Positions 1-64,000 of a stretch of DNA of 64,000 nucleotides are shown in pieces. Below the pieces are notes generated by a model. The model was not told the DNA's origin, did not search any database, and saw only the letters and a list, made by a program, of their open reading frames with translations. Each line of letters starts with the position of its first letter. Positions within the stretch are counted from its first letter, which is position 1. Made by a program: the position numbers and the translations under genes. Origin of the DNA: Xanthobacter autotrophicus (GTDB taxonomy: Bacteria > Pseudomonadota > Alphaproteobacteria > Rhizobiales > Xanthobacteraceae); NCBI RefSeq assembly GCF_005871085.1, contig NZ_VAUP01000015.1, positions 186,001 through 250,000 on the forward strand, given 5' to 3'.

Positions 1-1
1 G

Positions 2-409
2 GCGGTGGAGGCCAAGGCCACCGCCCTCCTCGACAAGGCCAAGGCCGGGACCCCGCTGGCCCAGGTGGCCGCCGAGGCGGACCTGCCGCTCCAGATCGCC
101 GACAGCCTGCGTCGCGGCCGTGCCGCCGGGCCGTTCAGCGCCGAGAGCATCGCCAGCGTGTTCGACGTGAAGGAAGGCGGCTTCGGTGTCGCGCTCGGTG
201 CCACCGAGCCCGACCGCATCGTCTTCGAGGTGACCAAGATCATGGTGCCGCCGCCGGACATGGACACCTCGCGCGCCTCGGCCGAGCTGTCGCGCCAGAT
301 CGAGAACGACGTGTTGCTGCAGTATCTTTCCGCCATCCAGAAGGACATCGGCGTGAAGATCAACGACAAGCTCTTCGCCCAGGCCACGGGCGCGGGCGCG
401 ACCAACTGA
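2..409 (+). CDS. ppiD: PpiD-like peptidyl-prolyl isomerase, C-terminal part
   Basis: This is the 3' end of a gene that begins before the window; the frame is open from base 2. The visible 135 residues are charged and helical and resemble the C-terminal segment of membrane-anchored PpiD/SurA-type periplasmic foldases, which help outer-membrane proteins fold. The parvulin catalytic domain itself is not in the window. The stop lies just before trpE, and a ppiD-like gene upstream of the trp genes is a known alphaproteobacterial arrangement. The family call rests on context and on the general look of the tail, so it is moderate. Confidence 0.6.
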   Translation, partial: AVEAKATALLDKAKAGTPLAQVAAEADLPLQIADSLRRGRAAGPFSAESIASVFDVKEGGFGVALGATEPDRIVFEVTKIMVPPPDMDTSRASAELSRQIENDVLLQYLSAIQKDIGVKINDKLFAQATGAGATN

Positions 410-423
410 AGGTGGGCCACAGC

Positions 424-1935
424 GTGAACGCACCCACCGATTTCGACCTCTTCACCTCGCGCTACCTGAAGGGCGAGGCGCAGGTGGTCTCCACTACCCT
501 GGTGGCCGACCTGGAAACCCCGGTCTCGGCCTTCCTGAAGCTCGCCGGTGACACCCCCAACGCCTTCCTCCTCGAATCGGTGGAGGGCGGGCAGACGCGC
601 GGGCGCTATTCCATGATCGGGCTCGCGCCCGACCTCATCTTCCGCGCCTCCGGCGACACGGCGGAGATCAACCGCACGCCGGCGACGGACAAGGACGCTT
701 TCGTCCTCTGCCCCGAGCCGCCGCTGAAGGCGCTGCGCACCCTCCTCGCCGAATCGGCCATCGACCTGCCGGCCGGCGCCCCGCCCATGGCGGCGGGCGT
801 GTTCGGCTATCTCGGCTACGACATGGTGCGGCAGATGGAGAAGCTGGCCCCCGCCAAGCCCGATCCCATCGGCGTGCCCGAGGCCCTGCTCATCCGCCCC
901 ACCCTCATGGTGGTGTTCGACGCGGTGAAGGACGAATTGACCGCCGTCACCCCGGTGCGCCCGAAGGAGGGCGTCTCCCCCCGCGCGGCCTATGAGGCGG
1001 CGCTGGAGCGGCTCGACCAGGTGGTGGCGGGGCTCGACCGTGCCATCGCCCATCCTGCGCCGGAGCCGTTCCACGGCGAGGTGGTACCGGTCTCCAACAC
1101 CGATGCCGACGAATTCTGCGCCATGGTGGACAAGGCCAAGGACTACATCCGCGCCGGCGACATCTTCCAGGTGGTGCTGTCGCAGCGCTTCGAGAGCCCG
1201 TTCACCCTGCCGCCCTTCGCCCTCTACCGGGCGCTCAGGCGCGTGAACCCGGCGCCGTTCCTGGTCTATCTCAACTTCGACGGCTTCTCCGTGGTGTGTT
1301 CTTCACCTGAGATCCTGGTGCGGCTACGCGGCGGGCAGGTGACCATCCGTCCCATCGCCGGCACCCGCAAGCGCGGCGCCAGCCATGTGGAGGACGACGC
1401 TCTGGCCGCCGAGCTTCTCGCCGATCCCAAGGAGCGCGCCGAGCACCTCATGCTGCTGGACCTCGGCCGCAACGATGCCGGGCGGGTCTCGCAGATCGGC
1501 ACGGTGAAGGTGACCGACAGCTTCTTCATCGAGCGCTACAGTCAGGTGATGCACATCGTCTCCAACGTGGAAGGCACGCTGGACCCGCGCTTCGACGCGG
1601 TGGATGCGCTGGCCGCCGGCTTCCCCGCCGGCACCGTCTCCGGCTCGCCCAAGGTGCGCGCCATGGAGATCATCGATGAGCTGGAGAAGGACAAGCGCGG
1701 CATCTATGCCGGCGCCATCGGCTATTTCGGTGCCAATGGCGAGATGGACACCTGCATCGTCCTGCGCACCGCCGTGGTGAAGGACGGCCGCATGTATGTG
1801 CAGGCCGGCGCCGGCATCGTCTACGACTCGGTGCCCGAGAGCGAGCAGCAGGAATGCGTGAACAAGGCCAAGGCCCTGTTCCGCGCCGGGGAAGAGGCGG
1901 TGCGCTTCGCCGCCCGCGCCGGCAAGGGGCAGTGA
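424..1935 (+). CDS. trpE: Anthranilate synthase component I
   Basis: TrpE converts chorismate and ammonia (or glutamine through TrpG) to anthranilate, the first committed step of tryptophan synthesis. The protein is about 503 residues, normal for the family. The N-terminal LLES motif near residue 43 belongs to the tryptophan feedback site. The chorismate-binding core includes IAGTRKRGA, DLGRNDAGRV, a GTVSGSPK segment and a GEMDTCIVLRT end; the usual DLGRNDVGRV reads DLGRNDAGRV here. I chose GTG at 424, because GAAGG at 408-412 then sits at a good distance; GTG at 412 is the alternative. It is a stand-alone TrpE, not the TrpEG fusion of many rhizobia. Confidence 0.96.
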   Translation: MNAPTDFDLFTSRYLKGEAQVVSTTLVADLETPVSAFLKLAGDTPNAFLLESVEGGQTRGRYSMIGLAPDLIFRASGDTAEINRTPATDKDAFVLCPEPPLKALRTLLAESAIDLPAGAPPMAAGVFGYLGYDMVRQMEKLAPAKPDPIGVPEALLIRPTLMVVFDAVKDELTAVTPVRPKEGVSPRAAYEAALERLDQVVAGLDRAIAHPAPEPFHGEVVPVSNTDADEFCAMVDKAKDYIRAGDIFQVVLSQRFESPFTLPPFALYRALRRVNPAPFLVYLNFDGFSVVCSSPEILVRLRGGQVTIRPIAGTRKRGASHVEDDALAAELLADPKERAEHLMLLDLGRNDAGRVSQIGTVKVTDSFFIERYSQVMHIVSNVEGTLDPRFDAVDALAAGFPAGTVSGSPKVRAMEIIDELEKDKRGIYAGAIGYFGANGEMDTCIVLRTAVVKDGRMYVQAGAGIVYDSVPESEQQECVNKAKALFRAGEEAVRFAARAGKGQ

Positions 1936-2130
1936 AGGCCATGGATGCGCGCCAGTTCAATGCACAGGCCGCGTCGCCGCTGGTTCGGAATGGGCGCGCG
2001 AGCATGGCCGGCGTCGTGGCGGCCCGATGGCGTGGGCAGCGCCGCACCCCCTTCGCCGCCCTTGCTTGACCACCCGCCGGGCCACGCATTAAGCCCGGAA
2101 ATCCCGAGATCCTCGGGGCCTGGAGTGCCC
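1936..2130 (+). other. trpE-trpG spacer with mini-ORF and two hairpins
   Basis: This 195-base gap is the widest inside an otherwise tight trp cluster. It holds a 21-codon mini-ORF at 2027-2092 (ATG to TAA) with one Trp codon at 2033-2035. An inverted repeat CCGGGC/GCCCGG (2077-2082 and 2093-2098) encloses the mini-ORF stop, and a second hairpin CCCGAG-ATC-CTCGGG (2103-2117) sits just before the trpG ribosome site. The pieces resemble a translated leader, but there is no T-run and only one Trp codon, so a regulatory role is inference. Confidence 0.3.
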
Positions 2131-2733
2131 ATGACCAACGTCACGCTGATCGATAATTACGACAGCTTCACCTACAACCTCGTGCATTACCTGGGCGAGC
2201 TGGGCGCGAACGTCACCGTCCATCGCAACGACAAGGTGACCATCGAGGAGGTGCTGGCCGAGAAGCCCGACGCCATCGTGCTTTCCCCCGGCCCCTGCAC
2301 CCCCAACGAGGCCGGCATCTGCCTCGACCTCATCGCCAAGGCCGGCGAGAGCGTGCCGATCTTCGGCGTGTGCCTCGGCCACCAGGCTATCGGGCAGGTG
2401 TTCGGCGGCGACGTGGTGCGCGCGCCCACCCCCATGCACGGCAAGTTGAGCGAGATCCTGCACGAGGGCAAAAGCGTCTTCCGCGGGCTCAACCATTCGT
2501 TCCAGGCGACGCGTTACCATTCCCTCGTCGTCGAGCGCGACACCCTGCCCGACGCGCTGGAGGTGACGGCGCACACGGCGGACGGGCTGATCATGGGCCT
2601 CGCACACAAGAGCCTGCCCATCCATGGCGTGCAGTTCCACCCCGAGAGCATCGCCTCGGAGAACGGCCACGCGCTGATCCGCAATTTCCTTGAGATCGCG
2701 GCCGCCTTCAATGCGCAAAAGGCCAAAGGCTGA
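2131..2733 (+). CDS. trpG: Anthranilate synthase component II (glutamine amidotransferase)
   Basis: TrpG hydrolyses glutamine and passes ammonia to TrpE. At 200 residues it is a complete class I amidotransferase. The N-terminal IDNYDSFTYNL motif, the nucleophile Cys in FGVCLGHQ (about residue 83) and the His/Glu pair in GVQFHPES (about residue 171) are all present. ATG at 2131 follows a GGAG-type ribosome site. An upstream extension of the frame is non-coding in character. It could also serve p-aminobenzoate synthesis (PabA role), since the two enzymes share a subunit in many bacteria. Confidence 0.96.
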   Translation: MTNVTLIDNYDSFTYNLVHYLGELGANVTVHRNDKVTIEEVLAEKPDAIVLSPGPCTPNEAGICLDLIAKAGESVPIFGVCLGHQAIGQVFGGDVVRAPTPMHGKLSEILHEGKSVFRGLNHSFQATRYHSLVVERDTLPDALEVTAHTADGLIMGLAHKSLPIHGVQFHPESIASENGHALIRNFLEIAAAFNAQKAKG

Positions 2734-2756
2734 GCACGAGAGGCTGAGGACGAGAC

Positions 2757-3791
2757 ATGAATGAGTTCAAACCCCTCCTCGGCAAGGTGGCCACCGGCGC
2801 GAGCCTCAGCCGCGACGAGGCCGCCTACGTGTTCGACAAGATGATGTCGGGCGAGGCCACCCCCTCCCAGATGGGCGCGCTGCTCATGGGCCTGCGCGTG
2901 CGCGGGGAGACGGTGGAGGAAATCGCCGGCGCGGTCTCCGTCATGCGCTCCAAGATGCTGCCCGTGGAGGCGCCCAACGAGGCGGTGGACGTGGTGGGAA
3001 CCGGCGGCGACGCCTCGGGCTCCTACAACATCTCCACCTGTGCTTCCTTCATCGTGGCGGGGGCCGGCGTGCCGGTGGCCAAGCACGGCAACCGGGCGCT
3101 CTCCTCCAAGTCGGGGGCGGCGGACGTGCTGGCGGCGCTGGGGGTGCGTATCGACCTTGATCCGGCCGGCATCTCCCGCTGCATCGCGGAGGCCGGCATC
3201 GGCTTCATGTTCGCCCCCTCCCACCATCCGGCCATGAAGCATGTGGGGCCGACGCGGGTGGAGATGGGCACGCGCACCATCTTCAACCTCTTGGGGCCGC
3301 TTTCCAATCCGGCCGGCGTCACCCGGCAGATGGTGGGCGTGTTCGCCAAGTCCTGGATCGTGCCTTTGGCCGAGGTGCTGCGCACGCTCGGATCGGAGAA
3401 GGCCTTCGTGGTGCACGGGTCCGACGGGCTGGACGAGATCACCATCTCCGGCGACACCGACATCGCCGTGCTGGACGAGGGCCGCATCCACACCTTCACC
3501 ATCACGCCGGAGGATGTGGGCCTCAAGCGCCATCCGGCGGAGGACCTGAAGGGCGGCGACGCCGTGCATAACGCCAAGGCGCTTCGGGCCGTGCTGGACG
3601 GCGGCGAGGGTGCCTATCGCGACGTGTCCCTGTTCAATGCCGCCGCTGCCCTGGTGGTGGCGGGCCGGGCCAAGGACCTGAAGGAGGGGGTCGAGATGGC
3701 ACGGGTCAGCCTCGACACCGGCTCTGCCCGCGCGCGGCTGGAGCACCTCGTGGCCGTATCTGAGAAACTGGCGCCGGAGGCGGCCCAATGA
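2757..3791 (+). CDS. trpD: Anthranilate phosphoribosyltransferase
   Basis: TrpD joins anthranilate to phosphoribosyl pyrophosphate. The 344-residue protein has the PRPP-binding glycine motif [16 protein letters not shown] near residue 80 and the anthranilate-binding region [21 protein letters not shown]-like segment that follows. The start ATG lies 23 bases after trpG, and the stop TGA overlaps the trpC start as ATGA, so trpD and trpC are translationally coupled. Length and motifs are typical and the call is secure. Confidence 0.97.
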
Positions 3792-4579
3792 TCGACATTC
3801 TGAAGAAGATTGAAGCCTACAAGCGCGACGAGATTGCCGTCGCCAAGCATGCCCGCCCGCTGGGGGAGATCGAGGCCGCGGCCCGCGCCGCGCCGCGTGT
3901 GCGGCCGTTTGCCGAGGCCATCGCTGCCAGCCTGGCGGAAGGGCGCACCGCGCTCATCGCCGAGATCAAGAAGGCGAGCCCCTCCAAGGGCCTGATCCGG
4001 GCTGACTTCGATCCGCCGGCGCTGGCCCGCGCCTACCAGCGCGGCGGCGCCACCTGCCTGTCCGTGCTCACCGACACCCCCTCCTTCCAGGGCGCGCCGG
4101 AATTCCTCGGCTCCGCCCGCGCGGCAGTCGACCTGCCGGTGCTGCGCAAGGATTTCATGTACGACACCTACCAGGTGGCGGAGGCCCGCGCCTGGGGGGC
4201 GGACTGCATCCTCATCATCATGGCCGGGGTGGACGACCTGCTCGCCCGCGACCTCGCCGATGCGGCCGCCGCCTACGGCATGGATGCCATCGTGGAGGTG
4301 CACGACGACGCCGAGCTGGAGCGGGCGCTCGACCTGCCGTGCCGGCTCATCGGCATCAACAACCGCAACCTGCGCACCTTCGAGACGTCGCTCGAAACCT
4401 CCGAGCGCCTCGCCCCCCGCGTGCCGAAGGACCGCATCGCCATCGGCGAAAGCGGCATCTTCACGCCGCAGGACGTGGCCCGGCTCGCCAAGGTGGGCAT
4501 CGGCACCATCCTCGTGGGCGAGAGCCTGATGCGGCAGGATGATGTCGCATCCGCTACGTCACAGCTCCTTGCGGGCTAA
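3788..4579 (+). CDS. trpC: Indole-3-glycerol phosphate synthase
   Basis: TrpC closes the indole ring of carboxyphenylaminodeoxyribulose phosphate. The 263-residue TIM-barrel protein has the signature [11 protein letters not shown] near residue 57 with catalytic lysine, then [23 protein letters not shown] and a C-terminal GESGI phosphate-binding loop. Its ATG overlaps the trpD stop by four bases. It is a monofunctional TrpC without a fused TrpF; trpF, trpB and trpA are not in the window, so the pathway is split between loci as in many alphaproteobacteria. Confidence 0.97.
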
Positions 4580-4656
4580 GCTTGCCGTATACGTAAAGTT
4601 CGGCCTTAATGGGCGCGACGGCTCCGCAAGTGGGCCGCACCCATGGGAGGACTTTC

Positions 4657-5076
4657 ATGAGACTGCGCCTGTTCGCCGGCATCGCCATCGCCGGACTGTT
4701 CTGTGCCCCGGCCCTGGCCGCCGACCCCGTCGGCCTGTGGCAGACCCCGTCGCGGGGTGGCCAGGTGGAGATTTCCAAGTGCGGCGCCAGCCTGTGCGGC
4801 CGCCTCGTCTCCTCCGAGGGCATCAAGGCCGATCCCAACCTCAAGGACGTGAACAATGCCAACGCGTCCCTCCGCAGCCGGCCGGTAAAGGGCATCAGCA
4901 TCCTCACCGGCTTCTCGGGCGGGCCAAAGGAATGGAGCGGCGGCAGCATCTATAACGCCGAGGATGGCAAGACCTATTCCGGCTCCATCACCCTCGACGG
5001 CGACGACACATTGAAGCTGCGCGGCTGTGTGGTGGCGCCGCTTTGCAAGACGCAGACCTGGACCCGCCTGCGCTGA
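4657..5076 (+). CDS. Secreted DUF2147 family protein
   Basis: The 139-residue protein begins with a clear Sec signal peptide (MRLRLF then a hydrophobic core ending in ALAAD, predicted cut near residue 21). The mature part has the DUF2147 pattern: VGLWQTP at the start, a central LCGRLV segment and a C-terminal [19 protein letters not shown] stretch. The conserved cysteines suggest disulphide bonds in the periplasm. A GGGAGG ribosome site at 4645-4650 fixes the ATG. The molecular role of DUF2147 is not established. It is the only non-enzymatic gene between the trp and moa genes. Confidence 0.85.
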
Positions 5077-5203
5077 GGCGCCACCTCCGCCACCTCACGA
5101 ACGCCCCGGCGAACGCCTGCCCGCCCTTCCCGAGGTGGACAGGACCCGCCGCGGGCCCCATCTTCCGTCCCGCACGAAACGATTCCGGGACGCACCGACG
5201 GCC

Positions 5204-5692
5204 ATGGCGAGCCTGACCCATATCGATGCCGAGGGCTCGGCCCGCATGGTGGACGTGTCCGACAAGGCCGCGACCGCCCGCGAGGCCCTGGCCGAGGGCC
5301 GCGTGGCCATGGCGCCGGCGACCCTTGAGCTGATCGTCTCCGGCAACGCCAAGAAGGGCGACGTGATGGGCGTCGCGCGCCTCGCCGGCATCATGGCCGC
5401 CAAGCGCACCCATGAGCTGATTCCCCTGTGCCACCCGCTCATGCTCACCAAGGTCGAGGTGGAGGTCGTCCCTGATCCCGCCCTTCCCGGCCTTTACGTG
5501 ACGGCGCGGGCCAAGACCACGGGCCAGACCGGGGTGGAGATGGAAGCATTGACCGCCGTATCGGTGGCCTGCCTCACCATCTACGACATGGCCAAGGCGG
5601 CCGATCGCGGCATGCGAATCGAGGGTATCCGGCTGCTGGAGAAATCCGGCGGCGCCAGCGGGCATTTCCGCGCGGAACAGCCCACAGACTGA
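5204..5692 (+). CDS. moaC: Cyclic pyranopterin monophosphate synthase
   Basis: MoaC completes the first stage of molybdenum cofactor synthesis, turning the cyclic dihydro-GTP made by MoaA into cyclic pyranopterin monophosphate. The 162-residue protein has the family motifs [10 protein letters not shown] near the start, LIPLCHPL in the middle, [20 protein letters not shown] and the end region with the catalytic lysine in [13 protein letters not shown] at 5204 was chosen because the protein then starts at the usual place before LTHIDAEG; upstream codons are unlike coding sequence. moeA follows after 16 bases, so the two are probably one transcript. Confidence 0.96.
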
Positions 5693-5708
5693 GACGGCGG
5701 AATCACTG

Positions 5709-6971
5709 ATGGAACCGAGCATGACAGCGGGCGTCGAAAAGCCGGCCGGCAAGAAGGCGCCCCTCATGACCGTCGAGGAGGCCATCGGCCTGGTCACCGC
5801 CGGCGCGTCGGCCCTCGGCGTCGAGCAGGTGCCCGTGGCACTGGCCGATGGGCGCGTGCTGGCGCAGGACCTGCCTGCCCGCCGCACCCAGCCGCCCGCC
5901 GATATGTCGGCCATGGATGGCTATGCCGTGCGCGGCGGCGATATCGCGCAGACCCCCGCCCGCCTCGCCGTGATCGGCGAATCTGCCGCCGGCCGGCCTT
6001 TCACCGGTTCCGTGGGGCCGGGCCAGGCGGTGCGCATCTTCACCGGCGCGGTGGTGCCCGAGGGCGCCGACACGGTGGTGATCCAGGAGAACATCAGCCG
6101 CGACGGCGACACCATTACCACCACCGCCCCCACCGCTGCCCTGCGCAACGTGCGCAAGAAGGGCTGTGATTTTACCGCCGGTACGCCGGGCCTGTTCGCC
6201 GGGCGGCGCCTGACCGGCCGCGATATCATGCTCGCCGCCGCCATGGACCATGCGTTCCTGCCCGTGGCCCGGCGTCCGCGTGTGGCGGTGCTGCAGACCG
6301 GCGACGAACTGGTGCTGCCCGGGCAGGGCACGGGCCAGGACAGCGAGATCGTCGTCTCCAACGCCTTCGGCCTCGCCACCCTCGCCCGCCGCGCCGGCGC
6401 GGAAGTGACGGACCTCGGCCTGGTACGGGATGACCTTCCCGCCATCCGCGCCGTGGTGGCGCAGGCGCTCTCGGGCGAATTCGACCTCGTCATTTCCTCC
6501 GGCGGCGCCTCCGTGGGCGATCATGACCTGATGGCTCCGGCGCTGCGCGCGGAAGGGGTGGAGCTGTTCGTACACAAGATCGCGCTGCGCCCCGGCAAGC
6601 CGCTGATGTTCGGCGGCAAGGGCGGCGTGCGGGTGCTGGGGCTGCCGGGCAATCCGGTCTCCTCCCATGTCTGCGCCATGGTGTTCCTGGTCCCGCTGCT
6701 GCGCGCGCTTCAGGGCGACGCCCGGCCCGGTCCTGTGACCGCACCGGCGCGCCTCGCCGTAGCCGTTCCGGCCAATGACGTGCGGCGTGATTTCATGCGC
6801 GCCCGCATGGACCGGCACGCCGACGGATCGGTTCATGTGACCCCCTGCGGCTCCCAGGACAGCGCCATGTTGAGCGTACTGGCGGGGGCCGATTGCCTGC
6901 TCATCCGCCCGCCTTTCGCCCCCGCCGCGACGGCAGGCGACCCCTGCGAGATCATCCCTTTCGATGATTGA
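5709..6971 (+). CDS. moeA: Molybdopterin molybdotransferase
   Basis: MoeA inserts molybdate into adenylylated molybdopterin. The protein is 420 residues. It shows the PADMSAMDGYAV motif near residue 65, a GAVVPEGADTVV segment, an SGGASVGDHD loop in the MoCF-binding domain and the LPGNPVSSHV motif near residue 315. The C-terminal beta domain ends in a CEIIPF segment. A second ATG at 5721 is also possible. moaC lies directly upstream, which agrees with a cofactor operon. Confidence 0.96.
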   Translation: MEPSMTAGVEKPAGKKAPLMTVEEAIGLVTAGASALGVEQVPVALADGRVLAQDLPARRTQPPADMSAMDGYAVRGGDIAQTPARLAVIGESAAGRPFTGSVGPGQAVRIFTGAVVPEGADTVVIQENISRDGDTITTTAPTAALRNVRKKGCDFTAGTPGLFAGRRLTGRDIMLAAAMDHAFLPVARRPRVAVLQTGDELVLPGQGTGQDSEIVVSNAFGLATLARRAGAEVTDLGLVRDDLPAIRAVVAQALSGEFDLVISSGGASVGDHDLMAPALRAEGVELFVHKIALRPGKPLMFGGKGGVRVLGLPGNPVSSHVCAMVFLVPLLRALQGDARPGPVTAPARLAVAVPANDVRRDFMRARMDRHADGSVHVTPCGSQDSAMLSVLAGADCLLIRPPFAPAATAGDPCEIIPFDD

Positions 6972-7001
6972 GCAGGCTTAACCCGGCCTTCACCCCTTGC
7001 G

Positions 7002-7016
7002 GAACACAAAAGGAAC
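7002..7016. promoter_or_regulatory. LexA box upstream of lexA
   Basis: GAAC-N7-GAAC (GAAC at 7002-7005 and 7013-7016, spacer ACAAAAG) is exactly the alphaproteobacterial LexA operator GTTC-N7-GTTC read on the other strand. It lies 62 bases before the lexA start. A further GAAC at 7022, forming the palindrome GAACCTGTTC at 7022-7031, may extend the site. Autorepression of lexA is the known rule in this class. Confidence 0.85.
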
Positions 7017-7077
7017 AGATAGAACCTGTTCATGATTTGTTTCGCGGCGCACAGGCTGGCGCCGGAGGGGGCGAGAG

Positions 7078-7791
7078 ATGCTGACGCGCAAGCAATACGA
7101 CCTGCTTCGCTTCATTCATGAGCGGCTGAAGGAGACTGGCGTACCCCCCTCCTTCGACGAGATGAAGGAAGCGCTGGATCTGCGGTCCAAGTCCGGTATC
7201 CATCGCCTGATCACGGCACTGGAAGAGCGCGGCTTCATTCGTCGCTTGCCGAACCGGGCGCGGGCCCTTGAAGTGGTGCGCCTGCCTGACAGCGTCGCCC
7301 CCGGCCTCGCCACCCCACGTGCCGCAAGTCGCGGCTTCTCCCCGTCGGTGATCGAGGGCAGCCTCGGCAAGGTGCGGCCGGCCTCTGACGATGACGAAGG
7401 CGCGGGCCAGGTGGTTACCGTTCCGGTCATGGGCCGCATCGCGGCAGGCTCGCCCATATCCGCCATCCAGACCCGCAGCCACACCCTCAACATTCCGCCC
7501 GAGATGCTGGGCAGCGGCGAACATTTCGCCCTGGAGGTGCGGGGCGACAGCATGATCGAGGCCGGCATCCTGGATGGCGACACGGTTCTCATCCGCAAGT
7601 GCGATACGGCGGACACCGGCGACATCATCGTCGCCCTGGTGGACGACGAGGAAGCAACGCTGAAGCGCCTGCGCAAGAAAGGCGCCTCCATCGCCCTCGA
7701 AGCCGCCAATCCCGCCTATGAGACCCGCATTTTCGGCCCTGACCGGGTGCGCATCCAGGGTCGCCTCATCGGCCTCATGCGCCGCTACTGA
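7078..7791 (+). CDS. lexA: LexA repressor (SOS response)
   Basis: LexA represses DNA-damage genes until RecA-stimulated self-cleavage. The 237-residue protein begins with the winged-helix domain ([13 protein letters not shown], recognition region near [10 protein letters not shown]), then a linker, then the S24 peptidase domain with cleavage pair Ala-Gly in GRIAAGSP (about residue 126), catalytic Ser in GDSM (about residue 159) and Lys in ATLKRLRK (about residue 197). The long linker of about 40 residues is usual for alphaproteobacterial LexA. The operator at 7002-7016 predicts autoregulation. Confidence 0.98.
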
Positions 7792-7924
7792 TTTGCGTTT
7801 CCTCCCCAGCGGGGAGGCCGGGACGGGGTGAGGGGCGTGGCGGTCACCATGCTCAACGGGGCCGGCTCTTCTGGAGCGACGCTTCTCACCCCTGCTTTTT
7901 GGTCCGTCGATGCTTTTGGCCGCA

Positions 7925-10183
7925 TCACTCCGAGGCGGCGTCGGCTTCCGGGTCATCGGTTGCCGGGCGCGATGGGGCCGGCTCCGGCGGCAAGGGCTGC
8001 ATCCAGGGTCGCTGGACGTGTGGTCGGCGGGTGGGCTCCACCTGCCACTCCCCGCCGCTCGTCCCCTTTCGGAAATGATAAGCGAGCGTTCCAGTGCGTT
8101 GCAGCGTTTCAGGCGTGACCACTTGGGCCGGACAGTGCCGGGGCGGCATGTCCCGCGTCACGACGATGCGCGATTCCAGGCAATCGGCCTCCAGGCTTTC
8201 CGCCCGCCGCGATACGGCGATGGTTCCGCCGCCCGGCAGGGGCGCGGTGCAGCCGAGCGGATCGCAGGTGAACAGCGCGGCAAGCCCTTCGGCGCCAGCC
8301 TTTCGCATGTCGCCCTCCCGCGTCATCCACTGCTCCACCACCAGCCGCTGGCTGCGCGCCCCGAGGACCGAGAGCCGCCCGTCCGGACCACGCACGGCCA
8401 CCGTCTGGGCATCGGGCGCGATGAGAATGTCCGGACGCGGTGGCGCGCCGGACAGCAGCAGGGCGAGGGCGAACGGCACGATGGCGACCGTCGTGAGCAG
8501 GCCGCGCAGCAGGCAAAGCGCGGTAAGGCCCAGGCTGAACAGCGCCAGCGTCGGCGCACCCACCGTATCGACCCTGCCGTCCGCCCCCGGCAGCATCGAG
8601 ATGGCGTCCGAGACTGCCACCATGATCTCGATGCCCTTGCCCATCACCGGCCAGGCCAGATGATCGAAGCCGAACGGCATCAGCAGCACGCCCAGCAGGC
8701 CGAACGGCATCACCAGGAACGACACTGCCGGCATGGCGGCGAGATTGGCCAAGAGGCCATAGGGCGCCACGCGCTGGAAGTGGAAGATGCCGTAAGGCGC
8801 CGTTGCCAGCCCCGCCACCAGGGAGGTCAGCGCCGTTCCGCCCACCAGCACCGCGAGCCAGACCACACCCTGCCCCACCCATCCATCCGGACGCGGCAGG
8901 ACCCGCAGGGGCCGCAGGCGCTCATAGGCGGCAACAAGGGCGAGGGTGGCGGCGAACGACATCTGCGTGCCGGGATCAAGCGCCGCCTCGGGAGTGAAGG
9001 CGAGCACGAGAACCGCCGCCACGCCGACGGTGCGCAGGGTCAGCGCCGGCCGACCGACCAGTACCCCGCTCAACACCAGGGCCGTCATCACGAACGAGCG
9101 CTGCGCCGGCACGTCATTGCCGGACAGCACCAGATAGGCTGCGCTACCGGTGAGGGCGACGATGGCCGCCAGTGACTTGATGGGAAAGCCCAGCGCCAGC
9201 GCCGGCACCAGTGCAAGGCCGCCGCGCACGAACACGAACAGGGTGCCCGCCACCAGCGCCATGTGCAGGCCGGAAATGGAGAGAATGTGCGTGAGCCCGG
9301 ACACGCGCATGCTCTCCTCCACCTCGGGCGCGATGGCCGAGCGGTCACCCGCCACCAGAGCCACGGCGATCTCCGCCGGCGTGCCTGCGAGGGAGGCGCG
9401 GATACGGCGGGACAGGCTGTCGCGCACCGCCTCCACCGCCATGGCGAGGCGCACCGAAAGCGGCGGCTCGGCGGGCTCCGCCAGCTTCGGCTTGCCGAGG
9501 CCGTAGCCCACGCCGCCGATGCCGGCGAACCAGGGGTTCCGCCCGAAATCATGGGCACCGGGCATCGCGGGGCCGAGCGGCGGCAGCAACTGGGTCAACT
9601 GGGTGACATGGGTGCCCACGGGCGGCGCCCATCCCTTGCGCAAGGTGAGGCGAACCAGGCGCGGCACCGGGTCCATCCCCTTCACCGGGCCGGTGTCGAG
9701 CCGCAGCAGGATGCGGTCCCCCTTCGGGCGATGCTCCACCCGCTCCACGAAGCCCGACAGGCGCACCGGTCCCTTGCCTGGGGCGGCGATCTCATGCGCC
9801 ACCAGCGCCGTGCGGACGCTGCCAGTGGCGAAGCCTGCCGCCACCGCCGCCACGCCCACCACCGCTCCGAACGCAACCGCCCGCGCCCGCAGCAGCACCG
9901 CGCCCCCGCAGAGCACGGCAAAAAGCGCGACGGCGACGGACAGGGACGGCTCCTGCGCCGCCCCGAAATACAACAGGATGCCGAGAGTGAAGGCCGCCGG
10001 AAGCCAGAGGATCAGCCGGCCGGAGGTCGCCTCGGCAGCAAGGTCCGCAGCAAGGCGGGCGCGCAGCACATCCAGAACGCGGGCAAGGCCGGGGGGCATC
10101 GCCCGGCGCGCGGCTGTGCGCGCACCGCCGAGAACGGCGGCCCGTCCGCTGCTCCGCGCCGGGCGCTGGTCCTGCTGCGTCAT
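7925..10183 (-). CDS. comEC: ComEC/Rec2 family DNA-uptake or competence membrane protein
   Basis: ComEC proteins form the inner-membrane channel through which single-stranded DNA enters in natural transformation. The 752-residue protein has an N-terminal membrane pair, the DUF4131 periplasmic region with a Gly-rich fold, and the Competence domain starting near the motif [18 protein letters not shown] (about residue 320), followed by many hydrophobic segments. The C-terminal metallo-beta-lactamase domain typical of full-length ComEC is absent or reduced to a short remnant ([18 protein letters not shown]), as in many alphaproteobacteria. ATG at 10183 fits the domain start. It is convergent with lexA and divergent from gltX. 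Confidence 0.93.
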
Positions 10184-10420
10184 GTCGCCCCAGATGCCCC
10201 GCTGTGGGTCGTTCCAATCCGAGGGCATCCGGTGCCGGGTCCGCCGGGGACGGCGGCCGTGTTCCTTGTGCCCGGCGCCTATGCTACACGGGCGCCTCCC
10301 GCGTGCCATGGCGTGTCTTCACGCGCGGTCGGCAGAGAGGCTTTCGCCTGCCGCCCCGTGCACCGCCCGCGCACTGCCCCGCCCCGTCCATCCCTTGGAC
10401 CGAGCCTCGTCGAGTTCCCC

Positions 10421-11836
10421 ATGTCGCAGATCGTCACCCGCTTCGCCCCCTCCCCCACCGGCTTCCTGCACATCGGCGGGGCGCGCACGGCCCTGTTCAA
10501 CTGGCTCTATGCCCGCCACACCGGCGGCAAGATGCTGCTGCGCATCGAGGACACCGACCGCCAGCGCTCCACCAAGGAGGCGATCGCCGCCATCATCGAG
10601 GGGCTGGAGTGGCTGGGCATCACCTGGGATGGCGAGCCCATCTACCAGTTCGCCCGCGCCGAGCGGCATCGCGCCGCCGTGGAGGAGATGCTGGCGCAGG
10701 GCAACGCCTATCGTTGCTATGCCACGCCCCAGGAGCTGGACGAGATGCGCGAGCTGGCCCGCAAGGAGGGCCGCCCCCCGCGCTATGACGGCCGCTGGCG
10801 CGACCGCGACCCGTCCGAGGCGCCCAAGGACCGCGCCCCCGTCATTCGCCTGCGTGCGCCGCAGGAGGGCGAGACCGTGATCGACGACATGGTGCAGGGC
10901 ACCGTGACCTTCCCCAACAAGGATCTCGACGACCTTGTCCTGCTGCGCTCGGATGGCAATCCCACCTACATGCTGGCGGTGGTGGTGGACGACCACGACA
11001 TGGGCGTCACCCATGTGATCCGCGGCGACGACCACCTGACCAACGCGGCGCGCCAGACCCAGATCTACCGGGCGCTGGGGTGGGAGGTGCCGCGCATGGC
11101 CCATATTCCGCTCATCCACGGGCCGGACGGCGCCAAGCTCTCCAAGCGCCATGGTGCGCTGGGGGTGGATGCCTATCGCGACATGGGCTACCTGCCGGCA
11201 GCCCTGCGCAACTATCTGGTGCGGCTCGGCTGGAGCCACGGCGACCAGGAAGTCTTCTCCACCGAGGAGATGATCGGCTTCTTCGACCTCGACAAGGTGG
11301 GCCGCTCCGCCGCCCGGTTCGATTTCCAGAAGCTGGAAAGTCTCAACGGCCACTATATGCGCGCCTCCAGCGACGCCGAGCTGCTGTCGGCCATCGACGC
11401 GCTGGTTCCGCACCTGCCCGATGCCGAGCATCGTCTCGCCCGCATGACGCCGGAGCGTCGCGCCCAGCTCGCCGCCGCCATGCCGGGGCTGAAGGAGCGC
11501 GCCAAGACGCTGGTGGAGCTGGTGGACAACGCGGAGTTCATCTTTGTCGAGCGCCCGCTGCCGCTGGACGACAAGGCCGCCGCTTTGCTCACGCCGGAGG
11601 CGCGCGCCCATCTGGGCCGCCTCCTGCCGGCGCTGGAGCAGGTGGAATGGACCGCCGCCGCCACAGAGGCCGCCGTGCGCGCCTATGCGGAGGCTCAGGG
11701 CGTCAAGCTTGGCGCCGTGGCGCAGCCGCTGCGGGCCGCGCTGACCGGCAAGCCCACCTCGCCACCCATCTTCGACGTGCTCACGGTGCTCGGCCGCGCC
11801 GAGAGCCTGGCGCGGCTGAAGGACCAGGCGGCTTGA
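10421..11836 (+). CDS. gltX: Glutamyl-tRNA synthetase
   Basis: GltX charges tRNA-Glu (and sometimes tRNA-Gln, when GatCAB is present). The 471-residue class Ib enzyme has the HIGH-type motif in [15 protein letters not shown] near the start, the [10 protein letters not shown] segment and the KMSKS-type motif GAKLSKRHG (about residue 240). The ATG at 10421 begins the usual [14 protein letters not shown] sequence; a long upstream open frame runs antisense through comEC and is not coding. A TusA-like gene overlaps its stop codon. Confidence 0.97.
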
Positions 11837-12075
11837 AGACGCGCCCGCCCGAGACGGTGGAACTGGATCTCAGGGGTCTGAAATGCCCCCTGCCCGCCCT
11901 GCGCACCCGCAAGGCGCTGAAGGAAGCGGCCGCCGGAACGCGCCTCGTGGTCACCTGTACCGATCCCATGGCGGTGATCGACATCCCCCATCTGGCGCAC
12001 GAGACCGGCGCCGCGCTGGAAGAGCGTACGGTGACGGAGGGCCTCCTCACCTTCATTTTGCGCAAGCCGAGCTGA
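11833..12075 (+). CDS. TusA/SirA-like sulfurtransferase
   Basis: An 80-residue protein of the TusA/YedF family, small sulphur carriers used in tRNA thiolation and other sulphur-relay reactions. The family motif CPxP is present in [17 protein letters not shown], with the active Cys near residue 20, and the rest has the two-layer pattern ending in FILRK. No ATG is available. TTG at 11833 overlaps the gltX stop (TTGA), implying coupled translation; GTG a few codons on is the alternative. Which sulphur pathway it serves cannot be told from the locus. Confidence 0.8.
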
Positions 12076-12097
12076 AGGTTCGGCAACTGCTGGAGTT

Positions 12098-12115
12098 TCC
12101 GGGCTGAAGCCCGGA
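12098..12115. terminator. Hairpin between convergent tusA-like and amidohydrolase genes
   Basis: TCCGGGCT-GA-AGCCCGGA is a perfect inverted repeat placed between the stop codons of two convergent genes, with outer GGAG/CTCC pairing that could lengthen the stem. There is no T-run on either side, so intrinsic termination is only probable. Confidence 0.45.
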
Positions 12116-12126
12116 CAGCTCCCGCC

Positions 12127-13293
12127 TCAGACCGAGAGCGGCAGCGCCCGTTCCACCAGCCGCACCCAATAGGACGCGCCGAAGGGAATGGCGGCGTCCG
12201 CGAAGTCGTATTCCGGATGGTGCAGGTCGGCGGACGCGCCATTGCCGATGAAGATGTAGGCGCCCGGCTTCTCCTCCAGCATGAAGGCGAAATCCTCCGC
12301 CGCCATCAGCGGCGGGGCGCCGGCATCCACCTCCGACAGGCCGGCCACGTCGGCTGCGACCTCGGCCGCGAACGCGGTTTGTGCCGCGTGGTTGCGGGTG
12401 ACGGGATAACCCTGTGAGAAGCTCACCGTCGCCGTGGCGCCGTGGGCGGCGGCCACCCCTTCCGCGACCGTGACGATGCGGGCGCGCAGCACCTCGCGCA
12501 CATGGGGATCGAGGGCGCGCATGGTGCCGGCGAGCCGTGCGCTGGGCGGCAGCACATTGTCCGCCTCCCCCGCATGGAACACGGGAATGGAGATGACCGC
12601 GGCGGCGAGCGGATCGAGATTGCGCGACACCACCTGTTGCAGGGCGGTGATGATGGCGGCGCCGGTGAGCACCACGTCCACCCCCTGGTTGGGCCGGGCC
12701 GCATGGGCACCGCGGCCATCCACCAGGATTTCGATGCGGTCGGACGAGGCCATGATGCCACCCTGCCGCATGGCGAAGCGGCCCACGGGCAGCCCCGGCA
12801 GATTGTGCATGCCGTAGACCTCGCTCACCGGGAAGCGGGCGAACAGGCCGTCGTCGATCATGGCCTTGGCGCCGGCCCCGCCCTCCTCCGCCGGCTGGAA
12901 GATGAGCACGGCGGTGCCGGAGAAGCCGCGGGTTTCCGCCAGATGGCGTGCCGCGCCCAGCAGCATGGCGGTGTGCCCGTCGTGCCCACAGGCATGCATG
13001 ACGCCGGGGGCCTGCGAGGCATAGGCGGCGCCGGTCTGCTCGGTGATGGGCAGGGCGTCCATATCGGCCCGCAGCCCGATCATGGGCCCATCGCCGCGTC
13101 CACGCACGATGCCGACCACGCCGGTGCGCCCGAGCCCGGTGATCACCTCGTCGCAGCCGAAGGCGCGCAGCTTCTCGGCCACCGCGGCGCTGGTGCGGGG
13201 CAGATCGTACATGAGCTCGGGATGGCGATGGAAATCCTGACGCCAGGCCGCAATCTCGTCGGCGCCGGAGGCAATGTGATTATGGACGGGCAT
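12127..13293 (-). CDS. M20D family metallo-amidohydrolase
   Basis: A 388-residue peptidase of the M20D group (hippurate hydrolase, N-acyl-amino-acid or indole-acetyl-amino-acid hydrolases). Metal and catalytic residues are visible: Asp in RADMDALPI, Cys-His in HACGHDGHTAM, Glu-Glu in QPAEEGGAGA, His in GMHNLPG and a C-terminal His in ADLHHPEYDF. The dimerisation domain lies at about residues 180-295. No signal peptide is seen, so it is cytoplasmic. The exact amide substrate is not predictable. It is convergent with gltX-tusA and lies just before the tRNA-Lys gene. Confidence 0.93.
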   Translation of the reverse strand: MPVHNHIASGADEIAAWRQDFHRHPELMYDLPRTSAAVAEKLRAFGCDEVITGLGRTGVVGIVRGRGDGPMIGLRADMDALPITEQTGAAYASQAPGVMHACGHDGHTAMLLGAARHLAETRGFSGTAVLIFQPAEEGGAGAKAMIDDGLFARFPVSEVYGMHNLPGLPVGRFAMRQGGIMASSDRIEILVDGRGAHAARPNQGVDVVLTGAAIITALQQVVSRNLDPLAAAVISIPVFHAGEADNVLPPSARLAGTMRALDPHVREVLRARIVTVAEGVAAAHGATATVSFSQGYPVTRNHAAQTAFAAEVAADVAGLSEVDAGAPPLMAAEDFAFMLEEKPGAYIFIGNGASADLHHPEYDFADAAIPFGASYWVRLVERALPLSV

Positions 13294-13455
13294 GGCAATT
13301 CCAGGAGCAATGAAGGGCCATGGTGGGCACGGGCCGCCTGCCGGTCAATGGGCTTGGGATATGCACAGCCCACGCCACCCCGCGCATCTTTCCAAAGGCC
13401 CTGCCGCTGCCGGCCTTGACCCTGCCGCCTTGGCATCCTAACCACAGCGTCGAGT

Positions 13456-13531
13456 GAGCCCGTAGCTCAGCCGGTAGAGCACGTGACTTTTAATCATGGG
13501 GTCTCGGGTTCGAATCCCGACGGGCTCACCA
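13456..13531 (+). tRNA. tRNA-Lys (anticodon UUU)
   Basis: A complete 76-base cloverleaf: acceptor arms GAGCCCG and CGGGCTC, D arm GCTC/GAGC, anticodon loop CTTTTAA with anticodon TTT, T arm TCGGG-TTCGAAT-CCCGA, and an encoded CCA end. The 3' part from base 13483 onward is duplicated at 32590-32639, which marks it as the integration target of the neighbouring element. The element restored an intact tRNA gene. Confidence 0.97.
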
Positions 13532-13532
13532 A
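13483..13532 (+). repeat. att repeat (tRNA side)
   Basis: Left copy of the 50-bp perfect direct repeat, running from the tRNA-Lys anticodon stem through CCA plus one base. Similarity continues imperfectly for about 13 bases (a shared ATCAAAGAC) beyond the perfect part. Confidence 0.93.
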
Positions 13533-13580
13533 TGAAATCAAAGACTTAAGGCCTGTCGGCCGCTCTCGGCGGGCACTCGG

Positions 13581-13595
13581 GAACCACGCAGGAAC
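13581..13595. promoter_or_regulatory. Candidate LexA box at left end of the element
   Basis: GAAC-CACGCAG-GAAC matches the alphaproteobacterial LexA operator core exactly. It lies 61 bases before the first plus-strand gene of the element. Eight fixed bases can occur by chance about once or twice in a window this size, so this is a candidate only. Confidence 0.35.
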
Positions 13596-13655
13596 CACCG
13601 CGGCGGGATTTCGCCCTTAAACGGGTATCCCGGCGTCGCGACGGGAGGCGGGCGC

Positions 13656-14165
13656 ATGGCTGTCGAAATTCGGATAACCGGCGAACCTGACGAGATCGCC
13701 AAGCTTTTTGCTGCCTTGGGCCTCACCCATGCGGGGAAAGTGATCATTCCGCCTGTAGGTCCAGCATTCTCAGTGGTGAAGGCGGAGTTTCCATCGCCGG
13801 ACTCGCCGGCGGACCCTGTGAACGCGCCCGCGGCGAATCCCCCCGCTCCGTCAGCGCCCCAGGCGCCTATTTCGTCGGGGGAGACGCCGGCGGCCGACGC
13901 CCCACTTTGGCCCGAGCAGCCACGCCGCAAGGTAAAGAACGCCAAGGGTGCTTTGGTCGACGCACCGTGGACGTTCACAAGGGTCCGAGATGAATTGGTC
14001 AAAGCGGCCGACAGAGGGCCGCCCGACCTTACAAAGCAGCTGCTGCAGGCCATGGGCGTAGAGAGGTTGAGCGATCTTGATGCGGCTCGCTACCCTGAGC
14101 TAATCGCCTTGCTCGACTCGATCATGAATGATCGGCTCCGCGGGCCCCAGCAGGGGGACGCGTGA
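13656..14165 (+). CDS. Hypothetical protein of the integrative element
   Basis: A 169-residue protein of unknown function. The first 40 residues form a compact alpha/beta-looking segment (MAVEIRITGEPDEIAKLFAA), followed by about 60 residues rich in Pro and Ala that look like a flexible linker, then a basic, helical C-terminal part ending in a motif LTKQLLQAMG and a SIMNDRLRGP tail. A GGGAGGCGGG ribosome site precedes ATG 13656. The base composition is coding-like. It is the first gene inside the element and may be controlled by the LexA-box-like site upstream. Confidence 0.65.
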   Translation: MAVEIRITGEPDEIAKLFAALGLTHAGKVIIPPVGPAFSVVKAEFPSPDSPADPVNAPAANPPAPSAPQAPISSGETPAADAPLWPEQPRRKVKNAKGALVDAPWTFTRVRDELVKAADRGPPDLTKQLLQAMGVERLSDLDAARYPELIALLDSIMNDRLRGPQQGDA

Positions 14166-14211
14166 GAGCCGCCCCGCATTTGCGAGGCGGCGCCCTGTCC
14201 CGATAACGCAT

Positions 14212-14694
14212 TCAGCCGACGAGTTGCAGGTTTTCCCCCGACGCTGCCAAGCGTACTCCCTCGGCGATCGCGTGCGCGATGCCCGCAAAGGCGGGCTGTG
14301 CCAGCGAAGCGGCGGTGCGTTCCACGAGCGCAGCGCGCTCAATGTCCTTTTCCGAGAGGTACCCGGCCTTTGCGGAGCGGGCGATAGCCTGCAACTCGCG
14401 CCAAGCTCTGTCGGCCTTTGCTCCCGCTCCCTTTGGCGCTCCGGCTTGGAAGCACAGGAAGAACGCGTCGCTATCTGCTGCGGCCCGTTCCGGGAAGTGC
14501 CTTTCGATCTTCCGCCGAATGCCCTCCGATGTCGTCGGGACGGATGCAGATTCGACCTCCGCGAGGCACGAGAAGATCAAGTCGTTTTCCAGCCCATCCT
14601 GAGCGTCCGCCAGGTTGCCACAAGTGGCTGTGAGGCGGTCCATCTCGTTGAAAAGAGCAACGACGGGATCCAGGGCGATTTGGGTAACGGTCAT
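14212..14694 (-). CDS. Hypothetical protein of the integrative element
   Basis: A 160-residue, mainly helical protein that I do not recognise. It begins MTVTQIALDPVVALFNEMDR and has no signal peptide or membrane segment; the C-terminal half is Ala-rich and helical. It converges with the 169-residue gene on the other strand, leaving 46 bases between the stops, and its upstream side faces the AT-rich gap 14695-15410. Codon use is coding-like but lower in third-position GC than the core genes. Confidence 0.6.
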   Translation of the reverse strand: MTVTQIALDPVVALFNEMDRLTATCGNLADAQDGLENDLIFSCLAEVESASVPTTSEGIRRKIERHFPERAAADSDAFFLCFQAGAPKGAGAKADRAWRELQAIARSAKAGYLSEKDIERAALVERTAASLAQPAFAGIAHAIAEGVRLAASGENLQLVG

Positions 14695-15410
14695 GTCGGT
14701 TGTTCCTTGCTACGGGAAGCGAGATCCGGGAGTTAGCAAGCCGCACAACCACAGCCCCTCACGCCTTTAGGCTTGCGCCTTGGACATGCGCGCGAGGCTC
14801 CCGGATGTAACCGAATTGAAGCGCCGAAGAGTTGGCGTCAAGTGATGTTGTGTGTGAGCTGCTAAACCCGAAGACAATTCTGCACATGGCGGGCAGATAG
14901 TCAACATGCATAGAAATATTATTGCATGAGATAGCTTGTTTGTGTTGCATTTGTTGCGTTGTGTTGCTGCACAAAATCCGACACGACTTATATAACACTT
15001 TGAACATAAGCGGACTGCTGCGAGCTATCGGCCCTGATCAGTCCTGCCCCACCCCCTTCCCCACCCTCCCGGGGGGAGGGCGATCGCCTCGTCCGAAAAC
15101 GCGTAACCCGCTCCGACCAATTTTCGATCAGCTGAAATTGTCCGGGCCACACCGAGTGGACAGCCGGATCTTGAAATAGGAGCCCAGCGACCGCCACGCG
15201 CGCTTTCAGCTTGAATGGAAATGGCTTCCAGCCTACCTTACCCATAGGCTGTACTGCCGTGTCGCCGACGGTTGCCCTTATCTGCAACCTGGCCCATGAG
15301 CGACTGCTGCACTCATCCATAGAAGTGAAATTTAACCTCGGGCGATGGCCGCGTGGGGCCTTTCGTCTTTGTGCAGCTGCCCCCTTGGTGCCGTCGTACC
15401 AGGCTGATCC
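14695..15410. other. AT-rich non-coding gap with short repeats
   Basis: No convincing gene lies here. The part around 14860-15010 is the most AT-rich of the element and carries three TGTTGC words at 14943, 14952 and 14962, spaced 9-10 bases apart, next to a TATATAA stretch near 14989. A C/G hairpin CCCTCCC-GGG-GGGAGGG sits near 15065-15081. Weak minus-strand reading frames at 15180-15400 contain stops and show no recognisable product. It may hold promoters for both flanking genes. Confidence 0.4.
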
Positions 15411-17036
15411 ATGGTCAAGATCATCAACGCCTACCAGGGCGACGAGAGCCCGCTCGTGAAAGCGATCACCGGCCTCGGCGCGTCCATGTTCGGCGACACG
15501 CTGACGCCGGAGCTGAAGCGGCAGAAGGCGTACCGCCTGTCGTCCGAGAACGCGGCGCGGGAGAGATACGGAGCGTTGGCGCCCGGCGTCCTTGCCCGCC
15601 CCGGTGACGCGAAGACGATGGCAGAGGCGGTGACGCAGGCGATGCTGGGAGGCATGGACCCGCGCCACGTGGCGCAGGCGGGGCAGTATACGGCGGCCAA
15701 CGCGTTCGGCGCCGCGGACCCGCGCACCACCAACGCCTATGTGGGTGCCGGCGGCGCGTATTCCGGCACGGCGCCGGCGTTCGAGCGCGGGCAGCAGGTC
15801 GAACTGCAGAAGGCGTCGATGGCGGACGCCACCGAGCGTTACAAGTTCGACAACAAGCCGATCGAGACCATGACCCCGGAGGGGCCGCGGTACACGCAGC
15901 AGGCGAAGGCGCCGGGGCAGACGCCGCTGGCGCCCGAGAGCGCGGTGAAGGGCGGGTACATCGCGCAGAACTGGGGCAGGCTCGGCGATCTGCCCGAGGC
16001 GGAGCAGCGCACGCTCGGCGCCGCGCCCAAGGCTGATTCCGTACCCGAAATGGTCCGCCTTCAGCGAGAGCGGAACCTCGCCTGGGTAGAGGCTGGCAAG
16101 TTCCCGCTCGGCGACCCGCGCCGGGATGAGTTCCAACGCCAAGGGGATGAGCTGGACGGGTTCATCCGGCGCAAGATCGCGGGAGGTCAGGGCATCACGG
16201 TCACGAACCCGGATGGCAGTGTCGTCACGATCGGCGGCAACGGCAACGGCGACGCCGTCACCCGCCGCAAGGCCGAGGAGGGAATGATCGGAATTCGCGA
16301 GTCGAACGCCATCATCAACACGCTGGACAAGGTGATCGAGCAGAAACCCTATCTGGTAGGCGCGACGGGGAAGATGCTGAACGCTGCGCAGGCGGCGGCG
16401 GGGCTCGCGAAGAACGTCATTGGCGCGGCCGGTGGCGACGAAGCGTGGGCGAACACCATCACCAAGCTCCGCGAGGAAGCGGCAGCCAACGGCGCCGCGG
16501 ACAAGGTCCCCTGGCTCTTCGATCCGGACCTAGGCAGCACCAACACGCTTTACGGCATGCTGGTCTATTCATACCTGCGTGGTCAGGGGCAGACAGGCGC
16601 AGCGATCAGCCGGGCCGACGTTGAGGCAGCGCGATCGGCAATCGGCGATCCCGACTCCTGGTGGACCAATGACACCAAGGCGCGCTCCGCCCTGAAGATG
16701 ATCCGGAACGTGAACGACGCGCGGTACAGCGTCTATCAGCGCCAGCTCGGCGGGCGCGACCCTGCGGGGGGGTTCCCGAGCGAGTACCAGCTGCCAGGAG
16801 CCGCCCCGTTGCCGGACGGCGTCAGCAAGGACCAGTCTCGCGCGCCCGGCGGCGCGCCTGCGCGTGGTCAGGTGGACGGTGTCGCCCCCGCCGCCGCGGT
16901 CGGTGCGCCGGCGGCGCCCGCTCCGGCGATCCCCCCGGGCGCCGTTCAGGCGCTCCGCAACAATTCACAGCTCGCCGATCAGTTCGACGCCAAATACGGC
17001 GCCGGTGCCGCGGCACGTGTTCTCGGGGGGCAGTGA
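15411..17036 (+). CDS. Putative phage internal virion / DNA-ejection protein
   Basis: A 541-residue, Ala- and Gln-rich protein without membrane segments. The N-terminal MVKIINAYQGDESPLVKAI region, a long charged helical middle and an Ala/Pro-rich low-complexity tail (about residues 480-520) resemble the smaller ejection-complex proteins of podovirus-like and N4-like prophages, which leave the capsid to form a DNA conduit. The stop overlaps the start of the next, larger gene by one base, as is usual for these gene pairs. The assignment rests on pattern and neighbour, not on a catalytic motif. Confidence 0.5.
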   Translation: MVKIINAYQGDESPLVKAITGLGASMFGDTLTPELKRQKAYRLSSENAARERYGALAPGVLARPGDAKTMAEAVTQAMLGGMDPRHVAQAGQYTAANAFGAADPRTTNAYVGAGGAYSGTAPAFERGQQVELQKASMADATERYKFDNKPIETMTPEGPRYTQQAKAPGQTPLAPESAVKGGYIAQNWGRLGDLPEAEQRTLGAAPKADSVPEMVRLQRERNLAWVEAGKFPLGDPRRDEFQRQGDELDGFIRRKIAGGQGITVTNPDGSVVTIGGNGNGDAVTRRKAEEGMIGIRESNAIINTLDKVIEQKPYLVGATGKMLNAAQAAAGLAKNVIGAAGGDEAWANTITKLREEAAANGAADKVPWLFDPDLGSTNTLYGMLVYSYLRGQGQTGAAISRADVEAARSAIGDPDSWWTNDTKARSALKMIRNVNDARYSVYQRQLGGRDPAGGFPSEYQLPGAAPLPDGVSKDQSRAPGGAPARGQVDGVAPAAAVGAPAAPAPAIPPGAVQALRNNSQLADQFDAKYGAGAAARVLGGQ

Positions 17037-19843
17037 TGGCTAACTTTTTCGATCAATTCGACGAGCCGGCGGCTCCGCAACGCAACTTCTTCGACCAGTT
17101 CGACCCGCCGCCCTCTCCGCTGCCGGCCGCTGGCGCAAACGGCTCTGGCGTCGTGCAGCCCGCCTTCGACCCGGGTATCGGTGTTCAGGGCGCCGCCCGC
17201 GGCGTCGGCATGTTCCTCGGGCAACTGCCCGATATCGCGAACATGGGCGCGAATGTCCTTCTCTCCGGTGCCGATACCGTCTCGCAAAAGCTCGGCGGGC
17301 CGGAAATCGGCTTCCGCTTCAAGATGCCATCGGAAACCATCCCCGCTTACGCGGGACAGCTGGCGAGCTCGGCGGGCATCAAGGTTCGGGATCCGAAAGA
17401 CATGTCGCCGGTCGAGCGCGCCGTCTACAACGCCAACACATACGGTACCCTTGGCGTGCTTTCTGGCGGAGCGCTCGCCCCCGTAGCGGCGGCTCGGGCA
17501 GCGGGAGGTGCAGCTCGCTTGCCTAAATTGGGTGATGCGCTCCTGGAGAGCTACGCCGCGGCGCCCGGACGGGCGGTTTTCGGCGAGGGCATCGCCGGTG
17601 CCGGAGCCGGCGCCGGAAAATCGGTCTCGGAAGAGCTGGTGCCAGACAGCGTTCGGCAATCCGGCACAGCGGGTGCCGTAGGTGGCGCGCTGTCCGACGT
17701 CTTTTCCATGCTCCTTGGCGGGACGGTGGGTGGCGTCGCGGCGAACGTGGCGACTGGGCTTCCGCAGGCGGTCGCGACCGCTAGGGGGTTCGGCCGTGCG
17801 CCGGAGATCCCGATCGACGCCGCGACGGGGCAATGGGCGCGCAACCGCGATGCTGACCAGGTCGCCCGATATGTGCAGGGGCACGCGGTCGACCCGCAAG
17901 GCGCAGCGGAGAGCATCGGTAAGGGTGCCAACGAATTCCGGCGGATGGGCGCCCCTACCCCTACCGCGGGCGTGCTGTCGCAGGACCCCGGGCTGGCGGC
18001 GGTCGAGGCCGCAGAGCGAAATCGGAACCCGGCAGCGTTCGCTCAGAAGGACGCCGCGTTGCGCGACGCCGCGCTCAACGAACTCGGGAAGAACCTGCCG
18101 CCTGACATCGACCCGCGGCTCGCGACCGACTTCATGCGCAGGGAGATTGATACCCGGCTGAACGCCGCTACGGGGGATGTGAACGCGGCCGAAGCACGGC
18201 TCGCCGACGCCGAAAGGGCACAGCGCGCGACGGCGGACATCGTTGCCCCCTTCGCCGGCGGCCGGAGCGACGCGAGCGCGACGCTCGACCGTTCCATCGT
18301 CGCGGGCAGCCTGGAACCGATGGACACGGCACGCCGTGCGGCGTTCAACGCCGTGCCGCGGGATGCGGAGGTGCCCGGCCGGCCGTTCGTCGACACGGCG
18401 ACCACGGTCCGCCGCTCTGCCGAGCACCTGCCGGAGAACGCGCGCCGTGAGGTACTGCCGGAGCAATGGCTGCAGGACTTCGAAAGCCTGCTGCAGCGGG
18501 ACGCTGATGGTCGGATCGTCGGGGTGCGGGATGTTTCGTTCGGCACCATCAACGACCTGCGGCCGATCCTCGGGGCCGCGATTGCTCGGGCGCGGAACGA
18601 GGGCGCGCCGCCGCCCTTCATCGATAATCTTGAGCGCCTCCGTTCGGAGATCAATCGGGCCACCATGCAGCAGCCGGAAGCGCGGGCGGCCATGGACCAC
18701 TTCGAGAACGTCTATGCGCCGGTTTGGGGGCGCCAGGCCGGGGAGGCTTACCAATTTCGTCAGGACCTGAATGTCGACCGGTTGCACCGTACTGCGGCGC
18801 CGCCGACGGCGACCGCGAACCGCTTCCTCACAACGGGACCCGGCGCGCAGGAAAAGGCGGAAGCCCTCGCCCGTGTGGTCCGGTCGATCGACGACCCTGC
18901 GAACCGGGCCTCCGCAGAGGGCGCGGTACGCGCCTATATCCTGGACGACCTGACGCGAACGATCGGTCGCGACGGGCGAATTCAGGACACGCGGCTCGCG
19001 CGCTGGCTGAACGGCCCAAGCGGCTGGGGAGATGCGCTGTCGCAATTTCCGGGTGTGCGGGGCGAAGTCGAACGGCTGCTCACCGACGTGCGGAGTGGCA
19101 ACATCACCCGCAACCGGTTGGCCGCCGACGTTGCCCGGGCGAACGCGAACCTGCAACGCACGCGTGCGGATGTTGACTCCTCGGCTCTCGCTCTCACCTT
19201 GGGGAAGGAGCCGACCAAGGCCGCGCAGGCGGTGCTCAACAGTGGTGATCCCGAGCGGTCCATGCGGGAGGTGATGCAGACGGTTTCGCGGGACCCGACC
19301 GCGAAGCTCGCATGGGAACGGGCCGTCACCGAACACCTGATCAAGAAGGTGACGACTGCCAATCCGGGAGCCGTCAGCGAGGGGGTCTTCGCGCCGGAGT
19401 TCCGCCGCCTCGCCGGGACCTTCCGCGAATACGAGCGCGCGCTCGCCGAGCTCTATGCCGGGCAGCCGGAGAAAATGCAGGCACTGCGTCGGGCACAGAG
19501 AATGTTGGAGCCGCTCGCCCGGCAGGCGGAAAAGGCAGCGCCGGGCTCCGTCGACGGTACGAACAAAAGCCTGTGGCGCTGGCTGGAGCTAGGCCTTAAG
19601 GCGACGTTCGGCATGCTGAAGGGCGGCGGCGTCGCGCGCACGCTTCGGGTGGCCGCCGGCACGGACGCCAACGCGGACTCGGCGGCGCAGCGCCTCGTCA
19701 CGCGGATGATGTTCGATCCGGAGCTCGCCCAGCATCTGCTGACGCGGGACGCCCAGGCTGTGGGCTCGCCGGGGTGGAACGGGAAGCTGCTGAGGCTGAT
19801 TGGGTTGACGGAGGGACTGAAAGAGGCTGGGAACTGGGAGTGA
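17036..19843 (+). CDS. Putative large phage internal virion / DNA-ejection protein
   Basis: A 935-residue protein starting MANFFDQFD; the NFFDQFD motif is repeated at residues about 3 and 19, a signature often seen at the start of phage internal proteins. Gly/Ala-rich hydrophobic patches at about residues 140-165 and 205-240 could insert into a membrane, and the rest is long and helical (for example RIVGVRDVSFGTINDLR). No transglycosylase motif is obvious. ATG overlaps the preceding stop (TGATG); GTG three bases earlier is possible. Together with the 541-residue gene it looks like an ejectosome pair left without other virion genes. Confidence 0.55.
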   Translation: MANFFDQFDEPAAPQRNFFDQFDPPPSPLPAAGANGSGVVQPAFDPGIGVQGAARGVGMFLGQLPDIANMGANVLLSGADTVSQKLGGPEIGFRFKMPSETIPAYAGQLASSAGIKVRDPKDMSPVERAVYNANTYGTLGVLSGGALAPVAAARAAGGAARLPKLGDALLESYAAAPGRAVFGEGIAGAGAGAGKSVSEELVPDSVRQSGTAGAVGGALSDVFSMLLGGTVGGVAANVATGLPQAVATARGFGRAPEIPIDAATGQWARNRDADQVARYVQGHAVDPQGAAESIGKGANEFRRMGAPTPTAGVLSQDPGLAAVEAAERNRNPAAFAQKDAALRDAALNELGKNLPPDIDPRLATDFMRREIDTRLNAATGDVNAAEARLADAERAQRATADIVAPFAGGRSDASATLDRSIVAGSLEPMDTARRAAFNAVPRDAEVPGRPFVDTATTVRRSAEHLPENARREVLPEQWLQDFESLLQRDADGRIVGVRDVSFGTINDLRPILGAAIARARNEGAPPPFIDNLERLRSEINRATMQQPEARAAMDHFENVYAPVWGRQAGEAYQFRQDLNVDRLHRTAAPPTATANRFLTTGPGAQEKAEALARVVRSIDDPANRASAEGAVRAYILDDLTRTIGRDGRIQDTRLARWLNGPSGWGDALSQFPGVRGEVERLLTDVRSGNITRNRLAADVARANANLQRTRADVDSSALALTLGKEPTKAAQAVLNSGDPERSMREVMQTVSRDPTAKLAWERAVTEHLIKKVTTANPGAVSEGVFAPEFRRLAGTFREYERALAELYAGQPEKMQALRRAQRMLEPLARQAEKAAPGSVDGTNKSLWRWLELGLKATFGMLKGGGVARTLRVAAGTDANADSAAQRLVTRMMFDPELAQHLLTRDAQAVGSPGWNGKLLRLIGLTEGLKEAGNWE

Positions 19844-19900
19844 AGTCACAGCTGCCGGTGCGGAACGAGCGCGAATGCGGTGGCGGGAGGTGGTCGCGCC

Positions 19901-20818
19901 TTACGCGGCTTCCTTCAACAGTATATGCTTGCCGATCTCATCGACCCTGTTAAGAGGACGCAGCCTGATCTCTTCCTGATCCGCCTGCGCTTCGAGCGCT
20001 TCAAGGGCCTCTCTGAGGCGATCGACTTGCTTCTGGCTCAACTGAGGATCGTTCATCGCCGGGTGTTGCACGATCATTTCATGGTCCCGCATTACCAAAG
20101 CTGATGGTTCCCTATCTCGGTCTACCTTAAGGTCCCATAAACGAGTCTTGATTCGCCTCACGGACGCCGTGAAGTTGCTACTGGCGAGCGTGCCAAAGTT
20201 GGCTACGAGCTTCGAGCCGGCGAAATCGATGATTACACTATGTGCATTCCGGCGCCGTTGTTGGCCGCTCCTGATTTCATTGCTGAAGAACCGTCCCAGG
20301 TTTGGCCGCTCCAGCTGCACGTATTCGAATACGAGCGCTGGCAGGCGATCACCGCTTTCACGAGCCTCCGCAACTTCTTCCAACACCTCCTCCTGCTCCT
20401 CTGAAAGCTGAAGGGCGCCGTTTCGCGTATAAAGTGAGGACATCGCAGTCATCCACGATACCGCGATCTGTTTAAGCGAAATGCCTTGCGCCTCGCGGAG
20501 GTCCCCCAGCAAGACACCAGAAATCGCCGGCTTAAAGTCTGTCAACGCAGAAGTCGACCGCCTAAATAAATCGGCCTCGATTACGTTGAGAGCAGTTTCG
20601 GCGACCATGATTGCCATTTCCGACGCATCGGAAAAGACGCATTCGAGGCGTCGAAGTTGATTCGCACGCTCTAAGTGGACGCCATTCTCACCGGCGACAG
20701 CAATGCCGATAACAAATTGCTCCGGCGATCCCATGATCGGCCGAAAGAGCACGGGAGACCAGATCGCCCGTTGTAGGCGATCGAAGTCCAGGAAGGTCGG
20801 AGCGTCTAGCGAGATCAT
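19901..20818 (-). CDS. Partner protein of HipA-like kinase
   Basis: A 305-residue protein of unknown function that starts one base after the stop of the HipA-like kinase gene, so the two are surely one transcript. Its first part (SPVLFRPIMGSPEQFVIGIAVAG) recalls DUF3037 proteins, which are often found next to HipA-like kinases; the likeness is weak and by eye. The C-terminal half is charged, with a coiled-coil-like stretch QVDRLREALEALEAQADQEE near residue 280. No signal peptide. It could be a substrate, an inhibitor or an adaptor of the kinase. Confidence 0.6.
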   Translation of the reverse strand: MISLDAPTFLDFDRLQRAIWSPVLFRPIMGSPEQFVIGIAVAGENGVHLERANQLRRLECVFSDASEMAIMVAETALNVIEADLFRRSTSALTDFKPAISGVLLGDLREAQGISLKQIAVSWMTAMSSLYTRNGALQLSEEQEEVLEEVAEARESGDRLPALVFEYVQLERPNLGRFFSNEIRSGQQRRRNAHSVIIDFAGSKLVANFGTLASSNFTASVRRIKTRLWDLKVDRDREPSALVMRDHEMIVQHPAMNDPQLSQKQVDRLREALEALEAQADQEEIRLRPLNRVDEIGKHILLKEAA

Positions 20819-20819
20819 T

Positions 20820-21677
20820 TCACGCCATCACAGGCTCGTTGAGCGCGTCACCTGCGGCGCGCGGGACATGGGGAATTCTCTGGGTCAGAAACGAGATCAG
20901 CGCCTCGAAATCTGGCGCGCCGATCAGGTTAATCACGCTGTTCTTTTCGCCCGCTTCTCTTACGTCAACTTCACGGAGTTGGATCGGCATGTTGGCGGCC
21001 TCGTCGGCCAGTCTCTTACGTTCTGCGGGGGGCAACAGGTCGGTGACCCATTCGCGTAGCCGGTGTCTGTACATTCCGGCCGCCACTAGGTCGACCTGGG
21101 TCCAGGTTGGTCCCGTGAAACATCGACCATGATCGATGATCCAGATGCCCGTTCCGGTTGCGAACAGTACGTTTCCGATATGCCGATCCACGTTCGCGAC
21201 CCACGCGTCGAAGCCATACAGCTCGCCGAGCCAAGACTCTTTGGTCAGAAGCTCGACTATTGGCCGAAGCAACACCAGTATCTCTTCGTCGGTGGGCCTT
21301 ATCACAAGCGAAGCAATGGACGGGCTGCTCACGTTGACGCTGGCAAACATAAGGCCGCGACCATCCTGCATAATCGCGCGGGTCGCACACGGGTTTCCCG
21401 GCTCTGTGACCCCGATGAAGGCAGGGGGAACGGGGAGACCGAGCGCTGACGCGAGGCTCGCGGCCAGAATTTCGTTTGCCAGTTCCCTGGGGGCCAAATC
21501 TTTCAGGATCGCCGTCTTCAGCTCTTTGCCACGAGTGAGAATCTGCCCCTGATAGGTGTCCGTGATGTTCGCGATACCCGCGTCTTTGAACGACGACGCT
21601 CCGGACATAACCTGGGCAAAATCGACAGTGCCGACAGGGCTATTGAAGTCGACCGTAGCTTCCGAAACGTCGTTCAT
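20820..21677 (-). CDS. HipA-like (PI3/4-kinase fold) protein kinase
   Basis: A 285-residue protein with kinase landmarks: a Lys in TAILKDL (about residue 60) fitting the ATP lysine, ELANEILAASLASALGLP, the catalytic loop FDAWVANVDRHIGNVLF (about residue 160) with the D-x4-N-x-D-R-H-x2-N pattern, and a metal-binding IIDHGRCF shortly after. The family includes HipA toxins that phosphorylate translation factors. It lacks the HipB-like partner of classical hipBA; a 305-residue gene follows instead. I chose ATG 21677, since GGGAGG then lies about 10 bases upstream; ATG 21686 is the alternative. Confidence 0.75.
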   Translation of the reverse strand: MNDVSEATVDFNSPVGTVDFAQVMSGASSFKDAGIANITDTYQGQILTRGKELKTAILKDLAPRELANEILAASLASALGLPVPPAFIGVTEPGNPCATRAIMQDGRGLMFASVNVSSPSIASLVIRPTDEEILVLLRPIVELLTKESWLGELYGFDAWVANVDRHIGNVLFATGTGIWIIDHGRCFTGPTWTQVDLVAAGMYRHRLREWVTDLLPPAERKRLADEAANMPIQLREVDVREAGEKNSVINLIGAPDFEALISFLTQRIPHVPRAAGDALNEPVMA

Positions 21678-22387
21678 TCCAAGCATCCCTCCCAACCGAC
21701 GCCTTTTTGAAGGGCCTTGTTGCGACGATGATAAAGCAAGCCGCCCCCGAGCGTCCCCTTCGGATCATTGGGGTGACCTCAGCCCTTAGTCGGCCCCAGC
21801 CTCGGGCTTGCAGTTTCGCCTGCGGGCCGGCTGAGTCAATGTGGCATTGAAAGCTGAAGTTGTGTGCGTCGCATCCGAGTCATCTCTGCTCGTTAGACGG
21901 GATCACCCAGCGGCTGGTCCTTCCTCTCACCGCGCGCCACGATCTCCAGCGCGCCGTCGGGCAACGGCCGCTGCAGCACCTTCGCCTCATCCCACGGCGC
22001 GAGCATCCATGCATCGAGCTCGGCCGGTTCCGTAAGCACCACAGGCATGGCCTTCGGATGGATGGCGGCCACAGGTTCGCTGGGCTCGCAGGTGAGAAAT
22101 CCTTAGAGGTCGGCGGAGATTCGATCCATCGGGCTGTTATTTTCCTTAGGTGCGACTGGACCGCACCACAGCCGAGCCGAACACAGCCGAAATGAAGGGC
22201 TGCGGCGAGATGCCCTGAGAGAGCTTTTGGCTGGACAACCGAACATCCGGCCACCCACCCGCGGAGGGAGGTGGATCCCTCGCCCACCGTCACGAGTGCG
22301 AAGAGGGCGTGGGGTGTGCGCCCGGCCGGCTCCGCGGTAGAAAAAGCGCGACTGCTCTCGTGAATTTTTGATCCTGGAGACCGTGCG
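21678..22387. other. Gap holding a gene remnant
   Basis: The only recognisable content of this 0.7-kb stretch is the SRAP remnant at 21893-22102. The rest, including the 285 bases before the next gene, shows no coding pattern. A GGAG ribosome site for the gene at 22388 lies at its right end. Confidence 0.5.
21893..22102 (-). pseudogene. C-terminal remnant of SOS-response-associated peptidase (SRAP/YedK)
   Basis: The minus strand reads [19 protein letters not shown], then [20 protein letters not shown], then [19 protein letters not shown] and a stop: about 69 residues matching the C-terminal third of SRAP proteins, including the conserved AxIHxxAMPVxL part with its His. SRAP proteins crosslink to abasic sites in single-stranded DNA through an N-terminal Cys2. 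That end, the Cys and the start codon are missing, and a TAA stop lies in frame immediately upstream. The sequence before 22103 is unrelated, so the gene was cut by a rearrangement rather than decayed in place. Confidence 0.8.
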
Positions 22388-23648
22388 ATGGCGACGCGCC
22401 TCACTCGCCGTGAACTCTATGACCTCGTCTGGACCGAGCAGGGGCCGCAAGCAGCGCTCAAGCTCGGCATTTCAGAGGCCCGATTGCGGGAGCTCTGCCG
22501 CAGCCAAGTGATTCCGGTGCCAACCGCTGCCTACTGGCAGGGATTGTCGGCAGGAGGGGCGCCGCTGCGAACACCCTTCAGCCCGGCTTGCGATCTCCAA
22601 AGGGAGCTGGTCACCATCGAGTCCACGAAGCTCCCGCGATTTCTTGAGCCGCCGCCTTTGGTCGTAAAGCGACCGGAGCCGCCGCCTCCCCGAAGGGGCA
22701 AGGTCCGCACGCCCGACCCCAAAAGCATCGCATGGCCTCGGGTCGATAGACCGCACCCGTTGGTGGCGCCCACCGCAGGCGCCCTTCGGCGGGCAAAGGC
22801 AAACCAGGGTGTGGTCCTCGTCGAAGGTGCAGGTTTGCTTACCGTCCGGATTGGAGTCCATTCCGTCGAGCGAGCGGTCGTGATCTTCGACGGGCTTGCC
22901 CGAGAGCTAGAGCAGCGCGATTTCACCTGCACCATCGTGGGCGGCCGCATCGAGGCGCACCGTGACGGAGAAGTCGTTCCCTTCTTCCTGAGCGAGCGCA
23001 TCGAAACTCCGCGGCATGAGCCCAGCGTCGCGGAATTGGTGGCGGAGGAGCATCACCGCAGGCGGCGGAATTTGCTTTCTGGAGATTTGCCACATAAGCC
23101 GGAAGCATACCCCAGCTTCGACTACGTGCCGACCGGAATCCTGACCCTGTCCCTGGACGTGATCAACCGGGAGGGCCGGCGCCAGATGAACTGGATCGAC
23201 AATAGCCGCGGCATTCTGGAACGGCAGGTTGGGGCGATCATCGAAGGGATCGAGGGTTGGATCGAGCTCAAAGGGCAATTGCGCCTTGAGGCGGAGCACG
23301 AGCAGCGGATCCGGATGCGGGAGGCGGAGAACAACCGTAGGGCTGAGCTCCGAAAAAAAGCGGGAGGACCAGCGGGGAGCCTTGCTGACCGAGATCGTGG
23401 ACATGGGCACGAGAGCCGCCCATCTCCGGGCGCTCATCGATTGGGCGGAGAATATGGAAGATCCTGAGGTACAGCGGCTCGTAGCCTGGTCGAAGGAGTG
23501 CCTTCAATCGATCGAGCATACGCTTGACCCAGCGTCATTCGGCCGCTGGCTGGCATCTCGGCGCCTGTTCCCCGAAACCGACCCCATCGCCCCGTTGGCG
23601 GACGATCCCGACACCGACAATTCCGGGGCGGGTTCGTCGCCCACGTAG
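22388..23648 (+). pseudogene. Conserved hypothetical protein interrupted at an A7 run
   Basis: The first frame (22388-23467) starts MATRLTRRELYDLVWTEQGP and resembles a family of proteins with an N-terminal helix-turn-helix-like segment (LKLGISEARLRELCR, then IPVPTAAYW) found on many proteobacterial mobile elements. At the A7 run 23353-23359 good coding sequence moves by +1 into another frame that ends at 23648 (KREDQRGALLTEIVDMG onwards, closing with RLFPETDPIAPL). Removing one A gives a 419-residue protein. It may be a sequencing error, a real mutation or slippage. The function of the family is not known to me. Confidence 0.7.
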
Positions 23649-23703
23649 CCGTTACTCGCATCGCGTGCCACAATCGGCGCCGGCAACGCTTTGGGGGCGC
23701 CCT

Positions 23704-24063
23704 ATGAGGCTTCTGGTTGTTTTCGTTCTCCTGCTGCTGGTGTTGACGGGCTTGTTCGTGCCGGCCCTGTTCGCCTTCGGCTGGATCCTGCTGGCCGTCC
23801 TCGGAGTCGCCCTGTTGGTCGCGCTGTTCCGCGGGGCCTTGGTGGTCGGGGTTGGCTTGCCGATCGCGCTCGGTGCCTCCGCTTTCGATTTCGTCCGTGG
23901 GCGGCGCGGCGCCCCGCCGCTCCCGCGGCACCCGCAGCCCGGCGATCCGGATTATCTGAACTGGGCGAACCGCGAGGGCTCGTATGCGCCCGGCGCGAAG
24001 CCGAAGCGGCCGTTTCTGGACGAGCTGCCACCGGCTCCGCAGGCGCGGCGCGGGATTTACTAG
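23704..24063 (+). CDS. Small membrane protein
   Basis: A 119-residue protein with two adjoining hydrophobic segments in the first 60 residues (MRLLVVFVLLLLVLTGLFVP and a second Ala/Val/Leu stretch), then a basic, Pro-rich tail with PQPGDPDYLNWANREGSY. The ATG at 23704 begins directly at the first membrane segment; an upstream extension of the frame is not coding-like. Function unknown. It lies 55 bases after the interrupted gene on the same strand. Confidence 0.65.
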   Translation: MRLLVVFVLLLLVLTGLFVPALFAFGWILLAVLGVALLVALFRGALVVGVGLPIALGASAFDFVRGRRGAPPLPRHPQPGDPDYLNWANREGSYAPGAKPKRPFLDELPPAPQARRGIY

Positions 24064-24500
24064 CGGCTGCTGTCGGCCCGGGCGACCGGCTCGGGTGAGG
24101 CTGGAATATTTCGCGAGAGCGTAGAGCGAAGGGATTTTTTGCGAAGGACTAGGCGCCGCTCGGGTGCTGCGATGGCGTTGGGATAGCGGAATGTTTCAGG
24201 ACGCGCTTATGCGCGGCCCGCATCACGAAATTCGGCAGAAGTGGTGAATTTTGCCAACAGGATTTCCGGGCATGGAAAAACGTCCCGAATGGAGTACCGA
24301 CGCACTGCGTCGCTCAGGCAGTGAATGTTCTGTATCCGGCTTCACCGATTAATTTTTCCGGTTAAACGGTGCGACAAACAGGCGGATCCTCTGCGAATGC
24401 ATCCTGCTGTCTGATCGATAGACATCGGCGCGTCTTTTCTTTTCTGCTGCGCCGTGCAATTTAAATGAAACTGGTTGTTTTCTGTGAGGGTAGGTCTCGC
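24064..24500. other. Gap without a recognisable gene
   Basis: About 440 bases with lower GC than the surroundings and many stops in all frames. A TTTTCCGGTTAAACGG segment and AT-rich stretches near 24340-24470 may contain the promoter for the small gene at 24501. I see nothing else. Confidence 0.4.
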
Positions 24501-24755
24501 ATGACACGCCTGTCGGTTGCTATCCTGGCCGGGCTTTTAGGTATAGCCCTCGCGCAATACTTCGTTGCGCCGCGCTTCCAAGTCTCAACCATGACTGGAT
24601 ATAAAGATCACCCGAAAGCTGTTGTACTTGATATTCGATCCGGGCAGGCGTGGATACTCCAATGCCCCTTGGGCCCGGAGTGCACCCTGCCCGCCCTTTT
24701 CCCGGTTATGTACGGCGCTCCGCTAAAGACTGGGCTTCAAGCAACGCCCCCCTAA
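24501..24755 (+). CDS. Small hypothetical protein with N-terminal membrane anchor
   Basis: An 84-residue product. Residues 3-20 are hydrophobic (LSVAILAGLLGIALAQYF) and act as a signal or anchor; the rest has two cysteines in a WILQCPLGPECTLPA segment. GAGGG ten bases before ATG 24501 favours this start over ATG 24465. It is isolated between a non-coding gap and a convergent gene. Unknown function and only moderate evidence that it is real. Confidence 0.45.
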   Translation: MTRLSVAILAGLLGIALAQYFVAPRFQVSTMTGYKDHPKAVVLDIRSGQAWILQCPLGPECTLPALFPVMYGAPLKTGLQATPP

Positions 24756-24824
24756 ATCGACAGGGAAGCGCGCTGAAGGGCAATCCGAGGCGGTACCCGC
24801 CCCGCGCAAAACAGTTCCGCTGAT

Positions 24825-25412
24825 TCATGAAAGCGCCTCCTGAAGCGCCGCGCCGGCCTCGGTCAGTCGGTAGACGTAGCGCTGGCCCTTATCCGGCGAC
24901 CAGCCGTCCGGCATCAGATCGTGGCGTTCGACGTACCCATGGGGCTCGATGAGGGGCCGGCGCAGAGCAAGATGGGTTCGCATATAGATCGTGTCGTGCG
25001 GCTTCTCCGACCCTAGGGCAACAGCGATCGCAGGCATGGTGTGCCACCTGCCCGGCATCATCGCCAGCAACACCGAGTGCCACCACGGGTGCGCCCGGGC
25101 TGCCCTGCGCGTGTCCCGCGTCTTCGCCCGGCGCGCTTCCTCGGCCTTCCTGAACTCTCGGTAGGCGTGCCCGGCGCGACGCTGCTCCTCTTCCTCCTTG
25201 CGCGCATGCCAGGCGTTCCACCCGGAGCGCTTCGGCGCGGCCGGCACGGCGCTATCGGGCGGGTCGGCCGGGGGGCTGCGCCTCGCCGTTGGCCGGGGCT
25301 TCGCAGCTGCCTTTCGCGGCTTGCGATGCTTCCGGTAGTTCCGGGCGCGCTCTTCCATGAGCGCGTGCCAGTCCTCGGGGTCGAAATAATTCAGATCGCT
25401 GTTTCTCGGCAT
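24825..25412 (-). CDS. Hypothetical protein with C-terminal winged-helix-like region
   Basis: A 195-residue basic protein. Residues 1-110 are rich in Arg, Lys and Glu with coiled-coil-like runs (ARKEEEEQRRAGHAYREF); residues 115-195 look like a winged helix (AIAVALGSEKPHDTIYMRTH, then a YVYRLTEAGAALQEAL end typical of wing-helix tails). It could be a DNA-binding regulator of the element. It follows the 183-residue gene on the same strand after 29 bases. Confidence 0.6.
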   Translation of the reverse strand: MPRNSDLNYFDPEDWHALMEERARNYRKHRKPRKAAAKPRPTARRSPPADPPDSAVPAAPKRSGWNAWHARKEEEEQRRAGHAYREFRKAEEARRAKTRDTRRAARAHPWWHSVLLAMMPGRWHTMPAIAVALGSEKPHDTIYMRTHLALRRPLIEPHGYVERHDLMPDGWSPDKGQRYVYRLTEAGAALQEALS

Positions 25413-25441
25413 CGGGGTCGTTCTCTTCGGCGCGGCCGGGC

Positions 25442-25993
25442 CTAGTTCAGCCAGGGGAATGCGATCGACGGGTCCGCCGCTCTGCCGTCGGGGAGCCGTT
25501 TGAAGTCCTCAAGGCGGAAACGCCACCTGCCGCCGGCGAACCAATGGAGACGGCCAAACCGCGTCTCGGTGGATCGGCAAGGCCCGCTGAAGGCAGCAGC
25601 AAGGCGGGCGCGCTTTCCCAGCGCCGCAACCGCCTCGCGATCGGCCTCCGGCATGGCTTGGACAATTTCGGCGTAGGCATACCAGCGGGCTCGATCGAGG
25701 CGGTGCGCGATCACCTCGGCGATAGCCCAGCGCAGGGCGGCCTCGTTCGCTGGTTGGCTTTTGCGCCGACCGGGGGCTGCCCGTTTCGGCGGAGGCCACG
25801 GATCACTGCGGTGAGTGGCGCAACGCCGGGTGGGCCAGCGGAAATACTTCCGGGTGCTTTCGAAGGTGAAGGGCCGGCCACATTGGACGCAGCTGGACGC
25901 CCAGCGGTACCGATGGCCGGTCAATCCGCTGCGCCGTACATACGGCTCGGCCGCCACGCAGAGAAATTCCTGGCCTTTGTAAACCCGTTTCAT
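25442..25993 (-). CDS. Hypothetical protein with zinc-finger-like motif
   Basis: A 183-residue protein with a Cys-x2-Cys (SSCVQCGR, about residue 35) followed by Cys-x2-His (RRCATHR, about residue 58), a spacing that suits a zinc knuckle. The middle is basic and Pro-rich; the C-terminal half is helical, then aromatic (LHWFAGGRWRFRLEDF). A GGAGGG ribosome site just before ATG 25993 fixes the start. It is the first gene downstream of the repeat region and the primase gene on the same strand. Role unknown; DNA binding is an inference. Confidence 0.6.
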   Translation of the reverse strand: MKRVYKGQEFLCVAAEPYVRRSGLTGHRYRWASSCVQCGRPFTFESTRKYFRWPTRRCATHRSDPWPPPKRAAPGRRKSQPANEAALRWAIAEVIAHRLDRARWYAYAEIVQAMPEADREAVAALGKRARLAAAFSGPCRSTETRFGRLHWFAGGRWRFRLEDFKRLPDGRAADPSIAFPWLN

Positions 25994-26055
25994 GCCGCCC
26001 TCCAATTCGGAGCGGGGAATGGGCAGAGAAGAATGGCGGTCGCGCCACGGACCGT

Positions 26056-26168
26056 GCTGCCGCTGCTGCTTGCATGTGAAAGAAAGCCAATTTCCTTTTC
26101 GAATTTATTCTTGGATTTCCCTACGCGGACTTCCGTGTCCCCTTCCGCGTGCAAGCAGCACTGGCAGC
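26056..26168. repeat. Hairpin repeat unit 1
   Basis: The arms are GCTGCCGCTGCTGCTTGC (26056-26073) and GCAAGCAGCACTGGCAGC (26151-26168), inverted and matching at 16 of 18 positions. After the left arm comes ATGTGAAAGAAAGCCA, which recurs in unit 2, and an AT-rich centre. An inner inverted repeat ACGCGGA/TCCGCGT lies near the right arm. Confidence 0.85.
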
Positions 26169-26206
26169 AGTGCACAAGGCCTTCCGGGGCTGCCTGCCCA
26201 GGCTTT

Positions 26207-26332
26207 GCTGCCACTGCTGCTTGCATGTGAAAGAAAGCCATTTCTTCCCTTTCGATAATATTCCCGGATTTTCCGACATTCATTTTCATCGGCCCGCTGT
26301 TCGTTCCAACGCGCGCAAGCAGCAGTGGCAGC
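26207..26332. repeat. Hairpin repeat unit 2
   Basis: The arms GCTGCCACTGCTGCTTGC (26207-26224) and GCAAGCAGCAGTGGCAGC (26315-26332) are perfectly complementary over 18 bases. The left arm plus ATGTGAAAGAAAGCCA repeats the start of unit 1 with one difference in 34 bases. The right arm ends 8 bases before the primase stop at 26340. Confidence 0.88.
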
Positions 26333-26339
26333 AACGTGG

Positions 26340-28967
26340 TCATTCCGCATCCTCCGCAGCCGAATGCTGCGCCCCGCGCTCGGCGCCAGCAGCGCGGATG
26401 CTTTCCCGAGCAGCACCACGCCTTTGACGCTCTGCCGCGGCTCTTTCAGCAAACAGCACGTGAACGTTGGGGTTCACCTCCCAGCGGGAGTCAAAGTTGG
26501 CCAGCGGCGCGGCCCATCCCGCCGAACAGAGCTCGCCCATGATGCGCCGGATGCGTTCCTCTTTGGCGGGACCCTTCAGCCGGCGGATGGGGCGGAAATT
26601 GGTGTACAGGTCCCTTTTTGAGATCCCAGCGATCCGATGGGCGAGGATGAAACCCGCGATCCATGCTGAATCTGTATCCTCACCGCGGGTGCCTTCGGCG
26701 CTGCGGTGAACGAATAGCTGGTGGGGAAACTGGTATCGCAGGAGGAACTCACCCGCCGCCCGAGCGGTCATTGTGGAAATAATCGGATCGGGTGGATCGA
26801 ATGGGAAATCGTTCGCGGCCCCGCTCGCGGCCCACTCGATCACATGAAAGAGGAGCGCAACGCGCGCCCATTCGCCTTCCAGCTTGTCGAGCCAGCCCCG
26901 CAGCCCAGCCGGAAGGTCGGCTATGCCCATGCGTTCATCGGCAAACGTCTTCACTGCCTGGCGCACGGCGTCGGCGCCGGCATCGAACCGGAACGCCTCA
27001 AGAAACTCGACGCTGCTCAGGTCGTGCAGCGCGTGCGCCACTGCCATCAGCGCCGCCAGGGCAGCCGCATCGGGAGGGCGATCCACATCGGTGCTGGTCC
27101 GCTCCATGTGGACCATCAGGAACCGCTGGAGCATGCCATCGGCCGCGATCCCCTCGTATTGCTGGCGGAGCACATCAGGTTGAATTCCGCCGAGCATGCT
27201 TACGGCCAACGCGGGTACTGTCACGGGCTCGCGGGACAGCCGAATTACGCGGAAGGGCTGGCCCTGCTTTGCCCCAAGCCAGAATTCGCGGTCCTTGCTC
27301 GCCCCCCGCGGCCGGTATGCGTCGAATCCCCCTATCCAGCCGGACAGCTCATCGCGCACGCACGCGAGACCGTTCGGATTATCCGCAAGGACGGGGGCAA
27401 GTGCTTCAACGGTCACATCGTTGACCAACACAGCTCGGTGCCTAGGGCGCGTCGGCTCGGGCGCCGTGCGGTCTGATTTCGGGGTCTTTGCCCAACTGGC
27501 GCGCGCCTCACTGAAGCGGGCTTGAGTGTGTGCATTCTCGCGATCCAGCTGTGCCTGGATCTTGTTCAGCGGCTCGCAAGCGAGGGACAGTGCCGGCGAT
27601 TTCTTCGCGCCCGGCGCGCCGTGAAGCAGGCCCCAAAGGATCGGGCGTTCAACATAACCCGTGTCGCGCTGCTTTACCTGCACGGTCATTCCCGCCGGCG
27701 CCAAGCCGCTGAGAACCACCAGCGCCGGCACCGCAAGGCAGCCGGGGTCGTAGTCGCCAAGGCGAAAGGCGGCATCTCGTGCCCACCGATCGAGGACCTC
27801 GGGGAAGATGCCGGCCGGCAGTCGGGGCGGCGGCTGCAAGTCCGCCCACAGGTCTTCCGGCTCGGGCCAAGGGCGATCGCCGGGCGGAAGGGCGTCGGGT
27901 GCCACGGCGTCTTCCATTTCTGAAGCCCCCGCTTCCAGCCCGAACTGCGCCGCGACGCTGTGCTCGCCCGCCACGCCGGTGGCATATCGGTAGGCGTTGC
28001 CGACAAGGGTGCTCGCGTCGTCCGCGTCCAAAGGCGGATCGCAGCGCCCAATCCAGTGTTCCAGTACGAGAGAAAGGCACTCGCCTTCGCTGACGCCCAG
28101 GTCGCGCACCCGGCAAGCCACCTCGTAGGTGGTGATCCCCCGTGAGCCGAGGGCCGCTGGCGGAGCTCCATGTCTTAGCCACTCGACCGCCCGTGCGATG
28201 TCGGCCGGGTGGTCAGGCGACACCCCATCTCGCGCTTCGTTCTCCGGCCGCGCGGCTCCGCACAATGCCAACAAGTCGGGCGGCGCCTCGGCGATCGGCA
28301 GGTCGTCCAGCACCGTGTACGGCGCGCCGTCGACGGTCGATCCCGCCAGCACCACCTGGCCGGCCGCGCCGCGCACGTCGATGCCGCAGTCCCTCCCGAA
28401 CTTCGCCAGCATCCGGCCGTTGGCGTTGGAGATGGGTGCGGCGCCGTCAGGGAGGTGGAACAGCATATGGTAGCCGCCGGAGGCGGAGCGCTGCGTGTAG
28501 GTCTCCGGGAACAGCGCGTTGAAGAGCTCGAACAACTCCGCGCCGCGCTTTCCGTGCTTCACGTCGAAGTCGATCGTGCAGCCGGAAATGCCGCCCCAAT
28601 TGCACCCGGGGAACTCCTCCGCCCAACGGCGGATGGTGGCTTCGTCGGTCGTTGCCAGGCGCTGCCAGTTGTCGAGCACAGGCGCTTTGCTGTTCGGCGG
28701 GATCGGAAGGACGCGGATGCCCCTCCGGGCGGCGGCGATGGCATGGTCGAGCATGGGGGGTACGGGCTCCCGCGCAATTTCGTGCGCGCTGTCGCCGCGG
28801 GATTGACCAGCGGCGATGATTGTCGGCACTGTCGGTGCGTCATCATTCGCCAAGTAGTGGACAATCGCCGCAGTGGCTTGCCGCGAGGTGTTGTCGGCAT
28901 GCTCTTCCCGGCCGATTTGGCGGGCAAGGGCAAAGATGTCCTCGAACGAAGTTACTGCCGCCATCAT
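26340..28967 (-). CDS. PrimPol-DUF3987 primase/helicase-like replication protein
   Basis: An 875-residue fusion. The N-terminal half has an archaeo-eukaryotic PrimPol domain (about residues 70-250) with the catalytic DxD in CTIDFDVKHGKRG, the S-x3-H segment SGGYHMLFH and the later acidic motif CGIDVRGAAG. The C-terminal half fits DUF3987, an ATPase-like module, with a degenerate Walker A in GAPGAKKSPA and a DELSGWIGGFDAYR segment. Such proteins start replication of plasmids, satellites and integrative elements. ATG 28967 overlaps the preceding stop as ATGA. Confidence 0.85.
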   Translation of the reverse strand: MMAAVTSFEDIFALARQIGREEHADNTSRQATAAIVHYLANDDAPTVPTIIAAGQSRGDSAHEIAREPVPPMLDHAIAAARRGIRVLPIPPNSKAPVLDNWQRLATTDEATIRRWAEEFPGCNWGGISGCTIDFDVKHGKRGAELFELFNALFPETYTQRSASGGYHMLFHLPDGAAPISNANGRMLAKFGRDCGIDVRGAAGQVVLAGSTVDGAPYTVLDDLPIAEAPPDLLALCGAARPENEARDGVSPDHPADIARAVEWLRHGAPPAALGSRGITTYEVACRVRDLGVSEGECLSLVLEHWIGRCDPPLDADDASTLVGNAYRYATGVAGEHSVAAQFGLEAGASEMEDAVAPDALPPGDRPWPEPEDLWADLQPPPRLPAGIFPEVLDRWARDAAFRLGDYDPGCLAVPALVVLSGLAPAGMTVQVKQRDTGYVERPILWGLLHGAPGAKKSPALSLACEPLNKIQAQLDRENAHTQARFSEARASWAKTPKSDRTAPEPTRPRHRAVLVNDVTVEALAPVLADNPNGLACVRDELSGWIGGFDAYRPRGASKDREFWLGAKQGQPFRVIRLSREPVTVPALAVSMLGGIQPDVLRQQYEGIAADGMLQRFLMVHMERTSTDVDRPPDAAALAALMAVAHALHDLSSVEFLEAFRFDAGADAVRQAVKTFADERMGIADLPAGLRGWLDKLEGEWARVALLFHVIEWAASGAANDFPFDPPDPIISTMTARAAGEFLLRYQFPHQLFVHRSAEGTRGEDTDSAWIAGFILAHRIAGISKRDLYTNFRPIRRLKGPAKEERIRRIMGELCSAGWAAPLANFDSRWEVNPNVHVLFAERAAAERQRRGAARESIRAAGAERGAQHSAAEDAE

Positions 28968-29419
28968 GCGCCTACATTGTCCGCGAGAGGCCCCAGCTCG
29001 GACGTAACCACACCGGGGCGCTTCCACTGCTCGGCGAAGGCGCGCCACTGCGGCGCGACCTCCGGCGTCGTCTCTATGGTCAGCGCGCGGCGGTTCGAGC
29101 TGCCGGAGACGAGGGCTGCAAGTTCAGCGCGTCGCTGCATTCCCGGCGCCGACCAAATAATGATGCCACCGGCGAGCCGCACCATCCATTTGAGCGTCAT
29201 CTGGTCGAAGTCGTTGGGGTTCGGGACGCGACCGCGCGTGCCTTCGCCGCGAACGCACAAAGACACCCAATGGCTTGCCTCTGTGATCCGGCGAGACCGC
29301 CGAGGAAGACCGCTCCCCGGCGCAAGATAAACCATCACTGCGCGCCGTCCCCCAGGCGCTGGGGCAGAAAACGCACGCGCGCCCTCGTCAGGCGGCATAA
29401 GTTGTGATAGATAATCCAT
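28964..29419 (-). CDS. Hypothetical protein upstream of primase
   Basis: A 151-residue protein starting MDYLSQLMPPDEGARAF at ATG 29419, with GAGG in the ribosome position. A longer frame reaches 29527 but overlaps the upstream gene. It has a central VVMVYLAPGSG-like strand region and ends by overlapping the primase start (ATGA), so it is co-translated with the replication protein. No recognisable domain; the position is one where satellites often carry a small replication or copy-control protein. Confidence 0.65.
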   Translation of the reverse strand: MDYLSQLMPPDEGARAFSAPAPGGRRAVMVYLAPGSGLPRRSRRITEASHWVSLCVRGEGTRGRVPNPNDFDQMTLKWMVRLAGGIIIWSAPGMQRRAELAALVSGSSNRRALTIETTPEVAPQWRAFAEQWKRPGVVTSELGPLADNVGA

Positions 29420-29483
29420 AGCATCAACCTCGTTCTGGCCCGACTCGCTCTCCCGGCGTGTCGGGCTTTTTGTTGCTGATGAG

Positions 29484-29948
29484 CTAAGAGGAGGTGCCCC
29501 CGATCTCACGCGCTGCCCGTCCCGCAAGCTTTTCGAGCAAAAGCTTCTTCCATTCCAGGTGAAGGCGCTCAGGGGCTCGGATGGTTAGCTTTCGCGGATG
29601 CCGGGCGCCGTTCAGCACACCAGCTTCTATCGCTTGCAGAAACGGGGGGTCCGGCTCGCACAGCTCTGCTTCGGCCGCGACGGAGAAAGCCCAGTCCAGC
29701 ACCGACGAATCGAAGTGCATGGGCAACAGAGCGACATCGTCCGGAGCGTCGCCGAATACCACGATCTGAAGGTTCGGCGTCGACTCCAATGCGCGTCGGA
29801 TGAGGGGCGTTAGCGGCCCTGCCCCCGGCAGGATGTAAAGATTCGCGACAGGGCCGAATTGCGAGTGGGAAAACATCGCCATGGCTCCCGTCCACATGGG
29901 GGGCTCCGGCGGCTCTTCCCGCTCCGGCGGGGGGACGTGGGCATTCAT
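29484..29948 (-). CDS. Hypothetical protein of the replication operon
   Basis: A 154-residue product beginning MNAHVPPPEREEPPEPPMW at ATG 29948, which overlaps the AlpA-like gene stop as ATGA. After a Pro/Glu-rich start it contains NLYILPGAGPLTPLIRRALE and a final basic helical part. Its layout (a short acidic start, a similar central strand pattern and a basic tail) faintly resembles the neighbouring 151-residue protein, so the two may be distant paralogues. Function unknown. Confidence 0.6.
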   Translation of the reverse strand: MNAHVPPPEREEPPEPPMWTGAMAMFSHSQFGPVANLYILPGAGPLTPLIRRALESTPNLQIVVFGDAPDDVALLPMHFDSSVLDWAFSVAAEAELCEPDPPFLQAIEAGVLNGARHPRKLTIRAPERLHLEWKKLLLEKLAGRAAREIGGTSS

Positions 29949-30163
29949 GCCGCGCACCCCCTCGGGTATTCGCTCGTGCTGCGAAACTTTCGACCTGCAG
30001 CCCATTCCCGCAGGTCGCGGACCTGGTAGACGATGCGGCGGGGGGAGAGGCGGAGAAAGGGAGGCCCGCCGCCGTAGACACGGAATTTCGCCAAGCTCGA
30101 CTCTGTCAGGCCCAGCAGCTGCGCGGCATCTTTCGGGGGGAGATAGGTGTCAGGGGACTGCAT
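29945..30163 (-). CDS. AlpA/excisionase-like helix-turn-helix protein
   Basis: A 72-residue protein with the MerR-like HTH_17 pattern YLPPKDAAQLLGLTESSLAK, then a GGPPFLRLSPRRIVYQVRDL wing and a LREWAAGR end. AlpA-type proteins activate excision or replication genes of satellites such as P4 and phage-like islands; excisionases have the same fold. It is placed between the integrase-side genes and the replication genes, where it could control both. ATG 30163; the stop overlaps the next start. Confidence 0.85.
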   Translation of the reverse strand: MQSPDTYLPPKDAAQLLGLTESSLAKFRVYGGGPPFLRLSPRRIVYQVRDLREWAAGRKFRSTSEYPRGCAA

Positions 30164-30247
30164 CCGGTTCGCTCCTGCGTTCCCTCCTAGGGATAACCCT
30201 GGGGTGCAAAGCAGTGTGCGTGGTTCCGGATGTGGGAAACCAAGGCC

Positions 30248-31051
30248 CTAATTCGAGTGGACGTTCTTCCTGCCTCGGGGCCGCCCACGGGCACTCCAAG
30301 CCTCAGCGTGCGGCAGCCCTTTGGCCTTGGCGGCCCGAAGCGCTCGCCTCCACACGCGGCTTAGCGTTTCCTCCCCGCCCCCGTCCTCGACAAATCCGAA
30401 ACGGCGGAGGATCTCATCGCGCAGGCCCGCGCGATCAGGGGGAGGAGGTCCCATTTCTACTAAGGAAATGATGTGCTCCTGTATCGCGCCCTGCATGTTC
30501 TTACGGCCAGACGAGAACTTTGGCCCTCTCTTTGCGGGCCACAATTTTCGAAGGTCGCCGGCATGAACTTGCGGCTCCGTCCAGCAAAGCTTGGGGATGG
30601 ATTGCAGGCAGAGATGCGGCCCAAGGTCAGCCTCTTCATTGACGATTTTTACGGCGCGCCAATCCGACACGGCAATGATTTCAGGGATTTTGCTTTGGCG
30701 CTGCCCGCGCATCCGAAGCGAAACACCTTCGGCGAGGCGCGCGAGCAGTTGCCGAGCTCCAAAGTCAGCGCTGCCAGCAATGAGCGTTTCCGGGGGAGCA
30801 ACCTCGCCACGCACCAAACGAGCGGGATTCTTTGCATGCGCCAAGAGGCCGACGCGCATGGCGCCGATGAGGCCGGCCGGGACACGTCGCCCCCGGCGCG
30901 TTCGATGTTCTCCAGATGTGGATTCAGCCACGGCTGTAAACACCCAGTCGCCGGTTTCTATCCAAATCAGAGCAGCGTTCAGGGACCACCATTCGGCGCG
31001 CCGTAGGGCTTTTTCGGCGGCGCCATCTTGCGGGCGATCATCGTCCGTCAC
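30248..31051 (-). CDS. Hypothetical protein between integrase and AlpA-like gene
   Basis: A 267-residue protein starting at GTG 31051, which overlaps the integrase stop (GTGA). It contains a Trp-rich opening (AEWWSLNAALIWIETGDWVF), a basic middle and a C-terminal part with DEILRRFGFVEDGGGEETLS and a strongly basic end (SARGRPRGRKNV). The pattern of a helical C-terminus with ETLSRVWRRALRAAK suggests DNA binding but no named family is recognised. Tight coupling to the integrase suggests a role in recombination or its control. Confidence 0.65.
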   Translation of the reverse strand: MTDDDRPQDGAAEKALRRAEWWSLNAALIWIETGDWVFTAVAESTSGEHRTRRGRRVPAGLIGAMRVGLLAHAKNPARLVRGEVAPPETLIAGSADFGARQLLARLAEGVSLRMRGQRQSKIPEIIAVSDWRAVKIVNEEADLGPHLCLQSIPKLCWTEPQVHAGDLRKLWPAKRGPKFSSGRKNMQGAIQEHIISLVEMGPPPPDRAGLRDEILRRFGFVEDGGGEETLSRVWRRALRAAKAKGLPHAEAWSARGRPRGRKNVHSN

Positions 31052-32418
31052 TGCGGCGCTCTCCCAAATGCGGGAATCACAAGGGCGGTGGCCCTCCCCT
31101 CCATAGCAGCTGATATCTTGTCGCTGATGGAGTCGGCGGCGCGGCGCAGCGGATCCGCGTCGAGATGGCTGTAGCGCGCTGTCGTGGCGGGCTGCGCATG
31201 CCCCAGCAGCTTGCCGACGATTGTCAATCCGAGGCCGGAGCCGGCGCCCACGCTGGCAAACGAGTGGCGCAGGTCGTGCAGCCGGACAGTCGCCCGCTCG
31301 ACCACCACCGGCGCGCCGTGCTCATCCGCGACGGGCTTGCCCTCTGGCGTGACCTCCGCGGCCCGTTCAATGAAGCCCGCACGCCGGGCCACGAGCGCCC
31401 AAGGGCGCTGCAGATCCGCCCGAGGTCGCTCCCTCTCTGCGCCTGCGGAAGCCCCCACGATCACGAACTTGCCCACGCGGGGCAGGTCCGCGAGCACGCG
31501 AAGCGCGGCGGTACTCAGCATCAGGCGTTTTTGCCCCGTCTTCGTGTCCGGAAGGAAGGCAATGCCCCGCTCAAAATCGACCTGGCTCCACTGCAAGTGT
31601 AGGATTTCCCGCAACCTGGCGCCGGTGAAAAGCAGGAGGCGGATCGCTGCGACTGCGTGCGGGCCGAGCACTACGCGGCGGTTTTCGGGTTTCGGCGCGT
31701 GCTTCGCCTTGGGGGACGTTTCGTCGACTTCGTACGGGATACCGACCGTTTCCGCCTCGATCAACGCCGCGCCCAGGCGCGTGAGCTCCTCTGTCGTCAG
31801 GAACCGCTCGCGACCGTTCTCCCTGTACTTCTCGATGCCGCGCGCCGGATTGAGTCCCTCGGCGACAAGTCCGCGGCCTCCAGCCCAGGCGAAGAGCTTG
31901 CCCATAATCGCCAGCATGCGGTTCGCCTGAATCGGACGGTCCGCCATGTTCGTGTGGAGGCGTGCTACATCGGCCCGGGATATGCTATCCGCCTTCCGGC
32001 TTCCGAGGGCGGGTTTGATGTCCCGTTTGATGACGCCCGCATAGCTGATTGCGGTTGTCGTCTTCCGCTTCGCCAGAACGTGCTGGGCAAGGAACTGGTC
32101 GGCCACCTCGGAGAGCGTGGGCGCCTCCCGTGCCTTCTTGCGCTCCTCCCCCGTGTCGTGCCCCCGCACCGCGTCGGCAATCACGCGCTTGGCGAGCGTG
32201 CGAGCCTCCTCCGGCGTCACCTTGCCGACGGGGGCGATGGTCACTCTCCGCGTGGGCGCGCCTCGCCCACGCCCGACGCGATATTTCGCGACGTAGCTCA
32301 TGGCGCCTGACGGACGAACGCGGATACCGAAGCCGTGCAGCTCCGAATCCCATTCGAAGAATTCTTCGCCCTTCGGTTTGAGGGAATCCACGAGCCGTTT
32401 GTTGATGCGAACGCCCAT
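31048..32418 (-). CDS. int: Tyrosine recombinase / integrase
   Basis: A 456-residue P4-like (DUF4102 N-terminal) integrase that would integrate and excise the element at tRNA-Lys. Residues 1-90 carry the arm-binding domain (INKRLVDSLKPKG), then the SAM-like core-binding domain, then the catalytic domain with Arg in TGARLREIL, Lys in PDTKTGQK, His-x2-Arg in LHDLRHSFAS, His in LLGHAQ and nucleophile Tyr in TARYSHL near the end. GGGGAGG upstream of ATG 32418 fixes the start. Its gene is 172 bases from the right att repeat, the usual place. Confidence 0.95.
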   Translation of the reverse strand: MGVRINKRLVDSLKPKGEEFFEWDSELHGFGIRVRPSGAMSYVAKYRVGRGRGAPTRRVTIAPVGKVTPEEARTLAKRVIADAVRGHDTGEERKKAREAPTLSEVADQFLAQHVLAKRKTTTAISYAGVIKRDIKPALGSRKADSISRADVARLHTNMADRPIQANRMLAIMGKLFAWAGGRGLVAEGLNPARGIEKYRENGRERFLTTEELTRLGAALIEAETVGIPYEVDETSPKAKHAPKPENRRVVLGPHAVAAIRLLLFTGARLREILHLQWSQVDFERGIAFLPDTKTGQKRLMLSTAALRVLADLPRVGKFVIVGASAGAERERPRADLQRPWALVARRAGFIERAAEVTPEGKPVADEHGAPVVVERATVRLHDLRHSFASVGAGSGLGLTIVGKLLGHAQPATTARYSHLDADPLRRAADSISDKISAAMEGRATALVIPAFGRAPQ

Positions 32419-32589
32419 GCTTGCCTCCCCTGCCCCACTACGGTAACCACGAATGTAACCACCGTGGGCCGAAACCATCGGCATTTTAGGGAAAGATCGG
32501 CGGGTTTGCCAATGCCGAAAATTGTGCATTGTCAACCAGTTTCAGCACAGGCTTTCCACTCACAGGCAACACCAGGAAACGTTCAACGT

Positions 32590-32639
32590 GTGACTTTTAA
32601 TCATGGGGTCTCGGGTTCGAATCCCGACGGGCTCACCAA
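32590..32639 (+). repeat. att repeat (distal side)
   Basis: Right copy of the 50-bp repeat, identical to 13483-13532. It holds only the 3' part of tRNA-Lys and cannot form a tRNA. The sequence past it returns to host-like DNA. Confidence 0.93.
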
Positions 32640-32679
32640 CGATATCAAAGACATATGTGATGGGGTCGTTTGCCTAAAC

Positions 32680-32701
32680 GTATCCGGAAACCACCGGATA
32701 C
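32680..32701. repeat. Inverted repeat beyond the right att site
   Basis: GTATCCGG-AAACCA-CCGGATAC is a perfect 8-bp inverted repeat with a six-base loop, 40 bases outside the element. No T-run follows, so its role as terminator or operator is open. Confidence 0.4.
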
Positions 32702-32900
32702 CCTAAGCGGCGGATTTCAGGAGCTGAGGCGAACAGAGCCGGCTGCGCAACATGGCCTCGTCGAGTGCGAAAAAGCGGCGACCAGAAGTTGCTAAACCCG
32801 TCCGGCCTCTGCTGTTTCAGGTTGCTGAGGGAGTTCAGGCCACCGCCGTGCCGTTCCGCAAGGCACGCCACCGCGTACAGTCAAACTGGTGACGGGCGAG

Positions 32901-33587
32901 CTACCCGGCAAGGAGCGTCCACATGCTCCGCCAAGGAACTGGCTTGCACTCCGCATCGCCAAACAACGCCGATAATTCCGCTGCGATGCCGCCTATGACG
33001 GTGCCGGGAACGACGCCAAGCCACAACCCTAGCAAATCGATATGGAGTCCGCCCGCCGTCGCCGCCTCGAGCTTACGGTTCACGGTCTCAACGTCGTGCT
33101 TGCGAGCCCCCTCTTCGGCAGCCAAGCGCTCGACGGTGGATCTGGTCTGGGCATTAACTCGGCTTGAAATGTCACCTACTTCGTTGAAGAGCCCATCGAA
33201 GTTGGCTTCAAGGCGCGACAGGCGATCCGAGAGTGATGCGTCCGGACCTGCTCTCACGATGAGGCGGGCAGCAGCACTGTCCGCGCCATCAGTAGCACCC
33301 ACCACGCCCATCACAATCTGTCGCTTCCGAAGCGGGAAGCGGCGAAAATAGTTCGCACAGCGACAAAGCATGCTCGGTTGAGAAAATAGCTTATGCTTGT
33401 CCTTGATGCCTTGGTACACGGTCCAAATTCCGTAGATCTGCAATAAAATGCCAAGTACTCTAAATCGCGGCTCCAGGCAGTTTGACCACCATGGACCAAT
33501 CAGGAGCCAGAGGAGTATTGTTCCCAAAAGGGCCCAAACGGCTATCGGCTCGGCAAGCCAGATTGCAACTTCTTTGATTCGGCTCAT
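32901..33587 (-). CDS. Membrane protein with coiled-coil-like soluble region
   Basis: A 228-residue protein starting MSRIKEVAIW at ATG 33587. Two hydrophobic segments lie at about residues 10-30 and 40-60 (WALLGTILLWLLIGPWW, then LGILLQIYGIWTVYQGI), followed by a basic stretch, a helical part (DRLSRLEANFDGLFNEVGD) that may form a coiled coil, and a third hydrophobic segment near residue 185 (LLGLWLGVVPGTVIGG). No family recognised. Its codon use has less third-position GC than the core, so it may be another acquired gene just outside the element. Confidence 0.6.
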   Translation of the reverse strand: MSRIKEVAIWLAEPIAVWALLGTILLWLLIGPWWSNCLEPRFRVLGILLQIYGIWTVYQGIKDKHKLFSQPSMLCRCANYFRRFPLRKRQIVMGVVGATDGADSAAARLIVRAGPDASLSDRLSRLEANFDGLFNEVGDISSRVNAQTRSTVERLAAEEGARKHDVETVNRKLEAATAGGLHIDLLGLWLGVVPGTVIGGIAAELSALFGDAECKPVPWRSMWTLLAG

Positions 33588-33783
33588 TACCAACGTCTCA
33601 CTTTCGCACAGATGCGCGAATTGACCGTGATTGGCCCTGCGACAGCTTGGCCGCAGGAAGCCATCCAATCAACCTGGAAGACCGGCAACCTCAGTGCCCC
33701 CAGCCTTACGCACGACCTTTCGCCGCGCCTCACCCCCCGCAAACTGAACCGCTGAACCGCCGCTGCGTCAGTAAGGCCGCTTG

Positions 33784-34161
33784 ATGCGGGCACTTGGATC
33801 GGCCATTTTTGCGATAGATCAATTCCGGGTTTGGAATGTAGATCAGATCAACGCATATTCGGGTTCGACCATGGAAACAGCCGCGCGCGTCGCCCTTCGT
33901 GTTCCCGTCTTCGGGTGGTTCCTCAAGGATGCCATTCACGGAGCGCCGGACGCCAAATATTATTTTATGGCAAATCTTGCCGTTTGCTTCATCGCGATGA
34001 TTTATTTCTTCGGTTATCCGTTCCTGATCGTCTATGCCCTGACTGCCACTGCCGTGGCCCTGGTGTCGCTCATCATCCTCACCGCGTCGGACATGTTCCG
34101 AAAGGGCGAGGACAAGGACGTTGCCCCGAAGCCGGCCGCCCGGGGAGGCAGGACGCGCTGA
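33784..34161 (+). CDS. Small inner-membrane protein
   Basis: A 125-residue protein starting MRALGSAIFAIDQFRVW with AAGG at a good distance before ATG 33784. Two hydrophobic stretches (YYFMANLAVCFIAMIYFFG and LIVYALTATAVALVSLIIL) form a membrane hairpin, and the tail is basic (RKGEDKDVAPKPAARGG). Unknown function. It precedes the cat regulator gene in convergent orientation and is not obviously linked to it. Confidence 0.6.
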   Translation: MRALGSAIFAIDQFRVWNVDQINAYSGSTMETAARVALRVPVFGWFLKDAIHGAPDAKYYFMANLAVCFIAMIYFFGYPFLIVYALTATAVALVSLIILTASDMFRKGEDKDVAPKPAARGGRTR

Positions 34162-34229
34162 CGGTTCAGGGGGGAGGGAATTCATTCACGCCCTTTTCAG
34201 CAGGGCGAGACCGTTTCGTCCGGATCGCC

Positions 34230-35141
34230 TCATGCAGGCGTCCGGCCGAGGTCCTGCTTAAGCTGGTAGATGTTGCGGATGAGGTCGAAGATCTGCCCGA
34301 TCTCGGCGGAGGAATCGCTGGCCCGGCAGCTCATGATGAGAGGGGACGTGATCCCCGCCTCCAGCAGCGGGCGATAGGTGACGTCGTCGCGATGGAGGTG
34401 ACGCACCGAGTCCGGCACCAAAGTGATGCCGATACCCGCCGCTACAAGGCCCAGCGCGGTCTGAAGCTCGCGCACCTCCTGGGCGATCACCGGCGTGCAG
34501 CCCCGGTCGCTGAAATAGGACAGCACCTGGTCGGCATAGCTCGGCCTTGGTGACTTGGGGTAAAGCACCAGCGGCTCCCCCGCGATGTCCTGGAATGACA
34601 CCCCCTCGGACGCGAGCAGCCGATGGTCGGGCGGCAGGGCCACCAGCAGGGGCTCTTCCGCGATCACCTCGCGCCTTATGGCGGGGTCGTCGAAGCGGAT
34701 GCGCCCGAAGCCCACGTCGATGCGCCCCTCCTTCAGGGCGGCGATCTGCTCCACCGTGCTCATCTCGATGAGCGCCACTTCAAGGCCGGCATAGCAGGCG
34801 CGAAAGCCCCGGACCACGTCCGGCAGCCCGCCATAGAGCACCGAGCCCACGAACCCGATCAGAAACTGCCGCCGCCCCGCCTCGCCGAAGCGCCGGGTGG
34901 TGATGCGCAGCTCCTCCGCCCGCTGGAGGATCTGCAACGCATGCTCGTTGAAGAAGCGCCCGGCCGCCGTGAGGCGCACCGGGCGGCTCGGTCGCTCGAA
35001 CAGGGTGACGCCCAGATCCTCCTCCAGCTCGCGCATCTGCCGGCTCAGGGGGGATTGGGCGATGTGGAGCTTCTCCGCCGCGCGGGTGAAGCTGCGCTCG
35101 CGGGCTACGGTTGTGAAATACCTGAGGTGGCGCAGTTCCAT
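34230..35141 (-). CDS. catR: LysR-type regulator, CatR/BenM-like
   Basis: A 303-residue LysR protein divergent from catB. The N-terminal winged helix has MELRHLRYFTTVARERSFT, TRAAEKLHIAQSPLSRQMR and LFERPSRPVRLT, the form typical of the CatR/CatM/BenM group that senses cis,cis-muconate; the effector domain fills residues 90-295. ATG 35141 is the normal family start. It should activate the cat genes by binding the inverted repeat at 35209-35229 and probably controls itself. Muconate as effector is inferred from context. Confidence 0.88.
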   Translation of the reverse strand: MELRHLRYFTTVARERSFTRAAEKLHIAQSPLSRQMRELEEDLGVTLFERPSRPVRLTAAGRFFNEHALQILQRAEELRITTRRFGEAGRRQFLIGFVGSVLYGGLPDVVRGFRACYAGLEVALIEMSTVEQIAALKEGRIDVGFGRIRFDDPAIRREVIAEEPLLVALPPDHRLLASEGVSFQDIAGEPLVLYPKSPRPSYADQVLSYFSDRGCTPVIAQEVRELQTALGLVAAGIGITLVPDSVRHLHRDDVTYRPLLEAGITSPLIMSCRASDSSAEIGQIFDLIRNIYQLKQDLGRTPA

Positions 35142-35208
35142 GTCCAGACCTTTTAGGCATACAAACCGACCGAGACTGTCTTTGACGCGCGCCCCCTCAG
35201 CGTGATTT

Positions 35209-35229
35209 TCCTTATGTCGAACATAAGGA
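35209..35229. promoter_or_regulatory. Palindromic LysR operator upstream of catB
   Basis: TCCTTATGT-CGA-ACATAAGGA is a perfect inverted repeat in the 98-base gap between the divergent regulator and catB genes, and it contains a T-N11-A LysR pattern. It ends 10 bases before the catB ATG and overlaps the AAGGA ribosome site, so binding could also block translation start or RNA polymerase. Confidence 0.7.
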
Positions 35230-35239
35230 CACTCCACGG

Positions 35240-36415
35240 ATGCAGACCGGCGTCGCAGTGCGTATCGACCGTATCGAGACCTTTATCGTCGATATCCCAA
35301 CCATACGCGCCCATCACCTGTCCATGCACACCCTGCGCAGCCAGACGCTGGTGCTGGTGAAGGTGTCGTGCTCGGACGGCACGGTCGGCGTCGGCGAGGG
35401 CACCACCATCGGCGGCCTCAGCTATGGCGAGGAGAGCCCGGAAGGCATCAAGCTCACCATCGACACCTATATTGCCCCGCTGTTGCTCGGCGCCGACGCC
35501 ACCCGGGTGGCTGGGCTGATGGCCAGCGTGAAGCGGGGCGTGAAGGGCAACCGCTTCGCCCGCTGCGCGGTGGAGACGGCTTTGCTCGATGCCCACGGGC
35601 GCCGCCTCGGCGTGCCGGTGTCGGAGTTTTTCGGCGGCCGTCAGCGCGATACGCTGGAGGTGGCCTGGACCCTCGCCAGCGGGGATACCGCGAAAGACAT
35701 CGAGGAGGCCGAGGCCATGCTGGCGGCGCGCCGCCACCGCATCTTCAAGCTGAAGATCGGCAAGCGCGAGGTGGCTGCGGACGTCGCCCATGTGGCCGCC
35801 ATCAAGGCCGCCCTGGGCGACCGCGCCAGCGTGCGGGTGGACGTGAACATGGCCTGGAGCGAGCATCAGGCCCGCCGGGGCATCGCCGGGCTGGAGGCGG
35901 CCGGGGTCGATCTCATCGAGCAGCCGGTGAGCCGGGAGCAGCGCGGCGCGCTCGCCCGCCTCACCCGCCGGTTCGACGTGGCCATCATGGCCGACGAATC
36001 CCTTCAGGGCCCGGCTGAGGCCATGGATCTGGCGCGGGATCGCGCCGCCGGGGTGTTCGCGCTGAAGATCGCCCAGTCCGGCGGGCTGTTCGAGGCCCAG
36101 CGGGTGGCGGCCATTGCCGACGCTGCCGGCATCGAGCTTTATGGCGGCACCATGCTGGAGGGCGGCATCGGCACGGCGGCGTCGGCCCAGCTCTGCGCCA
36201 CCCTGCCGACGCTTGCCTGGGGCACCGAGTTGTTCGGCCCCCTGCTATTGGCCGAGGAGATCCTGGCGACGCCGCTCGCCTATGCGGATTTCGCCCTCAT
36301 CGTCCCGACGGCGCCGGGCCTCGGCGTGGAGCTGGACATGGACCGCGTGGATTTTTTCCGCCGCGACCGTCCGTCCCCGCGCCTCAGCCCCGTCCGCCAG
36401 TCCGTGGGGGCCTGA
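35240..36415 (+). CDS. catB: Muconate cycloisomerase
   Basis: CatB turns cis,cis-muconate to muconolactone in the beta-ketoadipate pathway. The 391-residue protein is an enolase-superfamily enzyme: N-terminal cap (IETFIVDIPTIRAHHLSMHT), then the barrel with the Lys-x-Lys catalytic motif FKLKIGK (about residue 170), metal ligands Asp in VDVNMAW, Glu in IEQPVSR and Asp in MADESLQGP, and the distal Lys in FALKIAQSGG. The GGTMLEGGIGTAAS region near the end is typical. It is the first gene of the cluster. Confidence 0.95.
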   Translation: MQTGVAVRIDRIETFIVDIPTIRAHHLSMHTLRSQTLVLVKVSCSDGTVGVGEGTTIGGLSYGEESPEGIKLTIDTYIAPLLLGADATRVAGLMASVKRGVKGNRFARCAVETALLDAHGRRLGVPVSEFFGGRQRDTLEVAWTLASGDTAKDIEEAEAMLAARRHRIFKLKIGKREVAADVAHVAAIKAALGDRASVRVDVNMAWSEHQARRGIAGLEAAGVDLIEQPVSREQRGALARLTRRFDVAIMADESLQGPAEAMDLARDRAAGVFALKIAQSGGLFEAQRVAAIADAAGIELYGGTMLEGGIGTAASAQLCATLPTLAWGTELFGPLLLAEEILATPLAYADFALIVPTAPGLGVELDMDRVDFFRRDRPSPRLSPVRQSVGA

Positions 36416-36488
36416 GACCCCCTGCCCTTTCGACGACCGATGCCACCAGCGCACGGCGACCAAAAATCACCCCATAAGGAGAACGCCC

Positions 36489-37403
36489 ATGGAAAAAGCC
36501 GCCATCGATGCCCTTTTGAAGGAGATGCAGGCGCCCACCCGCGGCGAGCCCACGCCCCGCGTGAAGGCGATCGTGGACCGCATCGTCCGCGACCTGTTCT
36601 ACGTCATCGACGAATATGACGTGGAGCCAAGCGAGTTCTGGAGCGCGGTGAACTACCTGACGCAGGCCGGCCGCAACGACGAATACGGCCTGATCGCCGC
36701 CGGCCTCGGCTTCGAGCGCTTCCTTGACGTGCGGCTCGATGCTGCGGAGGAGGCTGCCGGCCTCACCGGCGGCACGCCGCGCACCATCGAGGGGCCGCTC
36801 TATGTCGCCGGCGCGCCTTTGTGCAAGGGCGAGGCGCGGCTCGACGACGGCTCGGAAGAGGGCGAGATCCTCATCATGCACGGGCAGGTACGCGACACCG
36901 ACGGCCGTCCGGTGGCCGGTGCCCATGTGGAGGTGTGGCACGCCAACACGCGCGGCAATTACTCCTTCTTCGACAAGAGCCAGAGCCCCTTCAACCTGCG
37001 CCGAACCATCGAGACCGACGCCGAGGGCCGCTACCGTTTCCGCACCACCATGCCCTCGGGCTATGCGGTGCCGCCGGATGGCTCCACCGACACCCTGCTG
37101 AAGCAGCTCGGCCGCCATGGCCACCGGCCGGCGCACATCCATTTCTTCGTGAGCGCGCCGGGCTATCGCAAGCTCACCACCCAGATCAACATCGACGGCG
37201 ATCCCTATCTCCACGACGATTTTGCCTTCGCCACCCGCGATGGGTTGATCCCGGCGGTGGAGCGCAACCAGGACCCCGACGCCATCGCCGAGGCTGGGCT
37301 GAATGCTCCGTTCGCGCGCATCGCCTTCGATTTCGAGTTGCGGTCCGAGGCGGCAGCCCTGCCCTCGGCCGAGGTGCAGCGCCCCCGCGCGGAAGCCGCC
37401 TGA
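36489..37403 (+). CDS. catA: Catechol 1,2-dioxygenase
   Basis: CatA opens catechol between its hydroxyls, using non-haem Fe(III), to give cis,cis-muconate. The 304-residue intradiol enzyme has the iron ligands Tyr in GPLYVAGA, Tyr in PSGYAVP, and His in HRPAHIHFFVSAPGY. The N-terminal helical linker domain (about residues 1-100) is the dimer and lipid-binding part of the family. ATG 36489 follows AAGGAGAA. It lies 73 bases after catB, which makes its substrate the next compound in the pathway; the order B then A is less usual than A then B. Confidence 0.96.
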   Translation: MEKAAIDALLKEMQAPTRGEPTPRVKAIVDRIVRDLFYVIDEYDVEPSEFWSAVNYLTQAGRNDEYGLIAAGLGFERFLDVRLDAAEEAAGLTGGTPRTIEGPLYVAGAPLCKGEARLDDGSEEGEILIMHGQVRDTDGRPVAGAHVEVWHANTRGNYSFFDKSQSPFNLRRTIETDAEGRYRFRTTMPSGYAVPPDGSTDTLLKQLGRHGHRPAHIHFFVSAPGYRKLTTQINIDGDPYLHDDFAFATRDGLIPAVERNQDPDAIAEAGLNAPFARIAFDFELRSEAAALPSAEVQRPRAEAA

Positions 37404-37513
37404 CCACGGGGTCAAAGCCCGCTTCAGACGCGCAGGCGCGGTGCTCCCCGCGCCTGCGCGCACCATCGCAACACAGCCCACAACAGCAAGATCAAATGAG
37501 TTTGGAGGACACA

Positions 37514-38857
37514 ATGGCGGGTGGAAAGCAGAGCATCCAGGACCTGCTCGACGGCGAGCCCATACGCGGGCGCCAGTGGCTGGTCTTTCTCATGTGCTTC
37601 TTCGTGGCGGCCCTCGACGGCTTCGACACGCAGTGTATCGCTTATACCGGCCCGGCCATCGCCAAGGCGTTTGGCATGGCGCCGGCGGACATGACCTATA
37701 TCTTCATCTCCGGCACCCTCGGCATGGCCATCGGCGCCATGGCGCTGGGCTCCATCGGCGACAAGATCGGCCGGCGCACCGCCATCCTCGGCGCCATGCT
37801 CCTGTTCGGGGTGTTCTCGCTCGCCATCGCCTTCGCCACCTCGCCCACGCAGATCGTGGTGCTGCGCTTCCTCACCGGCCTCGGCATGGGCGGCGCGACC
37901 CCGGTGCTGCTGGCGCTCTCCGCCGAATACGCCCCCGGCCGCGCCCGGGGCACCGTGCTCACCGGCGTGCTGCTGGGCCTGCCGCTCGGCGCCGTACTCG
38001 GCGGCCTTCTGGCCTCGGGCTGGATGCCGGTGATCGGCTGGCAAGGCATCTATCTGGTGGGCGGCTCGCTGCCCTTGGTGATGCTGGTGGTCTGCCTCAT
38101 CGTCCTGCCAGAATCGCCGCAGCTTCTGGTGTCCCGCGGCAAGCCCGGCGACCTGGAGAAGAGCCGGTCGCTGGTGGAGAAGATCCTGAAGCGACCGGTG
38201 CCGGCCGGCACCCAGTTCGTGCCCGCCGAGAAGGTGGCCAAGGGCTCGGTGGCGGCGCTGTTCGCCCCTGCCTACCGCATCCGCACCATCGCGGTTTGGG
38301 CGACCTACCTCTTCAACTGGATCGCCTGGTTCATGCTGCTTTTGTGGCTGCCCACCGTGCTCACCACCTCTGGCCTGCCCGCTGCCACCGCCGCCTTCGG
38401 CACGGTGACCGTGAACACCGCCTTCATCATCTGCGCCATCCCGCTCTCCTTCGTCCTGCCGAAGGTAAATGCGCGGCTGCTGCTGCTCGGCATGTTCGCC
38501 CTGGGAATCGCCATCTGCATCGGCCTGGCGCTGGCTGGTACCAACTGGACTGCGGTGTTCATCCTGGTGGCAGCGGCCGGCTTCGGCGTCGGTGGCCAGC
38601 AACTGGCGCTGAATTACCTCATCTCGGGCATCTACCCCACCGAGCTGCGGGCCACCGGCACCGGCTGGGCCATCGGCATCGGCCGCACCGGCGCCATCGT
38701 CGGCTCGGCGGCGGGTGGCTGGTTCCTCCAGATGGGCGGCGTGCCCGGCTATTACCTCGGCATCGCCGTGCCGCTGGCCATCGCGGCACTGGCGGTGGCA
38801 CTGATCCGTGCGCGGCCCTCCGCGCAGCCGGACGGCGCGCTGTCCGCAGCGCACTGA
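37514..38857 (+). CDS. MFS aromatic-acid:H+ symporter (MucK/BenK/PcaK type)
   Basis: A 447-residue major-facilitator protein with 12 predicted membrane segments. It matches the aromatic acid:H+ symporter family: the D-G-F-D-x-Q motif in ALDGFDTQCIAYTGP near residue 34, the loop 2-3 signature GSIGDKIGRRTAI, GLGMGGATPVLLALSAEYAPGR in segment 4 and 5, and LPESPQLLVSRGK mid-protein. It likely imports benzoate, muconate or a related acid. ATG 37514, with GGAGG before it, is preferred over ATG 37496. The neighbouring catabolic genes support a substrate in the catechol/benzoate pathway. Confidence 0.9.
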   Translation: MAGGKQSIQDLLDGEPIRGRQWLVFLMCFFVAALDGFDTQCIAYTGPAIAKAFGMAPADMTYIFISGTLGMAIGAMALGSIGDKIGRRTAILGAMLLFGVFSLAIAFATSPTQIVVLRFLTGLGMGGATPVLLALSAEYAPGRARGTVLTGVLLGLPLGAVLGGLLASGWMPVIGWQGIYLVGGSLPLVMLVVCLIVLPESPQLLVSRGKPGDLEKSRSLVEKILKRPVPAGTQFVPAEKVAKGSVAALFAPAYRIRTIAVWATYLFNWIAWFMLLLWLPTVLTTSGLPAATAAFGTVTVNTAFIICAIPLSFVLPKVNARLLLLGMFALGIAICIGLALAGTNWTAVFILVAAAGFGVGGQQLALNYLISGIYPTELRATGTGWAIGIGRTGAIVGSAAGGWFLQMGGVPGYYLGIAVPLAIAALAVALIRARPSAQPDGALSAAH

Positions 38858-38924
38858 TCGCACGGTGATCCAGTGGCCGCCGGCGCGATTCGGCGGCCAC
38901 CCCTTTTTCAGGAGGAGACGACAG

Positions 38925-39710
38925 GTGGGAGACAAGCGCTTTGCCGACAAGGTTGCCCTGGTGACCGGCGCGGCGCAGGGCATCGGCCGCGTCACGGCGC
39001 TGCGGCTGGCGCGCGAGGGGGCGCGGCTCCTGATCGTGGACCGCTCGGCGGAGCACAACGAGAGCGTCCGCGCAGAAATCGCGGCGGCCGGCGGCACCGC
39101 CCATGCCCTGTCCGCCGACCTCGAGACCTTCGAGGGCGCGCAGGCGAGCGTCGCCGCAGCGCTGGAGGCCTATGGCCGGATCGACGTGGCGGTCCACAAT
39201 GTGGGCGGCACCATCTGGTCGAAGCCCTTCTGGGAATACCAGCCGGAGGAGATGGAGAAGGAGATCCGCCGCTCTCTGTGGCCGACCCTGTGGAGCTGCC
39301 GCGCCGTGATCCCGGTGATGATGCGCCAGAAGGCGGGATCCATCGTGAACGTGGGCTCCAACGCCACCCGCGGCATCTATCGCGTGCCCTATTCGGCGGC
39401 CAAGGGCGGCGTGCATGCCATGACCACCTGCATGGCGCTGGAACTGGCCGAGCACGGCATCCGCGTGAATGCGGTTTCCCCCGGCGCCATCGACAACGGC
39501 ACCCGCGCCATCCCGCGCAATCCCAAGCCCCTGTCCGAGCAGGAGAAGCAATGGGGCAAGGAGATGTACGAGGATATTCTCGCGGGCACGCCTTTGCGCC
39601 GCATGGGCACGCAGGAGGAAGTGGCCGCCACCATCTGCTTCTTCGCGTCTGAAGAAGCCGGCTACATCACCGGCCAGACCTGCTTCGTCGCCGGCGGCAC
39701 CATCGGGTGA
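38925..39710 (+). CDS. benD: Dihydroxycyclohexadiene-carboxylate dehydrogenase (BenD-like SDR)
   Basis: A 261-residue short-chain dehydrogenase. It has the Rossmann motif VTGAAQGIGR, an NVGGTIWSKPFW segment characteristic of BenD/XylL proteins (usual NVGGTIWAKPF), catalytic Tyr-Lys in RVPYSAAKGG and the RGIYRVPY stretch. BenD oxidises the cis-diol made from benzoate by BenABC to catechol, with NAD. GTG 38925 after AGGAGGAG is the start. The dioxygenase genes benABC are not in the window, so it may pair with a distant oxygenase or act on a related diol. Confidence 0.87.
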   Translation: MGDKRFADKVALVTGAAQGIGRVTALRLAREGARLLIVDRSAEHNESVRAEIAAAGGTAHALSADLETFEGAQASVAAALEAYGRIDVAVHNVGGTIWSKPFWEYQPEEMEKEIRRSLWPTLWSCRAVIPVMMRQKAGSIVNVGSNATRGIYRVPYSAAKGGVHAMTTCMALELAEHGIRVNAVSPGAIDNGTRAIPRNPKPLSEQEKQWGKEMYEDILAGTPLRRMGTQEEVAATICFFASEEAGYITGQTCFVAGGTIG

Positions 39711-39797
39711 GGGGCTCACGCAGTGACGGGCGGCCGTGGCCGCCCGTTGCGGGGGGGCTCGCGGGCCCGCAGACGGCTCAGCCGCCCTGCCCTCGGC

Positions 39798-41021
39798 TCA
39801 CGGCTTGGCGACCAGCGGGCAGCGCCCCTCGGCCATGGGCCTGAAGGCTTCCTGCGCCGGGATGGTCTCGACCAGGTTGTAATAGTCCCACGGTCCCTTG
39901 GACTGGTCCGGCGTCTTCACCTGAAACAGGTACATGTTGTGGATGTGCCGGCCATCGGCCCGCACCTCGCCCTTGCCGAACAGCGGATCGTCGGAGGGCA
40001 TCGCCTTCATCTTCGCCACCACCTGCTGGCCGTCGGTGGTGTCGGCCGCCGCCGCCGCGCGCAGGTAATGCAGCGTGCCGGCATAGACGCCGGCCTGGTT
40101 GGCGGTGGGCCGGCGCCCGTTCAGCTGCGCCGCGAAGCGGTCGGCGAAGGCGCGGGTGCCGTCATTCATGTTCCAGTAGAAGCCTTCGGTCAGGAACAGG
40201 CCCTTGGCGGTGGCAAGGCCCAGCGAGTGCACGTCCGTGAGCTGCATGAGCAAAGCGGCAAGGCTCTGCCCGCCGGAGGTCAGGCCGAACTCGGAGGCGG
40301 CCTTGACCGAATTGATGGTGTCACCCACCGCATTGGCGAGAGCCACCACCTTGGCGCCGCTCGCCTGCGCCTGGAGGATGAAGGACGAGAAGTCCGACGC
40401 ATTGGTGGGGTGGCGCACCGCGCCGAGGATCTTGCCGTTCTCCGCCTTCACCACCGCCATGGCGTCGGCCTCCAGCGCATGGCCGAAGGCATAGTCGGCG
40501 GTGATGAAGAACCAGCTGTCCTTCTTCTGCTTGAGCAGGGCGAGCGCGGTGCCGTGGGCCAGTGCCCAGGTGTCGTAGGTCCAATGCACCGTGTTGGGCG
40601 AGCACTTCTCCCCGGTGAGCAGCGCCGTGCCGGGGCCGGAGGCGATGAAGGCCACCTTGGAGCCGCGCACCGCCTCCTGCACCGCCAGCGCCACGGAGGA
40701 GAACGGCACGTCGAGGATGGCATCCACGGTGCCGTCGGCGATCCACTTGCGGGCGGTGGCGGAGCCGATATCAGGTTTGTTCTGGTGATCGAGGCTGATC
40801 ACCTCCACGGCGATGCCGGGCTTCTCCTTCTTGAAATCCTCCGCCGCGAGCCGCGCCGCCGTCACCGAACCGATACCCGTGGAATCGGAGGCGAAGCCCG
40901 AGAGGTCGGTGAGCACGCCGACACGGATGGTGTTGCCGGGGATCTCCGCCCGCGCGGGCACCAGCGCTGAAGCGAGGATGGCGGCGCCCGCGAGCAGCGC
41001 GAGCGTGGTCTTCCTGAGCAT
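39798..41021 (-). CDS. ABC transporter substrate-binding protein (branched-chain amino-acid type)
   Basis: A 407-residue periplasmic binding protein with a Sec signal peptide (MLRKTTLALLAGAAILASALVP-like core, cut near ARAEIPG) and the Peripla_BP_6 pattern: IRVGVLTDLSGFASD start, ISLDHQNKPDIG and NTVHWTYDTWALAHG. The family binds amino acids, aromatic acids or small amides. No permease or ATPase genes adjoin it, so it must use partners elsewhere. It sits 44 bases downstream of HMG-CoA reductase on the same strand and probably delivers that enzyme's precursor; the ligand is not known. Confidence 0.9.
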   Translation of the reverse strand: MLRKTTLALLAGAAILASALVPARAEIPGNTIRVGVLTDLSGFASDSTGIGSVTAARLAAEDFKKEKPGIAVEVISLDHQNKPDIGSATARKWIADGTVDAILDVPFSSVALAVQEAVRGSKVAFIASGPGTALLTGEKCSPNTVHWTYDTWALAHGTALALLKQKKDSWFFITADYAFGHALEADAMAVVKAENGKILGAVRHPTNASDFSSFILQAQASGAKVVALANAVGDTINSVKAASEFGLTSGGQSLAALLMQLTDVHSLGLATAKGLFLTEGFYWNMNDGTRAFADRFAAQLNGRRPTANQAGVYAGTLHYLRAAAAADTTDGQQVVAKMKAMPSDDPLFGKGEVRADGRHIHNMYLFQVKTPDQSKGPWDYYNLVETIPAQEAFRPMAEGRCPLVAKP

Positions 41022-41065
41022 GGTCTTCTCCCTGTTGTGTTTTTGTTGGTCGTGCGGGCGCGGCG

Positions 41066-42349
41066 TCAGCCGCCGCGCACCTCTTCGAGCACCTTGGCGG
41101 CCACATCCATGCGCACGCTGGCCCGCTCCACCAGGATGCGGGCCACCTTGTCGACCTCCTCGCCCACGGCCCCGGCCATCATGGCGATGTTCTGGGCGTG
41201 GAGCGCCATGTGGCCCTTCTGGATGCCGGTGGTGGCAAGTGCCTTCAGCGCCGAGAAATTCTGCGCCAGCCCCACCGCCGCGATGATCCGCGCCAGTCGC
41301 TCGGCGGTGGAAACACCAAGGATCGCAAGGCTGGCCCGCGCCGTGGGATGCACCTTGGTGGCCCCGCCGATGAGCCCCACCGCCAGCGGCAGCTCGATGG
41401 CGGCGGAGAGGTCGCCGTCGGCGTTGACCTCGTAGGTAGTGAGGGAAGTGTAGCGGCCGGAACGCGCGGCATAGGCATGGGCGCCCGCCTCCACCGCGCG
41501 GGTGTCGTTGCCGGTGGCCAGCACCACGGCGCTGATGCCGTTCATGATGCCCTTGTTGTGGGTGGCGGCGCGGTAGGGATCGGCGGCGGCGAACTGATAG
41601 GCGCTGACGATGCCGTCGCGCACCTGTTCGCCGCCGATATCCGCCGTGCGCCACACCGCATGGGCGCGGGCGAGCCGCCGGTCGGCGAGGTTGGAGAGAA
41701 TGCGCAGGTAGACCCGACCCTGCGCCCAGCCGGCGATGGCAGGGGCGAGCTTTTCCGCCATGGTGTTCACGGCGTTGGCGCCCATGGCGTCGCGGGTATC
41801 CACGATGAGGTGGGTGATGACCATGGTGCCTGACGGCGTGTCCAGCAGCCGCACCTCCAGGTCGCGGAAGCCGCCGCCGAGGCTGACGAGCACCGGATCG
41901 CAAGCATCGCACGCGGCCTTGATCTCGTCACGCCGTTCCAGGATGCGCAGGCGGGCGGCGGCGGGGTCGCGCACCTCCACCGCCTGCACCTGCGCGATCA
42001 TGAGGTTGCCGGATACGGAGGTGGAAAAGCCGGTCTCGTAATTCTGTCGGCCAGCATTGCACACGGCGGCCACCACGGACGATTCCTCCGTGGCCATGGG
42101 GACCAGCACGTCCTCCCCGTCGATCTTCATGTTGGTGGCGACACCCACCGGCACGTTCATGGTGCCGATGACATTCTCGATCAGCTTGTCGGCCAAAGCC
42201 GGATCGAGATTGCCCATGTTGGCGAGGTGCGCGACGGCCGTCTCGTCGAGGCCGGCGAAGGCGGCAACAAGGTCGAGCCGCTCGCGCGGGGTCTTCTTGT
42301 GGAAACCGGCGATGCGGGAGCTACGGTTCTGGCCGGCGGCGGACGTCAT
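41066..42349 (-). CDS. mvaA: Class II HMG-CoA reductase (degradative type)
   Basis: A 427-residue enzyme that interconverts mevalonate and 3-hydroxy-3-methylglutaryl-CoA. Class II motifs are seen: ENVIGTMNVPVGVATN (catalytic Glu), DTRDAMGANAVNTMAE (NAD(H) site), THNKGIMNGI with catalytic Lys, ATGNDTRAVEAGAHAYA with Asp, and ALHAQNIAMMAGA with His. Its best-studied relative, in Pseudomonas mevalonii, acts in mevalonate breakdown. Most alphaproteobacteria make isoprenoids by the MEP route, which fits a catabolic role. HMG-CoA lyase is not visible. ATG 42349. Confidence 0.93.
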   Translation of the reverse strand: MTSAAGQNRSSRIAGFHKKTPRERLDLVAAFAGLDETAVAHLANMGNLDPALADKLIENVIGTMNVPVGVATNMKIDGEDVLVPMATEESSVVAAVCNAGRQNYETGFSTSVSGNLMIAQVQAVEVRDPAAARLRILERRDEIKAACDACDPVLVSLGGGFRDLEVRLLDTPSGTMVITHLIVDTRDAMGANAVNTMAEKLAPAIAGWAQGRVYLRILSNLADRRLARAHAVWRTADIGGEQVRDGIVSAYQFAAADPYRAATHNKGIMNGISAVVLATGNDTRAVEAGAHAYAARSGRYTSLTTYEVNADGDLSAAIELPLAVGLIGGATKVHPTARASLAILGVSTAERLARIIAAVGLAQNFSALKALATTGIQKGHMALHAQNIAMMAGAVGEEVDKVARILVERASVRMDVAAKVLEEVRGG

Positions 42350-42599
42350 GATCAGGCCTTCCTGTGGATGCCACGGGCGGGCCGGCACAGAGGGCGGGCG
42401 GACAACGAGCGGGAAGGCGCGCGGGCAGCCCGGCGCGGTCCGCCGGAGGGCGGAAGCGGATGGCGGCTTCGATGGCGTTTCGTCCCGGTCTCTTATCCGG
42501 CCGCTCCATGGCGGTCCGTTGCCGCGACTTTCCAGCGCGGCCCCTGGCACGGCAAGGAACACTTTGCGCCGGAAACCGGAAGTCCGTACCCTTCTGAGC

Positions 42600-44012
42600 A
42601 TGGGTACAGTTCAAGACGAGCCGCCTCCGAACGAAGAACTTTCCCGCGTCGAGGCTATCGTACGCGCGGTGAGCGAGCGCATCGATCGCGGCCAATTGCG
42701 GCCGGGGGAGAAGCTGCCGTCCATCCGCTCGGCCTTCCCGGCGTTCGGCGTCTCGCGCAACACGCTGGTGGAGGCCTATGAGCGCCTTGCCGCTTCGGGC
42801 CGCGTGGAGGCGCGTCCCGGCTCCGGCTTCTACGTGCTGCGCACCCGGATTCCGGCCGCGCCGCCGAGCGTTCCCGCCGTGGTGGAGGCGGTGGACAGTG
42901 TCTGGCTGCTGCGCGAGCAGCTGGAACAGCATTATGACGTGCGCGTGGGCGACGGCCGGCCTCCGGCCTCCTGGATGGAGGGCTCGGAGGTGGGGCGTTA
43001 TCTCAAGCCCATCAATCGGCCGGGCAGCCGGCCCTTTCCCGCCAGCTACGGCAGCCCCTTCGGCTTTCCCCTGTTGCGCGAGACCATCGCCACCCTGCTC
43101 GCCGAGCGCGCCATCAGCGTCGATCCCGCGCGGGTACTGATGACGCAGGGCGCCAACCACGCCCTCGACCTCATCGTGCGGACCCTGGTGGAGCCGGGTG
43201 AGGCCGTGTTGGTGGACAGTCCCGGCTATTATCCCCTGTTCGGCAAGCTGCTCCTCGCCAAGGCCCGCACCATCGGCGTGCGCCGCACGCCCGAGGGGCC
43301 TGACGTGGCCGACCTTGAGGAGAACATCGCGGCCAGCGGCGCCAAGGTCTTCTTCACCCAGTCGCTGGCGCACAATCCCACCGGCTGCTCGCTCACCCCG
43401 GCAGTGGCCTATCGCTTGCTACAGGCAGCGGCACGGCATGATCTGGTGATCGTGGAAAGCGACCCCTTCGCCGATATCCTGCCCGCCGCCCGGCCCCGCC
43501 TTGCCGCCCTCGACCAGTTGGAGCGGGTGATCTACGTGGGCACGCTGGCGAAAACCCTCTCCGCCAGCCTGCGCTGCGGCTATGTGGTGGCCTCCGCCGG
43601 GCTCATCGAGCGGCTGGGGGCGCTCAAGATGGTCACCAGCGTGAACAGCTCCGGCTATGTGGAACGCATCGTCAACGACCTGATCACCTCGGGCCAGTAC
43701 CGGCGGCACCTGAAGCGCCTGCGCGGCCGGGTAGATGCCGCAACCGCCTCCGCCCAGGCGACTTTGGGTCGGCTGGGCCTGCCCATCTTCGGCCCGCCTG
43801 GCGGTGGCTTTTACCTGTGGTGCGCCCTGCCCGACGGCATGGACGACAGCGCCCTGTCGCGGCAGGCGGCGGAGCGTGGCATCCTGCTGGCGCCCGGCGC
43901 GGTGTTCCATCCTGCCACGGATGCGCATCCGCCGGCCATGCGCATCAATGTGGCCTATGCGGACGACCCGCGCTTCGAGCGCTTCATGGCGGAGCGGCTG
44001 GGGCCCGGCTGA
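42600..44012 (+). CDS. MocR-type GntR/aminotransferase-like regulator
   Basis: A 470-residue MocR protein. Residues 10-80 form the GntR winged helix (GQLRPGEKLPSIRSAFPAFG, then VSRNTLVEAYERLAASGRVE), and the rest is a fold-type I aminotransferase domain with PLP-binding Lys in GTLAKTLSASLRCGY and Asp/Tyr residues around SDPFADILP. It is divergent from HMG-CoA reductase across 250 bases and converges with the RpiR-type gene with adjoining stop codons. It most likely controls the reductase operon; the effector could be an amine or amino acid. Confidence 0.9.
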   Translation: MGTVQDEPPPNEELSRVEAIVRAVSERIDRGQLRPGEKLPSIRSAFPAFGVSRNTLVEAYERLAASGRVEARPGSGFYVLRTRIPAAPPSVPAVVEAVDSVWLLREQLEQHYDVRVGDGRPPASWMEGSEVGRYLKPINRPGSRPFPASYGSPFGFPLLRETIATLLAERAISVDPARVLMTQGANHALDLIVRTLVEPGEAVLVDSPGYYPLFGKLLLAKARTIGVRRTPEGPDVADLEENIAASGAKVFFTQSLAHNPTGCSLTPAVAYRLLQAAARHDLVIVESDPFADILPAARPRLAALDQLERVIYVGTLAKTLSASLRCGYVVASAGLIERLGALKMVTSVNSSGYVERIVNDLITSGQYRRHLKRLRGRVDAATASAQATLGRLGLPIFGPPGGGFYLWCALPDGMDDSALSRQAAERGILLAPGAVFHPATDAHPPAMRINVAYADDPRFERFMAERLGPG

Positions 44013-44909
44013 TTAACTCCCCCCGCGCGGCGGCCGGCGGATGTCCTCATAGAGGGTGTGCAGGCGCTCCAGCGATTTCAGGGAGCGGTCCGGCTCGGTG
44101 GCGGCAAGGCCGATGACCAGCATTTCCAGGCACATGAGCACGAGGCCATGGAGCGGCACCGTCTCCGACTTCCCGTACGGCAGCTGGATCACCACCTGCG
44201 CCTGCCGGCCGAAGGCGGGCGAGGCCGAGCCGGACAACAGGATCATGGGCACCTCCAGCCGGCGCGCCTCCTCCAGCGTGGCGACGCCCTCGCTGTGGGC
44301 GCTGGCCTGGCCCATCATCACCAGCACATCGCCGCGCCGCATGGCGAGCAACTGCTCGCCGAGGCCAATGCCGGTGCGGTTGAGGGCATAGGCGTGCCGC
44401 CCGTTGCGCATCACCAGCCGGGCTGCGTAATCGGCGAGAATGGCGGAAGCGCCGATGCCGAACAGGCCGATCCCGCTCGCCCCGCGCATCAGTTCGATGG
44501 CGGCGGCGATGGCCCGCCGGTTCTCCGGCTTGGTCACCTCAGTGATGCCGATGATATGGCCGTCGCGCACGAAATCGATGGAGGCGTCGATGTCGCGCTC
44601 CAGCTCCTGCGGGGTGGAGGTCATCTTGTCCACGGACGAGATGACCGCACCCAGATGCCCGGCCAGGGTACGCTTGAGGTCCTTCAGCCCATCGAAGCCG
44701 AGGGCCTGCACGGCGCGGATGACGGTGGCGTCGGAGGTTGCGGTCTCGGCGGCGATTTCCAGCGCCGACTGGCCCAGCACGGTGCGGCGGTTCTCGTTGA
44801 TATAGTCGGCTACCACCTTGAGGCGCGGGGACAGGGTCGCGCCACGCTGGCGCAGGCGCTCGCCGAACCGGTCCACCTTGCTCCTGCGACCTTGCGCCGG
44901 CGTTGTCAT
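44013..44909 (-). CDS. RpiR family regulator (HTH-SIS)
   Basis: A 298-residue regulator. N-terminal RpiR helix-turn-helix (RLKVVADYINENRRTVLGQS, then AAETATSDATVIRAVQALGF), followed by a SIS sugar/phosphate-binding domain with IGLFGIGASAILADYAARL near residue 145. RpiR proteins usually sense phosphosugars but many control catabolism of other acids. Its start, ATG 44909, is the better fit to the family; ATG 44957 gives 16 more residues. Its stop touches the stop of the convergent MocR gene, so it may be a second regulator of the same locus. Confidence 0.88.
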   Translation of the reverse strand: MTTPAQGRRSKVDRFGERLRQRGATLSPRLKVVADYINENRRTVLGQSALEIAAETATSDATVIRAVQALGFDGLKDLKRTLAGHLGAVISSVDKMTSTPQELERDIDASIDFVRDGHIIGITEVTKPENRRAIAAAIELMRGASGIGLFGIGASAILADYAARLVMRNGRHAYALNRTGIGLGEQLLAMRRGDVLVMMGQASAHSEGVATLEEARRLEVPMILLSGSASPAFGRQAQVVIQLPYGKSETVPLHGLVLMCLEMLVIGLAATEPDRSLKSLERLHTLYEDIRRPPRGGS

Positions 44910-45309
44910 CTCGCCATTTGCTTTCCCAAGGAAAATAAAGTCTCGCCATGCTGGCATAGGGCGGGAGGCTTTTCCAACCGGGCCTTCAAGCCCACGCGGG
45001 CTTGAGCGAAAGCCGTCTCAGCGCAGAGCAGTTTCAGCTCTGCTGCAGCACCTCCTGCCGCCTCCGCCACGCCGACCAGCAGGTTGAGCGCGGCATAGGT
45101 GTTGGAGATGGTCTCGTCCCGCGGCAACAGCAGGTAGCGGCCCTCGCGCCACCAAATACCGGGACTAAACACCTGGAGCGGTTTCGAGCGAAGAGGGTAC
45201 CGGCTCGCGTAAAGAAAACGCGTCAATACGAGAGTCCAGAGCGATTGCCGTGCGGCCGATGCGAACGGCATCGCCCTGAACGCGAGCCTGGCCGGGGCCT
45301 GCCGCCCCG
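44910..45309. other. Intergenic region with inverted repeat and a possible gene remnant
   Basis: About 400 bases between the RpiR start and the RND gene stop. It contains a perfect inverted repeat TCAAGCCC-ACGC-GGGCTTGA at 44986-45005, upstream of the RpiR gene, and a short minus-strand segment with strong coding bias at 45053-45165. Other reading frames here look random. Confidence 0.4.
45053..45165 (-). pseudogene. Possible gene fragment of unknown family
   Basis: The minus strand reads IWWREGRYLLLPRDETIS then NTYAALNLLVGVAEAAGG with the G/C third-position bias of real genes in this genome, while the sequence on each side loses this bias. A 121-codon frame around it has no good ribosome site. 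I read it as a leftover piece of a gene; its family is not recognised. Confidence 0.3.
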
Positions 45310-48300
45310 TCAGTCGCCGTGGGCGGCGGGGGCGTCCGGCGCGGGGTGCACCTTCGGGCGCGAACCGGGGCGCAGCTTCTCGCGGATGCCCTGGAACAGC
45401 ACGTAGAGCGGCGGGATGACGAAGATGCCGAGGAAGGACGCCGCGATCATGCCGCCGAACACCGGCGTGCCCACGTTCTGCCGCGCCATCTGCGCCGCCC
45501 CTGTCGCCACCACCAGCGGGTAGAGGCCGAGGATAAAGGCGAGCGAGGTCATCATCACCGGGCGGAACCTGAGCCGCGAGCCCTCGGTTGCGGCCTGCAG
45601 CAGATCCTCCCCGTGCTCGCGCCGCTCCTTGGCGAACTCGACGATGAGGATGCCGTTCTTGGCCGCAAGGCCGATCAGCACGATCATGCCGATCTGCCCG
45701 TAGAGGTCGAGGGTGAGCCGGCCGATGACGATGGCCGCGAACGCCCCCAGCATGCCCACGGTGACGGAGAGCAGCACCGGCACCGGAATCGACCAGCTCT
45801 CATAGAGCGCCACCAGGAACAGGAAGGCGAACAGCACGGCGAAGGCGAGGATCATCCCGGTCTTGCCCTCCGCGCGCTTCTCCTGGAACGAGGTGTCGGT
45901 CCATGCCCCGGAGAAGCCCTGCGGCAGGGTCTTGGCCGCCACCTCGTCCATGGCGGCGAGCGCCTGGCCGGATGAGACACCTTCCGCCGGCGCGCCCTGC
46001 ACCGTCACCGCCCGCTTGTTGTTGTAGCGGATCAGCGCCGGCGGGCCGATCTCCACCCGCACCTCCACAATGGAGCGCAGCGGAATCATCTCGCCTTTGT
46101 TATTGCGCACATGGATGCGGTAGATGTCGTCGATGCTCTTGCGATCCTCCGCCTCCGCCTGCACCTGGACCTGCCAGGTGCGGCCATAGAGGTTCATGTC
46201 GTTCACATAGAGCCCGCCCAGAGAAGTCTGGAGCGCCTGGAACACGCTGTCCAGCGGCACGCCGAGCACCTGGGCCTTGTCCCGGTCGATGTCGAGCTGG
46301 ATCGAGGGATTGGACGCGGAATAGGTGGAGAACACGCGGGTCAGGCGCGGGTCCTGGTTGGCGGCCACCAGCAGGCCGCGCAGTACCTGCGCCAGCGCCT
46401 TCGGGTCTCCTGCCCGCAGATCCTGCAGCACGAAGCTGAAGCCGCCGCCGGTGCCGAGGCCGACGATGGGCGGCGGTCCTAGCGGCACGACGGAGCCGCC
46501 GGAGATGCCGCGCATCTTCGGCCCGAGCCGGGCGAGAATGGCGGCGGCGCCGTTCTCCGCGCCATGCCGTTCCTCGAACGGCTTCAGCGTGACGACGATG
46601 AAGGCGGCGTTGGGCTGGGAATAATTGTCGATGAAGTTGAGGCCGATGACGGAGGTGAAGTCCTCCACCGTGTGCTCTTCCTTCAGCAGCGCCTCGGCCT
46701 TGCGGATCACCTCGGTGGTGCGGCCCACGGAAGCGCCGCCGGGCAGTTGCACGACCACGAAGAAGGCACCCTGGTCGTCCTCCGGCAGGAAGCCGGTGGG
46801 GGTCATCTTGGACAGGGCGAAGATGCCGCCGGACGCCACGAACACGCACACCAGCCCGATGAGCGAGAACCGCACGAGGCGCGCCACCGCCGCGCCATAG
46901 GCATCGCGCACCTTGTCGATGCCGCGCATGACATAGCCGATGGGCCCCTTCTTCGGCCCGTGGGCGGGCTTCAGCAGGATGGCGCACAGCGCGGGCGAGA
47001 GGGTAAGCGCGTTGATGGCCGACAGGAACATGGCCACCGCCACCGTCACCGCGAACTGCCGGAACAGCTCGCCCGAGATGCCGGGAATGAAGGCCACCGG
47101 CACGAACACGGAGAGCAGCACCAGGGTGATGGCGATGATGGGCGCGGTGATTTCCGCCATGGCCCGCTTGGTGGCCTCGGCGGGGGTGAGCTCGGGATGC
47201 TCCTCCATCACGCGCTCGACGTTTTCCACCACCACGATGGCGTCATCCACCACGATGCCGATGGCGAGCACGATGGCCAGCAACGACACCGAGTTCGCCG
47301 AATAGCCGATGGCATTGAGCACGATGAAGGTGCCGATGAGGCTCACCGGCACCGCCAGCGTCGGGATCAGGGTGGCCCTGAAGCTGCCGAGGAAGAGGTA
47401 GACCACCAGCACCACGAGGATGAACGCCTCGATCAGGGTCTTTTGCACCTCATGGATGGTCTCCACCACGAACGAGGTGGGGTCATAGGTGACCTTCCAG
47501 GCGAGGTCCTCCGGGAAGGCCTTGGACAGTTCGTCCATGCGGGTGCGGATGGCGTTGATGGTGGTAATGGCGTTGGCGCCGGGCGACTGGTAGAGCGCCA
47601 GCACCGCCGCCGGGCCGCCGTTGAACAGGGTTTCGCGGTCGAGGTTGGCCGCGCCCAGCTCCAGCCGCGCCACATCGCCGAGGCGCAGCACCGAACCGTC
47701 CTCATTGGTGCGCAGGACGATCTTCTCGAATTCCTCGATGCTGGACAGCCGCCCCTTGGTGCGCAGGTTCAGCTGTAACTGCTGGTCGTCGGAGACGGGC
47801 CGGGCGCCGATGCGGCCCACCGCGGCCTGGATGTTCTGGGCGCGGATTGCGGCAACGATGTCCTGGGTGGTGAGGCCGAGGCCGGTGAGCCGGTCGGTCT
47901 TCACCCAGGCGCGGACGGCATAGTCCTGCGGGCCCCAGAGCGCGGCATCGCCCACGCCCGGAATGCTCTTCAGCTCGTCGAGGATGTTGATGGTGACGTA
48001 GTTGGAGATATAGAGCGGGTCCCAGGTCTTCTTCGGCGAGGAAATAGCCAATACGCCGAGCAGCGCCGACGACCTCTTCTTCACCACCACACCCTGAAGC
48101 TTCACGTCGTCCGGCAGCTTGGACAGCGCCACCTGGACGCGGTTGTTCATGTTGACGGTGTTGATGTCCGGGTCAGTGCCCAGCTCGAACGAGCCGGTGA
48201 GCGAATAGCTTCCGTCGTCGCCGGACACACTCTTCATGTAGATGAGCTTGTCCACGCCCACCACCTGCGCCTCAATAGGCTGGGCGATGGTGGCATCCAC

Positions 48301-48471
48301 CACCTCGGCGGAGGCGCCGGGATAGGCGGTGGTCACCGACACCTGCGGCGGGATGATGTCGGGATACTGCGCCACCGGAATGGCGAACAGCGAGAGCAGG
48401 CCGGCGATCACCGTGACGATGGCGATGACGATGGCGAGCCGCGGGCGGTCGACGAAGACGGAAGAAAGCAT
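45310..48471 (-). CDS. RND efflux pump inner-membrane transporter (HAE1/AcrB type)
   Basis: A 1053-residue, 12-membrane-segment proton-driven pump of the AcrB/MexB family, expelling hydrophobic or aromatic drugs and metabolites. It has the start [19 protein letters not shown], paired Asp of segment 4 in [20 protein letters not shown] (about residue 405), the segment 10 Lys in [20 protein letters not shown] (about residue 940) and the porter-domain pattern. It follows the membrane-fusion gene by 3 bases. No outer-membrane factor (TolC) gene adjoins, so a chromosomal TolC elsewhere is needed. Substrates cannot be read from sequence alone. Confidence 0.95.
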
Positions 48472-48474
48472 GGC

Positions 48475-49584
48475 TCAGCCCTTCAGGCCGAGGGTCGTCG
48501 GGGTCGCGCGCACCGCGATGCCGGGCTTCAGGCTCTCGAAGCCCTCCACGATCACCGGCTCGCCGGTCTTCACCCCGTCGGTGACGATGATATTCGGCCC
48601 CTGGGTGCCGCCGGTCTTCACCCGGCGCACCACCGCCTTGCCGTTCTCCACCACGAACACATAGACGCCGGCCTGGTCGGCGATCAGCGCCGCCTGTGGG
48701 ATCACCACCCGCTCCTCGGGCGTCCCCGCCTTCAACTCCACCCGGACCAGTTGGCCGTCCACCAGCTTGCCGCTCGGGTTGGGCACGTCGGCGCGCATGA
48801 TCATGGTGTCGGTGGTGCGGTTGACCGACACGTCCACGAAATTCACCCGCCCCACCTCGCCGTAGACCCCGCCGTCGGCGAACTTGATGCGCACCTCCAC
48901 GTTGGAGAGGTCCACCTTCCCCTCGTCCTTCTGCGCCTCCAGATAGTCGCGCTGACTGACGGGGAAGGTGACGTACATGGGGTTCTGGCTGACCACGGTG
49001 GCGAGCACGCCGCTGTCCGGCCCCACGATGTGGCCGCGGGTGACCGCCGAGCGGCCGATGCGGCCGGTGATGGGCGAGACGATGTCGGTGTAGCCGAGAT
49101 TGATTTTGGTCGTGTTCAGCGCCGCCTCGGCCGTCAGGAGCGCGCCGGTGGCGCTCTCCTGGTTCGCCACCGCCTGGTCGCGGGCCACCGCCGTGCCGGC
49201 ATTTTTGGCCAGCAGTTCCTCGGCCCGCTCGCGCTGGATCTTGGAGAGGCTGAGGGCCGCCTTGGCCCGCTCCACATCACCTTCCGCCTGCTGCACGTCG
49301 GCCTGGAACAGCGGTTTCTCGATGCGGTAGAGCGGCGCGCCCTCCTTCACCGTCTCGCCTTCCTTGAACAGGACGGCTTCCAGCATGCCCTTGACCCGGG
49401 CGCGGATCTCGACCCGCTCGGGCGCTTCCACGCGGCCGACGAATTCCATGGCATCGGAGATGGGCTTGAGTTCCGCAGCAACGACGCCCACCGGAATGCC
49501 GCCCTCCTGCGCCCGTGCAACGGGCGAGACGAGAAGGCCCAGCAAAAGCAGCGATGCGATGCGGACGGCATGGGCGTGCGACAT
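48475..49584 (-). CDS. RND efflux membrane-fusion protein (AcrA/MexA type)
   Basis: A 369-residue periplasmic adaptor with a signal peptide (MSHAHAVRIASLLLLGLLVS, cut near ARAQ), a split lipoyl domain (VGRVEAPERVEIRARVKGML and IVSPITGRIGRSAVTRG), an alpha-helical hairpin (about residues 95-160) and a beta-barrel end. No lipobox Cys is seen at the cut. It links the RND pump to an outer-membrane channel. A GGGGGAGACC ribosome site marks ATG 49584. Confidence 0.93.
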   Translation of the reverse strand: MSHAHAVRIASLLLLGLLVSPVARAQEGGIPVGVVAAELKPISDAMEFVGRVEAPERVEIRARVKGMLEAVLFKEGETVKEGAPLYRIEKPLFQADVQQAEGDVERAKAALSLSKIQRERAEELLAKNAGTAVARDQAVANQESATGALLTAEAALNTTKINLGYTDIVSPITGRIGRSAVTRGHIVGPDSGVLATVVSQNPMYVTFPVSQRDYLEAQKDEGKVDLSNVEVRIKFADGGVYGEVGRVNFVDVSVNRTTDTMIMRADVPNPSGKLVDGQLVRVELKAGTPEERVVIPQAALIADQAGVYVFVVENGKAVVRRVKTGGTQGPNIIVTDGVKTGEPVIVEGFESLKPGIAVRATPTTLGLKG

Positions 49585-49880
49585 GGTGGTCTCCCCCAGA
49601 GCTTCGGACCACCCGCGCGACGGTCTTCGGCGGACGCTTTCCCAGATCAAGGCATGATCTGCCAACGCGGCATGCCTTATCGGAAGTGTCGTCGCCAGCA
49701 AAACAGCTTGCGGGTGCAGGTCGTTTTGTGGGTGTAGTTCAGTGCGGTACGTATTTACAGGAGCTGGGGTGAACTATGGAACCATATCCCCGATTCGTCG
49801 TCTTGGGGAGTGCAACGGATGGCCAAGCCAGCTGCGCCGGGGGAGGCAGGCCCGGCCTTCGGCCTTCAGCTGAGCATCTT

Positions 49881-50678
49881 TCAGCCGCGAGTTTTGCCCG
49901 CTCGTGAGGCGATGCCGCCGCCCTCGATGCGGCGCAGGGAGATTTCGAGGCGCGCATCGGCGGCCGCGATCTCCGCGATGACGCGCTGGGTGTAGCGCAT
50001 GTGCGCCTCGGCGCAGCGGCCCGCGGCTTCCGGATCGCGGGCCATGATGGCCTCAAAGATGGCCCGGTGCTGGTCGCGCAGCACGTCGCGCACTTCCGGC
50101 CGGGCATAGAGCTTTTCCCGGTTGTGGAAGATGCCCTTGCGCAGCATGCCCGACAGCGCACGCATGATGTGGAGCAGGACGATATTGTGGCTCGCCTCGT
50201 AGACGGCGAGATGCAGGTCCACGTCGGCTTCCGCCTCGTCACCGGCATCGGCCTCGCCATGGGCGCTGTCGATGCGTTCCATGGCTTCCCGCAGGGTGGC
50301 GCGGTCCACATCGTTGGCGCGGGTGGCCGCAAGCGTGGCCGCCATGCGCTCGAGGGTTGCGCGCAGCTCGAGATAGTCGTCCGTCACCGCCTCGCCGGAC
50401 GACAGGAGATCGATCAGCGGGTCGGTGAAGCTGGTCCCGAGCGGGGCCACCACCCGGCTGCCGTTGGTGTCGGCGACGAGCAGACCCTTGTCCTCGAGCA
50501 TCTTCATGCCCTGCCGCAAGGTCGGCCGCGAGACGTTGAGGCGCAAAGCCATCTCCCGTTCCGGAAGCAGCGGCTCCCCCGGGCGCAAAGCGCCCTCGAC
50601 GATGAGTTCCTCGATGTGGCGCGCGGTGCTTTCGGCGGCGCTGGCGCCTTTGATGCCGTCCTTGGTCATCCTGCCCAT
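49881..50678 (-). CDS. FadR-subfamily GntR regulator (LldR-like)
   Basis: A 265-residue GntR regulator: winged helix near residues 15-80 (LRPGEPLLPEREMALRLNVS, RPTLRQGMKMLEDKGL) and a helical FCD effector domain with metal-type residues (Asp and His in DLHLAVYEASHN, His in FHNREK and DQHRAIF, His in AHMRYTQ). It is divergent from the lactate-permease gene, so it probably represses it, like LldR of other bacteria. Start ATG 50678 or ATG 50669. Confidence 0.85.
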   Translation of the reverse strand: MGRMTKDGIKGASAAESTARHIEELIVEGALRPGEPLLPEREMALRLNVSRPTLRQGMKMLEDKGLLVADTNGSRVVAPLGTSFTDPLIDLLSSGEAVTDDYLELRATLERMAATLAATRANDVDRATLREAMERIDSAHGEADAGDEAEADVDLHLAVYEASHNIVLLHIMRALSGMLRKGIFHNREKLYARPEVRDVLRDQHRAIFEAIMARDPEAAGRCAEAHMRYTQRVIAEIAAADARLEISLRRIEGGGIASRAGKTRG

Positions 50679-50993
50679 CTGTTCTGCCGCTTGAGGAGAA
50701 TCAAGAGTTTAGCGGCCTTCTTGCGATTTGAACTGATTTTAGCCGGCAGCCCCCATCGGTGAAAGAGATTTCTCCAGTTGACACACATGGTCAAAGTATT
50801 TTACCGAAATAACGATACTGGTTCGCTAGAAGACCAGATTGCGATGTCCGGAGGAAATGATTGATCGCGGCCCGGCCGAGGTCGTTCGCCATATTCACAT
50901 ACCTATAATCACCGCTCAGCGGCAGCAAAGAAGGCACGGGCCGCACCACGGACCCGAACGCTCCTGCTTGCCCTGAGGCTGGAGGGGCACCCG
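50679..50993. promoter_or_regulatory. Divergent promoter/operator region of the lactate locus
   Basis: The 315-base gap between the GntR and permease genes contains the inverted repeat TTGAC-ACACATG-GTCAA at 50778-50794 and CTGGT-N10-ACCAG at 50818-50837, and AT-rich stretches between them. Either could be the GntR operator. TTGACA at 50778 may also be a -35 box. GGAGGGG before the permease ATG is its ribosome site. Confidence 0.5.
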
Positions 50994-52679
<1,686 letters not shown>

Positions 52680-52759
52680 TGGCATGAGCATCCGCCGGTG
52701 CGTCCATCGCGCCGGCGGTCATTTCCGCGGCGAAGGCGTCCGGGCCAGGCTCGGGCGCC

Positions 52760-53869
52760 TTACATGTCCTCGATTTCGGAACGCGGAATGGCGCCGCCGC
52801 GCGGTCCGGCCTGAAGCCAGGCCAGAATCAGCGTGTAGCCGAGCGCGAGCACCACCGGCCCCACGAACAAGCCGAGCACGCCGGAGGTGAGCAGCCCACC
52901 GATGGCGCCGATGAACACCACCAGCATGGGCACATCCACCCCCCGCGCCAGCATGAGCGGCCGGAGCACGTGCTCGATCAGGGACACCCCGGTGCACCAC
53001 ACCGCGAACACCACGGCGGGCACGGGATCGAGGATGGTGAAGGCGTAGATGACCACCGGCAGCAGCACCAGCACCAGCGGCATCTGCACGATGGCGATGA
53101 TCAGGCACAGCAGCGCCAGCAATCCCGCCGCGGGGATATCCGCCGCGAGGAAGCCCAGGCCCGCCAGCAGCGACTGGATGAGGGCGACGCCAATGATGCC
53201 TTTGGTGACGCTGCGGATGGTGCGCACGGCGAGATCCGCATAGCCGCGTCCGCCTTCCCCGGCGAGCCGGATGGCGACATCGCCGGCGATCCGTTGTCCG
53301 CTCGACGCATTGGCCATGAGCGCCGCCGCCACGAAGATGGCGATGATGAACTCAAGGAAGCCCAGGAGCACGTCCGACACGCCCGAGACCATGGAGCGCC
53401 CAACCGAGGTCAGCTCCGGCGTGATCGAAGCGAAGGCCTGGTCGAGATTGGTGGAGGCGAGCAGCCAGAAGCGGTGGATCGGTTCACCGACCAGGATCCA
53501 CCCGCGCACGGCGGCGGGCGGCGGCGGCACCCGCAGGGTTCCGTCCGCGAGGTGGTGGGCCAAGAGCTTGAGGCTCACGATCAACGTATCGGCGAGGAGA
53601 TAGGCCGGCAGCACCAGCAGGGCGAGGGCCAGCAGCACATACAGCGTGGCCGCGACTGCGGTGCGGCCGTGGACGGCGGTCCTGAGCCGGACGAATACCG
53701 GATGGGAGGCAATGGCGATGATGAGCCCCCACAGGATGGGGGTGAGGAAGGGCTTCATGATGGCGAAGCACCACGTGAACAGCAGCGCCAGCGTCCCGAA
53801 CCGCAACGCCAGGCGGAGCAGAGGCTCGAAGGTTTCCGGGCTTTCCAGCCGCGCGCGCATCCCGTCCAT
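52760..53869 (-). CDS. AI-2E transporter (PerM/DUF20) family permease
   Basis: A 369-residue protein with about eight membrane segments (first FGTLALLFTWCFAIMKPFLT) and the family's conserved end, with YLLADTLIVSLK and a late Gly/Pro-rich region FIGAIGGLLTSGVLGLFVGP. Family members include autoinducer-2 exporters and Na+/H+ antiporters, so no substrate is assigned. It is convergent with the permease gene upstream and monocistronic. Confidence 0.87.
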   Translation of the reverse strand: MDGMRARLESPETFEPLLRLALRFGTLALLFTWCFAIMKPFLTPILWGLIIAIASHPVFVRLRTAVHGRTAVAATLYVLLALALLVLPAYLLADTLIVSLKLLAHHLADGTLRVPPPPAAVRGWILVGEPIHRFWLLASTNLDQAFASITPELTSVGRSMVSGVSDVLLGFLEFIIAIFVAAALMANASSGQRIAGDVAIRLAGEGGRGYADLAVRTIRSVTKGIIGVALIQSLLAGLGFLAADIPAAGLLALLCLIIAIVQMPLVLVLLPVVIYAFTILDPVPAVVFAVWCTGVSLIEHVLRPLMLARGVDVPMLVVFIGAIGGLLTSGVLGLFVGPVVLALGYTLILAWLQAGPRGGAIPRSEIEDM

Positions 53870-54040
53870 CTCGCCCTCCCCTCCTGAGACCTGCGTCAGT
53901 GGTGGCCCCCGCGGCGGCGGCGGTCAAGCCGTGGGTCCGCCGGTTCTGGCCGGCCTATTGCATTGGGTTGGTCGGGCGGCGGTTGTCCAGTATTGCACCG
54001 CCGACCGTGAAGCAAACACAGCGCAGGCGAGGATCGCAGC

Positions 54041-54232
54041 ATGTCCGACCATAAGGTCACCGTGGATCAACTGCCGAACGGCAAGTGGGCCTGTTTCCTG
54101 CACGTGACGGGACATGATGAACCCATCAATCTCGGCAGGGAATTCAAGAACGACGAACAGGCGGAAAACTGGCTGAACGTGTCGGAGTCTGTTACCGCCA
54201 TCGAGATGATGCTCCGCAAGTACAAGAAATAA
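54041..54232 (+). CDS. Small conserved-looking hypothetical protein
   Basis: A 63-residue acidic/basic protein (MSDHKVTVDQLPNGKWACFL at the start) with a beta-strand-like first half and a helix (NDEQAENWLNVSESVTAIEM) in the second. Codon bias is coding-like. A CGGCG-rich upstream and no standard ribosome site leave the start slightly open. It resembles short cytoplasmic proteins that often occur alone; no function known. Confidence 0.6.
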   Translation: MSDHKVTVDQLPNGKWACFLHVTGHDEPINLGREFKNDEQAENWLNVSESVTAIEMMLRKYKK

Positions 54233-54352
54233 ACGCGGACTGTCTGGGACCAGACAGTTGGTGCGGAGGCCGACACGGGCCATGTCCGGCGGTCTTCGCA
54301 CGTCGTGTTGCGTACGGCCCTGCGGTGTTCCGGACGCGCGGGGGACTGGGCC

Positions 54353-55129
54353 TCAGATGCACCCGGCCCGCGAGGCCGTCGCGCCAGCCTCAGGCCGTCC
54401 CCAGTCGTTGTGCGGCACATCGGTGAACGGCGGCCCGAACTCCTGCTTCACCATGGTGAAGGCGGAGGGCTGGCCGGTCTGGGCATCGAAATCGATGATC
54501 CAGAAATAGTCGTAGGTGTCGCTCGGCCACGTGTAAGGCACGCCCGTGAGCCGATCGAGGTGCAGCAGATCGTAGATCGTGACCCGCTCCACCGGCTCGC
54601 TCCGGCCCTTCTGCGCGTCGCGGGCCGCCGCGAGGTGATCCCGGTCGAGTTTGGTCTTGGCGATGTGGTCGTGCTCCCAGTCCACCACCAGCGTCTGCCC
54701 GGCCCATTCGGGCTTGGCGAGAATGTCCCGCACCGCTTCGCGGGTGCGCTGGTTTAGCCGCTCGACGCTCAGATGGAAGCCGTCGCCCCGTGGCTCGGGC
54801 ATGGCGCTGTAGAAGGTGACGGGCATCTCCCAGCTCTCGGCGACGGGGAAGATGGTATCCAGCGTATGCATGGAGATGGCGAGGATCGCTTTCGGCGTCT
54901 CCCCGGGCCGGAACAGGGACTTCTGCGCGTCGCGCCCGAGATAATAGGCGGCCAGCGCGCGGGCCCGCTCCATTCCCAGCGCGCAGAGCTCCCACGGGCC
55001 GGCCTTCTCACCGTGCCGCAACAGGATGATCCGGGCCGGCGCCGCCCGGGCCTCGAAGGTGGCGACCATGCCGGCCGCAAGGATCATTCCGGCAAGGAGG
55101 CGCGCCGCCATGCGCCGTGACCACGTCAT
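54353..55129 (-). CDS. Secreted histidine phosphatase-like protein
   Basis: A 258-residue protein with an N-terminal signal (MTWSRRMAARLLAGMILAAG, cut near FEARAAPA) and the histidine-phosphatase motif LLRHGEKAG right after it, with phospho-accepting His near residue 37. A second conserved His is likely in WEHDHIAK. It is probably a periplasmic phosphatase with unknown substrate. ATG 55129 is preferred over GTG/ATG 55144, since the signal peptide then starts normally. Confidence 0.8.
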   Translation of the reverse strand: MTWSRRMAARLLAGMILAAGMVATFEARAAPARIILLRHGEKAGPWELCALGMERARALAAYYLGRDAQKSLFRPGETPKAILAISMHTLDTIFPVAESWEMPVTFYSAMPEPRGDGFHLSVERLNQRTREAVRDILAKPEWAGQTLVVDWEHDHIAKTKLDRDHLAAARDAQKGRSEPVERVTIYDLLHLDRLTGVPYTWPSDTYDYFWIIDFDAQTGQPSAFTMVKQEFGPPFTDVPHNDWGRPEAGATASRAGCI

Positions 55130-55321
55130 TGAAGACCTCCCCAAACCCGGGAGCGAGGATGCAGCGCCGCCGTGCCTGAGGCAATTGTCCTTGGTGCCGT
55201 CCGGCGGTGCCTTCCCTTGCCGCTATGGCGACGGCGGCAGCACACCCCTTCACACCCCGCCGTGAACGTGCTTCAAGGCGGCAGCCGGCGGGTTTCGTTC
55301 GGTGGGATGCGGGACGGTATC

Positions 55322-55660
55322 ATGGCGCATGTGAGCTGGGGAGCGAACGGCACCGCGGGAGCGATGCTGCTGGCGATAATGGCGGCGGCGGCCGTTCAGG
55401 CTTCGGCGCAGACCTATTCGTCTGGCCAGCGCATCCAGGTCTCGCCGCGCGTCATCCAGCTGCCGGTGATTCCGCAAGGCAATTATCTGGACCCCGGCCC
55501 CGGTCCGGCCATCCGTCCCGATGTGAAGATCGGCAACGACCGAAACAACGACTACGTGTTCCCGCCGGATCTCTCGGGCGGCTACGGCTCCGGCCCGCCC
55601 GGCGACCCGACCGTCAACGGCCAGTGGAGCCCGCTCGACGGCGACACCCCGAGCTTCTGA
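55322..55660 (+). CDS. Secreted hypothetical protein, Pro/Gly-rich
   Basis: A 112-residue product with a signal peptide (MAHVSWGANGTAGAMLLAIM, cut near VQASAQTY). The mature part is rich in Gly, Pro and Asp (IPQGNYLDPGPGPAIRPDVK, DLSGGYGSGPPGDPT). No family recognised; similar short secreted proteins occur in many rhizobia. ATG 55307 would lengthen the start by five residues. Confidence 0.6.
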   Translation: MAHVSWGANGTAGAMLLAIMAAAAVQASAQTYSSGQRIQVSPRVIQLPVIPQGNYLDPGPGPAIRPDVKIGNDRNNDYVFPPDLSGGYGSGPPGDPTVNGQWSPLDGDTPSF

Positions 55661-55779
55661 CGAACGCCGGCCCACGGGCGGCGCGATCGCCTTCGAGGAT
55701 GTGTGCGCATGGCCGGGCTTGTCCCGGCCATTTTGCGTTTTGGCGGCAGGATCTGGAATACCCAGACACCACACAGCAC

Positions 55780-55813
55780 GCAAAAGAAAACGGCGGGGCC
55801 TGGCCCCGCCGTT
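55780..55813 (-). terminator. Intrinsic terminator of rplM-rpsI
   Basis: The inverted repeat AACGGCGGGGCC-T-GGCCCCGCCGTT (55789-55813) lies 29 bases after the rpsI stop; on the minus strand it is followed by TTTTCTTTTG, a good T-run. Confidence 0.9.
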
Positions 55814-55841
55814 CGCATTCGTGTCGGAACGTTCCGCGCGA

Positions 55842-56324
55842 TCAGCGCTTGGAGAACTGGAACGAACGACGGGCCTTGGCGCGGCCGTACTTCTTGCGCT
55901 CGACCACGCGGCTGTCGCGGGTGATGAAGCCGCCCTTCTTGAGGGGGCTGCGCAGCTCGGGCTCGTAATAGGTGAGCGCCTTGGAGATGCCGTGGCGCAC
56001 CGCGCCGGCCTGGCCGGAGAGGCCGCCGCCGGAGACGGTGCACACCACGTCGTACTGGCCTTCACGCGCAGCCGCCTGGAAGGGCTGGTTGATCATGAGG
56101 CGCAGCACGGGACGGGCGAAATACACCTCGATGTCCCGGTCGTTGACGGTGACCTTGCCGGTGCCGGGGCGAACCCACACGCGGGCCACCGCGTTCTTGC
56201 GCTTGCCGGTGGCATAGGCGCGGCCGAACTTGTCCAGCTTCTGGACATGCACGGGGGCTTCGGGCTGGACGGCGGCAACGTTGGCCGCGCCGAGAGCGTC
56301 GAGGGACTGGAGAACCTCGGCCAT
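55842..56324 (-). CDS. rpsI: Ribosomal protein S9
   Basis: A 160-residue S9 with an extended N-terminus of about 28 residues usual in alphaproteobacteria. Family sequence includes [39 protein letters not shown] and the basic end [17 protein letters not shown], whose Lys-Arg tail reaches the ribosomal P-site. It starts one base after the rplM stop. Confidence 0.98.
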
Positions 56325-56325
56325 G

Positions 56326-56787
56326 TCAGTTCCTCACGTTCTTGCGGTTGAGCGCTGCCACGTCGAGGGCGACCGGCTGCTGGGCCTCGTGCGGGTGGGA
56401 CGGGCCCTTGTAGACACGCAGGTTGCCCATGATCTTGCGGCCCAGCGGGCCGCGGGCGAGCATGCGCTCCACCGCCTTCTCGATGACGCGCTCCGGGAAG
56501 CGGCCTTCGAGCACGAACTTCGCGGTGCGTTCCTTGATTCCGCCCGGGAAGCCGGTGTGATGGTAGTAGACCTTCTGGTCCTTCTTGCGGCCCGTGAACA
56601 CCGCCTTCTCCGCGTTCACCACGACGATGTTGTCGCCGCAATCCACGTGGGGGGTGTAGATGGGCAGGTGCTTGCCCTTCAGGCGCATGGCAATGATAGT
56701 CGCGAGCCGGCCTACGACGAGGCCGCTGGCGTCAATCACCACCCACTTCTTCTCGATTTCGGCAGGCTTGGCCGAATACGTCTTCAT
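56326..56787 (-). CDS. rplM: Ribosomal protein L13
   Basis: A 153-residue L13. It shows [56 protein letters not shown] and the end [11 protein letters not shown]. It is the first gene of the two-gene rplM-rpsI operon, with a near-consensus promoter upstream. An open frame continues to 56877 but lacks coding character. Confidence 0.98.
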
Positions 56788-56921
56788 GGGATGCTTCCGA
56801 ATAAGAAGGCCGGTCGCGACGGCCTTGCGGCCAATCGCGATCCGGCGATGAACGGCTTCTAGTGGAGGCTCGTGCATCCGTCAACGTTTCAACGGCATTA
56901 AAACTCTTTATAAAACAATGC

Positions 56922-56951
56922 ATTATAAAAATGGTGCGATAACACCGTCAA
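56922..56951 (-). promoter_or_regulatory. Sigma-70-type promoter of rplM-rpsI
   Basis: On the minus strand TTGACG (56951-56946) and a perfect TATAAT (56927-56922) are separated by 18 bases, in an AT-rich stretch about 135 bases before rplM. Ribosomal genes with strong promoters of this type are expected. Confidence 0.75.
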
Positions 56952-56980
56952 AAAACGACCTATAATCCCATGGCCTTGGC

Positions 56981-57559
56981 CTATCTTCCGGCACGGCCGA
57001 GGGCGTCCATCCGGCTGAGCCAGCGCTCGCGTTTTGCTTCGCCCGCCGCCTCGACGCCGCCCAGCACGGTGGCGCGCACCGGGGAAAAGCCCACGAAGCC
57101 CAGGATGTTGCGCGTGAGCGCCGAAAGTCCCGCCCCGAGATACCACAGTCGGAACACGAGCGCCGGCATCCCCATGGTCACCACCACGCGGGCGGATCGG
57201 CCTTGCAGAAGCATGCGTGTGCCACCGTTCACATAGTCGAAGGCGAAGCCCGGCCGCAGCAGCTGCTCCAGAAAGCCCTTGAGCACCGCCGGCATGCCCC
57301 CGAGCCAGAGCGGGAAGAAGAGCGCCACATGCTCGGCCTCCACCAGCGCCGCGCGGGCGGAGGCGAGGGCGTGGAGCGGCGGGGCATGGAGAAAGTCGTG
57401 CTGGCTGTGCAGCAACGGAATGTCGAGCCGGGCCACGTCCAGCCGCAGCACCACGTGGCCCGCCGCCTGCGCCCCGGCCGCATAGGCATCCGCCAGCGCG
57501 TGGCACAGATGGCCGCCACCGGGGTCGGGGTGCCCCTGAATGATGAGGATGGTTGCCAT
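56981..57559 (-). CDS. Flavodoxin-fold NAD(P)H oxidoreductase
   Basis: A 192-residue protein of the NAD(P)H dehydrogenase (quinone)/KefF-MdaB group, using FMN or FAD. It has IIQGHPDPGGGHLCHALADA near the start, the FFPLWLGGMPAVLKGFLEQL motif (about residue 80) and the GFSPVRATVLGGVE end. It could reduce quinones, azo compounds or act as a transporter partner. It stands alone on the minus strand. Confidence 0.85.
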   Translation of the reverse strand: MATILIIQGHPDPGGGHLCHALADAYAAGAQAAGHVVLRLDVARLDIPLLHSQHDFLHAPPLHALASARAALVEAEHVALFFPLWLGGMPAVLKGFLEQLLRPGFAFDYVNGGTRMLLQGRSARVVVTMGMPALVFRLWYLGAGLSALTRNILGFVGFSPVRATVLGGVEAAGEAKRERWLSRMDALGRAGR

Positions 57560-57670
57560 GGCCGCCTCTCCCTTGAGCCATCCCTGGAGCGGGCTCCGGC
57601 GAGATTGCGTCGCAATCCCATCGGAACACTCGTCTCTAGCGGCTCGGAGGTGCGGCGTCCTTGACCGGGA

Positions 57671-58117
57671 TCAGGATCCCGGCCGATCCGGGATGGAATA
57701 GGTGGCGACGCAATGGGCGACGAGTTCGTCGCTGCCCGGGCCGCGCAGCCCCACTTCGCCCACGGCGAGGCGCTTGCCGAGCTTGATCAGCCTGGCGTCG
57801 GCGAACATGGGACCCGGCGCCGGCTTGCGCAGGAAATTGATGGAGAGGTTGGTCGTCACAGCCAGCCCAACGGGTCCGATCTGACCCAGCAGGGCCACAT
57901 AGATGGCGACATCCGCCAGCGCCATCATGGCCGGGCCGGAAACCGTGCCACCGGGCCGCAGGTGGCTTTCATCGGCGTCGAGGCGGACGGTGGCAACGTT
58001 GCGGCCCACGCTTTCCACATGGTGCGGCTTGCCCGGCCCGAAGGCCTGGGGAAACTCCAGCGTGAGGAAGGCTTCCAGCTCCTTCACCGACATCACCGCA
58101 TCGCGCGCCGCGTCCAT
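57671..58117 (-). CDS. Hotdog-fold thioesterase (PaaI/YiiD type)
   Basis: A 148-residue acyl-CoA thioesterase-like protein. The hotdog region has HLRPGGTVSGPAMMALADVA with the conserved Gly-x-Ala-Asp part, and a NLSINFLRKPAPG strand. The catalytic residues are the Asn/Asp of the central helix, here Asp in ALADVA. ATG 58117 is preceded by AGGAG at a good distance; ATG 58093 is possible. It is divergent from the enoyl-CoA hydratase gene, so both may serve acyl-CoA breakdown. Confidence 0.85.
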   Translation of the reverse strand: MDAARDAVMSVKELEAFLTLEFPQAFGPGKPHHVESVGRNVATVRLDADESHLRPGGTVSGPAMMALADVAIYVALLGQIGPVGLAVTTNLSINFLRKPAPGPMFADARLIKLGKRLAVGEVGLRGPGSDELVAHCVATYSIPDRPGS

Positions 58118-58220
58118 TCCCTTCATCTCCTGCCCTGGATGCCTTTTGTCCGGCTCGCGCCGCTCGCATCCTGTGAATAGGATAGAGCGTTGAAGGTCAA
58201 ACAGAAGAGAGCGCAAACCC

Positions 58221-59051
58221 ATGTCGGCTGAACCATCGGCCCTCCCCGTCGCCGGCACGGCGTCACCGGTCGTGAAGACAAGCTGCGAGAGCGGGGTCGC
58301 GACGCTGACGCTGGCGCGGCCGGACGCGCGCAACAGCCTCTCCGAGGCGATGATGGCCGCGCTCACCTCCGCCCTCGCGGCCATCGCCGCGGACACCACC
58401 GTGCGCGCCGTGGTGCTGGCGGCGGAAGGCCCGGTCTATTCTGCCGGCCACGACCTGAAGGAGATTCAGGCCCATCGCAGTGACGCCGACCGGGGCCGGG
58501 CCTATTTCGAGGACGTGCTTGAGCGCTGCGCCACGCTGATGACCGCCATCGTCCGCCTGCCCCAGCCAGTCATCGCCGCCGTGGAGGGCATGGCCACCGC
58601 CGCCGGCTGCCAGTTGGTGGCCAGCTGCGACCTCGCGGTCGCGGGGGAGAAGGCCCGCTTCTGCACGCCTGGCGTGAACATCGGCCTGTTCTGCCACACC
58701 CCCATGGTGGCGCTGTCGCGCAATCTGGTGCGCAAGCACGCCATGGAAATGCTGCTGCTGGGCGAATGGGTGGAGGCGGAAGAGGCCCACCGCATGGGCC
58801 TCGTCAACCGGGTGGTGCCGGCCGGCGATGCCCTGTCCTCCGCGCAGGCCCTCGCTCGCCGCATCGCCGAGAAGTCCCAGGTGCCGGTGAAGCTCGGTAA
58901 GGCCGCCTTCTACACCCAGATGGAGATGGGCCTCGACAACGCCTATGCCTATGCCTCCCGCGTCATGGCCGAGAACATGCTGGCCCGCGACGCCGACGAA
59001 GGCATTTCCGCGGTTCTCGCAAAGCGTGCACCCACCTGGGAGGACCGGTGA
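58221..59051 (+). CDS. Enoyl-CoA hydratase/isomerase family protein
   Basis: A 276-residue crotonase-fold protein. Its oxyanion-hole segments are seen in GPVYSAGHDLKEIQ and EGMATAAGCQLVASCDLAVAG. It resembles enoyl-CoA hydratase domain-containing protein 3 more than catalytic FadB; the first Glu of standard hydratases is replaced around TAAGCQ, so the reaction may differ. CoA substrate and pathway are not known. It starts about 100 bases from the divergent thioesterase gene. Confidence 0.88.
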   Translation: MSAEPSALPVAGTASPVVKTSCESGVATLTLARPDARNSLSEAMMAALTSALAAIAADTTVRAVVLAAEGPVYSAGHDLKEIQAHRSDADRGRAYFEDVLERCATLMTAIVRLPQPVIAAVEGMATAAGCQLVASCDLAVAGEKARFCTPGVNIGLFCHTPMVALSRNLVRKHAMEMLLLGEWVEAEEAHRMGLVNRVVPAGDALSSAQALARRIAEKSQVPVKLGKAAFYTQMEMGLDNAYAYASRVMAENMLARDADEGISAVLAKRAPTWEDR

Positions 59052-59276
59052 CGAAGCTGCCCCAGCGACAGGCGTGGGAGGCGCTGTTTACCAACCATCA
59101 ACCATAATCCGCTCAACTTGATACACGCTGGTGCGACTCGCGCCGCCAGCGTGGGGTCGTTCCGGCCGGGGTGCTCACACCTCCAGTCGGAGAAACGGTC
59201 CCTGCCTCGAAGGTTCGGGACGGCCCGGGCGGCTTTAGTGAGCCGCGTCGGGTCCGGCTCCGGGGAGAGCGGCCCA

Positions 59277-60752
59277 ATGGTGCACACGGACGTGGCGCAC
59301 ACGGATGTGGCTGGGGCCCGCACCGCACGGTGGGGAAACGCTCGTGCCTGGCGCCCCGGCCTCTGGCAGGTGGTGTGGTCCGTTCTTCTGCTCGCCGTCC
59401 TCGCGAGCTTCTTCCCGCTCCAGTTCACCGCCACCACCACCACTATCGCGTTCGACGTGGGCACCCAGCCACCCGCCGCCGCCGCGCGTGGCGTTGCGCA
59501 GGTGCTGGGCTCCCGCGAACTGGCCTATGACGCCGCCCGCCGCCTCGCCCCCGACGATCGGGCGCGGCTGGCCACCGGTCTGTGGCGCCAGCTCGGCGGC
59601 GCCCGCGCCGAGGCGCAGGATCGCCCGGAGGCGGTGCGCGCCGCCTGGCGGCTGCTGGATGATCTTGCCGTCACCACCATTAATGGCGGGCGTGGCGTGA
59701 GCCTGTCCGTGTCCGCGCCAACGCCGGCCCTGGCGCTGCGCGCGGCGGATGCCTATGTGGCCGCTTTCCTCGCCCTGGACGCGACCACGCGGGCCACGGG
59801 GGATGAGCCGGCCATGCTTCCCCCTCTGCGCCGCGGCGAGCCGGCGCGCGTGGCCTTCCTGCCGGATCCGCCTCGTCCGCTGGCGCTCGGGCTGCTGCTG
59901 GCTGCGGTCCTGACCCTGCTGATCGTCCAGCGCAATGCTGCCGCAGTGCCCGAAGCCGAAGGCCCGCTGAACGGCACCGACCTGCCGCTGGAACTCAAAG
60001 GCAGCCATCGCATCGCCTGGCTGGGCGGGCCGGATGGCGGGCTTCAGATCGAGCCGGCCGTGGCCCGCCTCGCCGTCCAGCTGACGCGGTCCGGCGCATC
60101 TCCTCTTGTCATCCTCAGCTCCGACGACCTGCCGGAAGCCTCGGCCACCATCGCCGTCGCCCTCGCCCGGCGGCTGTCGGAGGAGGCGCGCGTGGCGCTG
60201 GTGGCGCTCGACGGCGGCTCCGCCTGCCTCGCCGGGCTTGTGTCGGACTCCTTCGCCCCGGGCATGAGCGAGCTGTTGTTCGGCGTGGCCGGCTTCGGCG
60301 AAACCATCCATCGCGATGCCCGCTCCCGTGCCCATGTGATCCCGCCCGGTCGCGATGCCCGCCGCGGATCGTTCGTGGTGGGGGCCGAGCGCCTTGCCCT
60401 GGTGCTGGGGGCGTTGAAGCGCACCTATGACTATGTGGTGGTCGCCGCACCGAGCCTGTCGGGCGCCGACGGCGGCGACCGGCTCGCGGTGCTGGATCCG
60501 CTGGTAGTGTGCCTCACCGCCGATACCGCCCCTTCCACTGCAGCGGTGGAGAGCTTCGACGCGCTGGCGCAGCAGCGCTTCGCCCGCGTGGTGATGCTGT
60601 GCCTTGCAGTGCCACAGGACAAGGGTGCGAGTGACGGCGCGAACACGGACGGCGAAGCCGAAGGCTTCGCCCCGCCGCTGCCGACCCTGGACGCCCGCGC
60701 CACGCCGCCGCGCCATCGCGAACCACCGCTTCGCTATGTCGGCGCTGCCTAA
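59277..60752 (+). CDS. Wzz/Wzc-like polysaccharide co-polymerase lacking a P-loop
   Basis: A 491-residue protein with the outline of a membrane-bound bacterial tyrosine kinase: membrane segment 1 (about residues 30-50), a periplasmic region, then a Pro-rich segment PDPPRPLALGLLLAAVLTLL before and in segment 2 (about residue 200), then a cytoplasmic ATPase-like domain. The Walker A position reads LVILSSDDLPEASATIAVAL and has no Gly-Lys-Ser, and the usual Walker B strand is only partly kept (DYVVVAAP). No Tyr-rich tail. ATG 59277 follows GGGGAG. No polysaccharide genes adjoin. Confidence 0.6.
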   Translation: MVHTDVAHTDVAGARTARWGNARAWRPGLWQVVWSVLLLAVLASFFPLQFTATTTTIAFDVGTQPPAAAARGVAQVLGSRELAYDAARRLAPDDRARLATGLWRQLGGARAEAQDRPEAVRAAWRLLDDLAVTTINGGRGVSLSVSAPTPALALRAADAYVAAFLALDATTRATGDEPAMLPPLRRGEPARVAFLPDPPRPLALGLLLAAVLTLLIVQRNAAAVPEAEGPLNGTDLPLELKGSHRIAWLGGPDGGLQIEPAVARLAVQLTRSGASPLVILSSDDLPEASATIAVALARRLSEEARVALVALDGGSACLAGLVSDSFAPGMSELLFGVAGFGETIHRDARSRAHVIPPGRDARRGSFVVGAERLALVLGALKRTYDYVVVAAPSLSGADGGDRLAVLDPLVVCLTADTAPSTAAVESFDALAQQRFARVVMLCLAVPQDKGASDGANTDGEAEGFAPPLPTLDARATPPRHREPPLRYVGAA

Positions 60753-60925
60753 GGCGCCCTCGTCCGCCCCTTATTAAATAGCCGGCGAATATTTTAATAA
60801 AGCCGACTAATAATGAGGTTGCAATGGGCGGCATTGCTTGGGGTGCGGTGCAGCATAATTTCTCGACTCAGCCTCATCCTAAGTCCGAGAAAATGCCAAT
60901 AATGCATTGTTTTTAAAAGTGTTTT

Positions 60926-61138
60926 TCAGACTTTCTGGTCTGGTCGCTCCATCCAGCGGATCAGGAGTCCGCCGGGGATGATCCAGAGCGCGCCGAGCAG
61001 CACGTAGCAGACGAGTTGCAGGAACCAGCCAAGCTCGGTCACGCGCCCCTGGGCGAGGGCCATGGCGGAGAGCGCCCAGACCACCACGAGCAGGAGCAGC
61101 AGCACCGTGCCGATGAGCTTGCGGATGCGTTGGGGCAT
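60926..61138 (-). CDS. DUF2842 family membrane protein
   Basis: A 70-residue protein with two membrane segments ([20 protein letters not shown] and [19 protein letters not shown]), a start [10 protein letters not shown] and the end IRWMERPD typical of DUF2842, a family common in alphaproteobacteria and of unknown function. GGGAG before ATG 61138 supports the start. It is divergent from ctaA, a frequent neighbour of this family. Confidence 0.85.
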
Positions 61139-61393
61139 GGATCTCGTCTCCCTCGTCTCGCGGTGCCGGGGCGGCGCGCGGCTTTGGGCCTGCGGCACCC
61201 GCGCCCTTGCGCGCCATATGCGCCCTCTATAACCGATCGAACCCGAGGGACCAGAGCGCCCGCCATCGGGCGACATGCCCGGCGCGCCGGAAAAATGCGA
61301 TCATGCGTTCCGGGCTCATCTCCGAACGAAAGAGAAGGGTGGACGGGCCGAACCAGTCCAACCCTCTGGAAGCGCGCAAAAGCTGAGGGACAC

Positions 61394-62485
61394 ATGCCGC
61401 ACGTCGAGGCCATCCCGCTTTCCCGCGATCGCCGCGGTCCAGGCCGCGCCGCGGTGCGCCTGTGGCTTTATGCCGTCGCGATCCTCATTATTGCCATGGT
61501 GGTGGTGGGTGGCGCGACGCGCCTCACCGAATCGGGATTGTCCATCACCGAGTGGAAGCCGGTCACCGGCGCTCTGCCCCCGCTCTCGCAGGCTGACTGG
61601 CAGGCCGAGTTCGACAAGTACCGGGCCATTCCCCAATACGAGATCCTCAACAAGGGCATGGGGCTGGAGGCTTTCAAGCGGATCTACTGGTGGGAGTGGG
61701 GCCACCGCCTGCTTGGCCGCGTGATCGGCTTCGCCTTCCTGCTTCCCTTCCTGTGGTTCGCCTGGCGCGGCGTGCTGCGCGGTCGGCTGCTGGCGAAGTG
61801 CCTCGCCCTGTTCGTCCTAGGGGGCCTTCAAGGCGCCGTTGGCTGGTGGATGGTGGCATCCGGCCTCACCGCGCGTGTCTCGGTGAGCCAGTACCGCCTC
61901 GCCGTCCATCTGACGCTGGCCTGCATCATCCTCTCCGCCATCGTGGCGGTCGCCCGCTCCCTGTCGCCGGAGCCCCGCCAGGTGGCGAGTGGGCGCCTGC
62001 GGGCCACGGCATGGGCCCTCGTGGTGCTGGTGCTGGTTCAGATCTTCGCCGGCGGGCTGGTGGCCGGGCTCGATGCTGGCATGGCCTACAATACGTGGCC
62101 CCTCATGGACGGTCACCTCATCCCCCCTGCGGCCCAGCTGGCGGCGGCGGAGCCGTTCTGGCGCAACCTGTTCGAGAATGCGCTGACGGTGCAGTTCAAC
62201 CACCGGATGATCGCCTATGCCCTCTGGACTCTCGCCCTGCTCCATGCCTTGGATACGCGACGGGTGGGCGGCGTCATGGTGCAGCGGGCGTGGGTGCTGT
62301 TCGCGCTCATCACCGCGCAGGCGTCGCTGGGCATCCTGACGCTGATCCATCAGGTGCCCATCGATCTGGCGCTGGCCCATCAGTTCGGCGCCACCCTGGT
62401 GCTTGTGGTGGCGACCCTGCATCTGGGTGGGCTTTCCGGACCGGTCGAGCCGGCCGCGCCGAAGCTTCGGCTGGTGAAGGGATAG
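61394..62485 (+). CDS. ctaA: Haem A synthase (COX15/CtaA)
   Basis: A 363-residue, eight-segment enzyme that oxidises the methyl group of haem O to make haem A for cytochrome oxidase. Family motifs: [39 protein letters not shown] with a haem-ligand His, [12 protein letters not shown] and the second half [13 protein letters not shown] with its His. ATG 61394 follows GAGGGACAC. It belongs to the alphaproteobacterial type with a full-length N-terminus. Confidence 0.96.
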
Positions 62486-62568
62486 GACCTGGAAAATCCT
62501 ATTTTATCTTAAGGCTTTGTCTGGATTTTCTCACGTTGATTCAACCTGTGAGGACCCGGCGCCAACCC

Positions 62569-63264
62569 TCAGGCCATCAAGGCGGCGACCACGGGCGCCA
62601 TCAGTACGTTGAACAGGCCTGCGAGCACCATCACCAAGCCGGCGATGGAGCCTTCCTCCCCGCCGATCTGATGGGCGCGGGCGACACCGGCGCCGTGAGC
62701 GCCCATGCCGAATAAGGCACCGCGCGCCAGCGAGGAGCGCAGGGGCATCAGCTTCATCACCAGTTCCCCGAGCGCCGCACCGCAAATGCCGGTGACGATG
62801 ACGAAAACCGCCGTGAGGTCGGGCAGCCCGCCGATGTCGCTGGACACGCTCATGGCGAAGGGCGTGGAGGTGGAGCGCGGCATCAGGCTGAGCTGGAGCG
62901 TGTGCGACAGGCCCAGCAGGTCTGCCAGCAGGAAGGCGGTGGACATGGCGAGCGTCGAGCCCACCAGCACACCCACCAGCAGCACCGGCCACTGGCGGCG
63001 GATGAGCGCGCGCTGTTCATAGATGGGAATGGCGAAGGCCACCGTCGCCGGGCCCATCATCAGCACCAGCCAATGGGTGCCGCGGATATAGTCCGCATAG
63101 CCGGTGTGCAGGCTGAGGGCGACGATGCCCACCGCCACCGGAGTGAGCAGCAGCGGCGAGGTCCACCAGGAGCGCCAGCGCCGGGCGACCAGACGCGCCG
63201 CCGCATAGCAGCCGATGGTGACGGCCGACCAGAACAGCGCGGCGAACAGCGGATCACGCAGCAT
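62569..63264 (-). CDS. lrgB: LrgB family protein
   Basis: A 231-residue membrane protein of the LrgB/CidB (YohK) family, with about seven segments and the conserved SLMPRSTSTPFAMSVSSDI and GMGAHGAGVARAHQ motifs. LrgAB/CidAB systems influence cell lysis and export small acids such as pyruvate. Its start overlaps the lrgA stop by 11 bases, so the two are co-translated. Confidence 0.93.
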   Translation of the reverse strand: MLRDPLFAALFWSAVTIGCYAAARLVARRWRSWWTSPLLLTPVAVGIVALSLHTGYADYIRGTHWLVLMMGPATVAFAIPIYEQRALIRRQWPVLLVGVLVGSTLAMSTAFLLADLLGLSHTLQLSLMPRSTSTPFAMSVSSDIGGLPDLTAVFVIVTGICGAALGELVMKLMPLRSSLARGALFGMGAHGAGVARAHQIGGEEGSIAGLVMVLAGLFNVLMAPVVAALMA

Positions 63265-63706
63265 GGCCCGCCTCCGGTGCTGAAGCGCGCATGCGCCAGC
63301 GGTAGCACAGGTCCACCGTCAGGGCGGTACCGCCCATCACCATGACAGTGCCGGCGAGGATAACCGCGGCGATCTTGAGGCCCACGAGGCCCATCAGCTC
63401 GCCATGGTCGAGGATCGCCATCACCGCCGGAACGAAGAACAGCAGCATTTCCGCCAGAAGCCACCCTGCCCCGCGCCGTACCACGGCGGGCCGGATGTGG
63501 CCGGTGCCGAGCAGGGTGAGGACCACCACCATGCCGACGATGCCGCCGGGCAGAGGCAGATGGGTGAGCCGCACCGTCGCTTCCCCGACGGCCCAGAAGC
63601 CGGCGAGAACCGCGATCTGAAGGATCATGCTGCGGTGCAGCGTGACACCCATGCTGCGCAACATGTTGCGCAGCATGGGTGGGCGGGAAAAGGAATGTGC
63701 AGACAT
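63254..63706 (-). CDS. lrgA: LrgA/CidA family protein
   Basis: A 150-residue holin-like protein with four membrane segments (ILQIAVLAGFWAVGEATVRL then LPLPGGIVGMVVVLTLLG as the family motif). ATG 63706 gives an N-terminal extension of about 18 residues before the membrane part; ATGs at 63676, 63664 and 63652 inside a palindrome are other candidate starts. LysR divergent gene 63817 probably controls lrgAB. Confidence 0.88.
   Translation of the reverse strand: MSAHSFSRPPMLRNMLRSMGVTLHRSMILQIAVLAGFWAVGEATVRLTHLPLPGGIVGMVVVLTLLGTGHIRPAVVRRGAGWLLAEMLLFFVPAVMAILDHGELMGLVGLKIAAVILAGTVMVMGGTALTVDLCYRWRMRASAPEAGHAA
63646..63681. repeat. Perfect 36-bp palindrome at the lrgA 5' end
   Basis: The half-site CACCCATGCTGCGCAACA meets its exact reverse complement with no spacer (18 + 18 bases). 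The palindrome lies inside the lrgA reading frame at codons for PPMLRNMLRSMG and contains the alternative start codons. Confidence 0.9.
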
Positions 63707-63816
63707 TGGGGCAGATACCGTGCAGCGCCTGAAGCGCCATTGCCGGCAACATAGTATGCAATGCAGTATGATGAAAATGAATTGACTGAATTTAGTCCAT
63801 TCCATATTCGCATAGC

Positions 63817-64000
63817 ATGGAACTTCGCACCCTGAGGGTTTTCGTCGAGGTGGTGCGCCAGGGCGGCTTTTCCTCGGCCGCCAAGGCGCTGTTCTCCACC
63901 CAGCCCACCGTCTCCAAGGCGGTGAAGCAACTGGAGGACGAACTGGGCGTTCCCCTGCTCGATCGCATCGGCCATCGCAGCCAACTCACCGCAGCCGGGG
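63817..64000 (+). CDS. LysR-type regulator, N-terminal part
   Basis: The first 61 residues of a LysR regulator, cut by the window end. The winged helix is complete: MELRTLRVFVEVVRQGGFS, then SAAKALFSTQPTVSKAVKQL and LLDRIGHRSQLTAAG. It is divergent from lrgAB with a 110-base gap, the usual place for the regulator of the neighbouring genes. Confidence 0.93.
   Translation, partial: MELRTLRVFVEVVRQGGFSSAAKALFSTQPTVSKAVKQLEDELGVPLLDRIGHRSQLTAAG

Follow-up and report, generated by a model that had tools for sequence, protein, structure and literature searches.

The window, i.e., the whole stretch of 64,000 nucleotides that was analyzed, contains an integrative mobile element carrying a primase-helicase gene (here called the primase) and, next to this gene, two inverted-repeat units (Table 1). 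The extent of the element follows from a perfect 50-bp direct repeat (13483–13532 and 32590–32639) that covers the 3′ half of tRNA-Lys(TTT), together with a tyrosine integrase at the distal end; the first copy of the repeat falls inside the tRNA-Lys gene (13456–13531), and the integrase adjoins the distal copy. No empty insertion site could be demonstrated among 14 genomes of the same genus, in which the left flank and the tRNA match and the right flank does not. Two genomes of the genus (G161 and G194) carry a second tRNA-Lys-like fragment 11–17 kb from the first, which suggests that other elements occupy the same site.

Besides the Prim-Pol/DUF3987 protein, the element encodes a HipA-like kinase and many proteins of unknown function. 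Among the element open reading frames searched, no phage structural, packaging, PICI regulatory or interference genes were recognized, and no nicking Rep family of the kind that serves a rolling-circle origin was found among the element proteins searched. Two adjoining genes on the minus strand (19901–21695) encode the HipA-like kinase (PF20613) and a PHROG_21150 protein, possibly a toxin-antitoxin-like pair or kinase cargo; a reading as a defense system was set aside, as PADLOC gave weak matches only, for the HipA-like protein. A homologue of the 936-residue element protein, 68% identical, shares a viral contig with the primase relative L035, and another lies ~20 kb from the primase of L006 in genome G203; judged from these sequences, the viral contig and G203 probably carry sister elements with both proteins. 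Elsewhere in the same genome, a second DUF3987 gene (L051; G000:C32:157427-158524) is followed by mirrored 9-bp AAACCC iteron sets, which makes it probable that this genome harbors a further element whose origin word differs.

Table 1 Features of the element and of the region 3′ of the primase gene
Feature	Position	Strand	Description
Integrative mobile element, 19,157 bp	13483..32639	.	Inserted in 3′ half of tRNA-Lys(TTT)
936-aa element protein	17033..19843	+	Marker of sister elements; homologues with L035, L006
Replication protein (primase), 902 aa	26340..29048	−	Prim-Pol 103–257, DUF3987 ATPase 434–765, predicted winged helix ~793–858
Tyrosine integrase	31048..32535	−	PF00589 E 9e-16; PHROG_1 integrase E 1e-52
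Origin unit 2 (putative), primase-stop-proximal	26205–26334	−	Iteron pair, 98-bp core, inverted iteron pair
Origin unit 1 (putative), distal	26055–26169	−	Iteron pair, 85-bp core, inverted iteron pair
Unit 2 TGCTGC iterons	26328–26333, 26319–26324 (−); 26215–26220, 26206–26211 (+)		
Unit 1 TGCTGC iterons	26164–26169, 26155–26160 (−); 26064–26069, 26055–26060 (+)		
Box in unit 1 arm, after iterons	26073..26092	+	CATGTGAAAGAAAGCCAATT; common to both units
Same box in unit 2	26224..26243	+	CATGTGAAAGAAAGCCATTT; common to both units

The domain make-up of the primase was derived from sequence and from a structural model. Pfam identifies the Prim-Pol domain (PF09250, E = 4e-29) and the DUF3987 domain (PF13148, E = 2e-54), and the AF2 model (mean pLDDT 74.7) has at the C-terminus the order H-b-H-H-b-b typical of winged helices; this predicted winged helix (793–858) is a candidate iteron-binding domain. 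Foldseek comparison with the PDB returned the pRN1 primase (E = 5e-7) and MCM2-7/ComM helicases (E = 1e-5 to 1e-3), with low whole-chain TM-scores as expected for a multidomain query, and from the Pfam boundaries we infer that the pRN1 primase matches the N-terminal part and MCM/ComM the DUF3987 part. A PDB sequence search with the family profile gave nothing credible. Helicase activity of DUF3987 and origin recognition by the winged helix were both predicted by Kazlauskas et al. (PMC5862659); furthermore, deletion of the DUF3987-type primase in the PICMI satellite lowers copy number, the gene being needed for full copy number (PMC10803314).

Two units 3′ of the primase gene

The 334-bp gap between the primase gene and the next gene (25442–26005, minus strand) is filled by the two inverted-repeat units, which lie 151 bp apart from start to start. 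A preliminary description of the locus had noted two tandem hairpin-like units beside the primase gene; they are real, and their bounds are refined in Table 1. It had given the inverted arms as 18 bp, perfect in unit 2, and a shared direct repeat as 34 bases. The unit 2 arms (26205–26224 and 26315–26334, with 90 nt between them) are indeed perfect but 20 nt long, and the direct repeat linking the units is present but measures 38 nt (26055–26092 and 26206–26243, 95% identical), the earlier ends being 1–4 nt short. The unit 1 arms (26055–26082 and 26142–26169) are 28 nt long and 82% complementary. The preliminary description had overlooked a 6-bp word repeated at 9-bp spacing within each arm: every arm contains TGCTGC twice, exactly 9 bp apart, and each unit has the layout →→ core ←←.

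Counted past the stop codon in the direction of the primase gene, TGCTGC occurs at offsets 6→, 15→, 119←, 128←, 170→, 179→, 270← and 279←, giving the overall order →→ 98 bp ←←, 36 bp, →→ 85 bp ←←. The first iteron starts at the seventh base past the stop codon, i.e., immediately 3′ of the gene, where PICI/SaPI origins are placed. The cores flanked by the TGCTGC pairs have a G+C content of ~46%, versus 66.7% in the window and 65% in the primase gene, in agreement with the AT-rich centers in a GC-rich setting reported earlier; AT-richness is here relative to the surroundings only. Inward of the iterons, one arm continues with TTGCGCG or TTGCACG and the opposite arm with TTGCATGTGAAAGAAAGCC. At the position of the box listed in Table 1, relatives have CTTGCG(CG), often with (G)TGA/GCGAG; GTGA/GCGAG is present in 12 of 26 arms, against 14% expected from shuffles. 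The CTTGCG(CG) box follows variable iterons in a long-core group comprising this locus, L035, L006, L008, L036, L014, L010, L041, L009 and L013, and might serve to signal melting or priming.

The arrangement was scored 3′ of each gene with a four-word score, in which two words 7–12 bp apart are mirrored 20–220 nt away (maximum, 36). The present site is not attributable to chance, because it attains the maximum of 36 against a mean of 26.4 and a maximum of 30 in 20 shuffles, and because 36 is reached nowhere else in the window (637 sliding windows). No other window position scores above 33, and a second iteron site corresponding to P4 ori1 was accordingly not found by this score, which leaves room for single scattered iterons. 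The repeat word does not recur in the 5.0-Mb genome with up to three mismatches allowed, and the repeat DNA has no match in 199 other genomes of the family.

Conservation of the layout with changing words

To the relatives of the primase found in 398 genomes of the order and in plasmids, phages and viral contigs, we added DUF3987 genes from 385 genomes at the level of the class and 399 at that of the phylum. Just past the stop codon, 27 of 60 primase/DUF3987 loci score at least 33, all 27 with period 9 and mostly with different words; the samples are modest, and the 27 include one group of three near-duplicates. Among control slices from gene bodies and far downstream, 0 of 232 score above 31. 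With the threshold fixed beforehand, an independent second sample gave 9 of 28 loci at 33 or above, again all with period 9, versus 1 of 111 controls. A lag spectrum, which is independent of the mirrored model, shows a 6-mer recurring after exactly 9 bp at 54 of 85 loci versus 25 of 255 controls; for 18 bp the counts are 29 of 85 versus 15 of 255, and the lags next to these are not raised comparably.

The closest relative of the primase is L035 (51–54% identity), followed by L006 and L041, and at all three the feature is found at the corresponding position but with other words; absence of the units beside related primases, which the preliminary description had named as an observation that would count against its proposal, is thus not what is seen. 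At L035, a perfect 33-nt inverted repeat begins 12 nt past the stop codon, with TGTCAC twice at 9 bp. The word pairs are TGTCACCAC and TGTCACTTG at L035, TGTCACCGC and TGTCAC at L006, TGTTGCAGA and AGTTGCTTG at L041, and TGTCGACAT and TGTCGCTTG at L036, which is the 10.7-kb plasmid RHOAph. On this plasmid, the DUF3987 gene is the only evident replication gene, and the motif lies at its stop codon. Further inverted repeats with other words are found 3′ of the primase at L010, L014, L011 and L020. At L057, GACAAA forms two successive paired units (offsets 47, 56, 79, 88, 152, 161, 184 and 193, in the order > > < < > > < <), and doubling is therefore not unique to this window. Several relatives have unequal iteron numbers per side (three versus two) or extra unpaired iterons.

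About half of the sampled loci lie below the threshold, some of them with direct iterons only. An example is the 7.6-kb plasmid pOSC7112.05 (L077), where the DUF3987 gene is again the only evident replication gene and is followed, from position 7383 onward, by four direct TGTGCCA words and no mirroring. No iterons were found 3′ of Escherichia coli yfjI. Searching genome contigs with the primase yielded one distant relative only, and none turned up in viral contigs when the L006 and L036 proteins served as queries; a viral-contig search with the pattern CACTTGCGCG-N50-80-CGCGCAAGTG gave one match, which has neither iterons nor a primase and was taken as chance.

Mirrored 9-bp, sometimes 8-bp, iteron pairs also occur 3′ of DUF5906 and VapE-like genes (L115–L158). 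Of 30 DUF5906 loci, 15 score at least 33, the period being 9 at 12 of them and 8 at the other three; the corresponding count for VapE-like loci is 5 of 12, with a period of 9 at four and of 8 at one.

Known origins and alternative explanations

The relation to P4 crr proposed in the preliminary description is borne out as one of analogous layout, with two units and mirrored 9-bp iteron pairs 3′ of a primase gene. The P4 record annotates two 120-bp repeats (4291–4410 and 4471–4590) just 3′ of the alpha gene (gene end 4636), each with two direct type-1 iterons 9 bp apart followed by two inverted ones 18 bp apart, and because of this 18-bp spacing our strict score does not single out P4 crr. The two systems differ in the iteron word (type-1 iterons TGTTCACC and GGTGAACA, TGTTCAC, versus TGCTGC), in the primase-helicase family (Toprim-type in P4 alpha, Prim-Pol PF09250 with DUF3987 PF13148 here) and in unit spacing (180 versus 151 bp). 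Moreover, P4 has a separate ori1, whereas the top four-word score reveals no second iteron cluster in this window. In PICIs, the origin follows immediately on the 3′ side of rep and has two iteron sets around an AT-rich region; such origins can maintain a plasmid (PMC6092414). The present region shares with PICI/SaPI origins this position and the iteron sets flanking an AT-richer core, but it involves another helicase family, its unit is doubled, and PICI regulatory, interference and packaging genes were not recognized in the element.

A stem-loop 3′ of the pRN1 replication gene was found by two groups to be required for replication (PMC4234260, PMC3869888). We find that its arms (L168, pRN1 5030–5350) contain TGTCCATAG and TGTCCA mirrored across 64 nt, with a score of 36 and period 9; pRN2 scores 32, also with period 9. 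Berkner et al. describe the pRN1 origin as a stem-loop without iteron structure (PMC4234260), and the available portions of PMC4234260 and PMC3869888 make no mention of 9-bp iteron pairs in the arms. Like the present system, pRN1 combines an AEP Prim-Pol, a helicase and a winged helix (predicted in our case) with an inverted repeat of ~100 nt just 3′ of the gene and 9-bp iteron pairs in its arms, and its primase is the best PDB fold match of our primase domain; unlike it, pRN1 is archaeal, has an SF3 rather than an MCM-like helicase domain, and has one unit. Joshua et al. report that 3-bp deletions in the pRN1 loop are lethal, and call the loop insensitive to base substitution (PMC3869888); lethality of such deletions would be expected if two bound complexes had to be spaced exactly. 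The self-loading SCCmec helicase Cch2 offers a further parallel, since its isolated C-terminal domain binds short iterons in the putative origin directly downstream of its own gene, and SaPI Rep is described as recognizing its origin in the same way (PMC7581432). The Cch2 site differs in being made of 5-nt AAGTG direct repeats, and its inverted repeats can be deleted without loss of binding (PMC7581432).

The pRN1 work also bears on an alternative, namely that the units act as cruciform or stem-loop origins in which an extruded hairpin is recognized and the iteron words serve arm pairing only. A mutation in one arm of the pRN1 stem was lethal, and replication returned once a matching change in the other arm made the stem symmetrical again (Berkner 2014; PMC4234260), an outcome that a pure iteron model does not predict. 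In long-core relatives, furthermore, arm identity continues through the 3-nt spacer and the inner 3–6 nt, and left and right spacers are 0.71 identical versus 0.26 between loci (35 loci). A stem, however, could form without any 9-bp direct repeat inside its arms; such a repeat is nevertheless present in more than half of the loci in the lag spectrum, and many loci have unequal iteron numbers per side or extra unpaired iterons. We regard a purely structural site as unlikely; the site may be composite, with a role for pairing as well.

Location directly 3′ of the gene, and the strong fold of unit 2 as a single strand (−65 kcal/mol), would also suit a structured non-coding RNA or a transcript-level element, such as a terminator or regulatory RNA, ending the primase operon. 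The preliminary description had entertained a structured RNA and had proposed looking for compensatory changes. Arm mismatches pooled over 34 loci are not enriched in those tolerable as G-U (59 versus 61), no Rfam family matches at the site (tRNA-Lys is the only Rfam match in the window), and the mirrored pairs are retained where iteron numbers differ between the sides. The separate terminator of pRN1 is dispensable, and the stem-loop there functions when moved elsewhere (PMC4234260). An RNA function is thus highly improbable. Terminal inverted repeats and an AT-richer interior are features that a MITE-like mobile repeat, or a degraded gene, could bring beside a primase by chance. Here they belong to a single locus in the genome, absent from the 199 family genomes, while the position 3′ of the primase is kept in relatives with unrelated sequence, and no open frame accounts for the units; the probability left to this explanation is close to nil. 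Finally, iterons of plasmids often act in copy control, and the units might be operator, partition or incompatibility sites for an element protein, with the origin elsewhere. We consider this improbable: the site follows the gene and is not at its promoter, no second top-scoring site exists in the 64-kb window, and the equivalents in pRN1, P4 and PICIs are required for replication.

A probable replication origin and its implications

Our analysis makes it very probable that the region is a replication origin of the P4-crr/PICI type belonging to the tRNA-Lys integrative element. This assignment is based on the recurrence of the layout 3′ of related primases with different words, on the plan shared with P4 crr, pRN1 and PICI counterparts and the function of those of pRN1 and PICIs in replication, and on the fold match to the pRN1 primase and MCM together with the motif at the only evident replication gene of RHOAph. 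Against it stand the half of the loci below threshold, the symmetry rescue in pRN1, the GC-skew, whose minima and maxima fall away from the motif both in the element and in the plasmids checked (in pOSC7112.05 the minimum lies ~0.3 kb away), and the core lengths, which show no evident common helical phase when distances are judged by inspection.

The 9-bp mirrored repeats are probably the landing site of the element's own primase-helicase, as far as can be judged from sequence. In the mechanism we propose, the winged-helix C-terminus of the Prim-Pol/DUF3987 protein would bind the 9-bp-spaced TGCTGC pairs, and each unit would carry two protomer sets of opposite orientation, by which the MCM-like ATPase would be loaded as two rings facing each other. 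MCM is loaded in the form of double hexamers with opposed rings, which would match a mirrored site. Melting would then take place in the AT-richer core flanked by the iteron pairs, and the Prim-Pol domain would start primers there, allowing the excised circle to copy itself; both units would be used.

The P4-crr/PICI kind of origin is known, and what is new here is its doubled form linked to a Prim-Pol/DUF3987 protein; further novelty may lie in the general rule of mirrored pairs at 9 bp and in the interpretation of the pRN1 arms as iterons. DUF3987 replication genes are found in satellites, plasmids and integrative elements, and no published origins for them were found in the literature searched. 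We lean toward the view that a single origin code, a short word pair exactly 9 bp apart and mirrored across a core 3′ of the gene, is common to the primase-helicases of mobile elements with at least three ATPase families (MCM-like DUF3987, DUF5906 and VapE-like), from bacteria to archaeal pRN1. If this is true, a shared code would bring P4 crr, PICI origins and the pRN1 'stem-loop' under one scheme, and the 9-bp mirrored-pair rule would allow origins and their recognition words to be read directly from sequence. The question of specificity, i.e., which winged-helix residues read which word, would thereby become testable.
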